From Kaistella faecalis (lineage in GTDB: Bacteria; Bacteroidota; Bacteroidia; Flavobacteriales; Weeksellaceae), in NCBI RefSeq assembly GCF_019195395.1, contig NZ_CP078067.1, positions 2,433,783 to 2,497,782 on the forward strand: 64,000 nt of DNA, in the 5' to 3' direction. How positions within the stretch are numbered: the first letter of the stretch is position 1; each line of letters opens with the position of its first letter. Under the pieces are notes generated by a model. It made no database searches and was not told the DNA's origin. It saw nothing but the letters and a program-made list of their open reading frames with translations. Positions 1 through 64,000 of the stretch are shown in pieces. The position numbers were made by a program, and so were the translations under genes.

Positions 1-1
1 A

Positions 2-349
2 GGCTTCTACGAATGGAAATGGCTGGATGACAAAGGAAAGGAGAAGAATAAACATTTTCTGACTTTACCCAATGCCGGCATAATTTCTTTAGGAGGAATA
101 TATGGGAACTGGACGGATAAGGAAACCGGAGAAGAACTTAGAACCTTTTCTATTGTTACAACTCAGGCAAATGAATTAATGACGGAAATTCACAATACAA
201 AACATCGTATGCCTGTTGTCCTTACAAAGGCAATGGAAAAAGAATGGTTAATGGATAGAGATATTCAGGATTTTGCTTTTCCTAATCATGAAGCAGACCT
301 GCTCGCAATAAATCTTGATGAACCTGCAGAACCTAAAACCTTATTTTAA
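2..349 (+). CDS. SOS response-associated peptidase (SRAP/YedK-HMCES), 5' truncated
   Basis: The reading frame is already open at the window edge and runs to TAA at 347-349, giving 115 residues of a protein whose family is usually about 200-240 residues. The N-terminal part, including the catalytic Cys2, lies outside the window. What is seen is the GFYEW segment, which carries the active-site Glu of the family, and a HNTKHRMPVVL segment, which holds the catalytic His. Family members crosslink covalently to abasic sites in single-stranded DNA and shield them. Two small unknown genes follow after 10 bp, possibly in the same transcript. The family call is firm; the role is known only from the family. 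Confidence 0.88.
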   Translation, partial: GFYEWKWLDDKGKEKNKHFLTLPNAGIISLGGIYGNWTDKETGEELRTFSIVTTQANELMTEIHNTKHRMPVVLTKAMEKEWLMDRDIQDFAFPNHEADLLAINLDEPAEPKTLF

Positions 350-359
350 AAATTAAGAG

Positions 360-647
360 ATGATTACTTATAGAGAACACTTGATAGCTGCAATGCAAGA
401 TATGATTAAAATGCAATACATTCTTTTTGAGAATATTGTGAACCTTTCACTAACAGGTGAAATGAAGCATCTTCAAGGTTTTGTGGATGAAGATGAGTCT
501 TACGCATTTACTATGAATCATTTTAGAGGGGTGGAAGATCCTAATGTCCAATCCTTAATTCAGTTATGTGACATTATTCAGCAGAAATTAACTCAATTGA
601 TGGAGAAAAATAATATTGAATATAAGGATATAGATCTTGATACATGA
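360..647 (+). CDS. hypothetical protein, 95 aa
   Basis: I do not recognise this protein. It starts with ATG 10 bp after the SRAP gene and its TGA overlaps the ATG of the next gene (ATGA at 644-647), so the two small genes are probably translationally coupled. The protein is soluble, acidic and probably helical, rich in Met, Gln and Asp/Glu, with no signal peptide or transmembrane stretch. A C-terminal helix (about residues 62-85) could form a coiled coil. The four-base overlap is the main support for it being real. Confidence 0.6.
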   Translation: MITYREHLIAAMQDMIKMQYILFENIVNLSLTGEMKHLQGFVDEDESYAFTMNHFRGVEDPNVQSLIQLCDIIQQKLTQLMEKNNIEYKDIDLDT

Positions 648-910
648 TTACAATACCAGATCATAACACTGAACTTATTTTATTGCTAAGTGAGAAATAC
701 AAACTTTCGAAAATTATAGTTCATGAAAGTTTCCAGGTTTTTACGAAGCCGTTTATAAATCGTGTATCCAAAGATTGTGCAGAAAATGAGGGACTCGAAC
801 ATCACCTCCATTTGAAACAGCTTGCGGTGGACCTTGTGAGAGCTGCTCAAAAACATGTACCATTTCAAATTTCGATTTCCGACGGTACTGTCACAATAAA
901 GAATCTTTAA
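644..910 (+). CDS. hypothetical protein, 88 aa
   Basis: I do not recognise this protein. It overlaps the previous gene by ATGA and is the last gene before a 1.1-kb non-coding stretch. It is a small soluble alpha/beta-looking protein with a His-rich middle (EHHLHLK, about residues 52-58) and a beta-like C-terminus ending ISDGTVTIKNL. An antisense ORF at 686-958 is a shadow. No function can be assigned from sequence. Confidence 0.55.
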   Translation: MITIPDHNTELILLLSEKYKLSKIIVHESFQVFTKPFINRVSKDCAENEGLEHHLHLKQLAVDLVRAAQKHVPFQISISDGTVTIKNL

Positions 911-1060
911 GTACCACAGCTCTGCCACAGCAAATAACATAATTGCAATTATAGTCAATTTGCCATCGCAAACCGTTGCCCTCCACTCCGCTGCGCTGCG
1001 TTACGTGCAAACCAGCACCATTATCACCTATAATTGAAAATTATGCTAAATGCTTTCCTG

Positions 1061-1083
1061 TTGTGTGGGCGAAGCCCACACAA
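1061..1083. repeat. perfect 10-bp hairpin with GAA loop
   Basis: TTGTGTGGGC (1061-1070) and GCCCACACAA (1074-1083) are exact reverse complements around a GAA triloop. No T-run follows, so it is not an ordinary intrinsic terminator. It lies at the front of the structured-repeat array. Confidence 0.75.
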
Positions 1084-1189
1084 GCCAACGCCTTCCAGCC
1101 GCCAGGACAGTCATAATTTAGAAGACCCTCTCACCGTTCCAGTGCCCAAATCGACAGTCTAGTCTTGAAAGGTCCATGTGCCTGCAGTC

Positions 1190-1362
1190 CATAGCCTGCT
1201 TTTTTTCAGCGGAAAGTGTAGTGGCAGGCTATGCACTTCGGTACCGCGCACAGCAGTATTCCGGGTAACAAAAATATGCGTAGGCCATCCCTTACCCTTT
1301 GCCCACTTCCAGCAGCATCACGCATATTTTCCATTGCCCTCCATACCGCTGTCTTTCCAGCC
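1190..1362. repeat. structured repeat unit 1 (two hairpins)
   Basis: Hairpin A is CATAGCCTGC (1190-1199) paired with GCAGGCTATG (1224-1233), ten perfect pairs. The conserved core GGTACCGCGCACAGCAGTAT follows at 1240-1259. Hairpin B pairs CAGCAGTAT (1251-1259) with ATACCGCTG (1343-1351, one mismatch) and encloses a perfect 11-bp stem, AAAATATGCGT (1271-1281) with ACGCATATTTT (1320-1330). The 3' border is CCGCTGTCTTTCCAGC. Units 2 and 3 share this plan. Confidence 0.7.
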
Positions 1363-1420
1363 CCTTCAGTATTTGTTTATCGAAAGGGAGTTGCCTAAGC
1401 TTTCCCATGTTCCTCCAGCC

Positions 1421-1570
1421 AATAGCCGGCATACACTTCACGGACGTGACCGGCCGTTCCGTTGCAGCCCGCTATACGCTTCCGCAACCGCGCACAGCAG
1501 TATGCCGGCTCACCGGGAATTGCTTATTTTATTTTGGTTCCGGTAAGCCGTCATACAGCTGTCTTTTCCC
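1421..1570. repeat. structured repeat unit 2 (two hairpins)
   Basis: Hairpin A is weaker than in the other units: 1422-1430 pairs with 1467-1475 with one mismatch. The core is GCAACCGCGCACAGCAGTAT (1484-1503). Hairpin B is long: 1495-1519 pairs with 1538-1561, about 21 pairs with three mismatches and one bulged G, around an AT-rich loop. The 3' border CAGCTGTCTTTTCCC matches the borders of units 1 and 3 in position and general sequence. Confidence 0.65.
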
Positions 1571-1629
1571 TCGCTGTCCGCCGCCTTGAATGAAAAGCCG
1601 TTCTTAAAATTTGCCATGTCCCGCTAGTC

Positions 1630-1745
1630 AATAAACTGCTTTGTTTCAGCAGAAAAATGTAGTGGCAGTTTATTCACTATCGGTACCGCGCACAGCAGTA
1701 TGCCGCTGCTGCGTGCCCTCGCATCGGCATACCGCTGTTTTTCCA
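1630..1745. repeat. structured repeat unit 3 (two hairpins)
   Basis: Hairpin A is AATAAACTGC (1630-1639) paired with GCAGTTTATT (1665-1674). Compared with unit 1, three base pairs have changed on both sides, while the loop keeps TTTCAGC and TGTAGTG. The core GGTACCGCGCACAGCAGTAT (1682-1701) is identical to unit 1. Hairpin B pairs CAGCAGTATGCCG (1693-1705) with CGGCATACCGCTG (1725-1737), 12 of 13 pairs. The 3' border is CCGCTGTTTTTCCAGC. Confidence 0.7.
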
Positions 1746-1910
1746 GCAGCTGAGGGGAGCTAGAAAAATCCCGCTTCGAAATCCCTGAATTTTATAATAA
1801 GCAAATCTCTTGTTTCACCATCCGGGAGACCCGGATAAGAAAAAATAAAAAAAAAGAAAGTAAAGTTATGGTTTCGGAAAAATGCCGTGACAATATCAAG
1901 CCCTTGCGGG

Positions 1911-1966
1911 TTTTTTGCAAAAAAGATGGCCGTGAAAAATGATACGGCAATCTTTTTTGCAAAAAA
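1911..1966. repeat. 56-nt near-perfect hairpin upstream of the DUF6943-like gene
   Basis: TTTTTTGCAAAAAAGAT (1911-1927) is the exact reverse complement of 1950-1966. After one mismatch the stem continues with GCCGT (1929-1933) against ACGGC (1944-1948), leaving a 10-nt loop. It lies about 100 bp upstream of the ATG at 2070 and is flanked by a purine run (1837-1860) and a nearly complementary pyrimidine run (2003-2028). Confidence 0.75.
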
Positions 1967-2069
1967 ATATTGCATAGCATTTTTCCTCCCGAGGGGTAGA
2001 GCACTTTCTTTTTTTTCTTTTTTTCTTTTGAATAGTATTCAGAAGAGCAAATTTTTTAAAACAAAAGTT

Positions 2070-2495
2070 ATGCTTACCAACAAAGTACGGACGTACTCAG
2101 TCCACCGCCCAGCCCCGGAAACGGCTGTTTTTATTCTGAATCGTGGCCACAATGCCGGAAAACCTTTGCGTGAACCTTGCCCGAACTGCTTCATCATCTA
2201 CTGTGGCAACCAGGAAGAACTCGAAACCGTTTACTGGACCTTTTACGCACTCTGGAAAAACGGATTCTTTCATCCTTATCTCTGCGGCAGCGTCATCGAA
2301 ATGCTCAGACTCTTCGATCTGAAGAAGCTGCTGCAGAACTTCATTCAGCCTGGCATCGAAAAAGCCATCCGAAACCCGGAAATGATCCACAAAATCAAAT
2401 CCATCCACGACCTGGAACAGAAGCAAAATCAGCAGACCCAACTCATCAGCCAGCTCCGCGCTGCACTCATTCAGAAATATTATTACTCAATCTGA
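2070..2495 (+). CDS. DUF6943-like protein
   Basis: The protein has 141 residues counted from ATG 2070 (MLTNKVRTYS). The frame is open back to 1887, but that extension runs through the 56-nt hairpin and pyrimidine runs and reads as low-complexity Phe/Lys, so the internal start is preferred. It shows a segment FILNRGHNAGKPL followed by PCPNCF, then a tryptophan/tyrosine-rich middle and an ending rich in Gln. I recall this pattern from a Bacteroidota family annotated DUF6943, often near mobile DNA. The CPNC pair could bind metal, which is inference. No function is known. Confidence 0.7.
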   Translation: MLTNKVRTYSVHRPAPETAVFILNRGHNAGKPLREPCPNCFIIYCGNQEELETVYWTFYALWKNGFFHPYLCGSVIEMLRLFDLKKLLQNFIQPGIEKAIRNPEMIHKIKSIHDLEQKQNQQTQLISQLRAALIQKYYYSI

Positions 2496-2629
2496 AATCT
2501 AAAAATTCCCTCCGGGGAATTTTTTGTTTTGAGTGCCACTTTTCTCACCCATATCCCGTACTTAAGTCATACTTATTTCACCCCTTTTAATAAAACCCCG
2601 CAAACGGACGCAGGCAAAAATTTAGACAC

Positions 2630-2655
2630 AAAAAAAGCCTGTCATTACAACAGGC
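2630..2655 (-). terminator. intrinsic terminator of the 4585-2694 cassette
   Basis: GCCTGT (2637-2642) and ACAGGC (2650-2655) form a stem. Read on the minus strand it is followed by a run of seven T (2636-2630). It lies 39 bp past the stop codon of the last cassette gene. Confidence 0.75.
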
Positions 2656-2693
2656 CATCTAACTATTAAAATTCTAACAATGGGACTTAAGTG

Positions 2694-2984
2694 CTATTTT
2701 TCAGCTTCATCAGCTGGATCTTCACCCGATTTTCCGCGATTTTTAGCGGATTTTTCGCCATACTCTTCAGAGCTGACAGCCGTCTGACTTACCGCACCGA
2801 GAATGGTTCCGCCTAAAAGCAAGTAACCTCCAATGGAAATTACTGCTGCAGGTAAGGCAACCGGCGCCGCCACAAGGGCACCGCCTACAGCCGACAAACC
2901 CAGTCCGATATTGCGGGCAATCCGAAACCACTTCGGAGTGGGTGAACTCATTCTGCTTGCTAAATTCATGTTTCTATTTTTCAT
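2694..2984 (-). CDS. small holin-like membrane protein, 96 aa
   Basis: The protein has a basic N-terminus, then a glycine/alanine-rich hydrophobic region from about residue 26 to 68 that can form two transmembrane helices with a short turn, then a charged tail (KSAKNRGKSGEDPADEAEK). Size and topology resemble class II phage holins, but I recognise no named family. It is the last gene of the cassette, starts 11 bp inside the upstream gene (2974-3237) and is followed by a terminator. The holin idea rests on topology and on the neighbouring DUF5675 gene only. Confidence 0.55.
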   Translation of the reverse strand: MKNRNMNLASRMSSPTPKWFRIARNIGLGLSAVGGALVAAPVALPAAVISIGGYLLLGGTILGAVSQTAVSSEEYGEKSAKNRGKSGEDPADEAEK

Positions 2985-3237
2985 GATCTTGATTTTTTGT
3001 TTGGTTAATTTCTAATTTATTCATCCTTTGTTCCAGGTATTCAACTTTCTTGGTGAGGATATCATAAGAAGTTCTGAATTCTGTTTTGATGATCAGAGCC
3101 ATGGTCTTAACCTCTGACATATCTCTTTCCATACTCTTGAAATCGGTGTGCAGCTGCTTGATGAAGTAAGCAACGATACCCAGCAGAACACTGCTGATAA
3201 AACCGAACATCACACTCAACGTTAATTCACTTCCCAT
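2974..3237 (-). CDS. membrane-anchored coiled-coil protein, 87 aa
   Basis: An N-terminal transmembrane helix (about residues 5-26) is followed by a charged helical region with heptad spacing (about 30-80), typical of a short anchored coiled coil. Its end overlaps the next gene by 11 bp and it starts 12 bp after the DUF5675 gene, so all three are one transcription unit. Such small anchored coiled coils sit beside holins or lytic enzymes in phage lysis cassettes, as spanin-like or regulatory partners, but no family assignment is possible here. Confidence 0.6.
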   Translation of the reverse strand: MGSELTLSVMFGFISSVLLGIVAYFIKQLHTDFKSMERDMSEVKTMALIIKTEFRTSYDILTKKVEYLEQRMNKLEINQTKNQDHEK

Positions 3238-3249
3238 GATGATTCTGTT

Positions 3250-3702
3250 TTAAAATTGAAAATTGTTCTGGATCTCAATCTGATTATCCTTGCTTTTGGC
3301 TGCCGCCAAAAGTTTAGGATAAACCTGCCGGTATGCATCGCGGCTCTGCAGAACCTGATAGTCTCCGTCTTTTTTGATGTAGCTCAATCCTACGAGCGGA
3401 CAACCGGCTGTGTGTTCGATCGTGTTTCCTGTATGGATATACACCAGGTCGAAAGTCGGCAGATCATCAATTTCAATCATGCCCTGATGCATTTGTCCGT
3501 ACTTCTGGGAATACGTTCTGTTCATTCCACCTGTGGTGTTGGTTTTAAGCTGAAATTTTCCCTCCGGGATCGCGGTCCTGCTTTTAATCTTAACCTGGCG
3601 GATTTTATCTTCCAGGAGAAAGCATTGAAAAATCCCATCTATGTACAGATGAGAAAGGGTGCTTTCTTTGCCCTGGGCTACTCTTACTATTTTTGTTTTC
3701 AT
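3250..3702 (-). CDS. DUF5675 family protein
   Basis: This 150-residue protein matches the DUF5675 pattern as I remember it: a TLSHLYIDG..CFLLED start, TAIPEGKFQL at 43-52, IHTGNT at 89-94 and TAGCPLVG at 98-105. The conserved His and Cys in the last two motifs suggest an enzyme, perhaps acting on peptidoglycan, but I know of no demonstrated activity. The family is common in phage and phage-derived regions. It sits between the 267-aa unknown gene and the small membrane proteins. A 156-residue antisense ORF (3256-3726) is a shadow. Confidence 0.8.
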   Translation of the reverse strand: MKTKIVRVAQGKESTLSHLYIDGIFQCFLLEDKIRQVKIKSRTAIPEGKFQLKTNTTGGMNRTYSQKYGQMHQGMIEIDDLPTFDLVYIHTGNTIEHTAGCPLVGLSYIKKDGDYQVLQSRDAYRQVYPKLLAAAKSKDNQIEIQNNFQF

Positions 3703-3736
3703 AAAGTTCTGTATTTGGATTTATGAAATGAGTGAT

Positions 3737-3765
3737 AAAAAAAAGGCTTCCATTTTCTGGAAGCC
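3737..3765 (-). terminator. terminator after the 267-aa gene
   Basis: GGCTTCC (3745-3751) pairs with GGAAGCC (3759-3765) around a 7-nt loop. On the minus strand a run of eight T follows (3744-3737). It separates the gene ending at 3782 from the DUF5675 gene, so the downstream trio may have its own promoter or depend on read-through. Confidence 0.75.
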
Positions 3766-3781
3766 CTTTCATGATCACATC

Positions 3782-4585
3782 CTAAAACACTTCCTCGATT
3801 TTGAGACAGTTACCGGTAGCAAATGGGTAATAAACTCCGTTTACTTCCTGGAAGAATTCGATTCCGATACACTGAAGTACAGAAACGGTATTGTCCAGCG
3901 TTGGTAAACCTGGCAAATCTGCCGTAATGGTATCACCGGAATAACTTTCATTAAGCGGGATAAAAGGTGATCTGGCAACTACACTCAGCTCATTATTCAC
4001 CGCGTCGTCCGGTTCATAAGTTCCGGTTATCGGGTTATAAGAAAAGTCTGCGATAACTGCCAAAGCATGGAGCAAACGGAAGTGCGAAGCACCTGCAGGA
4101 GCAGCGATCAATTCGATTGGTATGAACTCTTCTACAATAAAATCTGCAGTATTTCTTGCAGGATCATGATTCACCTGATATGGAGCATTGAAAACACCGT
4201 TGATCGATTGGTTCTTGTTGAACTCAAACCCATTCAGATAATTTCTCTGAGTGGAAATCTCAACTTTTCGGTAACCTCTGGCTTCCGTTCCGTCCTCCAG
4301 GTTGATTTTCTTCATGATCGAAGTTAATCTTCCCGTTACCTGAGTATCGGTAAATTTACCCATCAGCTGGGAAAGAGCGGTTCGCACCGCTTTCCCGGCG
4401 ATGGCACACCCACCGAACTCGTTCATGTTTTCGCGGGTACGCTCAAACTCCGGAGCGGTTTTAACCTGTTCTGCGGTGGGTCCGCCCACCATGCCGGCAA
4501 AAAATCCTTTTTGCCCTTTGATTTTGAAATGTCTAACGTCGCCTATGGTTCCGACGTATTTCATGAGACCTTTTTGTCTTGCCAT
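3782..4585 (-). CDS. conserved Bacteroidota protein of unknown function, 267 aa
   Basis: The start is placed at MARQKGLMKYVG (4585); the 13 extra residues possible upstream look like untranslated leader. The N-terminus, with 'GTIGDVRHFKIKGQKGFFAG' and 'APEFERTRENMNEFGG', resembles a family I recall from many Bacteroidota genomes, always of unknown function. The rest has beta-rich stretches and no signal peptide or transmembrane helix. It is divergent from the thermonuclease gene at 4730 and leads the minus-strand cassette. A virion or tail-like structural role is possible given the DUF5675/holin-like neighbours but is not shown. Confidence 0.65.
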   Translation of the reverse strand: MARQKGLMKYVGTIGDVRHFKIKGQKGFFAGMVGGPTAEQVKTAPEFERTRENMNEFGGCAIAGKAVRTALSQLMGKFTDTQVTGRLTSIMKKINLEDGTEARGYRKVEISTQRNYLNGFEFNKNQSINGVFNAPYQVNHDPARNTADFIVEEFIPIELIAAPAGASHFRLLHALAVIADFSYNPITGTYEPDDAVNNELSVVARSPFIPLNESYSGDTITADLPGLPTLDNTVSVLQCIGIEFFQEVNGVYYPFATGNCLKIEEVF

Positions 4586-4623
4586 GATATTAAATTTTGT
4601 AATTGATAATTTGAAGAAAAACA

Positions 4624-4638
4624 CTGTTGTCTAGACAG
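4624..4638. promoter_or_regulatory. palindrome in the divergent promoter region
   Basis: TGTCTAGACA (4628-4637) is a perfect 10-bp palindrome, and CTGT/ACAG extends it imperfectly to 4624-4638. It lies 40 bp upstream of the 4585 start and about 90 bp from the thermonuclease start. It is a candidate operator; no matching regulator is seen in the window. Confidence 0.35.
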
Positions 4639-4729
4639 TTATAAATTTCTTGAATTGTCTTTACAAAAGCAATAGTTAAAACACAGTAAATCAACGCATT
4701 ACAATGAAATTAACCCAAAATACACTACC

Positions 4730-5251
4730 ATGAACGTCAGCAAAACTATAAATCCGTCAGCAAAGTATTTTCAGATTCCGGGCATCATTACCGAAACCCA
4801 CTGGATCGTCGAAAGAGTTCTGGATGGAGATACCCTTATCGTAAAAGAAGAATTCGGTCAGGAAAGCAAAGAAATCCGACTTTACGGCCTTGATGCACCG
4901 GAAGTCCACATGAGCCGAAAAATGCGTGAGGATGAAGCGAAAAGCCACCTGCCTGCAGCGTTACTGCTGGAACTCGGACTGCAGAGTTTAGATTACGTGC
5001 TCCAGGTGTGCCCACCTGGAACCCGCATCACACTCCTGACCGAAAAGAAAAACGAACTCGACTTCTGGCTGCGCCAGCTAGCCTATGTCATTATGCCTTC
5101 CGGCAAATGCCTGAATGAGCTTCTAATAGAAAAGGGATGGGCAAAAACTTCTAACAATTACTATTGCAGTTATTTGCATTACTTTCAACAATTAACTATA
5201 TTAGCAAAAGCAAGCAATGCAGGAATATTCAAGTTTTCTGGAAGTTTCTAA
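4730..5251 (+). CDS. thermonuclease-like protein (SNase domain)
   Basis: A 173-residue staphylococcal-nuclease-like protein. Motifs are RVLDGDTL (Asp32 and Asp34, metal-binding region), IRLYGLDAPE (Arg50, Glu58), KKNELDFWLRQLAYV (Arg115) and LNELLIEKGWAK. These match the catalytic Arg, Glu, Arg trio and metal-binding Asp of SNase. There is no obvious signal peptide, so export is doubtful. The last 25 residues (Tyr/Cys-rich, then FKFSGSF) are atypical. It stands alone, divergent from the phage-like cassette, and fits a mobile-element cargo nuclease. Confidence 0.85.
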   Translation: MNVSKTINPSAKYFQIPGIITETHWIVERVLDGDTLIVKEEFGQESKEIRLYGLDAPEVHMSRKMREDEAKSHLPAALLLELGLQSLDYVLQVCPPGTRITLLTEKKNELDFWLRQLAYVIMPSGKCLNELLIEKGWAKTSNNYYCSYLHYFQQLTILAKASNAGIFKFSGSF

Positions 5252-5557
5252 AATGTTGTACCCATGTTGTACTACAGAATTAAAAGGAGTAAGCAAAACC
5301 CCGATTTTAGAAGCTTTCTCGCAAAATTAATTATATTGAACAAATATAAATAATTTTAGGGAGAATAGGAAAGTGCCGAATCATTGTCAGGGTCTAAAAT
5401 ATGATAAAATAACGTCCTGTTCGAATTGGGTTAAAAAGACGCAGTGTATATTTGTAAATGATTACAATCTGCTAACAAATGCAGGAAAGTGGTGAATTAT
5501 TATGAATTTGAATTATTTGTTTTATATTTGGAGGACAATTTTAAATAAAATAGATAT
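5252..5557. other. intergenic region with a tandem 9-bp repeat and promoter
   Basis: These 306 bases hold no gene. Just after the thermonuclease stop ATGTTGTAC occurs twice (5253-5261 and 5264-5272). The rest is AT-rich and holds the probable promoter for the secreted protein. This is the boundary between the accessory region and the ordinary chromosome; no attachment-site duplicate was found. Confidence 0.5.
5447..5454 (+). promoter_or_regulatory. -7 promoter element TATATTTG
   Basis: An exact match to the Bacteroidota TAnnTTTG element, with TTGG at 5426-5429 about 17 bp upstream as a possible -33 element. It would start transcription near 5460, giving a leader of about 100 nt. A second TATATTTG lies at 5523-5530, closer to the ATG, but lacks a clear -33 partner. 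Confidence 0.5.
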
Positions 5558-7150
5558 ATGAAAAAATTATTACTTTCTTGTTTCCTTGCAATGGGAATCG
5601 GTGCTCAAGCACAGTTAAACTACACAGGGGATTTTGAAGATGCGACCAATGTAGGACAGTATGGCCAGTTTGGTGGTGGAACATTTGAAACTGCTGCTGC
5701 GTGTTCAGGAACACTTGGTGGGCAATTGGCCATCGGTGGAACAGTTTCACAAACCGGATGGATGGTTATGAATGATGTTCTGGAAGAGGAATTTGGCAGT
5801 GTGAATAACGGTCAGGAAGCGGTTGTTACTTTCAGTTACAAAAAAGCTGCAGGAGTTACAGGGACTTTGTATGCTGCTGTTTTTACCTTTGTGCCAAGTT
5901 CAGGCGCCTGGAATATTGAATATGTTAGCACCGGTACAGTGCTTGGAACTGCGGCGATTACTACTTGTGCGCAGAAAACCGGTACAATTCCGGCAGGTAA
6001 AATGCAGCCAGGACAATCTTATGCATTCGGTGCTTGGTTTGTACCAAGCGGTGGAACCTCGGGCAATGTATTCATAGATAATATATCTATTGCACAGCAG
6101 TCTGTTACTACAGTTCCCGCATGTACAGCTTTCACAAATCCGGTGAACGGCGGTGTACTGCCTTCCGGAACCAATACGTTTACATGGCCAGCAGTTGCAA
6201 CTGCAGTAAATTATGTTCTTACTGTGGGAACCACGCCAGGCGGAAATGATACTTTTGGAGGTGTTGTTGCTGGAACATCCCAGAACGTAGCTCTTGCTCC
6301 TAATACAACTTACTACGCAACAGTAACACCTGCGAATACAGTTGGTGAAGCTACTGGCTGCACTGGGGTTACTTTCACTACAAATAATGTAATTACCTAT
6401 TGCGGTCCTCTAACGTCAAGTGCTCCAACTGCTGTTGCACCGATCAAGTCCGTTAATTTTGCTGGAACGACCAAGACTTCAGATGCAGCAGCTACTACAA
6501 TTGGCTCATTTGCAGCATATGAAGATTTCACAACTACAGTTTTTGAGGTAAAAGATAATGTAACTTCACTTCCTCTAACGGTATTGGGAACAACTAACGG
6601 AAATCCTGTTAATGGTTGGGCAATGTCGGTATTTATCGACTGGAACAGCGATGGTGATTTTGATGATGCAGGAGAGTCTTACTTCAATACCACTGCAACG
6701 ATGATCAGAAAAGCTAACGTACCAGATAACCCAACTTCCTTAACTGGTAATATTGCGATCCCTGCAGGAACAGCTTACGGACAGAAAAGAATGAGAGTTA
6801 AATATAATTTCTCAGGAACAGCAATTCATACAGCCTTGGTTTCCGGATGTGCTCAGATGGGTAACGGTCAGGCAGAAGATTATACCATTAATTATCAGCA
6901 GTTCCTTGCGGTAGGTGATGTAAATAAGTCAAATGTATCTGTATATCCTAATCCATTCAAAGATGTATTGAAAATCTCAGATATCAAAGGCGTAAAATCT
7001 ATCAATATTGTAGATGTATCAGGAAGAACTGTGAAAACATTAGCACCTGCTACTGAACTTAATCTTGGACAGCTGAAATCAGGAATGTACTTCGTGAATT
7101 TACAGTATACTGACGGTTCTGTGAAAACAGTGAAATCAATTAAAAAGTAA
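5558..7150 (+). CDS. secreted multidomain protein with T9SS type A sorting domain
   Basis: A 530-residue secreted protein. Residues 1-18 are a signal peptide (MKKLLLSCFLAMGIGAQA). A beta-rich N-terminal domain follows, then a fibronectin-III-like domain (about 190-280). A GEVED-like domain covers about 350-450, with a D-rich loop (DWNSDGDFDDAGE) and a closing GNGQAEDYTINY. The C-terminal type A sorting domain is about 455-530 (VYPNPFKDVLKI, then SGMYFVNL). This tail directs export through the type IX secretion system and release or anchoring at the cell surface. Such proteins are often adhesins or enzymes; no catalytic domain is visible. Confidence 0.88.
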   Translation: MKKLLLSCFLAMGIGAQAQLNYTGDFEDATNVGQYGQFGGGTFETAAACSGTLGGQLAIGGTVSQTGWMVMNDVLEEEFGSVNNGQEAVVTFSYKKAAGVTGTLYAAVFTFVPSSGAWNIEYVSTGTVLGTAAITTCAQKTGTIPAGKMQPGQSYAFGAWFVPSGGTSGNVFIDNISIAQQSVTTVPACTAFTNPVNGGVLPSGTNTFTWPAVATAVNYVLTVGTTPGGNDTFGGVVAGTSQNVALAPNTTYYATVTPANTVGEATGCTGVTFTTNNVITYCGPLTSSAPTAVAPIKSVNFAGTTKTSDAAATTIGSFAAYEDFTTTVFEVKDNVTSLPLTVLGTTNGNPVNGWAMSVFIDWNSDGDFDDAGESYFNTTATMIRKANVPDNPTSLTGNIAIPAGTAYGQKRMRVKYNFSGTAIHTALVSGCAQMGNGQAEDYTINYQQFLAVGDVNKSNVSVYPNPFKDVLKISDIKGVKSINIVDVSGRTVKTLAPATELNLGQLKSGMYFVNLQYTDGSVKTVKSIKK

Positions 7151-7172
7151 GTTTTTTAATAATTTAGTGAAG

Positions 7173-7200
7173 GCGGCAGATTTATCTGCCGCTTTTTTTT
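7173..7200 (+). terminator. terminator of the T9SS-secreted protein gene
   Basis: GCGGCAGA (7173-7180) pairs perfectly with TCTGCCGC (7185-7192) around TTTA, followed by eight T. It lies 22 bp after the stop codon. Confidence 0.9.
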
Positions 7201-7299
7201 TGAGCGTATGCCCGTAATAAATGATATCAATTTTTTCAATTCTTCCGGTTTTTTTGTAAAGATATTTTACCCTAATTTTACCGAAATTCTTCAGTAAAA

Positions 7300-10200
7300 A
7301 TGTATTTGATTTTCGATACCGAGACTACGGGTTTACCTAAAAATTTCAACGCACCGCTTACCGATTCCGACAATTGGCCCAGGATGGTTCAGATTGCCTG
7401 GCAACTGCATGACCGTGATGGTAATTTGATTGAAAATCAGGATTACATTATTAAACCCGAAGGTTACGATATCCCTTTTAACGCGACAAGAATTCACGGG
7501 ATTTCCACCAAAATGGCAAAGGAAGAAGGCCGGGATTTGGCGGATGTGCTGGCCGAATTTAATCAGGTGTTGCAGAAAGCTGAAGTCGTTGCCGGGCATA
7601 ATATCGATTTCGATTACAAAATTGCTGGTGCAGAATTTCACAGGAAGAATACTGAAAATATATTGCAGAAAATCCCCTCCGCGGATACTATGGAACTGGG
7701 AACAGATTTCTGTAAATTGGGTGGCGGAAGAAACGGCAGATACAAGTCTCCCAAACTCGAGGAACTTTACGAAAAACTTTACGGTGAAAAATTTGATGAA
7801 GCTCATAATGCCGCTGCCGACGTAAATGCGACTGCTCAAGTATTTTTTGAAATGATGCGTATCGGTATTATTCCTGCCGAAAATCTCAAAATATCAGAGG
7901 CGCAACTTCAGGATTTTATCTCAACTCATCCAAATCCGTTTCCGCCATTTGGAATCATCATCCGCAGGCAGGTTGCCGACTCGAAAAATAAGAAAAAAAT
8001 TGATTTTGGGGATACTGATGAAATCGAAATTGGTGATTATTTTAATTTTCATAATCACAGCATTTACTCCTCACTGCAGGCGTCAACACATATTTCAGAC
8101 CTTGTCAAAAAAGCGTTGGCCAATAATTTTTCTGCTGTAGGACTGGTAGATTTGGGGAATATGATGGGCGCTTTCAAGTTTGTTTCCGAAGTGGAAAAAG
8201 CCAATGCAAACATCAAAAAAACATACAAAGAATTCGAAGAGAAAAAAGTAAAAGCAGAGGAAGAAGGACAGCAGTTTAGTGACCCTGAGCCAAGAAAGGA
8301 ACCGCTCATACCGGTAATCGGATGCGAATTTTATATTTCCGACAGGCCCGAGCAGAAGCAGTTTACCAAAGATGATCCCGACCGCAGGACCAATGTGGTT
8401 TTACTTGCGAAAAATTTTAACGGATATAAAAATCTGGCAAAACTTTCGAGTTTGGGTTATGTAAATGGGTTTTATTTTGGTGTCCCGCGGATCTCACGAA
8501 AGATGATTGCTGAGTTTAAAGATGATCTGATTGCGCTTACTGCCGGAACTTTGGGCGATATTCCCAATACTGTTCTGGAATTTGGTGAGCAGAAGGGAGA
8601 GGAACTTTTCAAATGGTGGAAAGATACTTTTGCAGAAGATTTCTATGTGCAGATCCAGAACCATCAGGTGGAAGAGGAAGAACATTTAAATGAAGTACTG
8701 CTTGAATTTGCAGAAAAATACGATGTGAAAATTCTGGCTCAGAATGAAACCTTCTACACCGAAAAAGCCGATGCCAATATTCAGGATATTTTATACTGTA
8801 TCAAAGATGGTGAAAAACTGTCTTCACCTGTGGGGAAAGGTTTTGGTAAAAGAAGAGGTTTGCCGTCCACAGAATTTTATATCAAAAATGCTGATGAACT
8901 GAAACAGACTTTTATCCAGTTTCCTGATGCGTTTGAGGCTTACACTGAATTTTTGGCCAAGTTCGAACCTTATACCTTAAAACGTGATGTACTGCTTCCA
9001 GAGTTTGATATTCCCGAAGAATTCTTAAGCGACGAAGATAAGATAGATGGCGGAAAACGTGGTGAAAACGCTTATCTTAGACATTTAACCTACGAAGGTG
9101 CTGCAAAAAGATATGGTGAAGTAACTGAGGAGATCATAGAAAGGCTGGATTTTGAACTTGAAGTTATTGCCAATACGGGGTATCCGGGGTACTTTCTTAT
9201 TGTACAGGATTTCTGCAACGAAGCCCGTAAAATGGGCGTATGGGTTGGTCCCGGCCGGGGTTCTGCAGCCGGTTCTGCGGTAGCGTATTGTACAGGAATC
9301 ACCAATGTAGATCCTATTAAATATGATTTGCTATTTGAGCGTTTTCTTAATCCTGAAAGAATTTCAATGCCGGATATCGATATCGATTTCGATGACGAAG
9401 GACGCGATAAAATCATCAAATGGGTGGTTGAAAAATACGGCAAGACGAATGTTGCGCAGATTATCACCTACTCGGTTCTGGGCGGGAAATCAGCCATTAA
9501 AGATGCAGGAAGGGTTCTGGATCTTTCAATTCCGGAAACCAACAACATCGCCAAACTGATCCCTCCAAGTCCAGGGATGAATATCGCGAAAGCTTTTTCT
9601 AAATTTGATAAATTAAGTCCTGAAGACAAAGTACTTGCACAGGAAATGAAAGATATCCTGGAGAATAAGCAGGATTCAAGATTTGGAGTGCTTTCCGCTG
9701 CACAGCGAATGGAAGGTTGTATCAGAAATACAGGAATTCATGCCTGTGGGGTAATTATTACTCCGGAAGATATTTCGAACCTTGTCCCCATTACCATTGC
9801 GGCAAAAGATCCCGATATTCTGGTTTCGCAGTTCGATAACTCTGTAGCCGAAAGTGCCGGTTTGCTTAAAATGGATTTCCTTGGTTTGCGGACTTTAACC
9901 ATCATTAAGCACGCTATCAAACTTATCAAAGAAAGACACCAGGTTGATATTAATCCTGATGAAATTCCGCTTGATGACCTTAAGACTTATCAGCTGTTTC
10001 AGGAAGGAAGAACGATTGGAATTTTCCAGTATGAAAGTCCCGGGATGCAGAAATACATGCGCGAACTTAAACCGACACAGTTTGCAGATTTAATCGCCAT
10101 GAACGCGCTGTACAGACCGGGTCCAATAAAATACATCCCGAATTTCATCAACAGGAAGAATAAACTCGAAGAAACAGTTTACGATCTGAAGGAAACCGAA

Positions 10201-11955
10201 GAATTCCTCGCAGAAACGTATGGAATTACGGTATATCAGGAGCAGGTAATGCTTCTTTCCCAAAAACTGGCCAACTTTACCAAAGGAGAAGCCGATACGC
10301 TGAGAAAAGCGATGGGTAAAAAGGACCGCGCCACGCTCGATAAAATGTATCCGAAATTTATCGAAGAAGGGGAGAAAAACAATCTCGCGATCGATAAACT
10401 CAATAAAATCTGGAAAGACTGGGAAGCTTTTGCCGAATATGCCTTCAACAAATCCCACTCCACCTGTTATGCGCTGATTGCTTATCAAACCGCTTATCTG
10501 AAAGCCAATTACCCGGCAGAATATATGGCGAGTGTAATGACCAATAACCTGAACAATACAAAGCAGATAACCATGTTTATGGAGGACTGCAAAAGTATTG
10601 GGGTAGATGTTTTGGGACCTTCTGTAAACGAATCACAGTACGAATTTTCGGTGAACGAAAAAGGACAGATCCGTTTTGGCCTTGGCGCGATTAAAGGAAT
10701 TGGGGAAGGACCGAGTGAAGCCATCGTGAACACAAGAAAGGCCGGAAGATTCAAAAATATTTATGATTTCTTCGAAAAGATTCCGTCGTCACAGATGAAC
10801 AAAAGAGTAGCGGAAAGTTTAGTGGTGGCAGGAGCTTTCGATGAGGTCGACCGTTATCACCGTGCTCAATATTTCGATATTGATATCTCCGGAAAAACAA
10901 ATATTGAAAGACTTCTGCGTTACGGGCAGAGTTTTCAGGACAATATCAACGAGATCGAAAATTCACTTTTTGCCGATTTTGCTGATGAAGTAAAAATAGA
11001 ACAGCCAAAAATAAATCCGGCTCCGGAGTGGCAAAGCATGCATAAACTCAACAAGGAAAAGGAAATTATCGGATTTTATCTCTCTGCGCATCCGCTGGAC
11101 GAGTACAAATTTCAGTATCAGTTCATTCAGGGTGCTTTAGGAAAAAAAGAAATTCTGGAAGGTAAAAAAGACGATGTTGCTGAACTTGAAAAAATAATTC
11201 TACCGGTTGAACTTGCAGATGTAGCTGACGTTGATGATGAGTTAATCGATATTCCCGCCGATATTTTAAGCGGCGAAGAAGAAACTTTGATTGAAGAGCC
11301 TTCGAAAAAAGCAGAACCTAAGGGAAGTTTTAATTTCCTGAATCTTGATGAGGTTGAAGCCTTTAAAGATTCTGTTTTTGCCAATCAGCAGCCAGATCTG
11401 TTCAGTGATGAAAAATTGAGCTGGAAGGAAAAACAGGCGCAGAAAAATAATTCTCCTGAATATATGGTCGCAGGGTTGGTGACCGAATACAGCGTGCGCG
11501 ATGGTAAAAACAGCGGCGAGAAAATAGCATTCATTACTCTGGAAGATTACAGCGGGAGTTACGGTTTCCGCCTTGGTGACCGCGATTATATGAGATTGAG
11601 AGATAAAATTGATGTGCAGCGTTTTGTGATCTTTAAAATTAAATTTTCTCAGGGTAAAGACGGAAGAGTCTTCGTAAATGTCGCTGAGGTCATCGATCTG
11701 AAAGATGCTTTTGAGAAATTTGCAAAGAAAATGACCGTCGTTGTTAATCTGCAGGATTTGCGAAGGGAAGATATTGACTTCTTCAAAGCGAATTTTATCG
11801 AAAATCAGGGCGAGCAAAAACTGAACTTTTTTGTAAAGAACCCCGAAGATCAGTCGACAATTGAATTGATGTCGATGAAGGCACATGTGGAAATAAACGG
11901 TGACCTGCTCGAGATTATTCACGATATGCAGAAATATGAGGTTTTCCTGAACTAA
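7300..11955 (+). CDS. dnaE: DNA polymerase III alpha subunit with fused 3'-5' exonuclease
   Basis: At 1,551 residues it is longer than the usual DnaE (about 1,160), because a DEDDh exonuclease domain is fused at the N-terminus: DTETTG (Asp6, Glu8), AGHNIDFD near 100 and HNAAADVNAT near 168-177. A PHP domain starts near 249 (HNHSIYSS), but its second motif reads DLGN where active PHP domains have DHGN, and a later NETFY replaces NDVHY, so metal binding is probably lost. The polymerase core has GPGRGSAAGS (near 651) and the catalytic PDIDIDFDDEGR (near 688-699). An OB-fold region lies near 1390-1480. It replicates the chromosome with built-in proofreading. Confidence 0.97.
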   Translation: MYLIFDTETTGLPKNFNAPLTDSDNWPRMVQIAWQLHDRDGNLIENQDYIIKPEGYDIPFNATRIHGISTKMAKEEGRDLADVLAEFNQVLQKAEVVAGHNIDFDYKIAGAEFHRKNTENILQKIPSADTMELGTDFCKLGGGRNGRYKSPKLEELYEKLYGEKFDEAHNAAADVNATAQVFFEMMRIGIIPAENLKISEAQLQDFISTHPNPFPPFGIIIRRQVADSKNKKKIDFGDTDEIEIGDYFNFHNHSIYSSLQASTHISDLVKKALANNFSAVGLVDLGNMMGAFKFVSEVEKANANIKKTYKEFEEKKVKAEEEGQQFSDPEPRKEPLIPVIGCEFYISDRPEQKQFTKDDPDRRTNVVLLAKNFNGYKNLAKLSSLGYVNGFYFGVPRISRKMIAEFKDDLIALTAGTLGDIPNTVLEFGEQKGEELFKWWKDTFAEDFYVQIQNHQVEEEEHLNEVLLEFAEKYDVKILAQNETFYTEKADANIQDILYCIKDGEKLSSPVGKGFGKRRGLPSTEFYIKNADELKQTFIQFPDAFEAYTEFLAKFEPYTLKRDVLLPEFDIPEEFLSDEDKIDGGKRGENAYLRHLTYEGAAKRYGEVTEEIIERLDFELEVIANTGYPGYFLIVQDFCNEARKMGVWVGPGRGSAAGSAVAYCTGITNVDPIKYDLLFERFLNPERISMPDIDIDFDDEGRDKIIKWVVEKYGKTNVAQIITYSVLGGKSAIKDAGRVLDLSIPETNNIAKLIPPSPGMNIAKAFSKFDKLSPEDKVLAQEMKDILENKQDSRFGVLSAAQRMEGCIRNTGIHACGVIITPEDISNLVPITIAAKDPDILVSQFDNSVAESAGLLKMDFLGLRTLTIIKHAIKLIKERHQVDINPDEIPLDDLKTYQLFQEGRTIGIFQYESPGMQKYMRELKPTQFADLIAMNALYRPGPIKYIPNFINRKNKLEETVYDLKETEEFLAETYGITVYQEQVMLLSQKLANFTKGEADTLRKAMGKKDRATLDKMYPKFIEEGEKNNLAIDKLNKIWKDWEAFAEYAFNKSHSTCYALIAYQTAYLKANYPAEYMASVMTNNLNNTKQITMFMEDCKSIGVDVLGPSVNESQYEFSVNEKGQIRFGLGAIKGIGEGPSEAIVNTRKAGRFKNIYDFFEKIPSSQMNKRVAESLVVAGAFDEVDRYHRAQYFDIDISGKTNIERLLRYGQSFQDNINEIENSLFADFADEVKIEQPKINPAPEWQSMHKLNKEKEIIGFYLSAHPLDEYKFQYQFIQGALGKKEILEGKKDDVAELEKIILPVELADVADVDDELIDIPADILSGEEETLIEEPSKKAEPKGSFNFLNLDEVEAFKDSVFANQQPDLFSDEKLSWKEKQAQKNNSPEYMVAGLVTEYSVRDGKNSGEKIAFITLEDYSGSYGFRLGDRDYMRLRDKIDVQRFVIFKIKFSQGKDGRVFVNVAEVIDLKDAFEKFAKKMTVVVNLQDLRREDIDFFKANFIENQGEQKLNFFVKNPEDQSTIELMSMKAHVEINGDLLEIIHDMQKYEVFLN

Positions 11956-11999
11956 TTTTAATAGCCCATAGAAAAATATTGTAGAATTTTTTGATATTG

Positions 12000-12027
12000 A
12001 AACAGCATCTTAGGTGCTGTTTTTTTA
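12000..12027 (+). terminator. dnaE terminator
   Basis: AACAGCA (12001-12007) pairs with TGCTGTT (12015-12021), followed by a T-run. It lies about 45 bp after the dnaE stop. Confidence 0.85.
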
Positions 12028-12154
12028 TGTGTTTGAGGGTGTTTCCTAGAAATTGACTTGATGTTAAGGTGTTGATAGTGAATTACTTTGGGTGATTTCA
12101 CGGTATTGTTTCTCAATGAAAACATGTATATTCGTAATCCTAAACACAAATCAT

Positions 12155-12811
12155 ATGAAAACTGAAATTATTCTTTTTGACAATCATTTTCTGTATTTAC
12201 AAGCGTTGTGTTGTCTGTTGGATAAAAAAGGATTCGACAAAAAATACAATTATCAATATACAGTAAATCCAGATGAGTTAGAGAATTTAGTAAGTGAAAA
12301 ATCAGAAATTGCGGTGCTGAATATTTTAGGATTAAGTACCAACGACGCTTTCACTTTAGTTGAACAGTTAATGACTGTAAATCCTGAACTGAAAATCATC
12401 ATTCTGACACCGAATCCTGATGTGAAAGTCATCAAGAAATTCTTCGATAAGGGCGTAAAGTCTGTCCTGAGCAGAGATACCGATGCCGCACTATTTATCA
12501 CGGCATTAAATGAAGTAATCGCCGGCAATGTTTTTATAAGCGACGAAACTAAGAATTCGCTTTATAACTTCATTTGTAATCTTGAGGATCCTAATGAAAA
12601 AAAATTCGGAGTAATAGAAGAACTTACCGGGAGAGAGAAAGAAGTACTAGAGTTGATTTGCGAAGGATTACGCACTAAAGATATTGCCGATAAACTTTTT
12701 ATAAGCATCCACACCGTAGAGTCGCACCGCCGGAAAATTATGTCTAAACTCGATGTACGGAATTCATCCATGCTGGTGAAATTTGCGGTAGACAATCACT
12801 TGGTTAATTAA
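12155..12811 (+). CDS. LuxR/NarL-type response regulator with degenerate receiver
   Basis: The start is placed at MKTEIILFDNH (12155), giving 218 residues. The N-terminal receiver-like domain covers about 1-120 and a LuxR helix-turn-helix about 153-215 (LTGREKEVLELI, IADKLFISIHTVESHRRKI). The receiver lacks key residues: the phosphoacceptor position after AVL is Asn56 instead of Asp, the usual DD pair is Asp9-Asn10, and the Lys of the KDT motif is Arg107. It therefore probably does not take a phosphate from a kinase, and no histidine kinase gene is adjacent. DNA binding is likely; its targets are unknown. Confidence 0.88.
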   Translation: MKTEIILFDNHFLYLQALCCLLDKKGFDKKYNYQYTVNPDELENLVSEKSEIAVLNILGLSTNDAFTLVEQLMTVNPELKIIILTPNPDVKVIKKFFDKGVKSVLSRDTDAALFITALNEVIAGNVFISDETKNSLYNFICNLEDPNEKKFGVIEELTGREKEVLELICEGLRTKDIADKLFISIHTVESHRRKIMSKLDVRNSSMLVKFAVDNHLVN

Positions 12812-12838
12812 AAAAAAGCCACCGTAATTGGTGGTTTT
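12811..12838. terminator. bidirectional terminator
   Basis: CCACC (12819-12823) pairs with GGTGG (12830-12834) with an A-run before and a T-run after. It serves both the LuxR gene and the convergent small gene at 13052-12843. Confidence 0.8.
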
Positions 12839-12842
12839 TAAT

Positions 12843-13052
12843 TTATGCTGCTTTCTTTGTAGCTTTTTTCTCTGCAGAATGGTCACCTTTACAGTCTTTG
12901 TGATTCTTCATATCGCAGTTTTGGACTGTCTTTTTAGCATCCATCTTACATTCTTTGGAATCTTTGCCTGCGCAGCAGGATTTTTTGGGAGTTTCCTGGG
13001 CAAATCCCAAAGTGAAAGCACTTATCGCCAATACCGAAAAAATTTTCTTCAT
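12843..13052 (-). CDS. small secreted Cys/Lys-rich protein, 69 aa
   Basis: The protein has a signal peptide (about residues 1-18, ending GFA) and a short mature part rich in Lys, Asp and Cys. It contains CCAGKDSKEC, NCDMKNHKDC and KGDH, then a Lys/Ala tail. The Cys and His spacing could bind a metal or form disulfides in the periplasm, which is inference. I recall similar short proteins in Chryseobacterium but no function. It is convergent with the LuxR gene. Confidence 0.7.
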   Translation of the reverse strand: MKKIFSVLAISAFTLGFAQETPKKSCCAGKDSKECKMDAKKTVQNCDMKNHKDCKGDHSAEKKATKKAA

Positions 13053-13128
13053 ATTGTTCTGGTTTTTATTTGTTTAGAGATACGAATATATGAATATTTT
13101 GGAATAAGGAAGCGCGAAACTACTATCT

Positions 13129-14271
13129 TTAACTTAAAGTTCTTTTGAGAATTTCTGCTGCTTTCAGAATTGTTTCCTCTTTTTTTGCAAAGCAGAACCG
13201 CACTCGTCCGTAATTTGTAGGTTCGTGATAAAATGCGGATACAGGAATTGTCGCCACCTTCGAATGCGTCGTCAGCCAAACTGCAAATTCTTTTTCGGTT
13301 TTTGATGATATCTTTTCATAGTTCATAATCTGGAAATATCCGGCTTCAGCTTTTTCAGTGATTGAAAATGGCAGATCTTTAAAACAATCAATAAAAAAAT
13401 CTCTTTTTTGCTGCATAAACCTTCGGTTTTCTTCTACATCAAAGATTTCTAAATATTTCGCAATTGCATATTGAGCCGGCGAATTAACACTGAAACTTAA
13501 ATACTGGTGAACCCGCCGGTACGCCTTAGAAAGTTCTTCTGAAGCTAACACATATCCAATCTTCCAACCCGTGATATGAAACATCTTACCGAAGGAAAAA
13601 ATACTGAAACATTTTTCCTTTAAAACAGGGTGATGAAATGCGCTGTAAAATTCATGCTGGTCATACGTAAGAAGGTCATAAACTTCGTCGGAAATTAGAA
13701 TAATATCGGTGTTTACGATAATTTTTGATAACTCATCCCAGTCTTCTTTTTTCCAGATTTTCCCGGAAGGGTTGTGCGGAGAATTAATGATGATTGCGCG
13801 TGTTTTGAGACTGATAACCTGTTTCAGTGCTTCAAAATCGACATCGAAATTATCTTTAAGATTTACGTAAACTGGAATTCCGCCGTTAACTTCTATTGCC
13901 GGGACATAAGAATCGTAGCAGGGCTCCAAAACTATAACTTCATCACCAAAGTTTACAATCGCTGCAAGAGCCGTGTAAATCGCATAACTGGCGCCTGGCG
14001 AAACCGTAATGTGTTCTTTCGCTACGTCAATTGGATTCCTTCTGTTTCGGTTAAATTCGGTTAACTGTTCAATAAGCATTGGTAAACCTGCCATCGGAGC
14101 ATACTGATTGAAATTTTTTTCCGTTCCTTCCCCCAGAAGTCTTTTCAGGCGCACATCAATCTCATAATCGGGAAAACCCTGGGATAGGTTAACCGCGTCG
14201 TGTTGCTGTGCCAGAGCCGACATTTCTGAGAAAATCGTAAGGTCGCTGCCCGAATGTTTTCTTTTAATCAT
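13129..14271 (-). CDS. PLP-dependent class I/II aminotransferase (methionine aminotransferase type)
   Basis: The start is placed at ATG 14271 (MIKRKHSG), giving 380 residues; a TTG two codons upstream is less likely. It has the fold type I pattern: NLSQGFPDYE near the start, NQYAPMAGLP, a glycine-containing PGASYAIYTAL cofactor loop, NSPHNPSGK, ISDEVYDLL and FSFGKMFHITGWKIGY, where the Lys forms the aldimine with PLP. The SQGFPD..QYAP pattern is that of the YbdL/kynurenine aminotransferase-like group, which uses methionine and aromatic amino acids. Substrate choice is inferred. Confidence 0.9.
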   Translation of the reverse strand: MIKRKHSGSDLTIFSEMSALAQQHDAVNLSQGFPDYEIDVRLKRLLGEGTEKNFNQYAPMAGLPMLIEQLTEFNRNRRNPIDVAKEHITVSPGASYAIYTALAAIVNFGDEVIVLEPCYDSYVPAIEVNGGIPVYVNLKDNFDVDFEALKQVISLKTRAIIINSPHNPSGKIWKKEDWDELSKIIVNTDIILISDEVYDLLTYDQHEFYSAFHHPVLKEKCFSIFSFGKMFHITGWKIGYVLASEELSKAYRRVHQYLSFSVNSPAQYAIAKYLEIFDVEENRRFMQQKRDFFIDCFKDLPFSITEKAEAGYFQIMNYEKISSKTEKEFAVWLTTHSKVATIPVSAFYHEPTNYGRVRFCFAKKEETILKAAEILKRTLS

Positions 14272-14345
14272 ACTCAAATTTATAATAATTGTTTTATAAT
14301 CGGATCTGAAAAAAAATGCTATTTTTAAACTTTACAAAATTATTT

Positions 14346-15368
14346 ATGAAAAACATTCTTATTCCGCTATTTTCAGTGGTTTTATTAACCAGTTGTGCGA
14401 CTGTTAACTATTCCTACGATGGCAGGGCTTTTAAAAATTCATTACAGTCTATTACCCAGGACGATCTGAAGAAAAACCTTTATGTAATTGCTTCCGACGA
14501 AATGGAGGGACGTAATACAGGCAGCGCAGGACAGAAAAAAGCCGGCGAGTACATCATCAGACAGTATCGCGAAATGGGCGTATCACATCCAACGCCGATG
14601 AGTTCTTACTATCAAAATGTTCCTGCAGAATTTATGAATGCCAAAAGCAGAGGCAAAAGTCTTCCTGACTCAGAAAATATTCTGGCATTTATAGAAGGAA
14701 GCGAAAAACCCAATGAGGTTATTGTGATTTCTGCTCACTACGATCATGTTGGAACGCAGAATGGAGTGGTTTATAACGGTGCAGATGACGACGGAAGCGG
14801 TACAGTAGCAGTGATGGAGATTGCAGAAGCTTTCCAGAATGCGAAAAAATCAGGACATGGCCCGAAGAGATCTATGCTGTTTTTACATGTAACAGGAGAA
14901 GAACACGGGTTGCTGGGTTCTGATTACTACTCGCAAAATCCGGTTTTTCCTTTAGCGAATACAGTTTCGAATCTTAATATCGATATGATCGGGAGATGTG
15001 ATCCTGAAAATTGCGGAAAGGATTATGTGTATGTCATCGGGTCGGCAATGTTGAGTACAGAATTAAAGGCGATAAATGAAGCAGCCAATAACAAAACGGC
15101 CAAAATGCTTCTTAACTACAAATACGACCAGCCGAATGATCCGCAAAGGCTTTATTACAGATCAGATCATTATAATTTTGCGAAGCACAATATTCCGGTA
15201 GCGTTTTTCTTTGACGGAATTCACGAAGATTATCACAAACCTACTGATGATGCAGATAAAATAGATTACGAAGCATTGCAGAAGCGCACCCAGCTGGTTT
15301 TCGCCACTGCCTGGGAACTGGCAAACCGAAAAGACCGTATTGTGGTTGACGGTAAAAATGACCGTTAA
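14346..15368 (+). CDS. M28 family zinc metallopeptidase, lipoprotein
   Basis: The start is placed at MKNILIPLFSVVLLTSCATV (14346), which makes a lipoprotein signal with lipobox LTSC; an ATG ten codons upstream would spoil it. The 340-residue protein carries the M28 metal ligands in order: ISAHYDHVG (His), NGADDDGSG (bridging Asp), TGEEHG (catalytic Glu and Glu ligand), NIDMIG (Asp) and a late SDHYNF (His). It is probably an aminopeptidase anchored in the envelope and facing the periplasm. It is divergent from the aminotransferase gene. Confidence 0.9.
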   Translation: MKNILIPLFSVVLLTSCATVNYSYDGRAFKNSLQSITQDDLKKNLYVIASDEMEGRNTGSAGQKKAGEYIIRQYREMGVSHPTPMSSYYQNVPAEFMNAKSRGKSLPDSENILAFIEGSEKPNEVIVISAHYDHVGTQNGVVYNGADDDGSGTVAVMEIAEAFQNAKKSGHGPKRSMLFLHVTGEEHGLLGSDYYSQNPVFPLANTVSNLNIDMIGRCDPENCGKDYVYVIGSAMLSTELKAINEAANNKTAKMLLNYKYDQPNDPQRLYYRSDHYNFAKHNIPVAFFFDGIHEDYHKPTDDADKIDYEALQKRTQLVFATAWELANRKDRIVVDGKNDR

Positions 15369-15386
15369 AATTTTATCTCAAAAAAT

Positions 15387-15417
15387 AATCCGTTGCTTTT
15401 GCAGCGGATTTTTGTTT
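15387..15417 (+). terminator. terminator of the M28 peptidase gene
   Basis: AATCCGTTGC (15387-15396) pairs with GCAGCGGATT (15401-15410), one G-T pair, around TTTT and followed by a T-rich tail. It ends 18 bp before the tRNA gene. Confidence 0.85.
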
Positions 15418-15434
15418 TTGTAAATTTGGTTTCC

Positions 15435-15506
15435 GGCTCCATAGTTCAACGGATAGAATAGAAGTTTCCTAAACTTTAGATCCAAGTTCGATTCTTGGTG
15501 GAGTCA
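15435..15506 (+). tRNA. tRNA-Arg (anticodon CCT)
   Basis: A complete cloverleaf is visible. The acceptor stem is GGCTCCA (15435-15441) with TGGAGTC (15499-15505) and discriminator A15506. The D arm is GTTC/GAAT. The anticodon loop TTCCTAA puts CCT in the anticodon position on a GAAGT/ACTTT stem. The T arm is CCAAG-TTCGATT-CTTGG (15482-15498). CCA is not encoded. It reads the AGG codon. Confidence 0.95.
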
Positions 15507-15590
15507 CTTTACGGAAATAAGAGAATCCGCTCTTTAGGAACGGATTCAATAGATAAATCTCATTTTTTTTTAATTAGACAACAACAAAAA

Positions 15591-15613
15591 AGAGAAGCCG
15601 ACGGTGCTTCTCT
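15591..15613. terminator. hairpin downstream of the tRNA
   Basis: AGAGAAGC (15591-15598) and GCTTCTCT (15606-15613) are exact complements with a 7-nt loop, preceded by an A-run and followed by an AT-rich stretch. It may end transcription from the tRNA or of uvrA read-through. A second hairpin, GAATCCG/CGGATTC (about 15523-15546), lies just upstream. Confidence 0.5.
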
Positions 15614-15747
15614 TAAATTTTTATATCAATTTAATGGTATTTCTGTGAGTGTTGAAAAAGATAAGTGCTCTCATTTCAATCTTATTTCAGAGTAAATGTA
15701 GCAATTATTATGACACGCAATATAAACTTAATGTTAAAATTCACAGC

Positions 15748-15771
15748 TTATCCACATTTTTTTGTGGATAA
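15748..15771. promoter_or_regulatory. two consensus DnaA boxes head to head
   Basis: TTATCCACA (15748-15756) and its exact reverse complement TGTGGATAA (15763-15771) are separated by six T. Both equal the E. coli consensus DnaA box. The pair lies in an AT-rich stretch between the tRNA and the convergent uvrA stop codon. It could bind DnaA, or it may only be a hairpin behind uvrA, although no T-run follows it on either strand. Confidence 0.5.
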
Positions 15772-15780
15772 CCATCTAGT

Positions 15781-18564
15781 TTAAAGCTTTTCCAGCAAAA
15801 ATTTACCGGTATGTGACTTTTTATTTTTCACCAATTCTTCAGGCGTTCCCGCAAAAACAACTTCGCCGCCGTATTTTCCAGCTTCCGGACCAATGTCAAT
15901 AATAAAGTCTGCAGATTTAATAATATCCGGTTGATGTTCAATAACGATAACCGAATGTCCCAGTTCAATGAGCGCCTGAAGTGAAGTAAGCAGTTTGTTG
16001 ATATCATGAAAATGAAGTCCGGTAGAAGGTTCATCGAAAATAAACAGTGTTTTTTCGGTTGTAACGCCTTTCACCAGGAACGATGCAAGTTTTACACGCT
16101 GCGCCTCGCCGCCGGAAAGGGTAGAAGAACTTTGCCCAAGCTGCAGATATCCCAAACCAACTTCCTGCAACGGTTTTAGTTTGGTTACGATTTTCGCTTC
16201 ATTGTTTTCGGTGAAAAACTCCAGCGCTTCGTCTACCGTCATGTGCAGAATGTCGGAGATGTTTTTTTCATCGAACTTAATGTCCAGGATTTCATTTTTA
16301 AAACGGGATCCTTTACAGGTTTCACATTCCAAATCAATATCGGCCATAAACTGCATGGAAACAGTAATTACGCCTTCTCCTTTACAATCATCACATCTTC
16401 CGCCGTCAACATTGAAGGAGAAATGTTTGGGTTTCAGCCCCTGAACTTTCGCTAATTTTTGCTTTGAAAAAAGATCACGGATATCGTCGTAAGCTTTCAG
16501 ATAAGTAACCGGATTTGAACGTGAAGATTTACCGATCGGGTTTTGATCAATCAGTTCGATATTTTTAATGAGTTTTTTTGGAAAGTCCACCGAATCGTAA
16601 TCTCCTTTTTTGCCTCCCATCCCAAGCTGGATTTGAATTTCGTTAGTAAGGATTTCTTTCATTAAAGTAGATTTCCCGGAGCCTGATACTCCCGAAATCA
16701 CCACGAGATTTTCCAGCGGAATATCAATATCAATGTTTTTCAGATTGTTTTGTCTGGCACCTTTGATCTGGATGAATTCTTTAGCGTTTCTGCGTTTTTC
16801 CGGAACTTTAATTTCCAGTTTTCCGGTAAGATATTTAGCCGTTAGTGAGTCGGAGTCTTCGAGTTCTTTAAAATCCCCCGCAAAAACCAGTTCGCCGCCA
16901 AGATATCCTGCTTCCGGGCCGATGTCGATAATGTAATCTGCAGCTCTCATCACGTCTTCATCGTGTTCCACAACAATTACGGTATTTCCCAGATCGCGAA
17001 GGTTTTTCAGAACTTCAATAAGGTTTTCAGTGTCGCGGGAGTGCAGACCAATCGACGGTTCATCAAGAATATAAATAGAACCGACAAGCGAACTTCCCAA
17101 GCTGGTCGCCAGATTAATTCTTTGGCTTTCCCCACCGGAAAGCGTGTTGGAAGTTCTGTTGAGCGTTAAATAACCCAATCCGACTTTTTCAAGAAATTCA
17201 AGTCTCGTTGTAATTTCATATAAAAGTCTTTTGGCAATTTCTGCGTCGTGGTTATTGAGATTTAAAACTTTTATCAATGGTAAAAGTTCGTCCAATGGCA
17301 AATCGATCATCGATTGGATGTTGTGTCCGTCGATTTTTACCCATTTTGTCTCTTCACGCAAACGCAAACCTTCGCAGGTTGGACAAAGCGTTTTTCCGCG
17401 GAATCTGGAAAGCATTACGCGGTACTGAATTTTGTAGAGATTTTCTTCCAGCATTTTGAAGAAACTGTTAATGGAAGGGAAACTTCGGCTGCCGTCGCCT
17501 TTCCATAAATAATTTTTCTGCTCCTTGGTAAGCTGATAATAGGGTTTATGAACCGGAAAATCTTTGGATTTTTTAATGAAATCTTTTTTCCACTCGCTCA
17601 TGCTTTCGCCCTTCCAGCTTGCTACAGCGTCTTCAAAAAGGGAAAGATTTTTATTCGGAATCACTAAATCCTCATCGATGCCGATTACTTTTCCGTAACC
17701 TTCGCATTCCGGGCAGGCGCCGTAAGGATTATTAAAGCTGAAAAAGTGTACATTCGGCTCCATGAATTCGATACCGTCGAGTTCAAATTTATTTGAAAAT
17801 TCAGTAACCTTTCCGGTCTCAATATTTTTAAGCGAGCAGTAACCGTGGCCTTCATAAAACGCCATCTGTATTGAGTCTGCGAGTCTTTGCAGGAAACTTT
17901 CGTCCTCTTCATAACTGAAGCGGTCAATCACCAGGAAGATTTCCATGTCTTTTTCCGGCGTAAATCCGAAACTTTCCAGGTCTTCTATTCCTGCGACATT
18001 TCCATTGATTTCCAGTCGAGTAAAACCTGAAACTTTCAGTGTTTTGATAAGTTCCGAAAACTGAGCAATTTCAAATGTGAGCGGACTTCTTAAAAGGAAA
18101 GTCTGATTTTCAGATTTTTTAATGAAATCAATTACATCGGTTACCGAATCTTTTTTTACTTCATCACCAGAAACGGGGGAAAACGTACGGCCAACTCTGG
18201 CAAAAAAAAGTTTTAGATAATCGTAAACTTCCGTCGAAGTTCCAACGGTAGAACGCGGATTGGATGAAATAACTTTCTGCTGAATTGCGATGGATGGAGC
18301 AAGACCTTTGATGTCATCGACTTTTGGTTTCTCCAGTTTGCCTAAAAACTGCCTTGCATATGAACTTAAACTTTCCACATAGCGCCGCTGACCTTCTGCA
18401 TAGATCGTGTCGAAAGCAAGCGAAGATTTTCCGCTTCCGGAGACTCCTGTAATTACAATGAGTTTGTTCTTAGGCAGCAGAACATCAATGTGTTTCAGGT
18501 TATTCAGATGTGCGTTTTTTACGAAAATCTGTTTTTTTATATCAATATCTGTAGTTGTGGTCAT
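15781..18564 (-). CDS. uvrA: excinuclease ABC subunit A
   Basis: The start is set at MTTTTDID (18564), because the promoter element at 18583-18590 lies inside the longer frame that begins at 18585. The 927-residue protein has two ABC ATPase halves, each with a Walker A (GVSGSGKSSLAFDTIYAEG and GVSGSGKSTLMKEIL), a signature (TLSGGESQRINLA and TLSGGEAQRVKLA) and Walker B (YILDEPSIGLH and FIFDEPSTGLH). Zinc CxxC motifs are at CPECEGYG, CPTCEG, CDDCKGEG and CETCKG. It is the damage-sensing subunit of nucleotide excision repair; uvrB and uvrC are not nearby. Confidence 0.97.
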   Translation of the reverse strand: MTTTTDIDIKKQIFVKNAHLNNLKHIDVLLPKNKLIVITGVSGSGKSSLAFDTIYAEGQRRYVESLSSYARQFLGKLEKPKVDDIKGLAPSIAIQQKVISSNPRSTVGTSTEVYDYLKLFFARVGRTFSPVSGDEVKKDSVTDVIDFIKKSENQTFLLRSPLTFEIAQFSELIKTLKVSGFTRLEINGNVAGIEDLESFGFTPEKDMEIFLVIDRFSYEEDESFLQRLADSIQMAFYEGHGYCSLKNIETGKVTEFSNKFELDGIEFMEPNVHFFSFNNPYGACPECEGYGKVIGIDEDLVIPNKNLSLFEDAVASWKGESMSEWKKDFIKKSKDFPVHKPYYQLTKEQKNYLWKGDGSRSFPSINSFFKMLEENLYKIQYRVMLSRFRGKTLCPTCEGLRLREETKWVKIDGHNIQSMIDLPLDELLPLIKVLNLNNHDAEIAKRLLYEITTRLEFLEKVGLGYLTLNRTSNTLSGGESQRINLATSLGSSLVGSIYILDEPSIGLHSRDTENLIEVLKNLRDLGNTVIVVEHDEDVMRAADYIIDIGPEAGYLGGELVFAGDFKELEDSDSLTAKYLTGKLEIKVPEKRRNAKEFIQIKGARQNNLKNIDIDIPLENLVVISGVSGSGKSTLMKEILTNEIQIQLGMGGKKGDYDSVDFPKKLIKNIELIDQNPIGKSSRSNPVTYLKAYDDIRDLFSKQKLAKVQGLKPKHFSFNVDGGRCDDCKGEGVITVSMQFMADIDLECETCKGSRFKNEILDIKFDEKNISDILHMTVDEALEFFTENNEAKIVTKLKPLQEVGLGYLQLGQSSSTLSGGEAQRVKLASFLVKGVTTEKTLFIFDEPSTGLHFHDINKLLTSLQALIELGHSVIVIEHQPDIIKSADFIIDIGPEAGKYGGEVVFAGTPEELVKNKKSHTGKFLLEKL

Positions 18565-18582
18565 GACTAAAATTAAAGCGTA

Positions 18583-18590
18583 CAAAATTA
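18583..18590 (-). promoter_or_regulatory. uvrA -7 element TAATTTTG
   Basis: On the minus strand this reads TAATTTTG, matching TAnnTTTG, 18 bp upstream of the ATG at 18564. It supports the shorter uvrA start. Confidence 0.5.
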
Positions 18591-18760
18591 CGGATTTTTA
18601 AGCGAAATAGGTAACATGCAATTCTTGTTTTAGAGGACTGAAATTTTATAAAGATTCAACTTACATTTCGCATGAAATGAATTAAAATTTCTTTTGTTCA
18701 TCTTTTGCAAAGCTAATATTTGTCATGAAAATTGGCGTTTTTTATTGAAGAGTTGTGATT

Positions 18761-18768
18761 TATATTTG
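18761..18768 (+). promoter_or_regulatory. -7 promoter element TATATTTG of the TonB receptor gene
   Basis: An exact TAnnTTTG match about 75-95 bp upstream of the TTG start codons. A 12-codon ORF (18802-18840) would lie in the leader. Confidence 0.45.
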
Positions 18769-18861
18769 CCGCTTGTTTTGCTGAAAACAATCATTAATAC
18801 TATGATTCTTGTTTTACAGGCATTATTGTTTTCATTATAAATATTGAATAATTTAATAAAA

Positions 18862-20670
18862 TTGAAAAAAATAGTTTTAAGTATTTTGATGGCTGGTAAT
18901 ATTCTGCAGCTTTCTGCCCAGTCTAAGGAACGTAAAATTGAGGCAGTAACTATTCAGGGTAAATTCCTGAATCTTCCTGTAAAAAAGGTCAATGAAAACT
19001 TAACAGTGATCAGCCGCGCACAGATCGAGAATGCACCGGCAAAAAGTGTTGAGGAAGTTCTGGCGCAGTATACAGGCTTCGATATCCGACGTAGAGGCAG
19101 CAATGGCGTTCAGGCAGATATTTCTCTGCGTGGAAGCAGTTTTGAGCAGGTATTGATTCTGGTTAACGGTATCCGCATGAGTGATTCGCAAACCGGACAT
19201 AATTCGATGAGTCTGCCTTTCGATCTGGCTTCAGTTGAAAGAATTGAGGTTATTAAAGGTCCATCAGCAAGAAGTTTTGGGCAAAATGCTTACGCCGGTG
19301 TTATCAACATTATTACTAAACCATCCGAAGAGGAAAGCGTAGTGATATCCGGAAGCGGTGGTGATTTTGGAAGTTATTCTTTAGGTTTAGGGGCAAACTT
19401 TGGGAGTAAGGAAGCTTCTAATTTTATTCAATTGAATACTTCCGCATCAGAAGGTTACCGTTACAATACCGATTATAAAATCAGTAATATTTATTATCAG
19501 AACGAAACGGCGCTTCAAAACGGAAAACTGAAATTTCAGGCCGGTATTCAGGAAAAGAAATTCGGGGCCAATGGTTTTTATGCTTCGCCAAGTGCAACCG
19601 ACCAGTATGAAGAAACTCAGGCATCGATTGTTAGTGTAGGGCTTAATCAAAACTTCAGCAGTTTTAAATTAAATTCAAGTATTTACTGGAGAAGAGGGCA
19701 GGATATGTACGAATATATCCGAAATAAGCCTGAGATTTACAGAAATATGCACATTGGAAATAATATTGGGTTCGAGACGAACGGAACTTATCATTCCGGT
19801 CTTGGAACTACAGGTTTGGGTGTAGAGTTGAGAAAAGAATTTCTTGCGAGTAACAATTTAGGACGTCGCGAGCGTTTCATTACCCAATTTTTCATGGAGC
19901 ACCATTTTTCTTTCCTCCAGAATAAACTTAATATTTCGCCTGGAATTTCATGGGCTAATTATGCCGCGGAAGGAAACTTTTTTTACCCGGGCGTAGATGT
20001 GGGATTTGATCTTACAGAGAATCATAAATTCTATGGAAATATTGCTAAAGTAAACAGGATTCCAACATTTACCGATCTTTATTATGTGAGCAAAACTGAA
20101 ACAGGAAATCCCAATCTGAAACCAGAACATGCACTTGCTGCGGAATTGGGTTACCGTTATCAGAAGAATAATTTTGTAGGAAAGATAAGCGCTTTTAGGA
20201 GGGATTCGGATAATTCGATAGACTGGGTGAAGCAAAATGCAAGTGATATTTGGACAGCAGAAAATATCGGGAAAATTCTCACCAAAGGTGTTGAGATTGA
20301 AGTGAGCCAGCATTTTGATTCTATTGTGAAATCATATTCTGTAGGTTATACTTTTTTGGAAAGTAAAAGCAGCCAGCCCGAAAATCTGATGTCAAGATAT
20401 GTGATGGAAAATCTTAAACATCAATTTGTAGCGAAAATGGAAAACAGGTTCTTCAGGAACTTTACCAATCAGATTATCTACCGCTATAATGAGCGGGTTA
20501 CCACAGGAAGTTACCAAACACTGGATGAAAAACTCAGTTATGATTTCAGGAATTTGAATTTATACATTCTCATCAACAATATTACCAATACGGATTATAC
20601 CGAAACGTTCGGAATTCCGATGCCGAAACGTTGGTTTCATATCGGTTTTACTTACAAATTAGGTATTTAA
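18862..20670 (+). CDS. TonB-dependent outer-membrane receptor
   Basis: The start is a TTG, either 18862 (giving MKKIVLSILMAGNILQLSAQ, a good signal peptide) or 18844 six codons earlier; no ATG is available. The plug domain follows (about residues 25-150: ISRAQIENAPAKSVEEVL, then ISLRGSSFEQVLILVNGIRM and RIEVIKGPSARSFG), then a 22-strand-type barrel closing with FTYKLGI. It imports a chelate or vitamin across the outer membrane using TonB energy; the substrate cannot be read from sequence. I see no carboxypeptidase-like domain and no SusD partner, so it is of the siderophore/vitamin type, not the SusC type. Confidence 0.9.
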   Translation: MKKIVLSILMAGNILQLSAQSKERKIEAVTIQGKFLNLPVKKVNENLTVISRAQIENAPAKSVEEVLAQYTGFDIRRRGSNGVQADISLRGSSFEQVLILVNGIRMSDSQTGHNSMSLPFDLASVERIEVIKGPSARSFGQNAYAGVINIITKPSEEESVVISGSGGDFGSYSLGLGANFGSKEASNFIQLNTSASEGYRYNTDYKISNIYYQNETALQNGKLKFQAGIQEKKFGANGFYASPSATDQYEETQASIVSVGLNQNFSSFKLNSSIYWRRGQDMYEYIRNKPEIYRNMHIGNNIGFETNGTYHSGLGTTGLGVELRKEFLASNNLGRRERFITQFFMEHHFSFLQNKLNISPGISWANYAAEGNFFYPGVDVGFDLTENHKFYGNIAKVNRIPTFTDLYYVSKTETGNPNLKPEHALAAELGYRYQKNNFVGKISAFRRDSDNSIDWVKQNASDIWTAENIGKILTKGVEIEVSQHFDSIVKSYSVGYTFLESKSSQPENLMSRYVMENLKHQFVAKMENRFFRNFTNQIIYRYNERVTTGSYQTLDEKLSYDFRNLNLYILINNITNTDYTETFGIPMPKRWFHIGFTYKLGI

Positions 20671-20739
20671 GAATAGCAGGCTGTTTATAGAAAGGATTGT
20701 TATTCTTTACATTAAGTTTTCTAAATCGTCAAAAAACCT

Positions 20740-20747
20740 TAATTTTG
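20740..20747 (+). promoter_or_regulatory. -7 element TAATTTTG directly before an ATG
   Basis: TAATTTTG ends four bases before the ATG at 20752. With the usual spacing, transcription would start at or next to the ATG, which predicts a leaderless mRNA. Confidence 0.55.
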
Positions 20748-20751
20748 CAAA

Positions 20752-21468
20752 ATGAAAAACAGGCTTTATTTCATCCTCATTTTACTTTTATCTCTAACGG
20801 TTAAAGCGCAGCAGGAACATATTTCAAGTTTTAATGCGGTAACGGTTACCTATAAATTTCACCCGAAATTTTTCCTTTATGCAGAAGGTCAGCTTCGCGG
20901 TATTGAAGACTACGCATACCCCGATTATTATGAAATTAAGGGCGGAATAGGCTATAATCTAACTAAGAATCATAAACCTTTTATCGGAATCGGACGCTAC
21001 GGAACCTACAAAAATCACATCATGGATAAAGAAGAATTTCGGGTGTGGTTACAGGATGTGATCGATTTGAAAGCCGGGAAAGTGAAATTTGAAAACCGTT
21101 TCAGAGCTGAAAAAAGTTGGTTTTATGAACCGGTAAAAGATGTGCATTCCGACAGAATCAGGCTCAGGTATAGACTCAATATTTCGGTTCCGCTAAACGC
21201 CGAATCAGTGAAGCCCGGAACCATATTTGCCAATGCTTATGACGAAGTTTTCTTTGTGACAACGGAAAAACCACTATTTGCCCGAAACCGGGTTTTCGGA
21301 GGTTTCGGTTACCAGATCGACGAAAATTTTGGCATTGCAACGGGTTATCTCTGGCAGCGGGAATTTGCGCAGTCAGGAAACAAAAACATCCATTTTCTCT
21401 ACCTCGCGCTGAACATTACAATCGATGATTCCGACGATAAAAACTACCATTTTCCGGGAGCTGATTAA
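20752..21468 (+). CDS. DUF2490 family outer-membrane protein
   Basis: A 238-residue protein with a signal peptide (1-19, ending VKA) and alternating beta-strand patterns ending in an aromatic-rich final strand (HFLYLALNITI). The pattern of Tyr/Arg-rich strands (YPDYYEIKGGIGYNL, RIRLRYRLNISVPL, RNRVFGGFGYQI) matches DUF2490, predicted small outer-membrane barrels of unknown function. It has its own promoter 81 bp after the TonB receptor gene. Confidence 0.8.
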   Translation: MKNRLYFILILLLSLTVKAQQEHISSFNAVTVTYKFHPKFFLYAEGQLRGIEDYAYPDYYEIKGGIGYNLTKNHKPFIGIGRYGTYKNHIMDKEEFRVWLQDVIDLKAGKVKFENRFRAEKSWFYEPVKDVHSDRIRLRYRLNISVPLNAESVKPGTIFANAYDEVFFVTTEKPLFARNRVFGGFGYQIDENFGIATGYLWQREFAQSGNKNIHFLYLALNITIDDSDDKNYHFPGAD

Positions 21469-21536
21469 TGTTGATAACTTTTAAAGCATTTAATTCTTAA
21501 TTGCAAAGATTGTTTCCTTTTTTTGCTTCAAATTCA

Positions 21537-21544
21537 TATATTTG
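21537..21544 (+). promoter_or_regulatory. dnaN -7 element TATATTTG
   Basis: An exact TAnnTTTG match 67 bp upstream of the dnaN ATG. The leader contains the short inverted repeat AACGC-TT-GCGTT. Confidence 0.55.
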
Positions 21545-21610
21545 TCAAAATAATTTTTTATATGTAACGCTTGCGTTCCATTTGTCCTTTTTTAAAATAA
21601 ATATATCCAA

Positions 21611-22741
21611 ATGAAATTTATTGTTGCAAGTGGGGAATTACAGAAAGCATTGAACACCGTAAGTGGGGTGATTTCAAGTTCCCAATCAAGACCGATTCTT
21701 GAAAATTACCTGTTTGAAATCCAAGAAAACAATCTTAAAATAACCGCTTCAGATGGCGAAACCACTTTGGTAACTTCATTGGAAGTAAAATCTGACGATA
21801 CCGGAAAATTTGCAGTTCCTGCCAAAATCTTTCAGGAATTTGTGAAAACTTATGGCGAACAGCCTTTAACCTTATCTGTGAAAGATTCAGAAGACGGAAA
21901 CGGTTCTTTGCTCGAAATTTTAGATGAAAAAGACAACTTCGCTGTTGCCCTTGATAATGCCGAAGATTACCCGGAATTACCGGAATTCGACGCTTCGCAA
22001 AGCGTGAAAATTTCTGCAGGAGTTTTGTCTGAAGCCCTAACCAACACCCTTTTTGCAACAAGTAACGATTCTTTAAGACCTGTAATGACGGGCGTTCTGT
22101 TTCAGTTTAAAGAAGACGAAACCAACTTCGTTTCCACAGATTCTCACCGTTTGGTGGTTTATAAAAGAACAGATTTAATCAACGCTGAGCCAATAGAATT
22201 CATCATGCCGAAAAAACCTTTGGCAATTTTCAAGAATATCCTCGCGAATTCTACCGATGATGTTACCATTGAATTCAATGAAAACATGGCGAAATTTACT
22301 TTCGGAAACAATACCTGGATCTGTAGACTGATCGACGGTAAATACCCGAATTATACAGCTGTAATTCCAAAAGAAAATCCAAACGTCCTCACGATTAACA
22401 GAAATCTTCTCCTAAGTTCTATCAGAAGAGCTTCCATCATGTCGAATAAGTCGACTAATCAGGTAAGATTCAAGCTTTCCGGCAATATTCTTCATCTTCA
22501 TGCAGAAGATACCGAGTATGCAAACAAAGCAGATATGCAGATTCCGTGTGATTATAACGGCGAAGATATCAACATCGGGTTCAGTTCTAAATTCCTTACC
22601 GAAATGCTTTCGGTTTTAGGTTCTGATGATATTACGATGAAAATGTCGCAACCCAACAGGCCGGGAATCATCGAACCTGTTGATGGTCTGGAAGCTGACG
22701 AAAATATTCTGATGCTTTCGATGCCGGTAATCGGAATGTAA
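21611..22741 (+). CDS. dnaN: DNA polymerase III beta subunit (sliding clamp)
   Basis: The 376-residue length and three repeated clamp domains (about 1-120, 130-250, 255-376) fit the family. Typical segments are SSSQSRPILENYLFEI, ASDGETTLV, VSTDSHRLVVYKR and a C-terminus ending MLSMPVIGM, close to the usual MPMR ending that lines the partner-binding pocket. It forms the ring that tethers DnaE to DNA. dnaA is not adjacent. Confidence 0.97.
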   Translation: MKFIVASGELQKALNTVSGVISSSQSRPILENYLFEIQENNLKITASDGETTLVTSLEVKSDDTGKFAVPAKIFQEFVKTYGEQPLTLSVKDSEDGNGSLLEILDEKDNFAVALDNAEDYPELPEFDASQSVKISAGVLSEALTNTLFATSNDSLRPVMTGVLFQFKEDETNFVSTDSHRLVVYKRTDLINAEPIEFIMPKKPLAIFKNILANSTDDVTIEFNENMAKFTFGNNTWICRLIDGKYPNYTAVIPKENPNVLTINRNLLLSSIRRASIMSNKSTNQVRFKLSGNILHLHAEDTEYANKADMQIPCDYNGEDINIGFSSKFLTEMLSVLGSDDITMKMSQPNRPGIIEPVDGLEADENILMLSMPVIGM

Positions 22742-22763
22742 GCTTACAACAGAAACAATATCA

Positions 22764-22800
22764 ATTGAGATTTGAAATTTTTCAGATCTCAATTTTTTTT
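22764..22800 (+). terminator. dnaN terminator
   Basis: ATTGAGAT (22764-22771) pairs with ATCTCAAT (22786-22793), with further inner pairing TGAA/TTCA, followed by a T-run. Confidence 0.85.
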
Positions 22801-22874
22801 TAACCTGCAAAATCACGATATTTGCAAACTTATCGGGGACAAAATTCCAACCCTGAATTTCAAATTATTACCGC

Positions 22875-25277
22875 ATGAAAATTTCGAATAACTGGCTCAG
22901 AGATTTTATAAAAACAGACCTGAAAACCGAGAAAATCGGAGAATATCTTACCGATATCGGTCTGGAAGTAGAAGGAATTGATAAATATGAAGCTGTAAAG
23001 GGAAGCCTGACAGAAATCGTAGTTGGTAAGGTCCTCACTTGCGAACAGCACCCAAATGCAGATAAACTGAAGAAAACTACAGTAGATGTAGGAAACGGAA
23101 TGACCCTAAACATCGTTTGTGGTGCACCTAATGTGGCAGCTGGACAAACGGTTCCGGTAGCTGTTGTAGGAACTCTCATTTACGGAAAAGACGGAAATTC
23201 TTTTGAAATTAAAGAAGCAAAAATCCGGGGAGAAGTTTCGCAGGGAATGATTTGCGCTGAAGACGAACTTGGTTTAAGCGATGATCACGGCGGAATTATG
23301 ATTTTGGATGAAACCAAATATGAAGTTGGAAAAAACTTTGCAGAATATTTCGATCTTGCGAATGACGAAGTTTTTGAAATTGGTTTAACGCCAAACAGAA
23401 CGGATGCAATGTCGCATTATGGCGTTGCCAGAGATCTGAATGCATTTCTGACTTCAAATCAGATGAAAGCTGAATTTGAAAAAGTTTCATCAAAACCTCT
23501 TGATAGTGAAGGAACTACAGATTATCAGCTGGAAGTTGAAGATTCAGCTTTATGTCCGAGATATATTGGGGCGGTTATTGAAAACGTAAAAGTTGCTGAG
23601 TCCCCTGAATGGTTGAAACACCGACTGAAGGCCATTGGATTAAGTCCGATAAACAATATCGTTGATATTACAAATTATGTTCTGCATGGTTTCGGTCAGC
23701 CGCTTCATGCATTTGATGCCGGTAAAATTGCCGGTAAAAAGGTGAAGGTTGGTGTGAACGAAGCCGGGACAAAGTTTACTACTTTAGACGGTATCGAAAG
23801 AACTTTGAACGGTTCGGAAATCATGATTAAGGACGGCGACAACAATCCGATGTGTATAGCCGGGGTTTTCGGAGGGCAGAATTCAGGGGTTTCTGAAGAG
23901 ACGTCGACCATCTTTTTAGAAAGTGCGTATTTTAATACGGTTGCGATTAGAAAGGGCGCAAAATTTCATGGTTTGAATACCGATGCATCTTTCCGTTTCG
24001 AGCGCGGTGTAGATCCCAACAGCACCCAAACAGCAATTTCGTACGCCATTAAGATGATTGAAGAAATTGCAGGTGGAAAATTAAGTGGTGAACTTTTAGA
24101 GCATTATCCTGAAAAAATTGAAAGCAATTATGTTATTCTACGATTTTCGAAAGTTGATCAAATTCTCGGGACCAAAATGCACAGAGAAAAAATTAAAGAA
24201 ATTTTGAAATCTCTTGAAATTGAAGTTCTGAATGAAATTCAAAACGGTCTGGAAATCTCCGTTCCCGCTTACAGGGCGGATGTTACAAGAGAAATTGATG
24301 TTATTGAAGAGATTTTGAGGATTTACGGTTACAACAAAATCGATTCTCCGCAAAAAATTTCGTTTACCCCTGTGAAACTTAGTTTTGATGATCAGGATGC
24401 GCTCGAAAATTCCTGGGCCAGAACATTGCAGAGCAACGGTTTTAATGAAGTAATGAACAATTCGCTTACATCGGTAAAAGATGAAACCGATGCAGTAAAA
24501 CTTCTGAATCCGCTGAGCGGCGATTTAGCATTTATGAGAAAGTCACTGTTAGAAGGACTTTTGGAAAATGCTGATTATAATATTAAAAGAAAGAATCAGG
24601 ATATCAAGTTTTTTGAACTTGGGAAAATTTATCATAAAAAATCGAAATACGAAGAAAGAAAACAGCTGGCAATATTGGTTTCGGGAAGAAATACTGCTGA
24701 AAACTGGCTGCAGCCAAAATCTGCAACCGATTTCTATTATCTGAAATCTTATGTCAAAATACTTTTGGACAAACTGAATCTGAATATTGAGGAAAAACCT
24801 TTGGAAGACTCCCGCTTTTCTGATGCGCTGGAATTGGTTTCGAAAAGTAGAACTGTTGCCAGATTAGGAAAAGTTTCGCCTGAATTGCTGAAGGATGCGG
24901 ACATCAGTCAGGATTGTTTTTATGCGGAAATTGAGTTGGAAGTTTGTCAGGAACTTCGTTCAAAAGGCAATTTGAAATTTGTCGACATTCCTAAATTCAA
25001 CAAAATCAGAAGAGATTTGGCTTTGCTCATCGATAAAAATGTATCGTATGCAGATTTGTACAAAGCAGCGAAGAAAAATCCTTCGAAATATTTAAAGAAC
25101 ATCAATCTTTTTGATGTTTACGAAGGGAAGAATCTTCCTGAGAATAAAAAATCTTACGCGATGAGTTTCGAGCTTTTAAATGAGGAAAAAACTTTAGAAG
25201 AGAAAGATATTACAGAGGTGATGAATTCGCTCATCAAGACTTTCCAGAAAGAATTTTCAGCAGAATTAAGATCTTAA
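22875..25277 (+). CDS. pheT: phenylalanine--tRNA ligase beta subunit
   Basis: The 800-residue length is typical for bacterial PheT. Visible domains are an N-terminal tRNA-binding OB fold (about 40-150, HPNADKLKKTTVDVG), the B3/B4 editing region (about 210-380, RYIGAVIENVKVAESPEWLKHRL and FRFERGVDPN), B5 (about 400-475), the synthetase-like core and a C-terminal FDX-ACB domain (about 705-800, ending FQKEFSAELRS). It works with PheS, which is not in this window. Confidence 0.97.
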   Translation: MKISNNWLRDFIKTDLKTEKIGEYLTDIGLEVEGIDKYEAVKGSLTEIVVGKVLTCEQHPNADKLKKTTVDVGNGMTLNIVCGAPNVAAGQTVPVAVVGTLIYGKDGNSFEIKEAKIRGEVSQGMICAEDELGLSDDHGGIMILDETKYEVGKNFAEYFDLANDEVFEIGLTPNRTDAMSHYGVARDLNAFLTSNQMKAEFEKVSSKPLDSEGTTDYQLEVEDSALCPRYIGAVIENVKVAESPEWLKHRLKAIGLSPINNIVDITNYVLHGFGQPLHAFDAGKIAGKKVKVGVNEAGTKFTTLDGIERTLNGSEIMIKDGDNNPMCIAGVFGGQNSGVSEETSTIFLESAYFNTVAIRKGAKFHGLNTDASFRFERGVDPNSTQTAISYAIKMIEEIAGGKLSGELLEHYPEKIESNYVILRFSKVDQILGTKMHREKIKEILKSLEIEVLNEIQNGLEISVPAYRADVTREIDVIEEILRIYGYNKIDSPQKISFTPVKLSFDDQDALENSWARTLQSNGFNEVMNNSLTSVKDETDAVKLLNPLSGDLAFMRKSLLEGLLENADYNIKRKNQDIKFFELGKIYHKKSKYEERKQLAILVSGRNTAENWLQPKSATDFYYLKSYVKILLDKLNLNIEEKPLEDSRFSDALELVSKSRTVARLGKVSPELLKDADISQDCFYAEIELEVCQELRSKGNLKFVDIPKFNKIRRDLALLIDKNVSYADLYKAAKKNPSKYLKNINLFDVYEGKNLPENKKSYAMSFELLNEEKTLEEKDITEVMNSLIKTFQKEFSAELRS

Positions 25278-25300
25278 ATGAAAATGTGAAATTATAGCTA

Positions 25301-25330
25301 AAAGCATCTCTCATCCGAGATGCTTTTTCT
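25301..25330 (+). terminator. pheT terminator
   Basis: AAAGCATCTC (25301-25310) pairs exactly with GAGATGCTTT (25317-25326), followed by more T. It lies 24 bp after the stop. Confidence 0.9.
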
Positions 25331-25406
25331 TTATCCAGGAAACAATAATTGCCCATCTTTGAGGTTAAATAAATATTATTACTTAAATTTGAGAAAATAA
25401 AAGAAG

Positions 25407-25805
25407 ATGAAGAATGCTTTTTTAGCCGTTTTTGCGGCCGCTGCAATGGTTTCCTGTTCTACAATGTCGACCTCTAAAGTAGGAACATCACAGGTAAATA
25501 TTGCGAATACGAAATGGACATTGGCTGATGAGGTGAAAGGTAAAACACCGACGCTTAATGTAGAGGCCGGTAGAATTACCGGAAATGGGGGTTGCAACAG
25601 TTATTTCGGTGATCTGACCCTGGATCCTACTGCCGGAAATTTTGCGGTGAAAAATGTGGGAGCTACCAAAATGGCCTGCCCAAATATGGAGGTTGAAAGT
25701 AACTATTTCAGTATGCTGAACGAAGCAACCAAATACGTGGTAAACGGCAATACGCTGGAACTTTATAAAGGAAATCTTCTTTTGCTGAAATTTATCAAAC
25801 AGTAA
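25407..25805 (+). CDS. META domain lipoprotein (HslJ-like)
   Basis: A 132-residue lipoprotein (lipobox MVSC, Cys17) with a META domain over about residues 30-130: a TKWTLADEV start, ITGNGGCNSYFGDL, then VGATKMACPNMEVESNYFSML and LELYKGN. META/HslJ proteins are envelope stress-associated with unknown biochemistry. It is followed by a terminator shared with the convergent acidic-protein gene. Confidence 0.88.
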   Translation: MKNAFLAVFAAAAMVSCSTMSTSKVGTSQVNIANTKWTLADEVKGKTPTLNVEAGRITGNGGCNSYFGDLTLDPTAGNFAVKNVGATKMACPNMEVESNYFSMLNEATKYVVNGNTLELYKGNLLLLKFIKQ

Positions 25806-25830
25806 ATAATTGCAACAAACAATAAAAAAA

Positions 25831-25857
25831 GGAACTCAAATCGAGTTCCTTTTTTTA
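25831..25857. terminator. bidirectional terminator
   Basis: GGAACTC (25831-25837) pairs with GAGTTCC (25843-25849); seven A precede it and a T-run follows, so it can serve both the META gene and the convergent gene at 26109-25867. Confidence 0.85.
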
Positions 25858-25866
25858 TTTCTTAAT

Positions 25867-26109
25867 TTATTCTTCGTCTTCTTCCTCATCGTATTTTGCG
25901 AGTTCTTCATCGCACCATTTGAAGGCTGCTTCTACAACTTTGGTAGCTTCATCTGCCATCGTTTCTTCATCGTCACCTTCCAAATCATCCAACCATTCAA
26001 CTTCTTCCTCTTCTACATTCAGGATAAATCTTGGATATTCTGTATGAACAACAAATAAATCTTCAGGAAAATCTGAATTGTCGGCTAATAAAAATTTTGG
26101 TACTTTCAT
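25867..26109 (-). CDS. conserved small acidic protein, 80 aa
   Basis: The N-terminal 35 residues (MKVPKFLLADNSDFPEDLFV, then HTEYPRFILN) are hydrophobic-aromatic and look folded. The rest is strongly acidic and ends AKYDEEEDEE. I recall near-identical small proteins in many flavobacteria, all of unknown function. It has a promoter element at 26129-26136. It is convergent with the META gene and its ATG lies 34 bp past the stop of the GT-C-like gene. Confidence 0.7.
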   Translation of the reverse strand: MKVPKFLLADNSDFPEDLFVVHTEYPRFILNVEEEEVEWLDDLEGDDEETMADEATKVVEAAFKWCDEELAKYDEEEDEE

Positions 26110-26128
26110 AATAATTAATTTAACTTCT

Positions 26129-26136
26129 CAAAAATA
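26129..26136 (-). promoter_or_regulatory. -7 element TATTTTTG of the acidic-protein gene
   Basis: A TAnnTTTG match on the minus strand, 19 bp upstream of the ATG at 26109. It lies between the stop of the upstream gene (26144) and this start. Confidence 0.5.
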
Positions 26137-26143
26137 GTAAAAA

Positions 26144-27466
26144 TTATTGAAATTGGTTGGTATCGATCTTTATTTTTTGCAAAACTTTATATTGCGTTAA
26201 GGTGTTCTTTTTTAAGGTGTCTTCTGCCTTGAAAGTGACATTAACTCGGGGATTTACGGTGCTGATGAGTTCAGCGATCTGTATTTTATCCAGTTCCTTT
26301 TCATTTTCCATGTAGAATTTCAACGGAATATCTTCCATCTTTTCAGAGTTCAGAAATTGAGTGATTTCACGGCGATTTTCAAGATAATTTCCTCTCGATA
26401 GCCAAGTGAAAACAAAGCCGGTCATTAAACTTAAAACCGTAATTCCGTAGGTAAATTTCCCCAAAACCGAGAAGATTTTCTTGAAATAAACCAGCCAGAT
26501 TGGAAAAGAAAACGGAGCCATAAGCCTGTAATCAATCGCATTTACAGAATAAAAATACTGCACGAAGTAAGAGCAGATAATTCCAATAACTCCTATAAAT
26601 ACTAGGAATTGTTCGGTTTCGGATAGTTTGTTTTTAATGAAGAGAAAGCAAAGGAATGCAATGTTTAATAAACCAATTCCGTAAATTCCGTAGTTGATGA
26701 TTCCGCCGGCAGGATTGGCGATGTGAATAAAAGGATTGAAGGTGGTTGCCATTCCCTGGAAAAGTTCTACCAAAAGCTTTGAAGTAGGATGAAGGCCTAT
26801 ATTTAAAAACCTTTCGACGTAGGTTTCATTAAAATAATCAATAAAAAGGAATTTGTAAAGCACCACGAAAATAAGGCCGGTAAGTCCTGAAAAAATAAAG
26901 GTTTTGCCGTAATGCTTTTTGAAATTTAAAATACCGTACAGCAGAACTCCACCGATGATGAACAGCGCCGGATATCGGATATTGTATAGAATGATGAGCA
27001 TTGTGCTGAGATAGAAAAAAGCTTTTACTCCTTTTATTTCTCCGATGATAATCTGTCTCGCCACATACAGAAAAACAAAAACGAAAGGAAGCATCAGCGA
27101 CTCGCTCATTGTGTACGAAAAAATAGAAACAAAACTGAAAAGTCCGCCAACCAAAATGGTTTCCTTCAGATAAAACCGTTTTTTCCAGGCGAAATAAACA
27201 ATGAAAAAATACGCTAGAAGTCCGATGGTTTTGCTTGCCCAGAATTCATCAAACCCGAAAATCGTAAGAAATTTTAGACTTAGCGGATAACCGAGTGGCG
27301 TCGTAGTGTTATCGATCACCGGAAAAACGTTAGAAGTCCGCATAAAACGGATGGAATCGGGATTGGTCCTTCCTTTTTCATTAAGAAGAAAACGAAGAAT
27401 GGTCATCACAACAGTTGCGATGACCAAAAAAATCTGAATTCGGTTCTCAAGCAGTTTTCTCCGCAT
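26144..27466 (-). CDS. multi-spanning membrane protein, GT-C glycosyltransferase-like
   Basis: A 440-residue protein with about ten hydrophobic helices and a soluble tail from about 375. A first loop carries an acidic motif (NPDSIRF, Asp37), the position of the catalytic Asp in GT-C glycosyltransferases, which use polyprenyl-phosphate sugars. Helices then run through TTPLGYPLSLKFLTIFG and YPALFIIGGVLLYG to the C-terminal domain. It resembles flavobacterial proteins annotated as hypothetical or as glycosyltransferase family 39-like. Acceptor and sugar are unknown. Confidence 0.6.
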   Translation of the reverse strand: MRRKLLENRIQIFLVIATVVMTILRFLLNEKGRTNPDSIRFMRTSNVFPVIDNTTTPLGYPLSLKFLTIFGFDEFWASKTIGLLAYFFIVYFAWKKRFYLKETILVGGLFSFVSIFSYTMSESLMLPFVFVFLYVARQIIIGEIKGVKAFFYLSTMLIILYNIRYPALFIIGGVLLYGILNFKKHYGKTFIFSGLTGLIFVVLYKFLFIDYFNETYVERFLNIGLHPTSKLLVELFQGMATTFNPFIHIANPAGGIINYGIYGIGLLNIAFLCFLFIKNKLSETEQFLVFIGVIGIICSYFVQYFYSVNAIDYRLMAPFSFPIWLVYFKKIFSVLGKFTYGITVLSLMTGFVFTWLSRGNYLENRREITQFLNSEKMEDIPLKFYMENEKELDKIQIAELISTVNPRVNVTFKAEDTLKKNTLTQYKVLQKIKIDTNQFQ

Positions 27467-27494
27467 TTATTTTATTCTTAAAAGCCTCCTGTAT

Positions 27495-28385
27495 TTATTT
27501 CGAAAACATTTTCGATACTTTTTCTGCTTTTTTGCTTTCCGAATAATCATAGAATCCTTCACCGGATTTTACGCCTAGTTTTCCTGCAGTTACCATATTC
27601 ACCAAAAGTGGATTCGGAGCGTATTTTGGATTTTTAAAACCGTCATACATCACATTCAAAATCGCCAGGCAAACATCAAGGCCAATAAAATCTGCAAGTT
27701 GAAGGGGTCCCATCGGATGCGCCATTCCCAGTTTCATTACGGTATCAATTTCTTCAACACCTGCAACGCCATTGTACAAAGTTTCAATCGATTCGTTAAT
27801 CATCGGCATCAGGATTCTGTTCGCCACAAATCCCGGATAATCGTTGACTTTAACAGGAACTTTGCCCAAATTTTTGCTCATTTCATAAACTGCATCGAAA
27901 GTTTCTTTCGAAGTAGAGTAGCCTTTGATTATTTCCACGAGTTTCATAATAGGAACCGGATTCATAAAATGCATCCCGATTACTTTTTCAGGTCTGTTGG
28001 TTACCGACGCGATTTTTGTGATGGAAATTGAAGAAGTGTTGGTCGCAAGAATACAGTTTTCCGGTGCCCGTTCATCCATCTGGCGGAAGATTTTCAGTTT
28101 CAGATCGATGTTTTCAGTGGCAGCCTCCACGATCAGATCAGCATTTTTTGCAGCATCTTCAAGTTGTGTGAAAGTGGAAATATTATTTAAAGTTTCGTTT
28201 TTTTGTTCTTCGGTCAGATTACCTTTCGCTACAATTCTATCGAGGTTTGTAGTGATGGTTTTCAATCCTTTTTCAAGTGCTTCAGTTGAAACATCAACCA
28301 GGTTTACATTGAATCCTGTTTGTGCAAAAGTGTGTGCGATTCCGTTGCCCATTGTGCCGGCGCCGATAACTACGATATTCTTCAT
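27495..28385 (-). CDS. 3-hydroxybutyryl-CoA dehydrogenase
   Basis: The 296-residue length fits the single-domain-pair form. A Rossmann NAD site is at the start (VVIGAGTMGNGIAHTFAQTG). The catalytic pair is in MHFMNPVPIMKLVE (His) with the Glu of that segment, and the C-terminal dimer domain has GVEEIDTVMKLGMAHPMGPLQLADFIGLD. It oxidises (S)-3-hydroxyacyl-CoA with NAD in beta-oxidation or butyrate metabolism. It lies 35 bp after the M23 gene on the same strand. Confidence 0.93.
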   Translation of the reverse strand: MKNIVVIGAGTMGNGIAHTFAQTGFNVNLVDVSTEALEKGLKTITTNLDRIVAKGNLTEEQKNETLNNISTFTQLEDAAKNADLIVEAATENIDLKLKIFRQMDERAPENCILATNTSSISITKIASVTNRPEKVIGMHFMNPVPIMKLVEIIKGYSTSKETFDAVYEMSKNLGKVPVKVNDYPGFVANRILMPMINESIETLYNGVAGVEEIDTVMKLGMAHPMGPLQLADFIGLDVCLAILNVMYDGFKNPKYAPNPLLVNMVTAGKLGVKSGEGFYDYSESKKAEKVSKMFSK

Positions 28386-28420
28386 AAAATTTATTTTTTA
28401 GGTTCTGAAACCTGTTTTAT

Positions 28421-29239
28421 TTAGTCGTTTTTAGTGTAAGATTTTCCTTCCTCCAGCAGGATTCCATCGCCCTGTGAAGTTTTAAATTTTGTTTTGATAA
28501 AAGTTCGAGATCCATCGATTCTGTTGATGAAGACTGAAAAATGCAGATGCGGTCCGCTGGAAAAGCCTGTGTTTCCGCTGTAACCGATAAGCTGACCTTT
28601 CTTAATTTCGTCACCTTTTTTTACAGCAACGCCCTTGTATTTCAGATGTGCATAATCGGCAAACGTTCCGTCATTATGCATGATCAGGACTTTATTGTTG
28701 AATTTTGCGCAGGAAATTTTCGGGCATCCCTGAAGATTGGAATCTTCCGTAAGAACCACAGTTCCTTCCCGGGCGGCATAAACGGGATCTCCGATTTTCA
28801 GGTCGAAATCCAGCGCTGCATCTTTCTGATGCGAGAATTTTCCGTTGTAACCCTGGAATATAAGATGTGTTTTTCCTTTTGTGAATGGGAGTGAATAAAT
28901 ATAATCTTCCTCAAAATCTTTCTGAACCACATTCCCGAAATTATAAGTATTGGTGTAGGAAAACTGGTTGCCTTCGCGGGGATTTACAGGAGTTATTTTC
29001 GCGACAAAAAAACGTTTTGTATTTCCCGGAATTACGATAATTTCGTCATTAGAAAGCGAAGTTTTCAGGTTAGTCAATTTAAAATTAAACTTTGCCGACA
29101 TGGGCATAACTTCGCTGTTATCAGCATAAATTAGGTATTCGGTGCCGACGAGTTCGTTATAAAACCTGAGGTCCCATTTTTTCTGTGAGAAAATCAAAAG
29201 AGAAAAGAAAAGCAGGAATAAGGAGGAAATCTTCTTCAT
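28421..29239 (-). CDS. secreted M23 family metallopeptidase
   Basis: The start is set at ATG 29239, since the preceding in-frame codon is TTG. The 272-residue protein has a signal peptide (1-18) and a C-terminal M23 domain (about 140-250). Its zinc ligands are the His and Asp of SHQKDAALDF and the last His of GPHLHFSVF, with the DYAHL His as catalytic partner. It probably cuts peptidoglycan cross-bridges or peptides in the periplasm. It starts 5 bp after the beta-lactamase gene, so they are co-transcribed. Confidence 0.88.
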   Translation of the reverse strand: MKKISSLFLLFFSLLIFSQKKWDLRFYNELVGTEYLIYADNSEVMPMSAKFNFKLTNLKTSLSNDEIIVIPGNTKRFFVAKITPVNPREGNQFSYTNTYNFGNVVQKDFEEDYIYSLPFTKGKTHLIFQGYNGKFSHQKDAALDFDLKIGDPVYAAREGTVVLTEDSNLQGCPKISCAKFNNKVLIMHNDGTFADYAHLKYKGVAVKKGDEIKKGQLIGYSGNTGFSSGPHLHFSVFINRIDGSRTFIKTKFKTSQGDGILLEEGKSYTKND

Positions 29240-29244
29240 CAAAA

Positions 29245-30120
29245 CTATTTTTTGCTAAAATAATCAAAAACTATTTTAGAAATATCAGCAATCATATTAG
29301 TGTTTGTCTCGGCACTTTCCATAGAGTCGGAGACGAAGATGCTGATGGCGTAATGTGTTCCATCCGGAAGCGTTACAATTCCAATGTCGTTTTCAGCAGC
29401 AGTTAAACCTTTTTCATTTTTTCCGGAAGAGCCTGTTTTGTGGGCGACAGGAATTGATTCCGGGAGTTGGGCAACGATTTTATTTTTTCCTGTAGAAGTT
29501 TCAAGCATCGTAGTCATGAGAAAATCCGTGGAAGTTTTCGAAATCATCTTTTTATTGAAAAAATCTTTCAGCAATTGATTTGCGGAATTTGTGGTAGTAG
29601 CATTCAGGTACATAAACTCGAAACCTTTGTGCATCTGTTCCTCATCTACTTTGATGGTGAAATTTCTTATGCCTTTGCTGTCGATGAATTTCTGAACAGT
29701 TTCGGTTCCGCCAATTAATCGCAACAGAATATCACATCCATTGTTATCGCTTTCTGCCACCGTATATTTTATGAGTTCGCCTAAAGACATTTCGATATTT
29801 CCTTCCGGAAATCTCTCCCGGATCGGACTCCATGTATTTTCTAATAGATCAGATTTTTTAATGAAAATCTTCTGGTCAAGACTTAGTTTTCCGTGGTCAA
29901 CTTCATTTAAAACCGCTAAACCGATGTGGAATTTGAAAACACTGAGCATCGGAAGTTTTTTATTTCCGTTGATGTGCACCGATTTGTCATTCCCGAAATC
30001 GAGTACGGAAACAGCTACAGTGGCGTTTTTACCTTTGGTGATTTGAAGGATTTCTTTCTTTAAATTTTGCGAGAAGCTATACGTAGCAATTAAGAGAAAG
30101 AGTAAGGTGATCTTTTTCAT
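29245..30120 (-). CDS. class A beta-lactamase, subclass A2 (PER/CIA-like)
   Basis: The start is set at ATG 30120; the frame's earlier start codon is TTG. The 291-residue protein has a signal peptide (1-18). Catalytic motifs are SVFK (60-63, nucleophile Ser60), SDN (124-126), EEQMH (160-164) and KTG (228-230). EEQMH matches the PER-type omega loop, where Glu166 precedes xQMH, so this belongs with the extended-spectrum, chromosomally encoded A2 enzymes of flavobacteria. It should hydrolyse penicillins and cephalosporins in the periplasm. It follows the Gfo/Idh gene by 15 bp. Confidence 0.92.
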   Translation of the reverse strand: MKKITLLFLLIATYSFSQNLKKEILQITKGKNATVAVSVLDFGNDKSVHINGNKKLPMLSVFKFHIGLAVLNEVDHGKLSLDQKIFIKKSDLLENTWSPIRERFPEGNIEMSLGELIKYTVAESDNNGCDILLRLIGGTETVQKFIDSKGIRNFTIKVDEEQMHKGFEFMYLNATTTNSANQLLKDFFNKKMISKTSTDFLMTTMLETSTGKNKIVAQLPESIPVAHKTGSSGKNEKGLTAAENDIGIVTLPDGTHYAISIFVSDSMESAETNTNMIADISKIVFDYFSKK

Positions 30121-30135
30121 TTCCAAATTTTCCGG

Positions 30136-31098
30136 TTACGAAATCATTTTTACAATTTCCAGCGCTACTTTCAGCGCTTCGGTTCCGTCTTCAAGAGAGA
30201 CTTCTACATTTTTGTTTTCGGTTATCGCATCGGCAAAACTTTCGAGTTCATCTAAAATCGCATTATTAGGCTGAATATTAGGATATTCGAAAATAATCTG
30301 GTTTCTTTCGCCTTCCGCATTTTCAATAATCATATCGAAATCTGTAGGATTTTCCGGCGCTTCTTTCATGCGGATTACTTCTGCTTTTTTCTCCAGAAAA
30401 TCTACAGAAATGTATGCGTCTTTCTGGAAAAATCTTGACTTTCGCATTGCTTTCATTGAAATTCTGGAAGTGGTGAGATTCGCGACACAACCGTTCTCAA
30501 ATTCAATTCTTGCGTTGCAGATATCCGGAGATTTGGAAACTACGGCAACACCGGAAGCATGGATATTTTTAACCTTAGATTTTACAATAGAAAGAAGAAT
30601 ATCCAAATCATGAATCATCAAATCCAGCACAACAGAAACATCAGTTCCGCGGGGATTAAATTCTGCCAAACGGTGAATTTCAATAAACATGGGATCCTGA
30701 ATATAATCGCGGGAACCTATAAACGCAGGATTGTATCTTTCAACATGGCCAACCTGAGCTTTAATTCCGTATTCCCGGCATTTGTATAAAATTTCTTCGG
30801 CCTGTTTCAGGGTTTGCGTAACGGGTTTTTCGATGAAAAAATGTTTGTGGTTTTCAATCGCTTTCATTGCATAATCATAATGATATAGCGTAGGAGTTAC
30901 GATATCGAGCATATCGATTTCCTGGAGCAGTTCCTCAAAACGCGCGAAATATTTATAACCGAACTCTGCTTCGATTTTTTTTCCGTTTTCAGCGTCAGCG
31001 TCATGAAAACCTACGAGTTCATATTTTTCCGACTGATTCAATAACCTTAAATGAATTTTGCCCAGATGTCCGGCACCAACTAAACCTGCTTTAAGCAT
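30136..31098 (-). CDS. Gfo/Idh/MocA family oxidoreductase
   Basis: A 320-residue protein with an N-terminal Rossmann fold (LVGAGHLGKIHLRLL), the EKPVTQTLKQAEEIL segment (catalytic Lys) near residue 95 and the C-terminal sheet domain with DLMIHDLDILLSIV. Members oxidise or reduce sugars and cyclitols with NAD(P). Substrate is unknown. It heads a minus-strand series with the beta-lactamase and M23 genes. Confidence 0.9.
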   Translation of the reverse strand: MLKAGLVGAGHLGKIHLRLLNQSEKYELVGFHDADAENGKKIEAEFGYKYFARFEELLQEIDMLDIVTPTLYHYDYAMKAIENHKHFFIEKPVTQTLKQAEEILYKCREYGIKAQVGHVERYNPAFIGSRDYIQDPMFIEIHRLAEFNPRGTDVSVVLDLMIHDLDILLSIVKSKVKNIHASGVAVVSKSPDICNARIEFENGCVANLTTSRISMKAMRKSRFFQKDAYISVDFLEKKAEVIRMKEAPENPTDFDMIIENAEGERNQIIFEYPNIQPNNAILDELESFADAITENKNVEVSLEDGTEALKVALEIVKMIS

Positions 31099-31177
31099 AG
31101 AAAATAAATTTTGGTAAAGATAATAATTAGATGTCAGATATCTGAAAACTGCGTTCTGTTTTCTCGAATCTATTCAG

Positions 31178-31185
31178 TATTTTTG
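31178..31185 (+). promoter_or_regulatory. pcm -7 element TATTTTTG directly before the ATG
   Basis: TATTTTTG ends four bases before the ATG at 31190, the same geometry as at 20740-20752, and again predicts a leaderless transcript. Confidence 0.55.
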
Positions 31186-31189
31186 TCCA

Positions 31190-31840
31190 ATGCAGGATTC
31201 ATTTTTACATAAAGGAAAGCGAAAAATTTTAGTAGAATACCTTCGGGATAAAATTGGGATCACCGACGGAAATGTGTTGAAAGCAATGAATGATGTTCCG
31301 CGACATCTTTTTCTTGAAAGTATTTTTGAAGATTATGCCTATGAAGACCGCGCTTTCCCGATACTTGCAAAACAGACGATTTCTCATCCCTCGACTGTCG
31401 CAGAACAGACAGAACTTCTTGAACTTAACGATAAGGAAAAAGTCCTCGAGATCGGTACAGGAAGCGGTTACCAGACTGCTGTTCTGGTCGCTATGAACGC
31501 CTGGGTCTACACGGTAGAACGCCAAAAAGACCTGCATGATTTTGCCCATAAAAAATTACGCGAACTCCATCTTCGTCCGAAATTCCAGAGTTTTGGAGAT
31601 GGTTTTGCCGGTTTGCCGACTTTTGCTCCGTTCGATAAAATTTTGGTCACCTGCGGTGCAGAAACGTTGCCTACGGAACTTCTTCATCAGCTGAAAGTAG
31701 GAGGGAAGATGGTGATTCCTCTTGGGAAAACCGACGAGCAGATTCTGACGAGATTTACAAAAAAATCGGAGAAGGAATTCGAAAAAGAAGAGTTCGGAGC
31801 CTATAAATTTGTGCCTATGCTCAACAGTACCAACCAGTAA
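31190..31840 (+). CDS. pcm: protein-L-isoaspartate O-methyltransferase
   Basis: A 216-residue protein with the family signature: DVPRHLF, then ISHPSTVAEQTELL and the SAM site VLEIGTGSGYQTAVLVAM, followed by VYTVERQKDL and ILVTCGAETLP. It methylates L-isoaspartyl residues in aged proteins so that they can be repaired. It stands alone, divergent from the Gfo/Idh gene. Confidence 0.95.
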   Translation: MQDSFLHKGKRKILVEYLRDKIGITDGNVLKAMNDVPRHLFLESIFEDYAYEDRAFPILAKQTISHPSTVAEQTELLELNDKEKVLEIGTGSGYQTAVLVAMNAWVYTVERQKDLHDFAHKKLRELHLRPKFQSFGDGFAGLPTFAPFDKILVTCGAETLPTELLHQLKVGGKMVIPLGKTDEQILTRFTKKSEKEFEKEEFGAYKFVPMLNSTNQ

Positions 31841-31943
31841 GCGCATAGAAAATTTCCTGAAAACATACCTGCTTTTTATACCATAAAGTTTTCAAAACTG
31901 ACAAAAAACATATTCCAGATTCGCTATTTCGAATTATAGAATG

Positions 31944-31951
31944 TATTTTTG
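31944..31951 (+). promoter_or_regulatory. -7 element TATTTTTG of the cytochrome c biogenesis gene
   Basis: An exact TAnnTTTG match 40 bp upstream of the ATG at 31991. Confidence 0.5.
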
Positions 31952-31990
31952 CAGCTATTTGAACTTTTATAAATCTGATAGTTTCTTAAA

Positions 31991-34900
31991 ATGAAAAAAA
32001 TCCAAAGTATTCTAATTTCAACCCGTACGATGGCGGTTTTGCTGCTGGTTTACGCGTTCGCCATGGCTTACGCAACCTTCCTCGAGAACGATTACGGTAC
32101 TCCTACAGCTAAAGCATTGATATATGAAGCCAAATGGTTTGAAGGAGTTATGCTGCTTCTGATCCTAAATTTCATCGGAAATATTTCAAGATACAGACTC
32201 TGGAAACGTGAAAAATGGCCGGTTTTGGTATTTCACCTTTCCTTTATTCTTATTTTTATTGGTGGTGCAGTTACCAGATATATAAGCTATGAAGGGATTA
32301 TGCACATTCGTGAAGGCGAAACCTCCAACGAAGTGATTACGGATAAAAATTTCTTTAAGATCCAGATTGAGGAGAAAGGCGATATCCTTAACTATCAGGA
32401 TGTTCCTTATCTAATGTCGCCGCTTCATAAGAATTTCAAAGCAAGTTATGATTATCATGGCAAGCAGATTTCTGTAAAAGCCACCGATTTTATCCAGAGA
32501 AAAAAAGACAGTTTAATTGCCGGCAACACCGGAACCGAATATCTGCATGTGGTTTCCACCGGACAGTCGGGACGTGAAAATATTTACATCAAACCGGGAG
32601 AATCAAAATCAATTAACGGAACATTGGTAACTTTCAACCGCGCGATCGAAGGTGCCGTGGAATTCAACGATACCAGCGGAAGTTTGATGATTAAAACCCC
32701 TGTAGATGCTGAGTTTATGACTATGGCAACGCAGGCAACCGGAACCACCAAAAAAGATGAATACCAGCCTTTGGTTCTGAGAAGTCTTTACACGGTGAAC
32801 GATCTGAAGTTGGTTGTACCCGAAGGTTTAAAGAAAGGAAAACTGATCGCTTATGAGGGCGACAGAAAAAAAGACAAAGATGTATCTGATCAGCTTACCG
32901 TTGAAGTTCAGGGACCGAAAACAAAACTTTCAGTTGATTTACCCGTGGAAAAGGGAAATCCTAATGCTTTCAAACAGATTTCATTGGATGGAATGAATAT
33001 TATCCTTGGTTTCGGACCGAAAGTTTATACTACGCCGTTCTCCCTGAAATTAGATGATTTCGTTATGGAAACTTATCCGGGAAGTTCATCACCAAGCGCC
33101 TATGAAAGCCACGTTCAGATTATTGACGGCGGCAAACAGACGCCTTACAAAATCTATATGAACCACGTTTTGAATCATGGCGGATACCGTTTCTTCCAGG
33201 CAAGTTTCGATCCGGACAGACAGGGAACCGTACTTTCGGTTAACCACGATTTCTGGGGAACACTAATTACTTATATTGGATATTTCTTCCTCTTCGGCGG
33301 AATGTTTATTATCTTCTTCTGGAAAGGAACGCATTTCTGGAAACTCAATAAAATGTTGAAAGATGTAAACAGAAAAAGAACAGCGATGGTAATTCTTTTA
33401 CTGTTGAGTTTAAATCTTTCTGCGCAGAAAATTGATACCCACGGAACAGATGGATCTGCGAAAACCACCCATTCCGCAAACGACGGACATAACCACGGTA
33501 GTGATGCAGATTTACTATTAGAAGATCCGGCTCCGAAAAAACAGCAGAATTCTTTAGCTTTAAGATCGCCGCGCCCGATTACGGCCGATGAAATTATTGC
33601 CAGAAACACGATTAGTAAAGAACATGCAGATAAATTCGCCTATCTTTTAGTTCAGAATTACGAAGGGCGTATTGTTCCAATGAACACTCAGGCACTTGAT
33701 GTTTTAAGAAAACTTTACAAAAAAGACGCATTCCGCGGAACCGACGGTAAACACTTAACGGCAAACCAGTGGTTTTTATCAATTAACACCGATACCGCAA
33801 GCTGGACAATGGTTCCTATCATTAAAGTAGGTACAAAAGGCGGCGACGAACTCAAGAAGAAAACAAAAGCAAACGAAGACGGTTATACCACATTGATGTC
33901 CTTGTTCCCCGCAGATGCACAGGGAAATCTACATTATGTTTTAGAAGAGGATTATCAGGAAGCTTTCCGAAAAAAACCGGCCGAGCAGTCGAATTATGAT
34001 AAAGAAGTAATTAATGTAAACGACCGTGTTCAGGCATTTAATGAGTTTTTCAGCGGACAGTTTATGAGAATTGTTCCTGTACAGAATGATCCGAACAACA
34101 CCTGGCATTCCTGGCTGGACCAGAATTTCGAACCGGATATGGAATCCCAGAAAGTAATGGGACCCTATTTCTCTGAAGTGATGGCAGCGCAAAAATCAGG
34201 AAACTGGAGTAAAGCAGATGCTGAACTTCAGAAGCTTTCACAATACCAGCAGACTTGGGGCAAAAACGTAGTTCCATCCCAATCAAAAGTTGACCTTGAG
34301 GTATTTATGAACAGGGTGAATATCAATTTTCATTTATTGATTTTCTACACCATAATTGGTGGTCTTCTATTGGTATTAGGGTTTATCGAATTATTCAGGC
34401 CAAGCAAAATCCTCAGTAAAACCATAAAAGCACTTATATTAGTAGGACTAGTGGGCTACTTCTTCCAGTTTTTAGGCTTGGTTGCGAGATGGTATATTTC
34501 CGGTCACGCACCTTGGAGTAACGGTTATGAAGCCATTATTTTCATCTCCTGGGTCGGAATTACAGCAGGTTTGATGCTATACAGAAACTCTAACGCACTG
34601 ATCCCGGCAGCCGGATTTATGGTTGCGGTGATTATGATGGGGTTTGCACATGGCGGTTCAGCACTTGATCCGCAGATTACACCGCTTGTACCAGTACTGA
34701 AATCCTATTGGCTGATTATTCACGTAGCCATTATTACCGCGAGTTACGGATTCTTCGGCCTTTCTATGGTGATCGCGATTATCGTACTCATGTTTTATAT
34801 TTTCACTAATAAGAACGTGTACAAAATCCACAGTGATACTACTATTAAAGAACTTACCATTGTATCCGAAATGTCCCTCACCATTGGGCTTTATGCTTTA

Positions 34901-35254
34901 ACGGTGGGTACATTCTTAGGCGGGATTTGGGCAAACGAATCCTGGGGCCGTTACTGGAGCTGGGACCCTAAAGAAACCTGGGCGTTTATATCGGTGATGG
35001 TGTACGCGTTTGTTCTTCACATGCGTCTGGTTCCCGGTTTAAGAGGAAGATGGGCTTTCCACGTAGCAGCGCTATTCGCAATCAGTACGATTGTAATGAC
35101 GTATTTCGGAGTAAATTATTACTTGAGCGGCCTGCATTCTTATGCTGCAGGTGATCCGGTTCCGGTTCCGGCTTGGGTTTATATTGGTACTGCATTTATG
35201 CTTACTCTTGCAGCGGTTTCGTATTTCCGGTTCAAGAAGTTAGGAAAATCTTAG
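31991..35254 (+). CDS. cytochrome c biogenesis protein, ResB-CcsA fusion
   Basis: A 1,087-residue membrane protein. The N-terminal half is ResB-like (TM helices near 10-90, a large periplasmic domain to about 420, TM near 425-445). A His/Asp-rich segment follows (about 490-520) after a second signal-like helix. The C-terminal half (about 775-1087) is CcsA/CcmC-like with the haem-handling WWD motif WANESWGRYWSWDPKETWAF and flanking His residues. System II fusions deliver haem to the periplasm and attach it to apocytochrome c. The gene stands alone and ends in a hairpin. Confidence 0.92.
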   Translation: MKKIQSILISTRTMAVLLLVYAFAMAYATFLENDYGTPTAKALIYEAKWFEGVMLLLILNFIGNISRYRLWKREKWPVLVFHLSFILIFIGGAVTRYISYEGIMHIREGETSNEVITDKNFFKIQIEEKGDILNYQDVPYLMSPLHKNFKASYDYHGKQISVKATDFIQRKKDSLIAGNTGTEYLHVVSTGQSGRENIYIKPGESKSINGTLVTFNRAIEGAVEFNDTSGSLMIKTPVDAEFMTMATQATGTTKKDEYQPLVLRSLYTVNDLKLVVPEGLKKGKLIAYEGDRKKDKDVSDQLTVEVQGPKTKLSVDLPVEKGNPNAFKQISLDGMNIILGFGPKVYTTPFSLKLDDFVMETYPGSSSPSAYESHVQIIDGGKQTPYKIYMNHVLNHGGYRFFQASFDPDRQGTVLSVNHDFWGTLITYIGYFFLFGGMFIIFFWKGTHFWKLNKMLKDVNRKRTAMVILLLLSLNLSAQKIDTHGTDGSAKTTHSANDGHNHGSDADLLLEDPAPKKQQNSLALRSPRPITADEIIARNTISKEHADKFAYLLVQNYEGRIVPMNTQALDVLRKLYKKDAFRGTDGKHLTANQWFLSINTDTASWTMVPIIKVGTKGGDELKKKTKANEDGYTTLMSLFPADAQGNLHYVLEEDYQEAFRKKPAEQSNYDKEVINVNDRVQAFNEFFSGQFMRIVPVQNDPNNTWHSWLDQNFEPDMESQKVMGPYFSEVMAAQKSGNWSKADAELQKLSQYQQTWGKNVVPSQSKVDLEVFMNRVNINFHLLIFYTIIGGLLLVLGFIELFRPSKILSKTIKALILVGLVGYFFQFLGLVARWYISGHAPWSNGYEAIIFISWVGITAGLMLYRNSNALIPAAGFMVAVIMMGFAHGGSALDPQITPLVPVLKSYWLIIHVAIITASYGFFGLSMVIAIIVLMFYIFTNKNVYKIHSDTTIKELTIVSEMSLTIGLYALTVGTFLGGIWANESWGRYWSWDPKETWAFISVMVYAFVLHMRLVPGLRGRWAFHVAALFAISTIVMTYFGVNYYLSGLHSYAAGDPVPVPAWVYIGTAFMLTLAAVSYFRFKKLGKS

Positions 35255-35275
35255 AATCAAATTATATTATAGGAG

Positions 35276-35300
35276 ATCCCGGAATTATTTTCCGGGATTT
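35276..35300 (+). terminator. hairpin after the ResB-CcsA gene
   Basis: ATCCCGGAA (35276-35284) pairs exactly with TTCCGGGAT (35290-35298). Only a short T-rich tail follows, so termination may be incomplete. Confidence 0.6.
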
Positions 35301-35455
35301 CTATTTCGGGAAATCGCGGGATTAAGCTACCACAGAAGATTGATTTGTTATGAATCGCCTTACTGTTAGAATTTCGTTTTTATTTAAAATCACTAAATAT
35401 TCATTAGATTTGTAACTTTTACAGCTCATATTAAATATTAATCCCTTTCACAGTT

Positions 35456-36373
35456 TTGAGTACTTTTCTCACCATTCTCGGCTTTAATTCGGCAATTCCT
35501 ACAGTGAATTCCTCGCCAACTGCACAGTTTCTGGAAATGGAGGAACGCGCTTTCTTAATTGATTGTGGCGAAGGAACTCAGGTTCAGTTGCGCAAAGCAA
35601 AAGCGAGATTTTCTAAGATCAATCATATATTTATCTCGCACCTGCATGGTGACCACTGTTTTGGTTTACCGGGGCTTATCGCCTCGTTTAGGCTGTTGGG
35701 AAGGGAAACTCCGCTGCATATTTACGCTCCGAAAGGCATTAAGGAAATGCTCGAAACTATTTTTAGAATTACAGAAACACATAAAGGTTTTGAATTGATA
35801 TATCATGAACTCGAAAGTAAAAAATCGGTAAAAATATTTGAAGATAACAGGCTCGAAGTGTTTACCATACCGCTTAATCACAGGATTTACTGCAATGGTT
35901 ATCTCTTCCGCGAGAAACCGAAAGAACGGCATCTAAACATGCAGGAAATTTCAAAATATCCGGAAATCGAAACCTGCGATTATCATAATTTAAAACTGGG
36001 AAAAGATTTTGTTTTAAGCGACGGATATCTATTAAAAAATGAGGTGCTGACCACTGAACCTACAAAGTCTGTGTCCTACGCATTTTGCAGTGATACCCGC
36101 TATCTTGAATCAATTCTGCCCATCATTGAAAATGTGGACGTGCTATATCACGAAGCTACTTTTCTGCATGAACTTAAAGAAATGGCTGATTACACTGGAC
36201 ATACGACCGCGTTGGAAGCTGCAAGAATTGCGAGAAAAGCGAACGTCGGGAAATTAATTCTCGGACATTTTTCCAACAGATATCACGATTTGAATGTATT
36301 TACAGACGAAGCGCGTGAAGTTTTTGCAAATACCTTTCTTCCAAAAGCGCTGGAGCCAGTTAAAATAGGATAA
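35456..36373 (+). CDS. rnz: ribonuclease Z
   Basis: The start is TTG 35456, because no ATG precedes the conserved N-terminus STFLTILGFNSAIPT. The 305-residue protein has the metallo-beta-lactamase motif SHLHGDHCFGLPGL (His62, His64, Asp66, His67), SDTRY (metal Asp), EATFLHE and LGHFSNRY. It cleaves the 3' trailer of tRNA precursors. The encoded tRNA-Arg lacks CCA, which fits a need for RNase Z. The next gene starts 2 bp after its stop. Confidence 0.95.
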   Translation: MSTFLTILGFNSAIPTVNSSPTAQFLEMEERAFLIDCGEGTQVQLRKAKARFSKINHIFISHLHGDHCFGLPGLIASFRLLGRETPLHIYAPKGIKEMLETIFRITETHKGFELIYHELESKKSVKIFEDNRLEVFTIPLNHRIYCNGYLFREKPKERHLNMQEISKYPEIETCDYHNLKLGKDFVLSDGYLLKNEVLTTEPTKSVSYAFCSDTRYLESILPIIENVDVLYHEATFLHELKEMADYTGHTTALEAARIARKANVGKLILGHFSNRYHDLNVFTDEAREVFANTFLPKALEPVKIG

Positions 36374-36375
36374 GA

Positions 36376-37140
36376 ATGACTTTTTCTGAATTAAAGAATT
36401 TTCTGGATGAAAAAGCCGAATTATATAACGCTCCCGAGTTTGTTGAAAATGACCCCGTTCAGATCCCGCACCGGTTTTCGCTGAAACAGGATATCGAAAT
36501 CGCCGGTTTTTTAACGGCAACTATTTCCTGGGGTACACGGAAGTCAATCATTAATGATGCGGAGAAGATGCTCGCATTTATGGAGCAAACTCCTTATGAT
36601 TTCATCCGGAATGTTTCTGTGAAAGAATTGGAAAGCTTAAAAAACCGAAGTATTCACAGAACGTTTAACGGCGAAGATTTCCGGGAGTTCATTCTTAATC
36701 TGAAAAGAACCTATCACAATAATGACAGTCTTGAAAATCTTTTTTCAATTCATGGAAATGAAACTAACTTCTACCATTCATTAGAACGTTTCAGGCAGAA
36801 TTTTATTGGCGATGTTCAGCACCGGAGCCACAAACACGTGAGTTCTACTTATAAAAATTCATCTGCTAAAAGACTTATGATGTTTCTCCGTTGGATGGTG
36901 CGTAAAGACAGAAAAGGTGTTGATTTCGGGATTTGGGAAACTATTGATCCGAAGAATCTTTCAATTCCGCTCGATGTTCATACCGGAAATATCTCAAGAA
37001 AACTCAGCCTGATTCAGCGCAAACAGAACGACTGGAAAACAGTGGAAGAACTGGATTTGGCCATAAGGAAATTCGATTCCGCGGATCCTGCAAAATATGA
37101 TTTCGCGCTTTTTGGCTTAGGCGTATCAGGGGATTTTTAA
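36376..37140 (+). CDS. TIGR02757 (DUF2400) family protein
   Basis: A 254-residue protein matching this family: FLDEKAELYNAPEFV, DPVQIPHRF, IEIAGFLTATISWGTRKSI, then MMFLRWMVRKD and LDVHTGNISRKLSL. It is a helical protein; the HhH-like middle hints at nucleic-acid binding, which is inference. Its position 2 bp after rnz suggests a shared transcript. Function is unknown. Confidence 0.9.
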   Translation: MTFSELKNFLDEKAELYNAPEFVENDPVQIPHRFSLKQDIEIAGFLTATISWGTRKSIINDAEKMLAFMEQTPYDFIRNVSVKELESLKNRSIHRTFNGEDFREFILNLKRTYHNNDSLENLFSIHGNETNFYHSLERFRQNFIGDVQHRSHKHVSSTYKNSSAKRLMMFLRWMVRKDRKGVDFGIWETIDPKNLSIPLDVHTGNISRKLSLIQRKQNDWKTVEELDLAIRKFDSADPAKYDFALFGLGVSGDF

Positions 37141-37141
37141 C

Positions 37142-37149
37142 TAAATTTG
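37142..37149 (+). promoter_or_regulatory. -7 element TAAATTTG
   Basis: A TAnnTTTG match just after the TIGR02757 stop codon and 16 bp upstream of the ATG at 37166, giving a leader of only about 10 nt. Confidence 0.45.
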
Positions 37150-37165
37150 CCCAAACTTCTTGAAA

Positions 37166-37720
37166 ATGGGACGAAAGGAAGAACGCGAAAAGAAAATTCA
37201 GCTTTTAGAAAAAGTAACCGATGGGGTGATGTGGTGGATTGGTTCAATTCCTTCACTCATCGTACATTCAATTGTCTTTGCAACCGCTTTTCTGCTGCCG
37301 GTTTTCGGTATTGTGAGCGTTGATAAAATGCTGCTCGTTTTAACCACCGTTTTATCTTTGGAAGCTATTTATCTTGCCATTTTCATTCAGATGTCGGTGA
37401 ACAGAAGTCAGGAACATATCGAAGATATCCGTGAGGATATTGAAGAGATTCAGGATGACATTGAAGAAATCAGCGAAGATATCGAAGAAATCAGCGAGGA
37501 TATTGATGATATTCAGGAAGATATTGAAGATATTGCCGAAGACGAAGACGATGAAGATCACAACGAGCGTGCGAAAAATGTCATGCTTAAAAGCAACGTT
37601 TCATCAAACAAAAACGACATCAAAGCTTTAAGGGAAATGATTTCGAATCTTCAGCAGCAACTGGAAGACCTTAAAGGCGAGGATGAAGCTACAGCTGATG
37701 AAAATACGCCGGAAAATTAA
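37166..37720 (+). CDS. DUF1003-like membrane protein with acidic heptad repeats
   Basis: The start is set at ATG 37166 (MGRKEEREKK); a TTG two codons earlier is possible. The 184-residue protein has two transmembrane helices (about 28-52 and 55-78) ending in QMSVNRSQE, which resembles DUF1003 proteins. Acidic heptads (EDIEEIS, EDIDDIQ and variants, about 85-130) follow and can form a long coiled coil. The C-terminus is another coiled coil. Its TAA overlaps the stop codon of convergent rsmA (TTAA at 37717-37720). Function unknown. Confidence 0.7.
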   Translation: MGRKEEREKKIQLLEKVTDGVMWWIGSIPSLIVHSIVFATAFLLPVFGIVSVDKMLLVLTTVLSLEAIYLAIFIQMSVNRSQEHIEDIREDIEEIQDDIEEISEDIEEISEDIDDIQEDIEDIAEDEDDEDHNERAKNVMLKSNVSSNKNDIKALREMISNLQQQLEDLKGEDEATADENTPEN

Positions 37721-38484
37721 GCGTTTTTCCATTCAATCGTGAACGAAATAAAATCCTGAACCGACAGTTCCTCTGCGCGTTTTTCCAGGAAAGGGTGATT
37801 TTGCAGCGCTTCAGGAATGTTCAGAACTTTCAGCGAATTGGAAAGTTTTTTTCTTCTCTGTCCAAAACCTGCCTTTACAATCTGTTTAAAAAGAACTTCG
37901 TTTCCGGCCAAACCTTCTTTTGGATTTCTTGTGAGTTTAATGACGCCGGATTTCACTTTTGGCGGCGGATTGAAAACGTTTTCGTGAACCGTAAAAAGGT
38001 ATTTCACATCATACAGCGCCTGCACCAGAACCGACAGGATTCCGTAATCCTTAGTCCGCGGAACCGCAGCTGTTCTTTCGGCAACTTCTTTCTGAAACAT
38101 TCCGACCATTTCCGGTACATGATTATAGAAATCAATGATTTTAAATAAGATCTGCGACGAAATATTGTAAGGAAAGTTTCCGATCACCGCGACCTGATCA
38201 TTAAATACGTTTGCAACATCAATTTTAAGGAAATCGCCTGTGAAATGCTGCTCTTGCAGTTTCGGGTAATGATTTTTCAGATAATCAATTGATTCCGAAT
38301 CGATTTCAGCAACGAAGATTTCAGCGTTTTTATCCAGAAGATATTTGGTAAGAACGCCCATTCCCGGACCCACTTCAAGCACCTTACTGTAATTTTCAAA
38401 AGTCAGTGCATCTACAATATTTTTGGCAATATTTTCGTCCGTCAGGAAATGTTGGCCTAAATGTTTCTTCGCTCTTACGCTCAT
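37717..38484 (-). CDS. rsmA: 16S rRNA (adenine1518/1519-N6)-dimethyltransferase
   Basis: A 255-residue KsgA-family protein: KKHLGQHFLTDENIAKNIV, SAM site VLEVGPGMGVLTKYLL, IGNFPYNISSQILFKI (motif IV, NxPY) and VPRTKDYGILSVLVQ, followed by FNPPPKVKSGVI. It dimethylates two adenines at the 3' end of 16S rRNA during small-subunit maturation. It ends in a shared TTAA with the convergent gene. Confidence 0.96.
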   Translation of the reverse strand: MSVRAKKHLGQHFLTDENIAKNIVDALTFENYSKVLEVGPGMGVLTKYLLDKNAEIFVAEIDSESIDYLKNHYPKLQEQHFTGDFLKIDVANVFNDQVAVIGNFPYNISSQILFKIIDFYNHVPEMVGMFQKEVAERTAAVPRTKDYGILSVLVQALYDVKYLFTVHENVFNPPPKVKSGVIKLTRNPKEGLAGNEVLFKQIVKAGFGQRRKKLSNSLKVLNIPEALQNHPFLEKRAEELSVQDFISFTIEWKNA

Positions 38485-38615
38485 AAAATCGATATTCTTA
38501 AGTTGAATTGCGGTGCTGAAAAGATTTTCTTTTATGTTTTTTTTAACACCGATTTTCTTGTATTCTCCGCAAATTACGGAAGTTTTTTTCTATTTTAGCA
38601 GAAATTTTTTATTTA

Positions 38616-39515
38616 ATGGCAAAGACAGTTGAGGATTTTAACAAAAGACGCCTTCGCTCCAGTAATATTACGGTTGTCGTGAGTATAGCACTGGTTTTAT
38701 TTTTGTTGGGATTAATGGGATTGATATTGATTAATGCTCAGAAATATTCAGATTATATCAAGGAGCAACTTGTTGTAAATGCATATTTTGATGAAAATTT
38801 CGATGCCAAGGATTCTGCGAAAACCGTGAAAAGGGAGGCAGAAACCTTCAAGAAAATTCAGGCATTAACACCGGTAAAACGTGCTACCTATATTACCCGT
38901 GAGATGGCCGCATCAGAAGCTAAGAAAAGTATGGGCATTGAATCCAGTGCGCTTTTTGAAGAAAATATTTTTCCCTCGTCTGTCGAAATTGCCCTGAAAC
39001 CCGAATATGTAGATCCGGTAAGAATCGAAGAAGCCATTAAACAGATAAAAGCGACTCCCGGAATTGTAGATGTGAAGAACAACAGCACGCTGATGGTCGA
39101 AGTTTACAATAATCTCAACAATATCCTGAAATGGATTTTAGGATTCTCTATCCTCTTCCTGATCTTGGCTGTAGTTCTCATTAATAACTCGATACGCCTC
39201 AAGATTTTTTCTAAACGTTTTATCATCAAAACGATGCAGCTTGTAGGTGCAAAACGGCGCTTTATTTTAAAACCTTTCATTAAAGAAGCCGTGATTCTTG
39301 GTGTCATTGGAGCTTTGCTTGGTTTAGCTGTACTTTTCGCCGCGTGGTATTATTTCATTACTCAGATCGGAACACCTTTCGCACAGGATAATAACCAACT
39401 TATTATTCTTGTTGCCGGTATTTTCCTTCTTGGAGTTTTAATCACGGTTTTAAGTACCATTTTTGCGACATGGAGATTCCTCCGTTCAAATGTTGATGAT
39501 TTATACTATTCTTAA
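38616..39515 (+). CDS. ftsX: cell division protein FtsX
   Basis: A 299-residue permease-like protein with four transmembrane helices (about 20-42, 172-195, 225-248, 262-285) and one extracytoplasmic domain between the first two, the FtsX topology. Conserved text includes NNSIRLKIFSKRFIIKTMQLVGAKRRFI. With FtsE (not present here) it controls peptidoglycan hydrolases at the septum. The next gene follows after 3 bp, and uppP comes next, an envelope-growth cluster. Confidence 0.92.
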   Translation: MAKTVEDFNKRRLRSSNITVVVSIALVLFLLGLMGLILINAQKYSDYIKEQLVVNAYFDENFDAKDSAKTVKREAETFKKIQALTPVKRATYITREMAASEAKKSMGIESSALFEENIFPSSVEIALKPEYVDPVRIEEAIKQIKATPGIVDVKNNSTLMVEVYNNLNNILKWILGFSILFLILAVVLINNSIRLKIFSKRFIIKTMQLVGAKRRFILKPFIKEAVILGVIGALLGLAVLFAAWYYFITQIGTPFAQDNNQLIILVAGIFLLGVLITVLSTIFATWRFLRSNVDDLYYS

Positions 39516-39518
39516 AAA

Positions 39519-39821
39519 ATGAGCAAAAAAAATAAAAATTTTTCAGCAGCCGATTTTGGTAAGAAAGAGGCAGAACTTCCGCAGGAAAACAGTTTCTATT
39601 TCGGTCCGCAGAATTATAAATTAATGCTCATAGGTTTGGCTTTAATTGTAGTGGGGTTCCTTTTAATGATGGGAGCGGACGCAAATACAGTTGATGGGAA
39701 ATACGATCCCAATTCCTGGAACGACGGCATTTTTTCGATCCGAAGAATCCGGATCGCACCTTTATTGGTTGTCGCAGGTTTCGCGGTAGAAGTGTATGCC
39801 ATTTTGAAAAGAAACAAATAA
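39519..39821 (+). CDS. DUF3098 family membrane protein
   Basis: A 100-residue protein with two transmembrane helices (about 34-53 and 77-96) and the typical FYFGPQNYKLMLIGLALIVVGFLLM and IFSIRRIRIAPLLVV segments of DUF3098. It starts 3 bp after ftsX. The family is nearly always found between ftsX and uppP in Bacteroidota, which suggests an envelope role. Confidence 0.88.
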   Translation: MSKKNKNFSAADFGKKEAELPQENSFYFGPQNYKLMLIGLALIVVGFLLMMGADANTVDGKYDPNSWNDGIFSIRRIRIAPLLVVAGFAVEVYAILKRNK

Positions 39822-39843
39822 TATTTACAACAATAAATATCAG

Positions 39844-39887
39844 ACTTTGTCAAAGCTTTTTTTGTAGACTTTGACAAAGTTTTTTTA
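39844..39887 (+). terminator. terminator of the ftsX-DUF3098 unit
   Basis: ACTTTGTCAAAG (39844-39855) pairs exactly with CTTTGACAAAGT (39869-39880), followed by a T-run. Each arm is itself nearly palindromic. Confidence 0.85.
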
Positions 39888-39906
39888 ATTAAAAGTTTAC
39901 CTATTC

Positions 39907-40719
39907 ATGGATTTATTAAGAGCAATTCTTATTGCAATTATCGAGGGTTTAACCGAATATCTGCCGGTTTCTTCAACTGCACACATGATTTTTACCAGTT
40001 CAATCTTCGGCATTCAGGAAGATGAATTTGTGAAGATGTTTCAGGTTTCCATTCAGTTTGGGGCCATTCTGGCGGTTGTTTTTCTGTACTGGAAAAAGTT
40101 TTTCGATTTCAAAAATATCAGCTTTTATCTGAAACTTGCCGTGGCAGTTATTCCGGCTTTGGCGCTTGGTAAACTCTTCGATGATAAAATTGAAGCCGTT
40201 CTCGGTGATCCCGTGCCGATCGCGATTGTGCTGATTGTCGGTGGAGTCGTTTTACTTTTTATCGACAAACTCTTCAAAGTTCATATCATTGATGACGAGA
40301 AAGATGTCTCTTACAAAAGCGCATTAATCATCGGATTCTGGCAGTGTTTGGCCATGATGCCCGGGACAAGCCGCAGTGCCGCATCAATTATTGGAGGAAT
40401 GCAGCAGAAACTCACCAGAAAAGCTGCTGCTGAATTTTCGTTTTTCCTGGCTGTTCCTACAATGTTAGCTGTTACGGTTTATTCGATTTTCCTGAAAGAC
40501 TGGAATCACAAAGGAATCGAACAGAAAGGTTATGAAATGCTCATGCAGGGCGATAACCTGATGTATTTTCTGGTAGGAAACGTCGTAGCCTTTGTTGTCG
40601 CAGTTATTGCTATTAAATTTTTCATCGGCGTTTTAACGAAATACGGTTTCAAACCCTGGGGCTGGTACCGGATTATCGTTGGAATTGTGCTGCTGGTTTA
40701 TTTTACGCAGTTCGCATAG
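39907..40719 (+). CDS. uppP: undecaprenyl-diphosphatase
   Basis: A 270-residue integral membrane protein of the BacA family. Signature motifs are EGLTEYLPVSSTAHM near residue 13 and MPGTSRSAASIIGGM near 155, which hold the catalytic Glu, Ser and Arg. It recycles undecaprenyl pyrophosphate, the lipid carrier of cell-wall synthesis. About eight hydrophobic helices are visible. A structured repeat begins 4 bp after the stop. Confidence 0.95.
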   Translation: MDLLRAILIAIIEGLTEYLPVSSTAHMIFTSSIFGIQEDEFVKMFQVSIQFGAILAVVFLYWKKFFDFKNISFYLKLAVAVIPALALGKLFDDKIEAVLGDPVPIAIVLIVGGVVLLFIDKLFKVHIIDDEKDVSYKSALIIGFWQCLAMMPGTSRSAASIIGGMQQKLTRKAAAEFSFFLAVPTMLAVTVYSIFLKDWNHKGIEQKGYEMLMQGDNLMYFLVGNVVAFVVAVIAIKFFIGVLTKYGFKPWGWYRIIVGIVLLVYFTQFA

Positions 40720-40722
40720 TTT

Positions 40723-40812
40723 TTGGGCAGCTTTATCCGTCCTCCGTTCCCGCTTTTTCGCCTTCACTTTGTTGCGGCGAAAAGAGCTCCACTCAGGTCG
40801 GGCTGCGGATCG
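40723..40812. repeat. palindromic intergenic element after uppP
   Basis: A GC-rich 90-bp element. The inner stem is TTTTCGCC (40755-40762) with GGCGAAAA (40786-40793); an outer stem GCAGC (40727-40731) with GCTGC (40802-40806) can enclose it. I recall similar text (GGGCAGCTTTATCC start, then a hairpin, ending CACT..GGTCGGGCT) scattered after genes in flavobacterial genomes, so it is probably a dispersed repeat. Confidence 0.6.
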
Positions 40813-40841
40813 GGTTAGCAATCATTATTTAGTTATAAGAA

Positions 40842-41348
40842 ATGACAGGAAAGTTTTTATCAGTATTTATATTTTTTAATTTCTTTACATCGTGTTCACC
40901 ACTTTATATGGTGTATGTTCAAAACAATACGGAAGAACCTGTTGAAATTTTTGTGGAATTAAAAGACGAAAAATTCACCAAGAAGTATAGAAAAGAATTA
41001 GAAAAGCGACATGTGTTTTTTTATAAAAAATCTGACCAAATAGAGCAGTTTTCAATAGATTCTTTAAAGATCCTAAACAATAAAATCTCAGAAAAAAAGT
41101 ATCAATTTACCTCAGATTTGGAGTATAGTTTTGTTTTAGAACCTGATTTGATTACGAACATAGATCCAAATAACAGCATTTCAATATATCCTTTTCAAAA
41201 AATTTATTTTGTAAAAGATAACGAAAAATGTTCGGTTGTTCCAAAAAATACCAATCACAACTGTAATTTTAAAATTACAAGTAAACAGAAACTAAAGAAA
41301 GATAAGACTCCGAAAATGTTTGTTGATTATATTGAAATACAAAAATAA
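40842..41348 (+). CDS. hypothetical lipoprotein, 168 aa
   Basis: I do not recognise this protein. It has a lipoprotein signal with lipobox FTSC (Cys18). The mature part is Lys-rich and has alternating beta patterns (YMVYVQNNTEEPVEIFVEL, FQKIYFVKDN). The gene is much more AT-rich than its neighbours, and lies between the palindromic element and truB, whose ATG directly follows its TAA. It may be a recent insertion into a uppP-truB unit. Confidence 0.7.
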   Translation: MTGKFLSVFIFFNFFTSCSPLYMVYVQNNTEEPVEIFVELKDEKFTKKYRKELEKRHVFFYKKSDQIEQFSIDSLKILNNKISEKKYQFTSDLEYSFVLEPDLITNIDPNNSISIYPFQKIYFVKDNEKCSVVPKNTNHNCNFKITSKQKLKKDKTPKMFVDYIEIQK

Positions 41349-42050
41349 ATGACAGCAGAAGATTTCCTTGAAGGACAAATCATTTTACTCGACAAACCTT
41401 TGGACTGGACGAGTTTTCAGGCCGTGAATAAACTCAAATATAAACTCAAAAACGAATTTAATCTTCCAAAGAAATTCAAAATAGGGCATGCCGGAACTTT
41501 AGATCCACGTGCGACAGGTTTACTCATCGTTTGTACCGGAAAATTCACGAAAAAAATCCAGAAAATTCAGGACGCGCCCAAAGAATATTTAACGGAAATT
41601 AAAATCGGCGTTCAGACCGAATCTTACGACACCGAAAAACCCGAAATTCTTCAACAGGATTATTCGCATATTTCAGAGGAATTTATAAACCAAACCCTGA
41701 AACAATTTGTTGGCGAAATCGACCAGAAACCTCCCGTTTTCTCCGCAATCAAAATCGACGGAAACCGTGCCTATGATTTGGCAAGAAAAGGTCAGGAAGT
41801 AGAAATGAAATCCCGTAAAACAACGATTCATTACCTTAATAACATCGAAATTGATTTGCCTTTTGTGCGATTCACTGTAGGCTGTTCAAAAGGAACGTAT
41901 ATCCGTAGCCTCGCTCACGATATCGGTCAGGAACTGGGTGTGGGCGCTTATTTAACCAATTTAAGACGGACGAAAATCGGAGACTATTCCGTAGAAAATT
42001 CCAGCGCTGAAATACTCGAAAATGAGTTCCGTTTTAACAAAGCGTTATAA
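41349..42050 (+). CDS. truB: tRNA pseudouridine(55) synthase
   Basis: A 233-residue protein with the TruB catalytic motif [20 protein letters not shown] (catalytic Asp near residue 48), the [15 protein letters not shown] strand, [21 protein letters not shown] and [15 protein letters not shown]. It makes pseudouridine 55 in the T loop of tRNA. The downstream outer-membrane protein gene starts 4 bp after its stop. Confidence 0.96.
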
Positions 42051-42054
42051 GTTG

Positions 42055-42609
42055 ATGAGGAAATTTTATCTTTTGCTTCTCTTTCTTTCCACCTTAGCTT
42101 TTTCTCAGGAAAAGCCTGCTAAGTTGGGTATTTTTGGAACTCTGGAAGCTAATGTAGGTTTTGATTTGGCAGATATCATCCGAACAAATATGGCACAAAG
42201 CGATTATGAAAAGAGCCAACTTCCACCCGGGAAATTCAATTATGGTTTTACTTCACAAATCGGATTTCAGCCGTTCAACTGGTTTGCTTTAAGCGGCGGT
42301 ATCCGTTACAGTTATATCGATCCTAATTATCATCTTGTTTATGCGATGGTACAACCCAATTTTTTTCTGGGAGATCCGAAAGATCAGGATTTTCTTTATA
42401 TTTATGGAAATTTCGGCACGAAGATTAATCAGACTGCAGCTAAAGATGCCGGATTCGCAGGGTTGGGAATTGGTAAGATTGAACCGCTAAACAAGCATTT
42501 TGGCCATAAGTTTCAGCTTTATCTAGAAGATCAGGTTTTGGATGGTGAAGGAAATTTCTTTATCGGACTGTCTTACGGAGTCGTTTTTTTAGGCAACAAA
42601 AATTTATAA
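42055..42609 (+). CDS. probable outer-membrane beta-barrel protein, 184 aa
   Basis: The start is set at ATG 42055 ([18 protein letters not shown], a signal peptide); the longer frame would overlap truB. The mature protein has alternating hydrophobic strands with aromatic girdle residues ([25 protein letters not shown]) and a last strand ending FLGNKNL. It resembles small Bacteroidota barrel proteins without known function. It precedes rluF by 5 bp. Confidence 0.72.
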
Positions 42610-42614
42610 TTACT

Positions 42615-43337
42615 GTGGAAAAAACACGCATCAATAAATACCTTTCTGAAGTGGGATTCTGCTCCCGCCGAGAAGCCGATAAAATGCTGGAGCAGGGCAG
42701 GATTACTGTAAACGGCGTCATTCCGGAAATGGGCACCAAAGTTTCAGAAGAAGATGAAATTCTTGTTGACGGAATTTCAATACGCAAACAGGAAGAAGAT
42801 CATGTCTATATCGCGCTCAACAAGCCGGTCGGAATCGTTTGTACCACCGATACCAAACGGGAATCGAATAATATAGTAGAATTCGTTAATCATCCTAAAA
42901 GAATTTTCCCGATCGGAAGATTAGATAAACCCAGTGAAGGTCTTATTTTGCTTACATCCGATGGAGATATTGTGAATAAAATCCTGCGCGCGAGGAACAA
43001 TCACGAAAAAGAATATATCGTTCGCGTAGATAAACCCATTACGCCGCAGTTTCTGCATAAAATGCGCAACGGAATTCCAATTCTTGGGACGGTTACCAAT
43101 AAATGTGAGGTAGAACAAATCGACACGTTAAGTTTCCGTATTGTGCTTACACAAGGACTCAACCGCCAGATCCGCCGCATGTGCGAGTATGTTGGTTATG
43201 AAGTAAAAAAACTCAAGCGCATCAGAATCATGAACATCAAGCTGGATTTGCCCGTCGGGAAATGGCGTGATCTTACTGCTGATGAAATGAAAGAGCTTGA
43301 GGGTTTACTCGAAGATTCGGATAAAACAGTAGATTAG
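42615..43337 (+). CDS. rluF: 23S rRNA pseudouridine(2604) synthase
   Basis: The start is GTG 42615. The 240-residue protein has an N-terminal S4 domain ([21 protein letters not shown]) and a pseudouridine synthase domain with [18 protein letters not shown], whose Asp is catalytic, and [19 protein letters not shown]. The last segment [17 protein letters not shown] is typical of the RsuA/RluF family; the [19 protein letters not shown] part favours RluF. Its TAG overlaps the end of the convergent HD gene. Confidence 0.9.
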
Positions 43338-43780
43338 TACTTTTCTTTCAGGTAAAGATAGGCGGTAAGATATTTATTCAGTCGTTTCGCATCTTTCTCG
43401 GTCAGCGGTTTTGTAAACCGTGTTAAATCCATATTATCGCGCAGGTCATTCAGCTTTACCGCAACAGCGAGCGCAGATTTCTCGGTCTGCTTAATGAATT
43501 CAGTGTAATCCTGATCAGGCGGATTTTTAGTAAGACATTCTATGGCAAAAACGATGTGGTTGGGAAAATCTTCTTTCAGGAGATATTCATACGTAATCTC
43601 CGGGCAGTCTTCAATCACATCGTGCAGTACCCCCACAATCTTTTCATCATAAGTTTTACCGTAATTCATCACCCGTATTACATGCCCGATGTATGGCGTC
43701 CCGAACTTATCTGTCTGTCCGCGGTGCGCCTTATCAGCAATTTTTATGGCTTTGTTTAAAAGTTCCTCCTTGTTCAGCAT
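43334..43780 (-). CDS. HD domain phosphohydrolase (alarmone hydrolase-like)
   Basis: The start is set at ATG 43780 ([12 protein letters not shown]), which overlaps the stop of the antiporter gene as TAATG and indicates coupling. The 148-residue protein has [35 protein letters not shown] (HDxxED motif) and [11 protein letters not shown], as in the hydrolase domain of RelA/SpoT and the small Mesh1-like enzymes. It may hydrolyse (p)ppGpp or another nucleotide; no synthetase domain is present. Confidence 0.8.
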
Positions 43781-46038
43781 TAGATTTCGATGTTTAGCTT
43801 CTCGATTTTCTTGCGGTTTCCTACGACCCATACAATATCATCAACCTGAAGGATTTCTGAAGATTCCGGATTCAGGATTCTCTCGTCGCCACGCCGTATT
43901 GCGATAACCAATCCGTCAGTTTTATCGCGTATTCCGGATTCGCGGATGCTTAGCCCTTTCTTAGGTGAATGATGATTGATGAGGATTTTGCCGAGTTTAA
44001 TGTGGTTAATATCTTCTTCAATGATCAACTCCTGACTGTCGAAAATCGGTTTGAAAATCTGCAACTGATCATCCGTCGCAATAATTCCCACTTTATCGTA
44101 TGGCATCAGTACTTCAAAACGGTCGGGTGTATGAATCAGTTTTTCGCCTCTTTTAATATATCCTACATTCACACCGAATTTTTCGCGCCACTGCAAATCC
44201 AGAAGGTTTTTACCCACGAAATCGGCAAGAGGTTTCACTTCAAGTTCTACAATATGCACATCCCAGGCGGCCAGGTTATTGGTTACTTCAGAATTTCCGG
44301 CAAGTCTTGTAATGGCTTCACTCTGAATATTTTCTGATCTGTCATTAAGGTTGGTAATAAATCTTTTCTCGATCCGGTTATAAAATTTGTTGATTCTTTT
44401 CGAGAATATTATCATTAAAATAATTGCCACCGGAATCGTGATGAAGAAGGAAATGGTGGTAGATGCAAAACGGTCAAGAAAGAAGCCCAAAATCCCTATA
44501 CCGAACGCAATTCTTGCAATCTCGATGATAAGCAGCGGCCCGCGGTTGTATTTGGTCTTCGTCCACAATTCTTTGTAGGCGACAGAACTCGGTCTTTTCA
44601 CCATTAAAGCCCATAAAAACGGCAGAATAAAGAGTACCGGAAGTGCATTCCCGATGATGTTTTTAATGTCATTGCTGTCCAGGTTTTCATTAATGGCCGG
44701 AATAATAAATCGGGAGAACAGCAGATAAATGGCCACAATAATAATTCCGTTGATCACCACAATCCTTCCGTAATTTTTCAGAATGGTCTGCCAGTTGGTT
44801 TCGGCCTGAATATTCTGGGTATTGGTAGAATATTTATTGATTTTGGCGATGTATTTAGGTGGAACCACCTTCACCAGCCAGTTGTAAAAAGGTTCAGAGA
44901 ATTTAATCAGATAAGGCGTCGTAAACGTTGTAATTGCAGACACTCCTACGGCCACGGGGAACAGGAAGTCTGAAATTACACCAAGCGATAAGCCAAGCGT
45001 GGCTACAATGAACGCAAATTCGCCAATCTGGGCCATACTCATCCCGACCTGAACCGACTGTTTAAGCGGCTGCCCGGAAATAAGCGCTCCCAGTGTGGAA
45101 CTGAAAAGTTTACCGAATAATGTTAACAGCGTAACGACTAAAATTGGCCATGCATAAGTGATCATGGCATCATAATTAATCATCATCCCGACAGAAACGA
45201 AGAATACCGCACCGAAAAGGTCTTTTACCGATTTCAGCGTATGTTCTACCTTTTCAGCGATTTTAGTTTCAGCGATGATGGAACCCATTACGAAAGCTCC
45301 AAGTTCAGCTGAAAATCCTACTGATGTTGCGATAAGAACCATACCCAAACAAAGACCGATAGAAAGTATCATCAGGATTTCGTCATCAATCAGCGGCTTT
45401 ATTTTCTTTAATAGGGTAGGCAATAAGAAGATTCCCAACAGGAACCACAGACTCAGGAAGAATAGCAGTTTGGCTACGGTAAACAGAATTTGGGTGCCTT
45501 CAAATTCTTTGGTTACGGCGATTGTGGAAAGCAAAACCATCAGTAAGATGACGACAATATCCTCGACGACCAGAACCCCAAAGACCGTTTTTGCAAAGTT
45601 TTTGGTTTTGACCCCCAGCTCGTCGAAAGCCCGGATGATAATTGTGGTCGAGGAACTGGCGAGCATACCACCAAGAAACAAACTGTCCATGGTACTCCAG
45701 CCGAGCATGCGGCCGGTGTAGTAGCCGGCAATGGTGATGAAGATAATCTCTACAAACGCAGTGATGGACGCCGAACCGCCCACATTCATCAGTTTCTTGA
45801 AACTGAATTCCAGTCCCAGACTGAAAAGGAGGAAGATCACCCCTATTTCCGCCAGAGTTTTGATATTGGTCATATCAACCACTGAAGGGAAAATTTTGAA
45901 ATTAGGGCTTACCAGAAATCCCGCAATAATATATCCTAAAACCAGTGGCTGTTTTATTTTTCTGAAAATCAGAACAACAAATGCTGCTACAATAAGTATT
46001 AATGCTAGATCTTCAATTAACTTAGGTAAGTGGCCCAT
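43780..46038 (-). CDS. CPA2 family cation:proton antiporter with TrkA-C domains
   Basis: A 752-residue protein. The Kef-type Na+/H+ exchanger domain covers about 1-390 (KQPLVLGYIIAGFLVSP, LLFSLGLEFSFKKL, then GMLASSSTTIIIRAFDELG and SAELGAFVMGSIIAET). Four more helices follow (to about 545), then two TrkA-C regulatory domains (about 590-665 and 680-750, ending in QVDDIVWVVGNRKKI). It exchanges K+ or Na+ for protons; the RCK-type tail suggests ligand gating. It is coupled to the HD gene. Confidence 0.92.
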   Translation of the reverse strand: MGHLPKLIEDLALILIVAAFVVLIFRKIKQPLVLGYIIAGFLVSPNFKIFPSVVDMTNIKTLAEIGVIFLLFSLGLEFSFKKLMNVGGSASITAFVEIIFITIAGYYTGRMLGWSTMDSLFLGGMLASSSTTIIIRAFDELGVKTKNFAKTVFGVLVVEDIVVILLMVLLSTIAVTKEFEGTQILFTVAKLLFFLSLWFLLGIFLLPTLLKKIKPLIDDEILMILSIGLCLGMVLIATSVGFSAELGAFVMGSIIAETKIAEKVEHTLKSVKDLFGAVFFVSVGMMINYDAMITYAWPILVVTLLTLFGKLFSSTLGALISGQPLKQSVQVGMSMAQIGEFAFIVATLGLSLGVISDFLFPVAVGVSAITTFTTPYLIKFSEPFYNWLVKVVPPKYIAKINKYSTNTQNIQAETNWQTILKNYGRIVVINGIIIVAIYLLFSRFIIPAINENLDSNDIKNIIGNALPVLFILPFLWALMVKRPSSVAYKELWTKTKYNRGPLLIIEIARIAFGIGILGFFLDRFASTTISFFITIPVAIILMIIFSKRINKFYNRIEKRFITNLNDRSENIQSEAITRLAGNSEVTNNLAAWDVHIVELEVKPLADFVGKNLLDLQWREKFGVNVGYIKRGEKLIHTPDRFEVLMPYDKVGIIATDDQLQIFKPIFDSQELIIEEDINHIKLGKILINHHSPKKGLSIRESGIRDKTDGLVIAIRRGDERILNPESSEILQVDDIVWVVGNRKKIEKLNIEI

Positions 46039-46060
46039 ATTTCGTAAATGTGTATTTTCA

Positions 46061-46068
46061 CAAAAATA
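46061..46068 (-). promoter_or_regulatory. -7 element TATTTTTG of the antiporter gene
   Basis: A TAnnTTTG match on the minus strand 22 bp upstream of the ATG at 46038. Confidence 0.5.
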
Positions 46069-46370
46069 GAGAAATGCTTTAATTTTTCAAAGCATTTCCG
46101 GTTTAATTATTATTCTTACGGCTCACAGCCGGTCTTCAGGTCTTTTGATTTTTATAAAAGTTCCGCTGACGTTTTCAAACTGAAGTGCAGAAATGCTAAA
46201 CTGATTAAAATCATTAAGCATCGCATAGGGAAATTTAATTTTAAAGAATGTCGCTGATAGTACAGAACATAACCACAATAGCAATTTAAAATCAGTGCAG
46301 TGGTGTTGCAAATTCTGCGCCAGAATGCTTTCGATTTCATAACAAAGTGAAAAATTCTAAAAAAAAATGT

Positions 46371-46378
46371 TAAATTTG
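46371..46378 (+). promoter_or_regulatory. -7 element TAAATTTG of the M23-bactofilin operon
   Basis: A TAnnTTTG match 21 bp upstream of the TTG start at 46400. Confidence 0.5.
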
Positions 46379-46399
46379 AGTGTTTGTAAAATTTGAGTC

Positions 46400-47215
46400 T
46401 TGAAAAAGAAAACTTCGGTACTTATTGTAGACAATTCAGGGAAGGATAACCAGCTTATCCAGATTCCTACCCGGTTACTCCTGCACTGGAAAAAATTTCT
46501 CTTAGTTTTTAATGTTTTGGTGATCCTGATGTTTGGCATTCTGGCACTCATCATCTACCAGAAAACCAGTACGCATTATCAGGAGAAGCTTGCCCAGGCC
46601 AATAAAGTCAAAAGTTTAATCGATCTGAAAAAGGTAAAAGAATCCTTCAAGGCGATAGATGAAAGTATTTACAGAATCAACGGATTTCTGGATGCGCGGG
46701 GTTTGCATGATTTTAAATTAGCCAATTCCGGGGGCGAATACGAAGATTTTGAAATTACAGATATCAACGAGATTTCTGAGTATTACGAAAATAAAATCCA
46801 GGGAATCGAGAAGACGCTTAACATTACTCCCTTGGGATTGCCGGTTTCCGGAGAGATAAGTTCGGAATTCGGGTACCGCCAGAATCCATTTGGAGACTAT
46901 TCTACAGAGCAGCATTTCGGTTTGGATTTCCGGGGTAAAACTGGTGATCCTGTGCGCGCGACCGCCCACGGAAAAGTAGAATTTGCCGGCGTAAAAGGCG
47001 GTTACGGAAACTGCATCATCATCAGCCACGGTAACGATCTGAAAACACTTTTCGGACACTTATCCAAAATAAATGTAAAGGTAGGCCAGCATATCGAAAT
47101 CGGCGATTATATTGGAGATATTGGCAGTACCGGCAGAAGTTCGGGTCCGCATCTGCATTATGAAATCATTCAGAATAACAAAAAAGTAAATCCAAAACAC
47201 TATTTAAAACTTTAA
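46400..47215 (+). CDS. membrane-anchored M23 peptidase
   Basis: The start is TTG 46400, since no ATG precedes the conserved N-terminus. The 271-residue protein has a transmembrane helix (about 32-54), a periplasmic coiled coil (about 58-85) and a C-terminal M23 domain (about 155-265). Its zinc ligands are in HFGLDF (His, Asp) and GPHLHYEI (His), with GHLSK before. It cuts peptidoglycan peptides. The bactofilin gene follows after 6 bp, a common pairing in which the cytoskeletal protein positions the hydrolase. Confidence 0.92.
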   Translation: MKKKTSVLIVDNSGKDNQLIQIPTRLLLHWKKFLLVFNVLVILMFGILALIIYQKTSTHYQEKLAQANKVKSLIDLKKVKESFKAIDESIYRINGFLDARGLHDFKLANSGGEYEDFEITDINEISEYYENKIQGIEKTLNITPLGLPVSGEISSEFGYRQNPFGDYSTEQHFGLDFRGKTGDPVRATAHGKVEFAGVKGGYGNCIIISHGNDLKTLFGHLSKINVKVGQHIEIGDYIGDIGSTGRSSGPHLHYEIIQNNKKVNPKHYLKL

Positions 47216-47221
47216 TAATCC

Positions 47222-47611
47222 ATGCTCAGAATCAAAAAAAACCAGTCCGACAGTATTTCACAGCTGGACAATGCTCCAATAAGTACTGTTTTAGGATCAG
47301 AAATAATGTTCACCGGTGATATACAGGGAAGCCAAACCATAAAAATAGACGGGAAAGTAAAAGGTAATGTTCAGGTTGAAAATGGGGTGATTCTGGGAGA
47401 AAAAGCCCATATAGAAGGCGATTTGAAAAGTAAGAACATCATCGTATTCGGCAATATTCTCGGCAATATTTACTGCAATGAACTCATCATCAAAAAATGC
47501 GGAACGGTAAACGGCGACATCCAGACCAAAACCATAGAGATCGAAATGGGCGGCAAGTACAACGGAAAACTGAAAATGGATGCGCTGCAGCAGCCGGAAG
47601 AAGTGATGTAG
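47222..47611 (+). CDS. bactofilin (polymer-forming cytoskeletal protein)
   Basis: A 129-residue protein with a right-handed beta-helix DUF583 core (about 25-115): repeated short strands such as IKIDGKVKGNVQVENGVILG, AHIEGDLKSKNIIVFGN and KKCGTVNGDIQTKTIEI. Bactofilins polymerise at the membrane and guide cell-wall enzymes. It is the second gene of the M23-bactofilin operon. Confidence 0.92.
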   Translation: MLRIKKNQSDSISQLDNAPISTVLGSEIMFTGDIQGSQTIKIDGKVKGNVQVENGVILGEKAHIEGDLKSKNIIVFGNILGNIYCNELIIKKCGTVNGDIQTKTIEIEMGGKYNGKLKMDALQQPEEVM

Positions 47612-47673
47612 GATAAATTAATACAATACTTAAATCTTACACGTCAGTGTTTACATCTAAGATTGAATCATTT

Positions 47674-47716
47674 AAATCTAAGATCTATAACAATATGGTC
47701 TTAGATTTTATTTTTT
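47674..47716 (+). terminator. terminator of the M23-bactofilin operon
   Basis: AAATCTAAGA (47674-47683) pairs exactly with TCTTAGATTT (47699-47708), followed by a T-rich tail. The sequence before it (47654-47664) carries another ATCTAAGATTG copy. Confidence 0.7.
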
Positions 47717-47830
47717 AACCCTAAGACGTCAACATATATATTTTAGACTATAAGTTCGCAACTTTAGACGTAAATGTGATAATATTAATTCTATATTGAG
47801 TACTTTTAATCTCCATAAAATCATTGGGTT

Positions 47831-48154
47831 ATGTCAACACACCATTATCTGAAATCCGGTGCTCATCCGTACCCGCATATTGGGGAATTTATCCGCGCGA
47901 AGCTCCGTGAGCTGCATGTATCGTCGCCCGAAGCGGCAAGAAGGTTGGGTGTTTCCACCAGCGCGGTGCACGCGTATTATAAGCAGCCCTCGCTGCAGTT
48001 TGGGATCATCTGGAAACTTTCGATGGCGCTGAATTACGATCTGCTGTCGGATCTTATTGCCCGTTACCCGCAGAATTTCCCGGTAAAGCCCAACCCAAAA
48101 TTGGCGGAGCTGGAAAAGGAGGTGGAGATTTTGAGGGGGTTGTTGAAGAGGTAG
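47831..48154 (+). CDS. helix-turn-helix DNA-binding protein, 107 aa
   Basis: The helix-turn-helix lies at about residues 29-58 (SSPEAARRLGVSTSAVHAYY), in an XRE-like arrangement, followed by a C-terminal coiled coil (ELEKEVEILRGLLKR). I recall very similar proteins in many flavobacteria (start HxYLKSGxHPYPHIGEFIR). The gene is GC-rich compared with its surroundings and stands alone before the AbiH gene. Target unknown; it might regulate the neighbouring defence gene, but it is on the other strand. Confidence 0.78.
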   Translation: MSTHHYLKSGAHPYPHIGEFIRAKLRELHVSSPEAARRLGVSTSAVHAYYKQPSLQFGIIWKLSMALNYDLLSDLIARYPQNFPVKPNPKLAELEKEVEILRGLLKR

Positions 48155-48202
48155 CGTGTTATTTTGATGTGGCTGAAAGTCAGGAGAATTTGCACAGTGG
48201 GA

Positions 48203-49486
48203 TTATTTAAATAGAGCACGTGTATATACTTTATTCACGACACGATCTCTTAAGACGGCCTTATTTGTGAAATTCCTCGTAATGTTTTTAATAATCTCAC
48301 TATAATTATCAGTGTTTTCATCTTTCTGTCGGTAAAAAGGCTTGATTGAAGAACAGTTTTTATTCTCAAATAATGTATTCAATAAAGTCCTATCTGAAAT
48401 TCCACATGAATGACCAAATATGAAAATTTGATAATCATCCGAATTTATAAATTGGAGTAAAGATTTATATGATATACTTTCAAGATATTTTATAGACTTA
48501 ATATTTTCAAGATAATTGTTGTCATCTAAATCCTCGATAGTGTTATAATCCTTATCAATTTCATCCCCAAAACCAAATATTATTTTATTGTTTTTATCAT
48601 TACCGAGTTCTCCATGAATATGTATTGTTGAAGTTGGAATCCTTTCTAATTTTTCTTCGTCATTAGGTGCCGAATTATATTGAGTTTCGATACTTGTGTA
48701 GTTAAAGTTTAGAAATAAAATTTCGTTTGGTCTGAATCGAAAATAGTTAGGAGAAGCTTCAGAAACTAATAGTTCTCTTATTTTTCTTCTCCTTCCCTTA
48801 TCTTTTTCACTGTAAATAGTTGAAATAAATTTTCGCTCACGGAAATTTTCCGTAACATCATCTATATTAATTTGATCGTCTTCTAAACCTTTTATAGTAG
48901 GAAGAATCCTCTGATATTCTTGCTCTGTTAATTTATTTATAGAAGTTTCGGAAAAATCTCTTAATTTAAAATCTGAATATATTTCTTGGTAAATATTTTT
49001 TTTTAGGGTCTTATCATCTTCATTCACAGGAAATTTTTCATTAAATTCTCCTTCAACCATTTTTAAGTATAATTCAAGGTGTTTTTTCATGGCTGAAAAA
49101 TCATCATTTAATTCTGTTATGGTATATCCTGAATGTGGTTTTTGAAAACAAGCTTTTAATAAAGTGTAATAGTCACTTTCAATATCTACCCAATTTAGAC
49201 TCTCAATACCTCTACTTAAATTTTCTAAAAATTTATTTTTAAACCTAAGTTCTGTTCCAGTATTTTTTAATGTTTTTGTTAGTTCCCTATATCCTTGTCC
49301 TGGAAGCCACCTAGCTGGAACTTTATTTATAATGATAAAATCATCTTCATATCGTTCTTCCCTATATTCATCAGCTTTAATCTTCAAATGAAGCTCTTCC
49401 CAAAAATGATTTAAAAAATCGTAGTAACTGGTTTTAATGTTATGAGCTAAATCAAAGCCATTGCCAATAAGTATTATTCTGTTCAT
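48203..49486 (-). CDS. AbiH-type phage abortive infection protein
   Basis: The start is set at ATG 49486 (MNRIILIGNGFDLAH), giving 427 residues. The N-terminus has the AbiH hallmark: a Rossmann-like strand, GNGFDLAHNIKTSYYDFLNH. A central NFNYTSIETQY and a C-terminal IFGHSCGISDRTLLNTLF also match the family. AbiH proteins protect cells from phage by an unknown mechanism that ends in abortion of infection. The gene is distinctly AT-rich and unlike its housekeeping neighbours, which suggests acquisition by transfer. Confidence 0.88.
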   Translation of the reverse strand: MNRIILIGNGFDLAHNIKTSYYDFLNHFWEELHLKIKADEYREERYEDDFIIINKVPARWLPGQGYRELTKTLKNTGTELRFKNKFLENLSRGIESLNWVDIESDYYTLLKACFQKPHSGYTITELNDDFSAMKKHLELYLKMVEGEFNEKFPVNEDDKTLKKNIYQEIYSDFKLRDFSETSINKLTEQEYQRILPTIKGLEDDQINIDDVTENFRERKFISTIYSEKDKGRRRKIRELLVSEASPNYFRFRPNEILFLNFNYTSIETQYNSAPNDEEKLERIPTSTIHIHGELGNDKNNKIIFGFGDEIDKDYNTIEDLDDNNYLENIKSIKYLESISYKSLLQFINSDDYQIFIFGHSCGISDRTLLNTLFENKNCSSIKPFYRQKDENTDNYSEIIKNITRNFTNKAVLRDRVVNKVYTRALFK

Positions 49487-49559
49487 TGCGCTATTTTTGA
49501 TGATAGTGGTAAATTTCAAATATACACAAGTTTATTATTTGCTATCCTTAGATTTATCT

Positions 49560-49588
49560 AAAAAAAACGCCCCGGTTTCCCGAGGCGT
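49560..49588 (-). terminator. terminator of the beta-oxidation operon
   Basis: ACGCCCCGG (49567-49575) pairs with CCGAGGCGT (49580-49588), one mismatch, with a TTTC... loop. On the minus strand a T-run follows. It lies 27 bp after the acyl-CoA dehydrogenase stop. Confidence 0.85.
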
Positions 49589-49614
49589 TTCATTTGTATT
49601 TTTAGAACTGTTTT

Positions 49615-51396
49615 CTAATAATGACCTTTTTCTACATAATGCGCTGCAATTTTTTCTGTCAGGGCAATTACGTTCGGTTGGTTCGTGTATTTCGTAAATC
49701 TTCTAAGACCGGAAAGCATCATGCGCTGCTCGTCGCCTTCGGCGAAAGAAATAATTCCTTCTTTGGCCGCTGCGATGATTTTTTCGGTGGCTTTGTAAAG
49801 GTTCAGCTGGGCCATCGCCACTTCCACAGAATCTGCGGTGAAGTGTTTCTCGGCTCTCAACACTGCGGATTCCGCCATGTAAATCTGGTTCAGGATTTCA
49901 GAAGCGTTTAATAACAAATGCTGCTGTTTTTCCATCTCCATCATGTATTTCTGAAGGGCAGCGCCGGAAACCATTAAAAATACTTTTTTCAGGTTCGCAA
50001 TCACCGCTTTTTCTTCGCTCAGGAGTTCAGAATAATCAGGCACATCGAAAGACGGAATTCCCATCAGTTCTTTTCCTACTGCCATCGCTGGTTTCAGCAA
50101 ATCAAGCTGGCCTTTCATGGTTTTCTTGATGAGCATTCCTACGGCTAGCAATCTGTTGATTTCGTTGGTACCTTCGTAGATTCTTCCGATACGGGCGTCT
50201 CTCCATGCCGCTTCCATAGGTGCGTCGGAAGAGAATCCCATACCACCGTAAATCTGAATTCCTTCATCAGCAGTATTCTGCGTTAAATCAGATACGAAAA
50301 CTTTAAGGATTGACGCTTCTACCGCAAATTCTTCAACACCTTTCAGTTCAGCTTCCTGGTGATTCATTCCGCCTGCAACAAGCTCGTCGATTTTGTCCTG
50401 AACATCTTTTGCTGCACGGTAAGATCCGGCTTCGGAAACGAAAATTCCGGTTGCCATTTCTGCGATTTTCTTTCTGATTGCTCCGAAAGTAGAGATCGCA
50501 ACACCGAACTGTTTTCTTTCGTTGGCGTATTTTGTTGCGTGAGCTAAGATTCTGCGCTGTCCGTCTAGGTTTGCAGCAGCAAGTTTAATTCTGCCAACGT
50601 TCAAAGCATTTAAAGCGATTTTGAAACCGTTGTTTCTTTCGCCCAGAAGATTTTCCACAGGAACTTTCATGTCATTGAAGAAAACCTGACGGGTAGAAGA
50701 GGAGCGGATGCCGAGTTTGTGCTCTTCTTCACCGAAAGTTAAACCTTCGGTACCTGTTTTTTCTACGATAAATCCGGTGATGTTTTTGTCGTCATCAATC
50801 TTTGCGAAAACGATGAAAATCTCTGCAAAACCTGCATTCGAAATCCACATTTTCTGTCCGTTAATGATGTAATGTTTACCGTCTTCGGAAAGTTTGGCTT
50901 TTGTTTTCCCTGAATTGGCATCTGAACCTGCATCAGGCTCTGTTAAACAGTAAGCACCGAATTTGGTTCCTGTCGCTAAATCAGGAAGGTATTTATTCTT
51001 TTGCTCTTCAGTACCGTAAAGAAGGATCGGAAGGGTTCCGATTCCTGTGTGGGCACCGTAAGCTGTAGCTAAAGATCCGTTTCCGCCGGATAGGTAGTCG
51101 CACGCCAACATCGTGGTTACGAATCCCATTCCTAGGCCGCCGTACTGTTCCGGCACGGTAACACCGAGGAAGCCCATTTCGCCAAGCTGACGCATGGTTG
51201 CTTCGGTTAAAGCGTAATCTTTGCTTTCGAATCTTTCGTGGTGCGGAACCACTTCTCTGTCGATAAATTCTTTCGCAGAGTCGCGCATCATTTTTTGTTC
51301 TTCCGACAGTTCTTCAAGAGTGAAGATGTCCTGAGCAGGAGTTTCAGTGATTAAGAAATCTCCGCCGATAAGTGTTTTTTGGGTTGTATCGCTCAT
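49615..51396 (-). CDS. acyl-CoA dehydrogenase
   Basis: A 593-residue flavoenzyme, longer than the usual 380-400 because of a C-terminal helical extension (about 420-593). The core shows GTKFGAYCLTEPDAGSDA (flavin site), WISNAGFAEIFIVFAK, the QIYGGMGFSSDAPMEAAWRD segment and RIYEGTNEINRLL with the catalytic Glu. It makes the first double bond in fatty-acid beta-oxidation. It is the last gene of the MarR-controlled operon. Confidence 0.94.
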   Translation of the reverse strand: MSDTTQKTLIGGDFLITETPAQDIFTLEELSEEQKMMRDSAKEFIDREVVPHHERFESKDYALTEATMRQLGEMGFLGVTVPEQYGGLGMGFVTTMLACDYLSGGNGSLATAYGAHTGIGTLPILLYGTEEQKNKYLPDLATGTKFGAYCLTEPDAGSDANSGKTKAKLSEDGKHYIINGQKMWISNAGFAEIFIVFAKIDDDKNITGFIVEKTGTEGLTFGEEEHKLGIRSSSTRQVFFNDMKVPVENLLGERNNGFKIALNALNVGRIKLAAANLDGQRRILAHATKYANERKQFGVAISTFGAIRKKIAEMATGIFVSEAGSYRAAKDVQDKIDELVAGGMNHQEAELKGVEEFAVEASILKVFVSDLTQNTADEGIQIYGGMGFSSDAPMEAAWRDARIGRIYEGTNEINRLLAVGMLIKKTMKGQLDLLKPAMAVGKELMGIPSFDVPDYSELLSEEKAVIANLKKVFLMVSGAALQKYMMEMEKQQHLLLNASEILNQIYMAESAVLRAEKHFTADSVEVAMAQLNLYKATEKIIAAAKEGIISFAEGDEQRMMLSGLRRFTKYTNQPNVIALTEKIAAHYVEKGHY

Positions 51397-51425
51397 GATT
51401 ATTTGTTGTATTATGTACGATGTAA

Positions 51426-51482
51426 AATGTACAACGTACTGGAGTTATAAATTAATTTGAAATACTTTGTACACCGTACATT
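51426..51482. repeat. inverted repeat between thiolase and acyl-CoA dehydrogenase genes
   Basis: AATGTACAACGTAC (51426-51439) and GTACACCGTACATT (51469-51482) are partial inverted copies, each with two GTAC-type half sites. They fill most of the 99-bp gap inside the operon. They may form an RNA hairpin that tunes expression of the last gene. Confidence 0.5.
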
Positions 51483-51495
51483 GCACTTTTTACAG

Positions 51496-52677
51496 TTAAA
51501 GCAGTTCGAAAATACTCGCTGCTCCCTGACCTGTTCCTACGCACATGGAAACCATGCCGTACTTGTTGCCGCGTCTTCTCATTTCATCAAGAAGCTGAAC
51601 GGTAAGTTTGGTTCCGGTACAGCCCAGCGGGTGACCGAGGGCGATTGCGCCTCCGTTTACGTTGAGGATGTCAGGGTTTAATCCCAGTTCTTTCTTAATC
51701 GCTACAGATTGTGAAGCGAAGGCTTCGTTAAGTTCAATTAAGTCGATATCTTTTAATTCTAAACCTGCCTGCTTTAAAGCTTTCGGAATCGCATAGATAG
51801 GACCCATTCCCATGATTCTTGGCTCTAAACCGGCTGCTGCGTAAGCGACCAGTCTTGCTTCAGGTTCCAGACCTAATTCTTTCACCATTTCTTCGGACAT
51901 CACGATCACGAAAGCCGCACCGTCACTCATTTGTGAAGAGTTTCCAGCCGTAACCGAACCGCCGTTTGCAAAAACCGGACGAAGCTTGGCTAAGCCTTCA
52001 ATTGAAGTGTCTTTTCTTGGGCCTTCATCTACATTAAAATCGAATTTCTTGGTCTGCATTTTCTGGTTTTCATCCAGGAAATTATATTCAACCGGAATAG
52101 AAACAATCTGGTTCGCGAATTTTCCTTCTTCATTGGCTTTCAAAGCTTTCATGTGCGATTCGTAAGCGAACTGATCCTGCTCTTCGCGGGAAATTTTGTA
52201 CTGGTTTGCAACTTCTTCTGCAGTGTAACCCATTCCCCAATAGTAATCAGGGTTTGTTTTTGCGATTTCAGTTTCCGGAACCGGTTTATAACCGCCCATT
52301 GGGATATAGCTCATGGATTCTGTTCCGCCTGCGATGATACAGTCGGCCATTCCTGCCTGAATTTTCGCTGATGCGATTGCGATGGCTTCAGAACCTGAGG
52401 CACAGTAACGGTTTACGGTAACTCCGGGAACTTTGTCGGTATTTAATCCCATTAATGAAATTAAACGCGCGACATTTAAACCCTGTTCCGCTTCCGGCAT
52501 TGCGTTTCCAACGATTAAATCGTCAATTCTGTCTTTGTCGAGTTGCGGAACCGCAGCCATTAATTTTTCAATAACGGTTGCAGCCAGAACATCGGGTCTT
52601 GTAAATCTCAGACTGCCTTTTGGCGCTTTGCCTACAGCCGTTCTGAAACCTTTTATGATATATGCTTGTCTTGACAT
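51496..52677 (-). CDS. acetyl-CoA C-acyltransferase (3-ketoacyl-CoA thiolase)
   Basis: A 393-residue thiolase. Nucleophile Cys is in NRYCASGSEAIAIA, the catalytic His in ALGHPLGCTGTKL and the second Cys in MCVGTGQGAASIFELL. It cleaves 3-ketoacyl-CoA to acetyl-CoA in the last step of beta-oxidation. It follows the bifunctional enzyme gene by 18 bp. Confidence 0.95.
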   Translation of the reverse strand: MSRQAYIIKGFRTAVGKAPKGSLRFTRPDVLAATVIEKLMAAVPQLDKDRIDDLIVGNAMPEAEQGLNVARLISLMGLNTDKVPGVTVNRYCASGSEAIAIASAKIQAGMADCIIAGGTESMSYIPMGGYKPVPETEIAKTNPDYYWGMGYTAEEVANQYKISREEQDQFAYESHMKALKANEEGKFANQIVSIPVEYNFLDENQKMQTKKFDFNVDEGPRKDTSIEGLAKLRPVFANGGSVTAGNSSQMSDGAAFVIVMSEEMVKELGLEPEARLVAYAAAGLEPRIMGMGPIYAIPKALKQAGLELKDIDLIELNEAFASQSVAIKKELGLNPDILNVNGGAIALGHPLGCTGTKLTVQLLDEMRRRGNKYGMVSMCVGTGQGAASIFELL

Positions 52678-52695
52678 TTTTCTTAAATTTTAAAA

Positions 52696-55089
52696 TTAGT
52701 TTCTCAACGGTTTTCCATTCTGTAACATATACTGAATTCTTTCCAAAGTTTTTCTTTCACCACAAAGCTGAAGGAAAGTTTCTCTTTCAAGGTTCAGTAA
52801 ATACTGCTCGGTAACTACGGTTGGTTCGGAAAGATTTCCGCCTACCAGAACGTTGGCAAGTTTGTCGGCAATCTTTTTGTCGTGCTCAGAAATGTATTTT
52901 CCGGTCAGCATTTGGTCAGTTCCAACATAGAACATTCCGAGAGCGTCTTTTCCAAGAACTTTTACTTTCTGTTCGATCGGCTGGGTGTAACCCTGATCTG
53001 CCATCAGTTTAGCCACTTTTTTAGCTTCCAGAATCTGGGTGTTTTTGTTCACGACTACGATGTCCTTATGGTTTTCTAAAATTCCCATATCGTAAGCTTC
53101 GTAAGCAGAAGTTGCCACTTTACCCATCGCGATATTCATGAAAGCATCTCGGAGACGGTTGTTTTTAACATCATCGCTGTGGAATTCCCTTGAAGTTCTG
53201 ATCGCGAATTCTTTGGTACCGCCACCGCCAGGAATTACACCAACGCCGGTTTCAACCAGTCCGATATAAGTTTCTGCAGCTGCAACCACTTTGTCGGCAT
53301 GCATTGTCATTTCGCAACCGCCGCCTAAAGTCATTCCATGAGGAGCAACAACAACAGGAATTGAGGAATAGCGAACTCTCATCATGGATTTCTGGAAGTA
53401 GGCGATTGCCATATTCAAATCATCCCAATCCTGTTCTATCGCCATCATTAAAATCATTGCTAAATTCGCTCCCACTGAGAAATTTGCGCCCTGATTTCCG
53501 ATGACTAATCCGTCGTATTCTTTTTCTGCTAAATCGATTGCTCTGTTCAAACCATCTAAAACTTCCCCGCCCAAAGAATTCATTTTGGAACGGATTTCAA
53601 AATTGATGATTCCGTCACCTAAATCCTGAATCGCAGAACCTGAATTGCTCCAAAGGGTTTTATTTTTTCTGATATTATCAAGAATGATAAATGCTTCCTG
53701 ACCTGGAATATTGCTGTAGTTTCCTGAGTTTTTATCGAAATAAATACTTTGGCCTTCGTCGTTAACTTTATAGAAGGTTTCAACATTTTTAACCCAGTCA
53801 GAAACTTCATAACCTGCTTCTTTAGCCAGATCGATTCCTTTCTGAACTCCCACTGCATCCCAAATTTCGAAAGGTCCGTTTTCCCAGCCGAAACCTGCCC
53901 GCATTGCGTCATCTATTTTATAAACTTCGTCAGAAATTTCAGGGACTTTGTGCGAAACATATGCGAATAAAGCTCCGAGGGATTTTCTGTACAATTCGCC
54001 TGCTTTATCTTTTCCTCCGATCAGTACTTTAAAACGGTCAAGGGGTTTGTCGATATTTTTGGTAAGCTCCAGAGTAGGGAAGCTGGATTTGCCCTGAAGT
54101 TCGTACTCCATGGTATCCAGATTCAATCCGTGAATTTCAGATTTACCCTCAGCGTTTTTAGTTTTCTTGTAGAATCCCTGCTGAGATTTTGATCCCAACC
54201 AGTTATTATCCATCATTTTCTGGATATAATCAGGAAGCGCAAAAACATTGTTGAAATCATTGGCTTCAGCGCCGCTCTGACGGACACCGTTTGCCACGTG
54301 AACTAAAGTGTCAAGACCTACAACGTCAGCAGTTCTGAAAGTTGCAGATTTCGGACGGCCGATTACCGGACCGGTTAATTTATCAATATCGGTTACATTC
54401 AGTCCTAAACCTTTTACCTCGTGAAGAAGGTTCATCATAGAGAAAACTCCGATTCTGTTGGCGATAAATGCAGGAGTGTCTTTGGCTAAAACAGTTGTTT
54501 TTCCTAAGAATTTAGCGCCGTAATCCATATAGAATTTAGCGATTTCAGGATCGGTTTCCGGAGTTGGTATAACTTCCAGCAAAGGAAGATATCTTACAGG
54601 GTTGAAGAAGTGCGTTCCGGCGAAATATTTCTTGAAATCATCGCTTCTACCTTCAATTAGGAAGTGAATTGGGATTCCGGAAGTGTTGGAAGAAATTAAA
54701 GTTCCGGGTTTTCTGAACTGTTCAATTTTTTCGTAAACCGATTTCTTGATGTCGAGTCTTTCTACAACAACCTCGATAATCCAGTCGGTATTTTTGATTT
54801 TCTTAAGATCATCATCAAAGTTTCCGACGGTGATTCTGTCTGCAAATTTCGGTGAATACAAAAGTGCCGGACTGGCTTTTTTAAGCTTCTCGAAGTTTTC
54901 GGCCGCGATTCTGTTTCTCACGGATTTGTCTTCTTTGCTTAGACCCTTTTTCTGTTCGGCTTCCGTAAGTTCAAAAGGAATAATATCGAGCAAAAGTACT
55001 TCTACACCAATGTTGGCGAAGTGCGCAGCGATGCCCGAACCCATTATTCCTGAACCAAGAACCGTAACATGTTTGATTCTTCTTTTCAT
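52696..55089 (-). CDS. bifunctional 3-hydroxyacyl-CoA dehydrogenase/enoyl-CoA hydratase
   Basis: A 797-residue protein in the FadN-like order: dehydrogenase first, hydratase last, the reverse of E. coli FadB. The N-terminus has a Rossmann site (VLGSGIMGSGIAAHFANIG), then THFFNPVRYLPLLEVIP (catalytic His). The C-terminal crotonase domain includes GNQGANFSVGANLAMILM, APHGMTLGGGCEM and GVIPGGGGTKEF with the hydratase acids. It does the middle two steps of beta-oxidation. It lies 46 bp after marR. Confidence 0.93.
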   Translation of the reverse strand: MKRRIKHVTVLGSGIMGSGIAAHFANIGVEVLLLDIIPFELTEAEQKKGLSKEDKSVRNRIAAENFEKLKKASPALLYSPKFADRITVGNFDDDLKKIKNTDWIIEVVVERLDIKKSVYEKIEQFRKPGTLISSNTSGIPIHFLIEGRSDDFKKYFAGTHFFNPVRYLPLLEVIPTPETDPEIAKFYMDYGAKFLGKTTVLAKDTPAFIANRIGVFSMMNLLHEVKGLGLNVTDIDKLTGPVIGRPKSATFRTADVVGLDTLVHVANGVRQSGAEANDFNNVFALPDYIQKMMDNNWLGSKSQQGFYKKTKNAEGKSEIHGLNLDTMEYELQGKSSFPTLELTKNIDKPLDRFKVLIGGKDKAGELYRKSLGALFAYVSHKVPEISDEVYKIDDAMRAGFGWENGPFEIWDAVGVQKGIDLAKEAGYEVSDWVKNVETFYKVNDEGQSIYFDKNSGNYSNIPGQEAFIILDNIRKNKTLWSNSGSAIQDLGDGIINFEIRSKMNSLGGEVLDGLNRAIDLAEKEYDGLVIGNQGANFSVGANLAMILMMAIEQDWDDLNMAIAYFQKSMMRVRYSSIPVVVAPHGMTLGGGCEMTMHADKVVAAAETYIGLVETGVGVIPGGGGTKEFAIRTSREFHSDDVKNNRLRDAFMNIAMGKVATSAYEAYDMGILENHKDIVVVNKNTQILEAKKVAKLMADQGYTQPIEQKVKVLGKDALGMFYVGTDQMLTGKYISEHDKKIADKLANVLVGGNLSEPTVVTEQYLLNLERETFLQLCGERKTLERIQYMLQNGKPLRN

Positions 55090-55135
55090 CTCTTAATTTT
55101 TAGTTATTATCGTTTCAGGATGCAACCTTTCGGTT

Positions 55136-55594
55136 TCATGCTTTATTTTTATTGTTTAAATCGTTGGCAATCTTCAGAATGTCGTGCATTACCTCCTTAA
55201 ATATTTCCATTTTTTCAGCGGGAATTTTTTCCACCACTTTACGGTTAAAGTTTACCACTACTTCTTTTGAAAGATTTCTGCTGTTCAGTCCTTTATCTGT
55301 CAGTTTAATGATGACCTCTCTTTTGTCGGTAGGTGTTTTTTCTTTGTAGATATAACCGTTATCTTCTAAAAGTTTGATGATTCTTGTTAAAGACGTAGGC
55401 TCGATGGCCATTTTAGGTCCGAGGTTAGTGCTTCGCGTACCTTCCTTTGGATCGATTTTGAGAAGTGTAAGTGCTTGAACTGCAGTTGCATCGTGATCCT
55501 GAGCGAATTCAGAATACATTTTTGAAACCGCAAGCCAGGTTGATTTTAAAATAAGGTCAATATTTTCAACTCTTTCAATATTTTTGTGTTCCAT
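55136..55594 (-). CDS. MarR family transcriptional regulator
   Basis: A 152-residue winged-helix protein: EPTSLTRIIKLLEDNGYIYKE forms the recognition helix region and TDKREVIIKLTDKG the wing. It heads the operon marR-hydroxyacyl-CoA dehydrogenase-thiolase-acyl-CoA dehydrogenase. A 28-bp palindrome overlaps its promoter region, so it most likely represses its own operon and is released by an acyl-CoA-type ligand. The ligand is inferred from the enzymes it precedes. Confidence 0.92.
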   Translation of the reverse strand: MEHKNIERVENIDLILKSTWLAVSKMYSEFAQDHDATAVQALTLLKIDPKEGTRSTNLGPKMAIEPTSLTRIIKLLEDNGYIYKEKTPTDKREVIIKLTDKGLNSRNLSKEVVVNFNRKVVEKIPAEKMEIFKEVMHDILKIANDLNNKNKA

Positions 55595-55617
55595 GGGGCT
55601 ATAAGTTGTGATTTACA

Positions 55618-55625
55618 CAAATATA
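55618..55625 (-). promoter_or_regulatory. -7 element TATATTTG of the MarR-beta-oxidation operon
   Basis: An exact TAnnTTTG match on the minus strand, 24 bp upstream of the marR ATG at 55594. The 28-bp palindrome (55629-55656) begins three bases upstream of it, in the spacer between the -7 and -33 regions. Confidence 0.65.
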
Positions 55626-55628
55626 ACA

Positions 55629-55656
55629 AAAAATACTATGCATGCATAGTATTTTT
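55629..55656. promoter_or_regulatory. 28-bp perfect palindrome, probable MarR operator
   Basis: The palindrome is centred on ACTATGCATGCATAGT and is perfect over 55629-55656. It sits immediately upstream of the operon's -7 element, so bound protein would block RNA polymerase. Its inner TATGCATGCATA recurs in a second site 60 bp upstream. Confidence 0.75.
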
Positions 55657-55709
55657 GGATTAATCAGTAAGTGCTTGATTATTAGTTTAATAATTGATAT
55701 GGCTTACAT

Positions 55710-55731
55710 AATGCTATGCATGCATAATACT
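55710..55731. promoter_or_regulatory. second TATGCATGCATA site
   Basis: TATGCATGCATA (55715-55726) is a perfect palindrome with imperfect outer arms (ATAATGC and ATACTTT), a weaker copy of the operator at 55629-55656. It lies between the ABC-transporter gene and the MarR promoter, 73 bp centre to centre from the main site, about seven helical turns. Confidence 0.6.
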
Positions 55732-55756
55732 TTAAACACATTCTGTAAATGTCGAA

Positions 55757-56680
55757 TTATCCGATGTTTGCAATTAAATCTGCTACTTCGCTAAAGGAAC
55801 CGCATTTTTGTTGAAAATCTGGACCTGATATTAACCAAAAAGGATCGATAAATTCAAATTTTAGTGTTGAAAGGTTTTTTGATGCATTTTTTTGGAGGAA
55901 AGAATAGAGCATTTCCTTGTGCAATGCCGGTGAAATAATCTGTGGCGGAACAAAACCTTCGTTCACGTGAAATATATTTGGGTTTAGAAGTTCATCATGT
56001 TTCAGCAGGATATCTTCAGTAATTCCGGCGTCCAAAATTCCGTCATTTACAAGCCAGATTTTATCGGCAAATTCTTTTGATAAGCGCCAATCGTGCGACG
56101 AAAACAGGATAAGTTTATTCCGTGTTTTGGCAAGTTTTCTAAGCAGTTTCAGAATAATAATTTTGTTTTCCTCATCCAAATGCGTGGTAGGTTCATCGAG
56201 AATAATCATAGGCGAGTTTTGCGCCAAAGCCCTTCCGATAAATGCTTTTTGGAGATTTCCGTCAGAGAGTTTCTGTAACGGAAAATTTGTATACTGGCTT
56301 AGATTTAAACTGTAGATAATCTCCTCAACTTCAACTTTATCTTCATCAGTTAATTCAAAATAGTAAGGATAATGAATGTATTTTCCTAACGCTATAAGGT
56401 CTGTGAGCGTATAATTTGCCGGTATCTGCGATTTAGAAAAAACCACGGCAACCTGTTCTGCGATTTCTTTGTTGGAAAGATCTTTAATCTGTTTGTTCTG
56501 AAGCCGTATTTCTCCGTCCAAAACCGGAATCTGGTTGAGAATACTTTTGATCAAAGTAGTTTTCCCGACTCCGTTATTGCCTATGAGCAAGCAGGTTTCT
56601 CCTAATTGCAGACCCGTTTCAACTTCCTGGATTAAAGGATTTTTGTAACCGAATGTTGTATTTTTAAGCTCCAGAAACAT
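55757..56680 (-). CDS. ABC transporter ATP-binding protein (FecE/BtuD type)
   Basis: A 307-residue protein with Walker A (LLIGNNGVGKTTLIKSIL), Q-loop (VVFSKSQIPA), signature LSDGNLQKAFIGRAL and Walker B MIILDEPTTHLDEE. The signature is LSDGN in place of LSGGQ. A C-terminal extension (about 235-307) follows. With the permease next to it, it imports iron-siderophore, haem or cobalamin. No substrate-binding protein gene is adjacent. Confidence 0.92.
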   Translation of the reverse strand: MFLELKNTTFGYKNPLIQEVETGLQLGETCLLIGNNGVGKTTLIKSILNQIPVLDGEIRLQNKQIKDLSNKEIAEQVAVVFSKSQIPANYTLTDLIALGKYIHYPYYFELTDEDKVEVEEIIYSLNLSQYTNFPLQKLSDGNLQKAFIGRALAQNSPMIILDEPTTHLDEENKIIILKLLRKLAKTRNKLILFSSHDWRLSKEFADKIWLVNDGILDAGITEDILLKHDELLNPNIFHVNEGFVPPQIISPALHKEMLYSFLQKNASKNLSTLKFEFIDPFWLISGPDFQQKCGSFSEVADLIANIG

Positions 56681-56682
56681 TT

Positions 56683-57660
56683 CTATGCTGCTTTTTTGTT
56701 ATTCATCATCATGGCCAAAATCACCGGAATTCCGAACAGAGAAGTAATTACATTGAGGGGAAACTGCGTGGTTTCTGAAATGATGGAGAAGAATTCCATA
56801 ATTAAAATTCCTAAAATCATGTTTAAGATCCACTGCTGCCAAAGTTTTGCAGGATTATAAATCATTCTGCAGAAATGGGGAACGACAATGCCAATAAACA
56901 GGATAGGTCCTAAAAACGCTGTTACTGAAGCAGAAAGTACCGAAGATGCAACGATTATAAATAGCTTCAACTGGTTCAGATTTACCCCTAAACTTTGTGC
57001 GTAGGCGGTTCCGAGAGAATTCCCAATGAGAGGCTTTATCGATTTAAATCCTAAAAATAAACCAATGATTACAATAATGCCCAGAACCCAAATCTGATTA
57101 GTGGAAACCTGATTGTTTGCCCCGAAACTCCAGAGAATATAGTTCTTTAGACTTTGGTTTTCTGCATAAAACTGAAGAATTGATACTACTGCTCCTGCTA
57201 AAGCAGAAACCAAAAACCCGAAAATTATAAGGAAAGACTTATCCTGAAATCTGCCCGAAAAAGCCAGCAGAATCATCATTAAAACTAAACTTCCGGCAAT
57301 CGCTGAAATGCTGAGAAAACTGTTCTGAAAAAACTCAGGAAGCACAAAATTCTGTGCGAAAAATATATAGAAAGCAACGCTCAGACTGGCTACCGATGTA
57401 ATTCCTAAAACCGAAGGGCCGGCTAACGGATTCTGAAAATATTCCTGCAAAAGGAAGCCGGAAGTGGGAATTGCAATTCCCGCTAATGCCATTGCCAAAA
57501 CGCGGTTGATGCGAAGCTGCGCAATCTGAGAATGCTCAAAATTGGAAGAAACAAAATCCAGAAAGCCCAATTTCATGAAGCCAATGTTCAGATTAACTGC
57601 GACCGAAATTAGAATTCCGAGCGCTATGAATAAGCTTATGATCTTAAATTTTTTGGACAT
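56683..57660 (-). CDS. FecCD-type ABC transporter permease
   Basis: A 325-residue permease with about nine to ten transmembrane helices. Typical FecCD text: LRINRVLAMALAGIAIPTSGFLLQ, NPLAGPSVLGI, ILWSFGAN and FLGPILFIGIVVPHFCRM. It is separated from the ATPase gene by 2 bp and forms its membrane channel. The substrate is probably a metal chelate or vitamin B12. Confidence 0.94.
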   Translation of the reverse strand: MSKKFKIISLFIALGILISVAVNLNIGFMKLGFLDFVSSNFEHSQIAQLRINRVLAMALAGIAIPTSGFLLQEYFQNPLAGPSVLGITSVASLSVAFYIFFAQNFVLPEFFQNSFLSISAIAGSLVLMMILLAFSGRFQDKSFLIIFGFLVSALAGAVVSILQFYAENQSLKNYILWSFGANNQVSTNQIWVLGIIVIIGLFLGFKSIKPLIGNSLGTAYAQSLGVNLNQLKLFIIVASSVLSASVTAFLGPILFIGIVVPHFCRMIYNPAKLWQQWILNMILGILIMEFFSIISETTQFPLNVITSLFGIPVILAMMMNNKKAA

Positions 57661-57696
57661 TATAACAAGCCCGGAAGGTTTCTAAAAACTCGGAAT

Positions 57697-58269
57697 TTAT
57701 TTAAATGAGCTTATTTTCCCGTCCAGCATTTCTTTGCTCATCATTCCGATGGTCTCGTCGGTTTTATCGCCTTTTCTCATAAAGGTGAAGGGAATAGAAC
57801 CGCCGTCCCACTGCTTGAAGTTTTTAGGAAAAAACTCTGGTGTAAGTTTTTGTCCGTCAACGAGAACGATATGTTTAGAAAGGTTATTTTCTTCAGCAAA
57901 TGCCTTCACTTTGGTTTCCCAGTCTTCCCGCGGATCAAGTCCAACAAAGGTAAACTTCACGGGCTGCGATTTCAGTTCTTCTATTTTTTCTTTAAAATGC
58001 GGCATTTCCCGCATGCACGGTCCGCACCATGTCGCGAAAAAGTTGGTTACGTATAAAGTGTCATTATCTTTTTTAGCAAGGATTTCAGAAGTTTCTTCGG
58101 GGCTTAATTCGATCTGCTTGAAGGGAATAACTGCCTCAGAAATCTCGTTGGATTCCGGAACAGTAACTGAATCAGCAGGAGTAGTGTCGGTATTTTCGGT
58201 AATTTTACTTTCTTTTTTACAAGCGGTAAAAGCAACCAAAATCATCGTGCTCAGAAGGAATTTTTTCAT
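57697..58269 (-). CDS. thioredoxin-like (TlpA) lipoprotein
   Basis: A 190-residue lipoprotein (lipobox FTAC, Cys17) with a thioredoxin fold over about 70-185. The redox motif is ATWCGPCMREMPHF, and VGLDPRED and the SIPFTFM cis-Pro segment follow. TlpA/ResA-like proteins reduce disulfides in the envelope, for instance in cytochrome c maturation. It lies 36 bp upstream of the permease gene on the same strand and is divergent from the reductase gene. Confidence 0.9.
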   Translation of the reverse strand: MKKFLLSTMILVAFTACKKESKITENTDTTPADSVTVPESNEISEAVIPFKQIELSPEETSEILAKKDNDTLYVTNFFATWCGPCMREMPHFKEKIEELKSQPVKFTFVGLDPREDWETKVKAFAEENNLSKHIVLVDGQKLTPEFFPKNFKQWDGGSIPFTFMRKGDKTDETIGMMSKEMLDGKISSFK

Positions 58270-58280
58270 TTTATTTTTAT

Positions 58281-58288
58281 TATTTTTG
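58281..58288 (+). promoter_or_regulatory. -7 element TATTTTTG of the reductase gene
   Basis: A TAnnTTTG match 13 bp upstream of the ATG at 58302, inside a 32-bp divergent gap. Confidence 0.45.
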
Positions 58289-58301
58289 AAGGATATTTGA
58301 T

Positions 58302-59426
58302 ATGGAAAAACGATTACCCAAAGCGAAGCAGGCAGAATTTCACCGGCTAAAATTAGCGAAAAAGCAACAACTTACCAAAAACACTTTTGCGTTGGAATTT
58401 GAAATTCCGGAAGCCTTCAAATTAAATTATCAGTTTGAAGCCGGACAATATGTTACCGTAAGATATCTTTCAAAAGGAGAAGTTTTTCAGAATGATTTTT
58501 CAATGACTTCCGCACCGTTTGAGGAAAAGATTGCACTTGGAATTAAAATCAATAACGACGAAAGTTCTACCAAAGATTTATATGAGGGATTTGAAGTGGG
58601 TGATGAAGTTGAAGTTTCCGAACCGAAGGGCCGTTTTACCTTGATTTCGAAGCCGCATGAATTCCGTACGATCATTGGTTTTGGAGGCGGAATTGGGATT
58701 ACTCCTTTACTCAGTCATTTCAAGAATATTCTTCATAGCGAACCGAGAACCCGACTTTTCCTGTTTTACGGAAACCGCAAGTCTGAAGAAATTGCTTTTA
58801 AAAACGAATTGGATGCCTTAGCCAAAAAATATGGCGAGCGTCTGCAGATTTTTTATTTCTTTTCTCAGGAACCCACGTCAGATAATTTATTTCACGGCAG
58901 GTTGGATGAAAGAAAATTGAAATTAATCATCAACCAAATTCTTCATTTGGATGATACCGATGAAGAAAGCACAATTTGGGACGCGGTAGATGAAGTGCTG
59001 ATTTGCGGAAAAGGTGAAATGATAAAATCCCTTGCCAATGCCTGCTACAATAACGGAATTCCAAAGAAAAATATTCATTTTGAACTTTTCGAAGAGTATA
59101 ATGAAGATATTTATCCTCAGGAAAAAGATTTTCCGCGGATTGAGAATATTGAAGTGGATTTTAAACTTTTCAACCACAAGTATTCGACGACTTTAGAACA
59201 TAATGAGATAAAACTTCTGCAGCAACTGTTGATTCAGGGATTTCCGGTGCCTTATTCCTGTAAATCGGGAATATGCGGCAGCTGCGAATGTATGCTGGAA
59301 GAAGGAGAAGTTGAACTGCTCGAAAATGAATATTTAACTGAAAAGGAAGAAGCTTCAGGAAAAATTCTAGCCTGCATGTCTGTAGTGTTGAGTAAAAAAA
59401 TAAAGGTTAATTTTGATTTGATTTAA
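58302..59426 (+). CDS. PaaE-like ferredoxin/flavin oxidoreductase
   Basis: A 374-residue protein: a FAD-binding domain (about 15-115, FQNDFSMTSAP), a NAD(P) domain (about 120-250, GFGGGIGITPLLS and VLICGKGEM) and a C-terminal plant-type 2Fe-2S ferredoxin domain (about 285-374). The Cys ligands are CKSGICGSCEC and ACMSV. The order matches PaaE and similar oxygenase reductases. It passes electrons from NAD(P)H to an oxygenase or desaturase, which is not in the window. The SanA-like gene starts 8 bp after its stop. Confidence 0.9.
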   Translation: MEKRLPKAKQAEFHRLKLAKKQQLTKNTFALEFEIPEAFKLNYQFEAGQYVTVRYLSKGEVFQNDFSMTSAPFEEKIALGIKINNDESSTKDLYEGFEVGDEVEVSEPKGRFTLISKPHEFRTIIGFGGGIGITPLLSHFKNILHSEPRTRLFLFYGNRKSEEIAFKNELDALAKKYGERLQIFYFFSQEPTSDNLFHGRLDERKLKLIINQILHLDDTDEESTIWDAVDEVLICGKGEMIKSLANACYNNGIPKKNIHFELFEEYNEDIYPQEKDFPRIENIEVDFKLFNHKYSTTLEHNEIKLLQQLLIQGFPVPYSCKSGICGSCECMLEEGEVELLENEYLTEKEEASGKILACMSVVLSKKIKVNFDLI

Positions 59427-59434
59427 AGCAGAAT

Positions 59435-60055
59435 TTGAAGAGAATCTTATACATATTAAAGTCTTTTTTCACGTTGGTTGAAATGGCCCTTTTGCTGATG
59501 ATTTTAGCAAACGTATGGGTTTACGCCTTAACCAACGGCCGGACTTACACCCGGATTTCGAAAATTCCACCGCGAGAAGTCGCGCTGGTTTTGGGAACAT
59601 CACCAAAAATGAAATCCGGCGTTTCAAACCCATACTTTACCTCTCGGATGGACGCTGCTGCTTTGCTCTATCACCACGGCAAAATCAAAAAAATTATCGT
59701 TAGCGGCGAGAAAAGTTCCGGTTACGATGAACCTTTTGCCATGAAAAATTATTTGATTTATCAGGAAGGCGTTCCAGAACGTATCATTATTGAAGATCCA
59801 AAAGGGTTTAAGACCCAAACCAGCATAAGCAACTGCAAAAACATCTATCAAAAGAATGATGTGATTATTGTTTCGCAGGGATTTCATAATCTTCGCGCGC
59901 TTTTTTATGCCAGAAATAATGATATGAATGCGTTGGGATTCGATGCACAGGATGTTTTGAGCAACCAGAGTTATTACCGCAACCAGTCGCGAGAATTTTT
60001 GGCACGCGTTCTGGCCGTGGTTTATTATGTGTTTGGAATAGAGAGAAAAGGGTGA
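59435..60055 (+). CDS. SanA/YdcF-like membrane protein
   Basis: The start is TTG 59435. The 206-residue protein has one N-terminal transmembrane helix (about 12-32) and a DUF218 domain: EVALVLGTSPK, TSRMDAAALLYHHGKIKKIIVSG, then IIVSQGFHNLRALFYARNNDM. The pattern fits SanA, linked to envelope barrier function and vancomycin exclusion in E. coli; enzymatic activity is unproven. Confidence 0.85.
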   Translation: MKRILYILKSFFTLVEMALLLMILANVWVYALTNGRTYTRISKIPPREVALVLGTSPKMKSGVSNPYFTSRMDAAALLYHHGKIKKIIVSGEKSSGYDEPFAMKNYLIYQEGVPERIIIEDPKGFKTQTSISNCKNIYQKNDVIIVSQGFHNLRALFYARNNDMNALGFDAQDVLSNQSYYRNQSREFLARVLAVVYYVFGIERKG

Positions 60056-60116
60056 TTCTTAATGAAATTAATTTAAATTCTTAACCCGAATTTTTATTAA
60101 AACCCGTACATAATCT

Positions 60117-60124
60117 TATATTTG
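60117..60124 (+). promoter_or_regulatory. udk operon -7 element TATATTTG
   Basis: An exact TAnnTTTG match 15 bp upstream of the ATG at 60140. It overlaps the alternative TTG start at 60122, which supports the ATG as the start of udk. Confidence 0.55.
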
Positions 60125-60139
60125 CAGAAATTAAAATCT

Positions 60140-60757
60140 ATGCTCGTTATCGGAATTGCAGGAGGAACAGGCTCCGGAAAAACTACCGTTGTAAACAAAA
60201 TTCTACAGCAACTTAATGTGGAAGGTGTTAACGTTCTTTCTCAGGACAATTATTATCATGATAACCAGCAGCTTACTTTATCCGAGCGCGAAGTTTTGAA
60301 CTATGATCACCCGAAATCAATTGATTTCGAACTGTTGATTTCACACGTTAAAGCGCTGAAAAACGGGGTAGCTATTGATCAGCCTATTTACTCATTTGTA
60401 ACCCATTCAAGAACTGGAGATCATGTGCAGATTGAACCCAAAAATGTATTGATTGTGGAGGGAATTCTTGTGCTCACAAATCCCGAACTCTTAAAAGAGT
60501 ATGACCTGAAAGTCTTTGTACATGCAGATTCTGATGAAAGACTGATCCGTAGAATCCGCCGTGATACACAGGAAAGAGGCCGCGATCTGCAGGAAGTGTT
60601 ACACCGCTACCAGACCACACTGAAACCAATGCATATGGAATTCATAGAACCCTCAAAAAACGAAGCGGATCTTATTGTTCCCAATATGAAACAGAATACC
60701 GTGGCGATTGATTTCCTTTCAACAGTAATCAATAATACGCTGAAAAAAACACATTGA
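60140..60757 (+). CDS. udk: uridine kinase
   Basis: The start is ATG 60140 (MLVIGIAGGTGSGKTT). The 205-residue P-loop kinase has NVLSQDNYYHD, the NYDHPKSIDFELL segment and VEGILVL, then RLIRRIRRDTQERGRD. It phosphorylates uridine and cytidine for salvage. Its TGA is 2 bp before the ATG of the DivIC-like gene, starting a four-gene operon. Confidence 0.95.
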   Translation: MLVIGIAGGTGSGKTTVVNKILQQLNVEGVNVLSQDNYYHDNQQLTLSEREVLNYDHPKSIDFELLISHVKALKNGVAIDQPIYSFVTHSRTGDHVQIEPKNVLIVEGILVLTNPELLKEYDLKVFVHADSDERLIRRIRRDTQERGRDLQEVLHRYQTTLKPMHMEFIEPSKNEADLIVPNMKQNTVAIDFLSTVINNTLKKTH

Positions 60758-60759
60758 TT

Positions 60760-61113
60760 ATGAAAGAGCTGATCAAGGACATAAAGCCGAAAACACCGAC
60801 GCTAAAGTTCATTCAGAAATATGTCCTGAATAAATATTTTATTACCATTTTCCTTTTTTTAGGATGGATGGTTTTTTTCGACAGCACTTCATTTCTCGTT
60901 ATCAACGAAATGAATGGGGAAATAAAGAAATATGAAAGACAGCTCGCATACTATAAAGAAGAATATCAGAAAAATGATGCGTTCTACAAAAAACTCATGA
61001 ATAATAAATCGGAAAAGGAAAAATTTGCCCGCGAAAATTATTTCATGAAGAAACCTAATGAAGAAATCTTTATTTTGGTGGTAGACAGCACGAATATTAC
61101 GAAAACACAGTAG
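60760..61113 (+). CDS. septum formation initiator (FtsB/DivIC) family protein
   Basis: The start is ATG 60760; an in-frame TTG at 60754 inside udk is less likely. The 117-residue protein has one transmembrane helix (about 28-46) and a periplasmic coiled coil (about 52-85), followed by KEKFARENYFMKKPNEEIFIL, the FtsB-type ending. It probably links the divisome proteins FtsL and FtsQ. mutA starts 1 bp after its stop. Confidence 0.9.
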   Translation: MKELIKDIKPKTPTLKFIQKYVLNKYFITIFLFLGWMVFFDSTSFLVINEMNGEIKKYERQLAYYKEEYQKNDAFYKKLMNNKSEKEKFARENYFMKKPNEEIFILVVDSTNITKTQ

Positions 61114-61114
61114 A

Positions 61115-62278
61115 ATGTTCACAAAAACAACACTTTCAGACTGGGAAAACACTGTTCGGAAACAACTTAAAACCGAAGATATCTATGAGGTTCTTTCGAA
61201 AGAAAATCTCGAAGGAATTACGGTAAAACCATATTACGCTTCGGTTGAAAGACCACTTGCCAACTTACCGAAAGTGGAAGAATCAACCCAGTTGGTCGCT
61301 AGATACCGCGAAGATCTGGAAGAAAATGTGTTCGCCTTTCTTCTCGATAAAAACGTGGAAAATCTCGACGAAAAAGTTCTTTTTATCAACAATAAAGATC
61401 TTGCAGAACATATCTCCGCCGAGGAAAATAACCGCTATCTTTCGCTCATCGATATATTTTCTGAAGAGAATTCTGAATTGAATGAACAGCTCGGTAAAGA
61501 GTTACTCGCTAAAGATTTCGAAAGAAACATCTGCGTTGATGTGGCGCTTCACCAAAATTCCGGAGCTTCAATGGTTCAGCAGCTCGCTTTTGCACTGGCA
61601 AAAACCAAAGATCTTACCGAAACTTTCGGTGAAGAAATCTTGAGTAAGCTCGTTTTTCGTTTTGCTGTCGGGGCTAACTATTTCTTTGAAATGGCAAAAA
61701 TCAGGGCATTCAAACTCGTTTTTAATCAGCTGTCAAAGGAATTCGGGAAAGATGAAATTCCGTATATATTCGTGGAAAATTCCTTTCGGAATAAATCCAA
61801 AAATGATCCTGAGAATAACCTGATCCGTTCAACACTTGAGCTTTCGGCGGCAATGATTGGCGGCGCAGATGCCGTGTTCAGCAATGATTTCAGGATTGAA
61901 AACGCGACTTCGCTTTCCGAAGAAATTTCTTTTAAACAGCAGATTGTTCTCGCTTACGAAAGCATTATTAATGTTTTTGATGACGGTGGAAACGGCAGTT
62001 ATTATATTGAAAATATTACCCAACAGTTTGCAGAAAATTCCTGGAAATTATTTTTAGAAATCGAGAATAGAGGCGGGTACTGCGCAAATCTGAAATCCGG
62101 TGAGTTGCAACAATTAATCTATAATCAGGCTGTTGCGGAACAGAATTGGGTTGAGGAAGGCAAAATAAAACTCATTGGTGTAAATCTTTATCCGAAACAT
62201 GAAAAAACCAGATCTCTGGAAGATCTTTACGATTCATCAGTGATTAAACCGGTTCGGTGGGCTGAAATGTTCGAATAA
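61115..62278 (+). CDS. mutA: methylmalonyl-CoA mutase small (beta) subunit
   Basis: A 387-residue protein resembling the small subunit of methylmalonyl-CoA mutase: it has the TIM-barrel text NICVDVALHQNSGASMVQQL, then RFAVGANYFFEMAKIRAFKLV and STLELSAAMIGGADAVFSND, followed by SYYIENITQQFAENSW. No B12-binding DxHxxG domain is present, as expected for this subunit, which does not bind the cofactor. It is shorter than the usual 450 or more. The catalytic large subunit is not adjacent. It sits in the udk operon. Confidence 0.88.
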   Translation: MFTKTTLSDWENTVRKQLKTEDIYEVLSKENLEGITVKPYYASVERPLANLPKVEESTQLVARYREDLEENVFAFLLDKNVENLDEKVLFINNKDLAEHISAEENNRYLSLIDIFSEENSELNEQLGKELLAKDFERNICVDVALHQNSGASMVQQLAFALAKTKDLTETFGEEILSKLVFRFAVGANYFFEMAKIRAFKLVFNQLSKEFGKDEIPYIFVENSFRNKSKNDPENNLIRSTLELSAAMIGGADAVFSNDFRIENATSLSEEISFKQQIVLAYESIINVFDDGGNGSYYIENITQQFAENSWKLFLEIENRGGYCANLKSGELQQLIYNQAVAEQNWVEEGKIKLIGVNLYPKHEKTRSLEDLYDSSVIKPVRWAEMFE

Positions 62279-62283
62279 GTGAA

Positions 62284-63450
62284 ATGAAATCAGAAGTAAA
62301 CCAACTTCTTCTTACTGAAGAAATTCAAAAATATATCAATGCAAATCTCACCGCTGATTTGCATTCTTTGTTACTGAAAAAATCACCATTCCCGGAAGTA
62401 TCGATGCAGGAAATTGTGCAGCAGATCAAAGGAAAAAAGGTTGCCCAGAAAAAGTTTCCCTTTCTGCTTCGGGAAGGAATTGTTTTTCCGCCAAATCTTA
62501 ATCTGGAACAGGCTTCGTCTCAGGCTACCGCAGAATTTAAAGCAAAAAATCTTAAAGCAAAAAGTTTTCTTGATCTCACTTCAGGATTTGGCATTGATGC
62601 TTACTTTCTTTCTGAAAATTTTGATGATGTTACCCTTGTAGAACAAAATACTGAGCTTCTGGAAACGGTAAAACACAATTGGAAAATTCTTGACAGAAGC
62701 GCGAATTTCATCAATAAAAATTTAGAGGATTTTCTAAAGGAAAACACCGGAAAATTTGATTTGGTTTACCTTGATCCAGCGCGGCGGGATGCGCAGAAAA
62801 ACAAAAAATTTCTGCTCGAAGATTTGTCACCTAATTTGTTGGAAATTCAGGAGAAACTCTGCAGAATTTCAGATCAGATTCTTATCAAACTTTCGCCGCT
62901 TATTGATATTTCTTACCTGATTTCTGTGCTGAAAAATGTCTCGGAAATTCAAATCATCGCGGTGAAAAATGAGGTAAAGGAACTGATTGTATTGATTTCT
63001 CGGGAAAATCAGAATAGTACGGTACAAATCGGCTGCATTAATCTTGAAAGCACAGATCCGGACTTTTCGTTTTCATATCACGATGAAAGAACTGCAGTTG
63101 CCCAGTTTGCTGAACCGCTGAACTTTCTTTATTTGCCGAATAACTCCGTTTTAAAGTCCGGGGCATTCAATGTCGTTGCAAACCGTTTTCAACTTTTCAA
63201 GCTTCATCCAAATACCCATTTTTATACTTCCGAAGAATTGTCAAAGGATTTTCCCGGAAGAATAATGAAAGTTGAAGTTTTGGAACCTAAAATGATTAAA
63301 AAGGGCGAAAAATATAATATCATTTCAAAAAACTACCCGCTGTCACCCGATGAAATTAAGAAGAAATATAAAATTTCTGATGGCGGAAATAATTATCTGA
63401 TATTCACACAAAGCCACAAAGGAAAAATTATTTTAAGATCTGTTGAATAA
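62284..63450 (+). CDS. class I SAM methyltransferase with THUMP-like domain
   Basis: A 388-residue protein. The N-terminal helical part (1-90) is followed by a Rossmann methyltransferase fold: FLDLTSGFGIDAYFLSENF (SAM loop), VTLVEQN, and FDLVYLDPARRD (motif IV, DPAR). The C-terminus (about 300-388, with KKGEKYNIISKNYPLSP) is the THUMP-like domain, linked to RNA binding. It is probably an RNA methyltransferase; the site is unknown. It starts 5 bp after mutA. Confidence 0.85.
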   Translation: MKSEVNQLLLTEEIQKYINANLTADLHSLLLKKSPFPEVSMQEIVQQIKGKKVAQKKFPFLLREGIVFPPNLNLEQASSQATAEFKAKNLKAKSFLDLTSGFGIDAYFLSENFDDVTLVEQNTELLETVKHNWKILDRSANFINKNLEDFLKENTGKFDLVYLDPARRDAQKNKKFLLEDLSPNLLEIQEKLCRISDQILIKLSPLIDISYLISVLKNVSEIQIIAVKNEVKELIVLISRENQNSTVQIGCINLESTDPDFSFSYHDERTAVAQFAEPLNFLYLPNNSVLKSGAFNVVANRFQLFKLHPNTHFYTSEELSKDFPGRIMKVEVLEPKMIKKGEKYNIISKNYPLSPDEIKKKYKISDGGNNYLIFTQSHKGKIILRSVE

Positions 63451-63485
63451 TCTTTTAAATATTTGGGGCAAAACGTAATATTTCT

Positions 63486-63493
63486 TACTTTTG
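63486..63493 (+). promoter_or_regulatory. -7 element TACTTTTG
   Basis: A TAnnTTTG match 97 bp upstream of the small lipoprotein ATG. A 14-codon ORF (63509-63553) lies in the leader between them. Confidence 0.45.
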
Positions 63494-63590
63494 GGCCATA
63501 AAAAAATTATGAAATCGCCACGAATTGTAAATGCTGGTCATGGCAGGAATTGAGTGATTGCATAAAAACTTAAAAAAATAGATATTACTT

Positions 63591-63845
63591 ATGAAAAAAG
63601 TTATTTTAGTTTTTGCTTTGGCAAGTTTTGTGGTGAGCTGCAAAAAAATTCAGGCGGGTTCTAACAAAGGCGTTTTGAAGATGGAAGAAGGTGCCGACAG
63701 ATATACTGAAGATGTTCAGGGAAGCCATGTTGAAACTCCTGCCGCAACAGTAGAAGCAACAGCAACTCCACAGGACTCAGTAAGAACTGCTGAAGTTACA
63801 GAAGTTAAAATTACTGCAGACAGTACTAAAACAGCCGTTAAATAG
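63591..63845 (+). CDS. small lipoprotein, 84 aa
   Basis: A lipoprotein signal with lipobox VVSC (Cys17) is followed by a low-complexity mature part rich in Val, Ala, Thr and Glu. No domain is recognisable. Such small Thr/Ala-rich lipoproteins are common in Chryseobacterium. It has its own promoter element and a strong terminator. Confidence 0.75.
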   Translation: MKKVILVFALASFVVSCKKIQAGSNKGVLKMEEGADRYTEDVQGSHVETPAATVEATATPQDSVRTAEVTEVKITADSTKTAVK

Positions 63846-63871
63846 TAGGCTGTATTATATAAAAGAAGAAG

Positions 63872-63900
63872 ATGTCTTGCTTATGCAGGACATTTTTTTT
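63872..63900 (+). terminator. terminator of the small lipoprotein gene
   Basis: ATGTCTTGC (63872-63880) pairs with GCAGGACAT (63885-63893), one G-T pair, around TTAT and followed by a T-run. Confidence 0.9.
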
Positions 63901-63943
63901 ATTTTTACATGATTCGATTTTTAATAATTTAAGCAAAAATAAA

Positions 63944-64000
63944 ATGCAAGAAACCCTAAATTACATCAACGAAAATAAACAGCGGTATGTTGATGAACTC
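63944..64000 (+). CDS. probable M20 family peptidase/dipeptidase, 3' truncated
   Basis: Only 19 codons from ATG 63944 are in the window (MQETLNYINENKQRYVDEL). This matches the usual start of flavobacterial M20-type dipeptidases (MQETLxYIxENKxRxLxEL), but the catalytic part lies beyond the edge, so the call rests on the N-terminus alone. Confidence 0.45.
   Translation, partial: MQETLNYINENKQRYVDEL

Follow-up and report, generated by a model that had tools for sequence, protein, structure and literature searches.

Ordered two-hairpin domains under selection for base pairing in a Kaistella faecalis island: a candidate large modular RNA

Introduction

Next to the cargo genes of an integrated island in Kaistella faecalis lies a stretch of DNA that folds into repeated pairs of hairpins. 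What kind of element do these hairpins form, and is it RNA or DNA that folds? The initial annotation described three tandem copies of a two-hairpin element with covarying stems. We followed up this description in the 64,000-nucleotide stretch of DNA in which the copies were noticed, referred to here as the window, and in related genomes.

Results

Extent and layout of the structured locus

The non-coding structured locus covers positions 919-2041 of the window, about 1.1 kb, and the three units observed at the outset are its middle portion. Its parts, from left to right, are a left border that includes unit 0, three two-hairpin units (U1, U2 and U3), and a 200-bp hairpin block, block X, all of which we tentatively assigned to the minus strand. 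The left border with unit 0 (919-1170), aligned over 21 loci, has an abrupt edge against variable cargo genes. The edge of homology fell at window positions 914-931 in 18 of 20 loci, at 900 in L043 and at 995 in L046; in L047 the cargo is also homologous to that of the window, and no border is visible. Unit U1 (1173-1358) has a hairpin A with a TTTCAGCGGAAA loop, the core, and a hairpin B with an 82-nt interior, and scored 64.0 bits with model R1. Unit U2 (1404-1568) has a class-2 hairpin A, the core, and a hairpin B with a 48-nt interior, and its score of 138.8 bits is that of a member of the R1 training set. Unit U3 (1613-1744; 81.4 bits) has a hairpin A with a TTTCAGCGGAAA-type loop, the core, and a hairpin B with a 26-nt interior. 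Block X (1838-2041), also aligned over 21 loci, is a long A/T-rich stem around inner hairpins, with an inverted repeat of 25 bp (1837-1861 and 2003-2027, 92% complementary), and it is retained in five loci in which the DUF6943 gene, otherwise its neighbor, was not seen (L036, L038, L049, L050 and L054).

Compared with dinucleotide shuffles, the whole region gave folding z-scores of -4.6 to -9.8 in four loci, on both strands. Covariation of a folded structure along an extended non-coding region, as is looked for in a large structured non-coding RNA, was found here, where two-sided covariation was counted with controls in the class-2 units only and the other parts of the locus are represented by folding. 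A protein-coding reading of the array was rejected: the recurrence of open reading frames, 1178-1546 among them, reflects conservation of the DNA, and some hairpin interiors (26 and 140 nt) have lengths that are not divisible by three.

Plan and order of the units

When folded singly, each unit forms hairpin A, a single-stranded core and hairpin B. The window contains three exact copies of the core CCGCGCACAGCAGTAT, at 1244, 1488 and 1686, and allowing up to three mismatches there are four matches versus 0.13 expected, which confirms that the units share a plan. Units 1 and 3 do differ at three base pairs of the A stem, all of them compensated, and the closing arms of hairpin B are kept around the variable interiors of U1, U2 and U3, both as claimed. 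Across islands these interiors are 25-26, 46-48, 82-84, 140-141 or 196 nt long, and a mismatch at the sixth pair from the base of hairpin B was found in 40 of 41 distinct units.

The order of the units was counted from R1 matches of at least 21 bits in 27 loci. Two or three units were present in 26 of these, and one in L036. The first unit has, where it was measured, a B interior of 82-84, 140-141 or 196 nt, and it carries a TTTCAGCGGAAA-type A loop in all loci but L042, L045, L048, L053, L055, L063, L070 and L089, which have a different tip. The second unit is characterized by a class-2 A hairpin, whose tip differs in L038, L050, L054 and L063, and by B interiors measuring 25-26 or 46-48 nt. 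The third, present in nine loci, has a loop of the TTTCAGCGGAAA type and B interiors measuring 26 or 48 nt. The order U1-U2-(U3) between the left border and block X is largely constant. Among the 20 loci with both borders detected, 15 have a compact spacing of 0.81-1.08 kb, and five (L048, L049, L050, L054 and L066) have genes between units. The linker between U1 and U2 is replaced by a gene in L049, and L048 has inserts that hold frames of 110 codons on the plus strand and 177 codons on the minus strand, with half-unit duplicates, recognized by eye, at the insert edges.

The units are thus differentiated, ordered domains of a longer structured locus rather than loose repeats. The three tandem copies of the initial annotation are real, and the description was too small, the copies being domains of the 919-2041 locus in a largely constant order. 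This constancy, together with the 15 compact loci, suggests one ordered molecule.

Two further features of individual loci were observed. The L048 inserts, at 6500-6970 and 7150-7960 (flipped orientation), contain one gene each and lie between units; the first inserted frame resembles, by eye, an HTH/excisionase-type protein. REP-like palindromes of the GAGCCTGTCGAAGG type are inserted in the hairpin A tips of L042, L050, L054 and L067.

Selection on base pairing and the strand that folds

Compensatory changes were counted in 18 class-2 units over 31 pairs, comprising 26 of the 29 pairs of the consensus fold (three were left out) and five added by eye. With a structure derived from the same alignment on which covariation was counted, two-sided compensatory change was present in 16 pairs and 54 cells. 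The shuffle control on the minus strand gave 7.8 pairs and 13.4 cells. When the partner was shifted by 1-3 columns, the maximum was 6 pairs with 13 cells for the minus strand and 8 pairs with 11 cells for the plus strand. One B-stem pair occurs as C-G, G-C and U-A. Of five measures one, the number of further pair types, was weak, being equaled by 25 of 500 shuffles on the minus strand and 203 of 500 on the plus strand. We also considered 23 further units from the genus and eight other genera, aligned by sequence only. Three with fewer than 20 Watson-Crick pairs were dropped, and in the 20 units of this selected set 536 of 589 lettered cells were Watson-Crick. These results strongly support selection on the pairing and hence on the fold, as had been proposed from the three units.

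The types of mismatch favor the minus strand, where what reads as A.C on the plus strand becomes a G.U wobble. The non-Watson-Crick cells of the class-2 training units, read on the plus strand, were A.C in 22 cases versus G.T in 2, and in the held-out further units the figures were 15 versus 6. Six alignments folded without G-U presented 27 columns with A.C versus 13 with G.T in the plus fold, and 30 versus 15 in the minus fold; the class-3 units alone lean slightly the opposite way (three G.T columns, two A.C). The folding z-scores of the four loci were alike on both strands, with a gap explained by composition, and plus and minus covariance models scored the units about equally, in a loose comparison of models that differ in length and weighting. 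We consider this a lean toward a folded molecule from the minus strand, short of proof.

Scanning 15 loci with a Bacteroidetes-type promoter pattern gave no minus-strand match inside the locus, and sigma-70-like sites were close to chance (4 versus 2.4 expected). Terminator-like sites numbered 10 in window 800-2800 versus 2.6 in shuffles. One of these is on the minus strand within U3 (1652-1636) and could end a minus-strand RNA there.

The island and its mobility

The island consists of 25.2 kb between 20-bp repeats beside dnaE, and the structured locus is close to its right end. The right attachment repeat (5333-5352) is identical over its 20 bp to the left copy, which lies beyond the window. 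Two relatives (the genomes behind L075 and L076) have an empty site at dnaE; the flanks of the empty site overlap by 24 bp, and the window's genome has two copies there, identical over 20 bp. The left part of the island encodes, in this order, a tyrosine integrase, a 298-aa protein, an HTH_17 protein and a BT4734/VapE primase-helicase. The integrase gene lies some 20 kb to the left of where the window begins, at the opposite end of the island, and the primase gene is more than 15 kb from the structured locus. The earlier statement that no cassettes or integrase are present consequently needs correction, given this tyrosine integrase and the genes found between units in five of 20 loci.

The cargo includes a large restriction-like protein (by eye), an S24 peptidase, a UmuC-type polymerase, a phospholipase-D-type protein and SRAP. 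Its end occupies positions 1-910 on the plus strand, with the SRAP gene, which extends left of the window, and genes for 95-aa and 88-aa proteins. To the right of the cargo come the structured locus and then a conserved six-gene module, which opens with a DUF6943 protein (2070-2495, plus strand; PF22105, E 7.4e-47). The next four genes are on the minus strand. A 96-aa protein (2694-2984) looks membrane-bound by eye and has no Pfam match; its family has 18 entries, two of which are the window's own locus. An 87-aa protein (2974-3237) has one membrane helix, by eye, and weak PHROG matches without assigned function, and it is followed by a DUF5675 protein (3250-3702; PF18925, E 8.7e-30; phrog_1501). 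A 268-aa protein (3782-4588) was without match in the phage collection, and a structure search with it gave no convincing match. The final gene ahead of the island end encodes a staphylococcal-nuclease-like protein (4730-5251, plus strand; PF00565, E 7.6e-6).

An integrase and attachment repeats at the island ends are what is found in phage satellites of the PICI/PLE kind. As for gene content, a VapE-type primase is present, and a scan of the module found its six proteins without structural PHROG. Our search of the window's own genome for a conjugative relaxase of the PF03432 type found none.

Integrases of at least 41% identity occur at 19 places in the genus, and in 16 of these a relative of the 268-aa protein is located 22-37 kb away on the same contig. 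Other genera share this picture in part. Genome G626 has the primase, the locus and all six module proteins in the same order, in an examined stretch that stops short of the integrase, and G462 has the integrase, primase and locus, with no module proteins found in the stretch examined. The locus and all six module proteins were found in G598, G059 and G308, three of the six in G367 and G578, and none in G224. The window's genome, G022 and two places of G012 carry identical copies of the 268-aa protein, while the dnaE N-terminal protein is only 78% and 87% identical. In L184, from another genus, the 268-aa protein is 97.8% identical. Judging from these comparisons, the island moves between species and genera.

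Distant relatives of the 268-aa protein (about 26-41% identity) occur in many genomes of the genus, even where close copies are absent. At L057, L085 and L086 the G012 contigs end within the module, and two module copies with an identical 268-aa protein are present there. The window's genome has one more unit with a nearby block X at L036 (C1:2615866-2616008), where the DUF6943 gene was not seen; this is probably a diverged or decayed second island.

Distribution

Within the family, the covariance model (E <=1e-5, stricter filters) detected units in 41 of 320 genomes, from 11 of 33 genera. The many copies near mobile genes anticipated by the initial annotation were found. Nine of 395 genomes drawn from the order have units, eight from the same family and one, outside it, with a weak match. 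The window's own genome has four units at E 1e-5, three of them at this locus. An exact pattern search of named genomes returned 19 stretches, and R1 recognized units in 17 of these, labeled Kaistella, Chryseobacterium, Epilithonimonas and one Flavobacteriia MAG. No model match at E 0.001 was obtained in the stretches from Paenibacillus and Clostridia, and the pattern matches there are likely due to chance. No match was found in IMG/VR contigs with one exact 20-letter pattern, to a phage record with the 268-aa protein, or to a plasmid record with window 900-4700.

Some weaker likenesses were also observed. L153, from a genome that belongs to a different family, has a weak unit match at 6527-6670 (25.8 bits). 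A single degenerate unit-like sequence is found behind an operon that, by eye, is RND-type transporter-like in L044, L056, L059 and L064, where it scored only 13-16 bits with the model. The same RND-linked sequence is recognizable in L060-L062 and L069 and is very similar between species.

Discussion

Any explanation must account for ordered domains under selection for pairing, placed in an integrated island that has spread among species and genera. We put at about even the prospect that minus-strand transcription of the locus yields one large modular RNA serving island transfer or dealings with a helper phage; that it is RNA that folds, and that this RNA is made from the minus strand, is what we infer from the data, and its role is a guess. 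A largely constant order of the units, the compact size and continuity of the locus, and the strand lean that its parts share fit a single minus-strand RNA, and the main points against it are the genes between units in five of 20 loci and the minus-strand terminator-like site in U3. Block X would be the 5' domain of such an RNA, U3, U2 and U1 its middle domains, and unit 0 its 3' domain. The constant core of each unit, CTGTGCGCGGTGACGGAAG on the minus strand, separates hairpin B from hairpin A and might be a contact site for a protein, the ribosome or a partner RNA, and the variable stems may serve as a scaffold that is free to change while pairing holds. Perhaps the island uses the RNA for its own transfer, or against or with a helper phage, in the manner of the giant RNAs of phages and satellites. 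More tentatively, the locus may represent a new class of giant modular RNAs in little-described phage-satellite-like islands of Bacteroidota, built of ordered two-hairpin domains with the same exposed core, their number and arm lengths tuned between islands, and with linkers that can host genes.

Some of the same observations could be explained by a single-stranded DNA site, in which the bottom strand folds and a recombinase swaps cargo, working like attC without being attC. Cargo turnover does reach the left border, intact units are separated by genes in the five loci, the L048 inserts end in what look by eye like half-unit duplicates, and both the bottom-strand lean of the mismatch types and the variable hairpin interiors would be expected. 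We nevertheless find this explanation unlikely, because R' and R'' boxes are absent from 919-1760, the own genome is without an integron integrase above the cut-off, the units keep a largely constant order across islands where cassettes would be shuffled, the 177-codon frame in L048 is on the opposite strand, and block X and unit 0 are conserved though they are not units. A related idea is that the locus acts in cis as DNA in the life cycle of the island, as a replication origin, transfer origin or packaging site whose hairpins are bound by proteins. The long A/T-rich inverted repeat adjoining repeated hairpins, the VapE-type primase-helicase encoded by the island, and the precedent of P4, which replicates with a distant cis element, are consistent with this; it seems rather improbable to us given that the primase gene is over 15 kb away, that two-sided compensation at 16 of 31 pairs exceeds, in our judgement, the usual need of such sites, and that the mismatch asymmetry is not expected for a double-strand cruciform.

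Finally, the hairpins might be REP-like palindromes or terminators gathered behind genes without joint function, and the units do sit behind cargo genes, in a region rich in terminator-like sites (10 versus 2.6 in shuffles), with REP-like inserts in some hairpin A tips. This is very unlikely for units that are large, ordered and unscattered, three of the four units of the own genome (E 1e-5) being at this one locus. A large modular RNA is the explanation that we prefer.

Giant structured RNAs from mobile elements form a small group whose roles are not known. The locus described here is compact, exists in natural size variants of one to three units, occurs in cultured non-model flavobacteria and adjoins a small gene module, and for these reasons deletion and probing could directly test how such an RNA acts. 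It also marks a widespread island family within the bacterial family of the window (labels Kaistella, Chryseobacterium and Epilithonimonas).

Comparison with known systems

In a CRISPR array, the repeats are short and identical, and the unique spacers between them have a constant length. The three diverged copies, with start spacings of 244 and 198, are not such an array, in agreement with the initial annotation, and this candidate was rejected. Known Rfam families were rejected as well, since only tRNA reached the gathering score over the window and no family did at the locus; this includes Flavo-1, a comparison suggested by the initial annotation. With E up to 5 in 900-2100, GOLLD, ROOL and Flavo-1 were absent among 25 rows, and HEARO scored 15.0 bits versus 83.

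Integron attC sites carry the motifs R' (GTTRRRY) and R'' (RYYYAAC). We found 0 and 0 of these on both strands of 919-1760, where shuffles gave 0.61 and 1.04, so that the result is weak alone. The integron integrase model TIGR02249 had seven matches in the own genome, none over the cut-off, and the 14 control genomes likewise gave matches below it. The likeness to attC first noticed does not amount to membership, which we rejected for the lack of R boxes and of an IntI above the cut-off. The likeness itself includes genes that can lie between folded sites, a variable hairpin interior and a bottom-strand lean, but the locus has two hairpins per unit and a largely constant order, besides lacking R boxes and an IntI above the cut-off.

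As far as titles and the beginnings of abstracts tell, no description of this element was recognized among the papers listed by our literature searches. SGI1 is an island whose hosts belong to another phylum. Its sgm-sRNA is an island-encoded RNA required for island transfer (PMC9299015), and the predicted RNA of our locus would likewise be encoded by its island. Phages and satellites from other phyla do produce large non-coding RNAs in abundance (PMC7567579; PMC12286853). In PLE satellites and phage ICP1, the most abundant transcripts are predicted to be non-coding (PMC7567579). The PLE IIR transcript and the ICP1 giant non-coding RNA resemble the locus, by description, as large non-coding stretches, here in a satellite-type integrative element (PMC7567579). 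The IIR transcript is there described with antisense homology to PLE gene leaders, whereas antisense matches of our locus to other island sequence were none beyond chance.

GOLLD and ROOL are RNAs of phages and prophages; the function of GOLLD is given as not known, many of its members exceed 800 nt, and its linker sometimes carries tRNAs (PMC12286853). By contrast, no tRNA was found within window 1-15434, and the locus has no Rfam match and is composed of tandem, differentiated two-hairpin domains. What its predicted RNA would share with GOLLD and ROOL is the size class, an elaborate covarying fold and carriage by mobile elements (PMC12286853). If it is transcribed, the locus fits among the giant structured RNAs of mobile elements.
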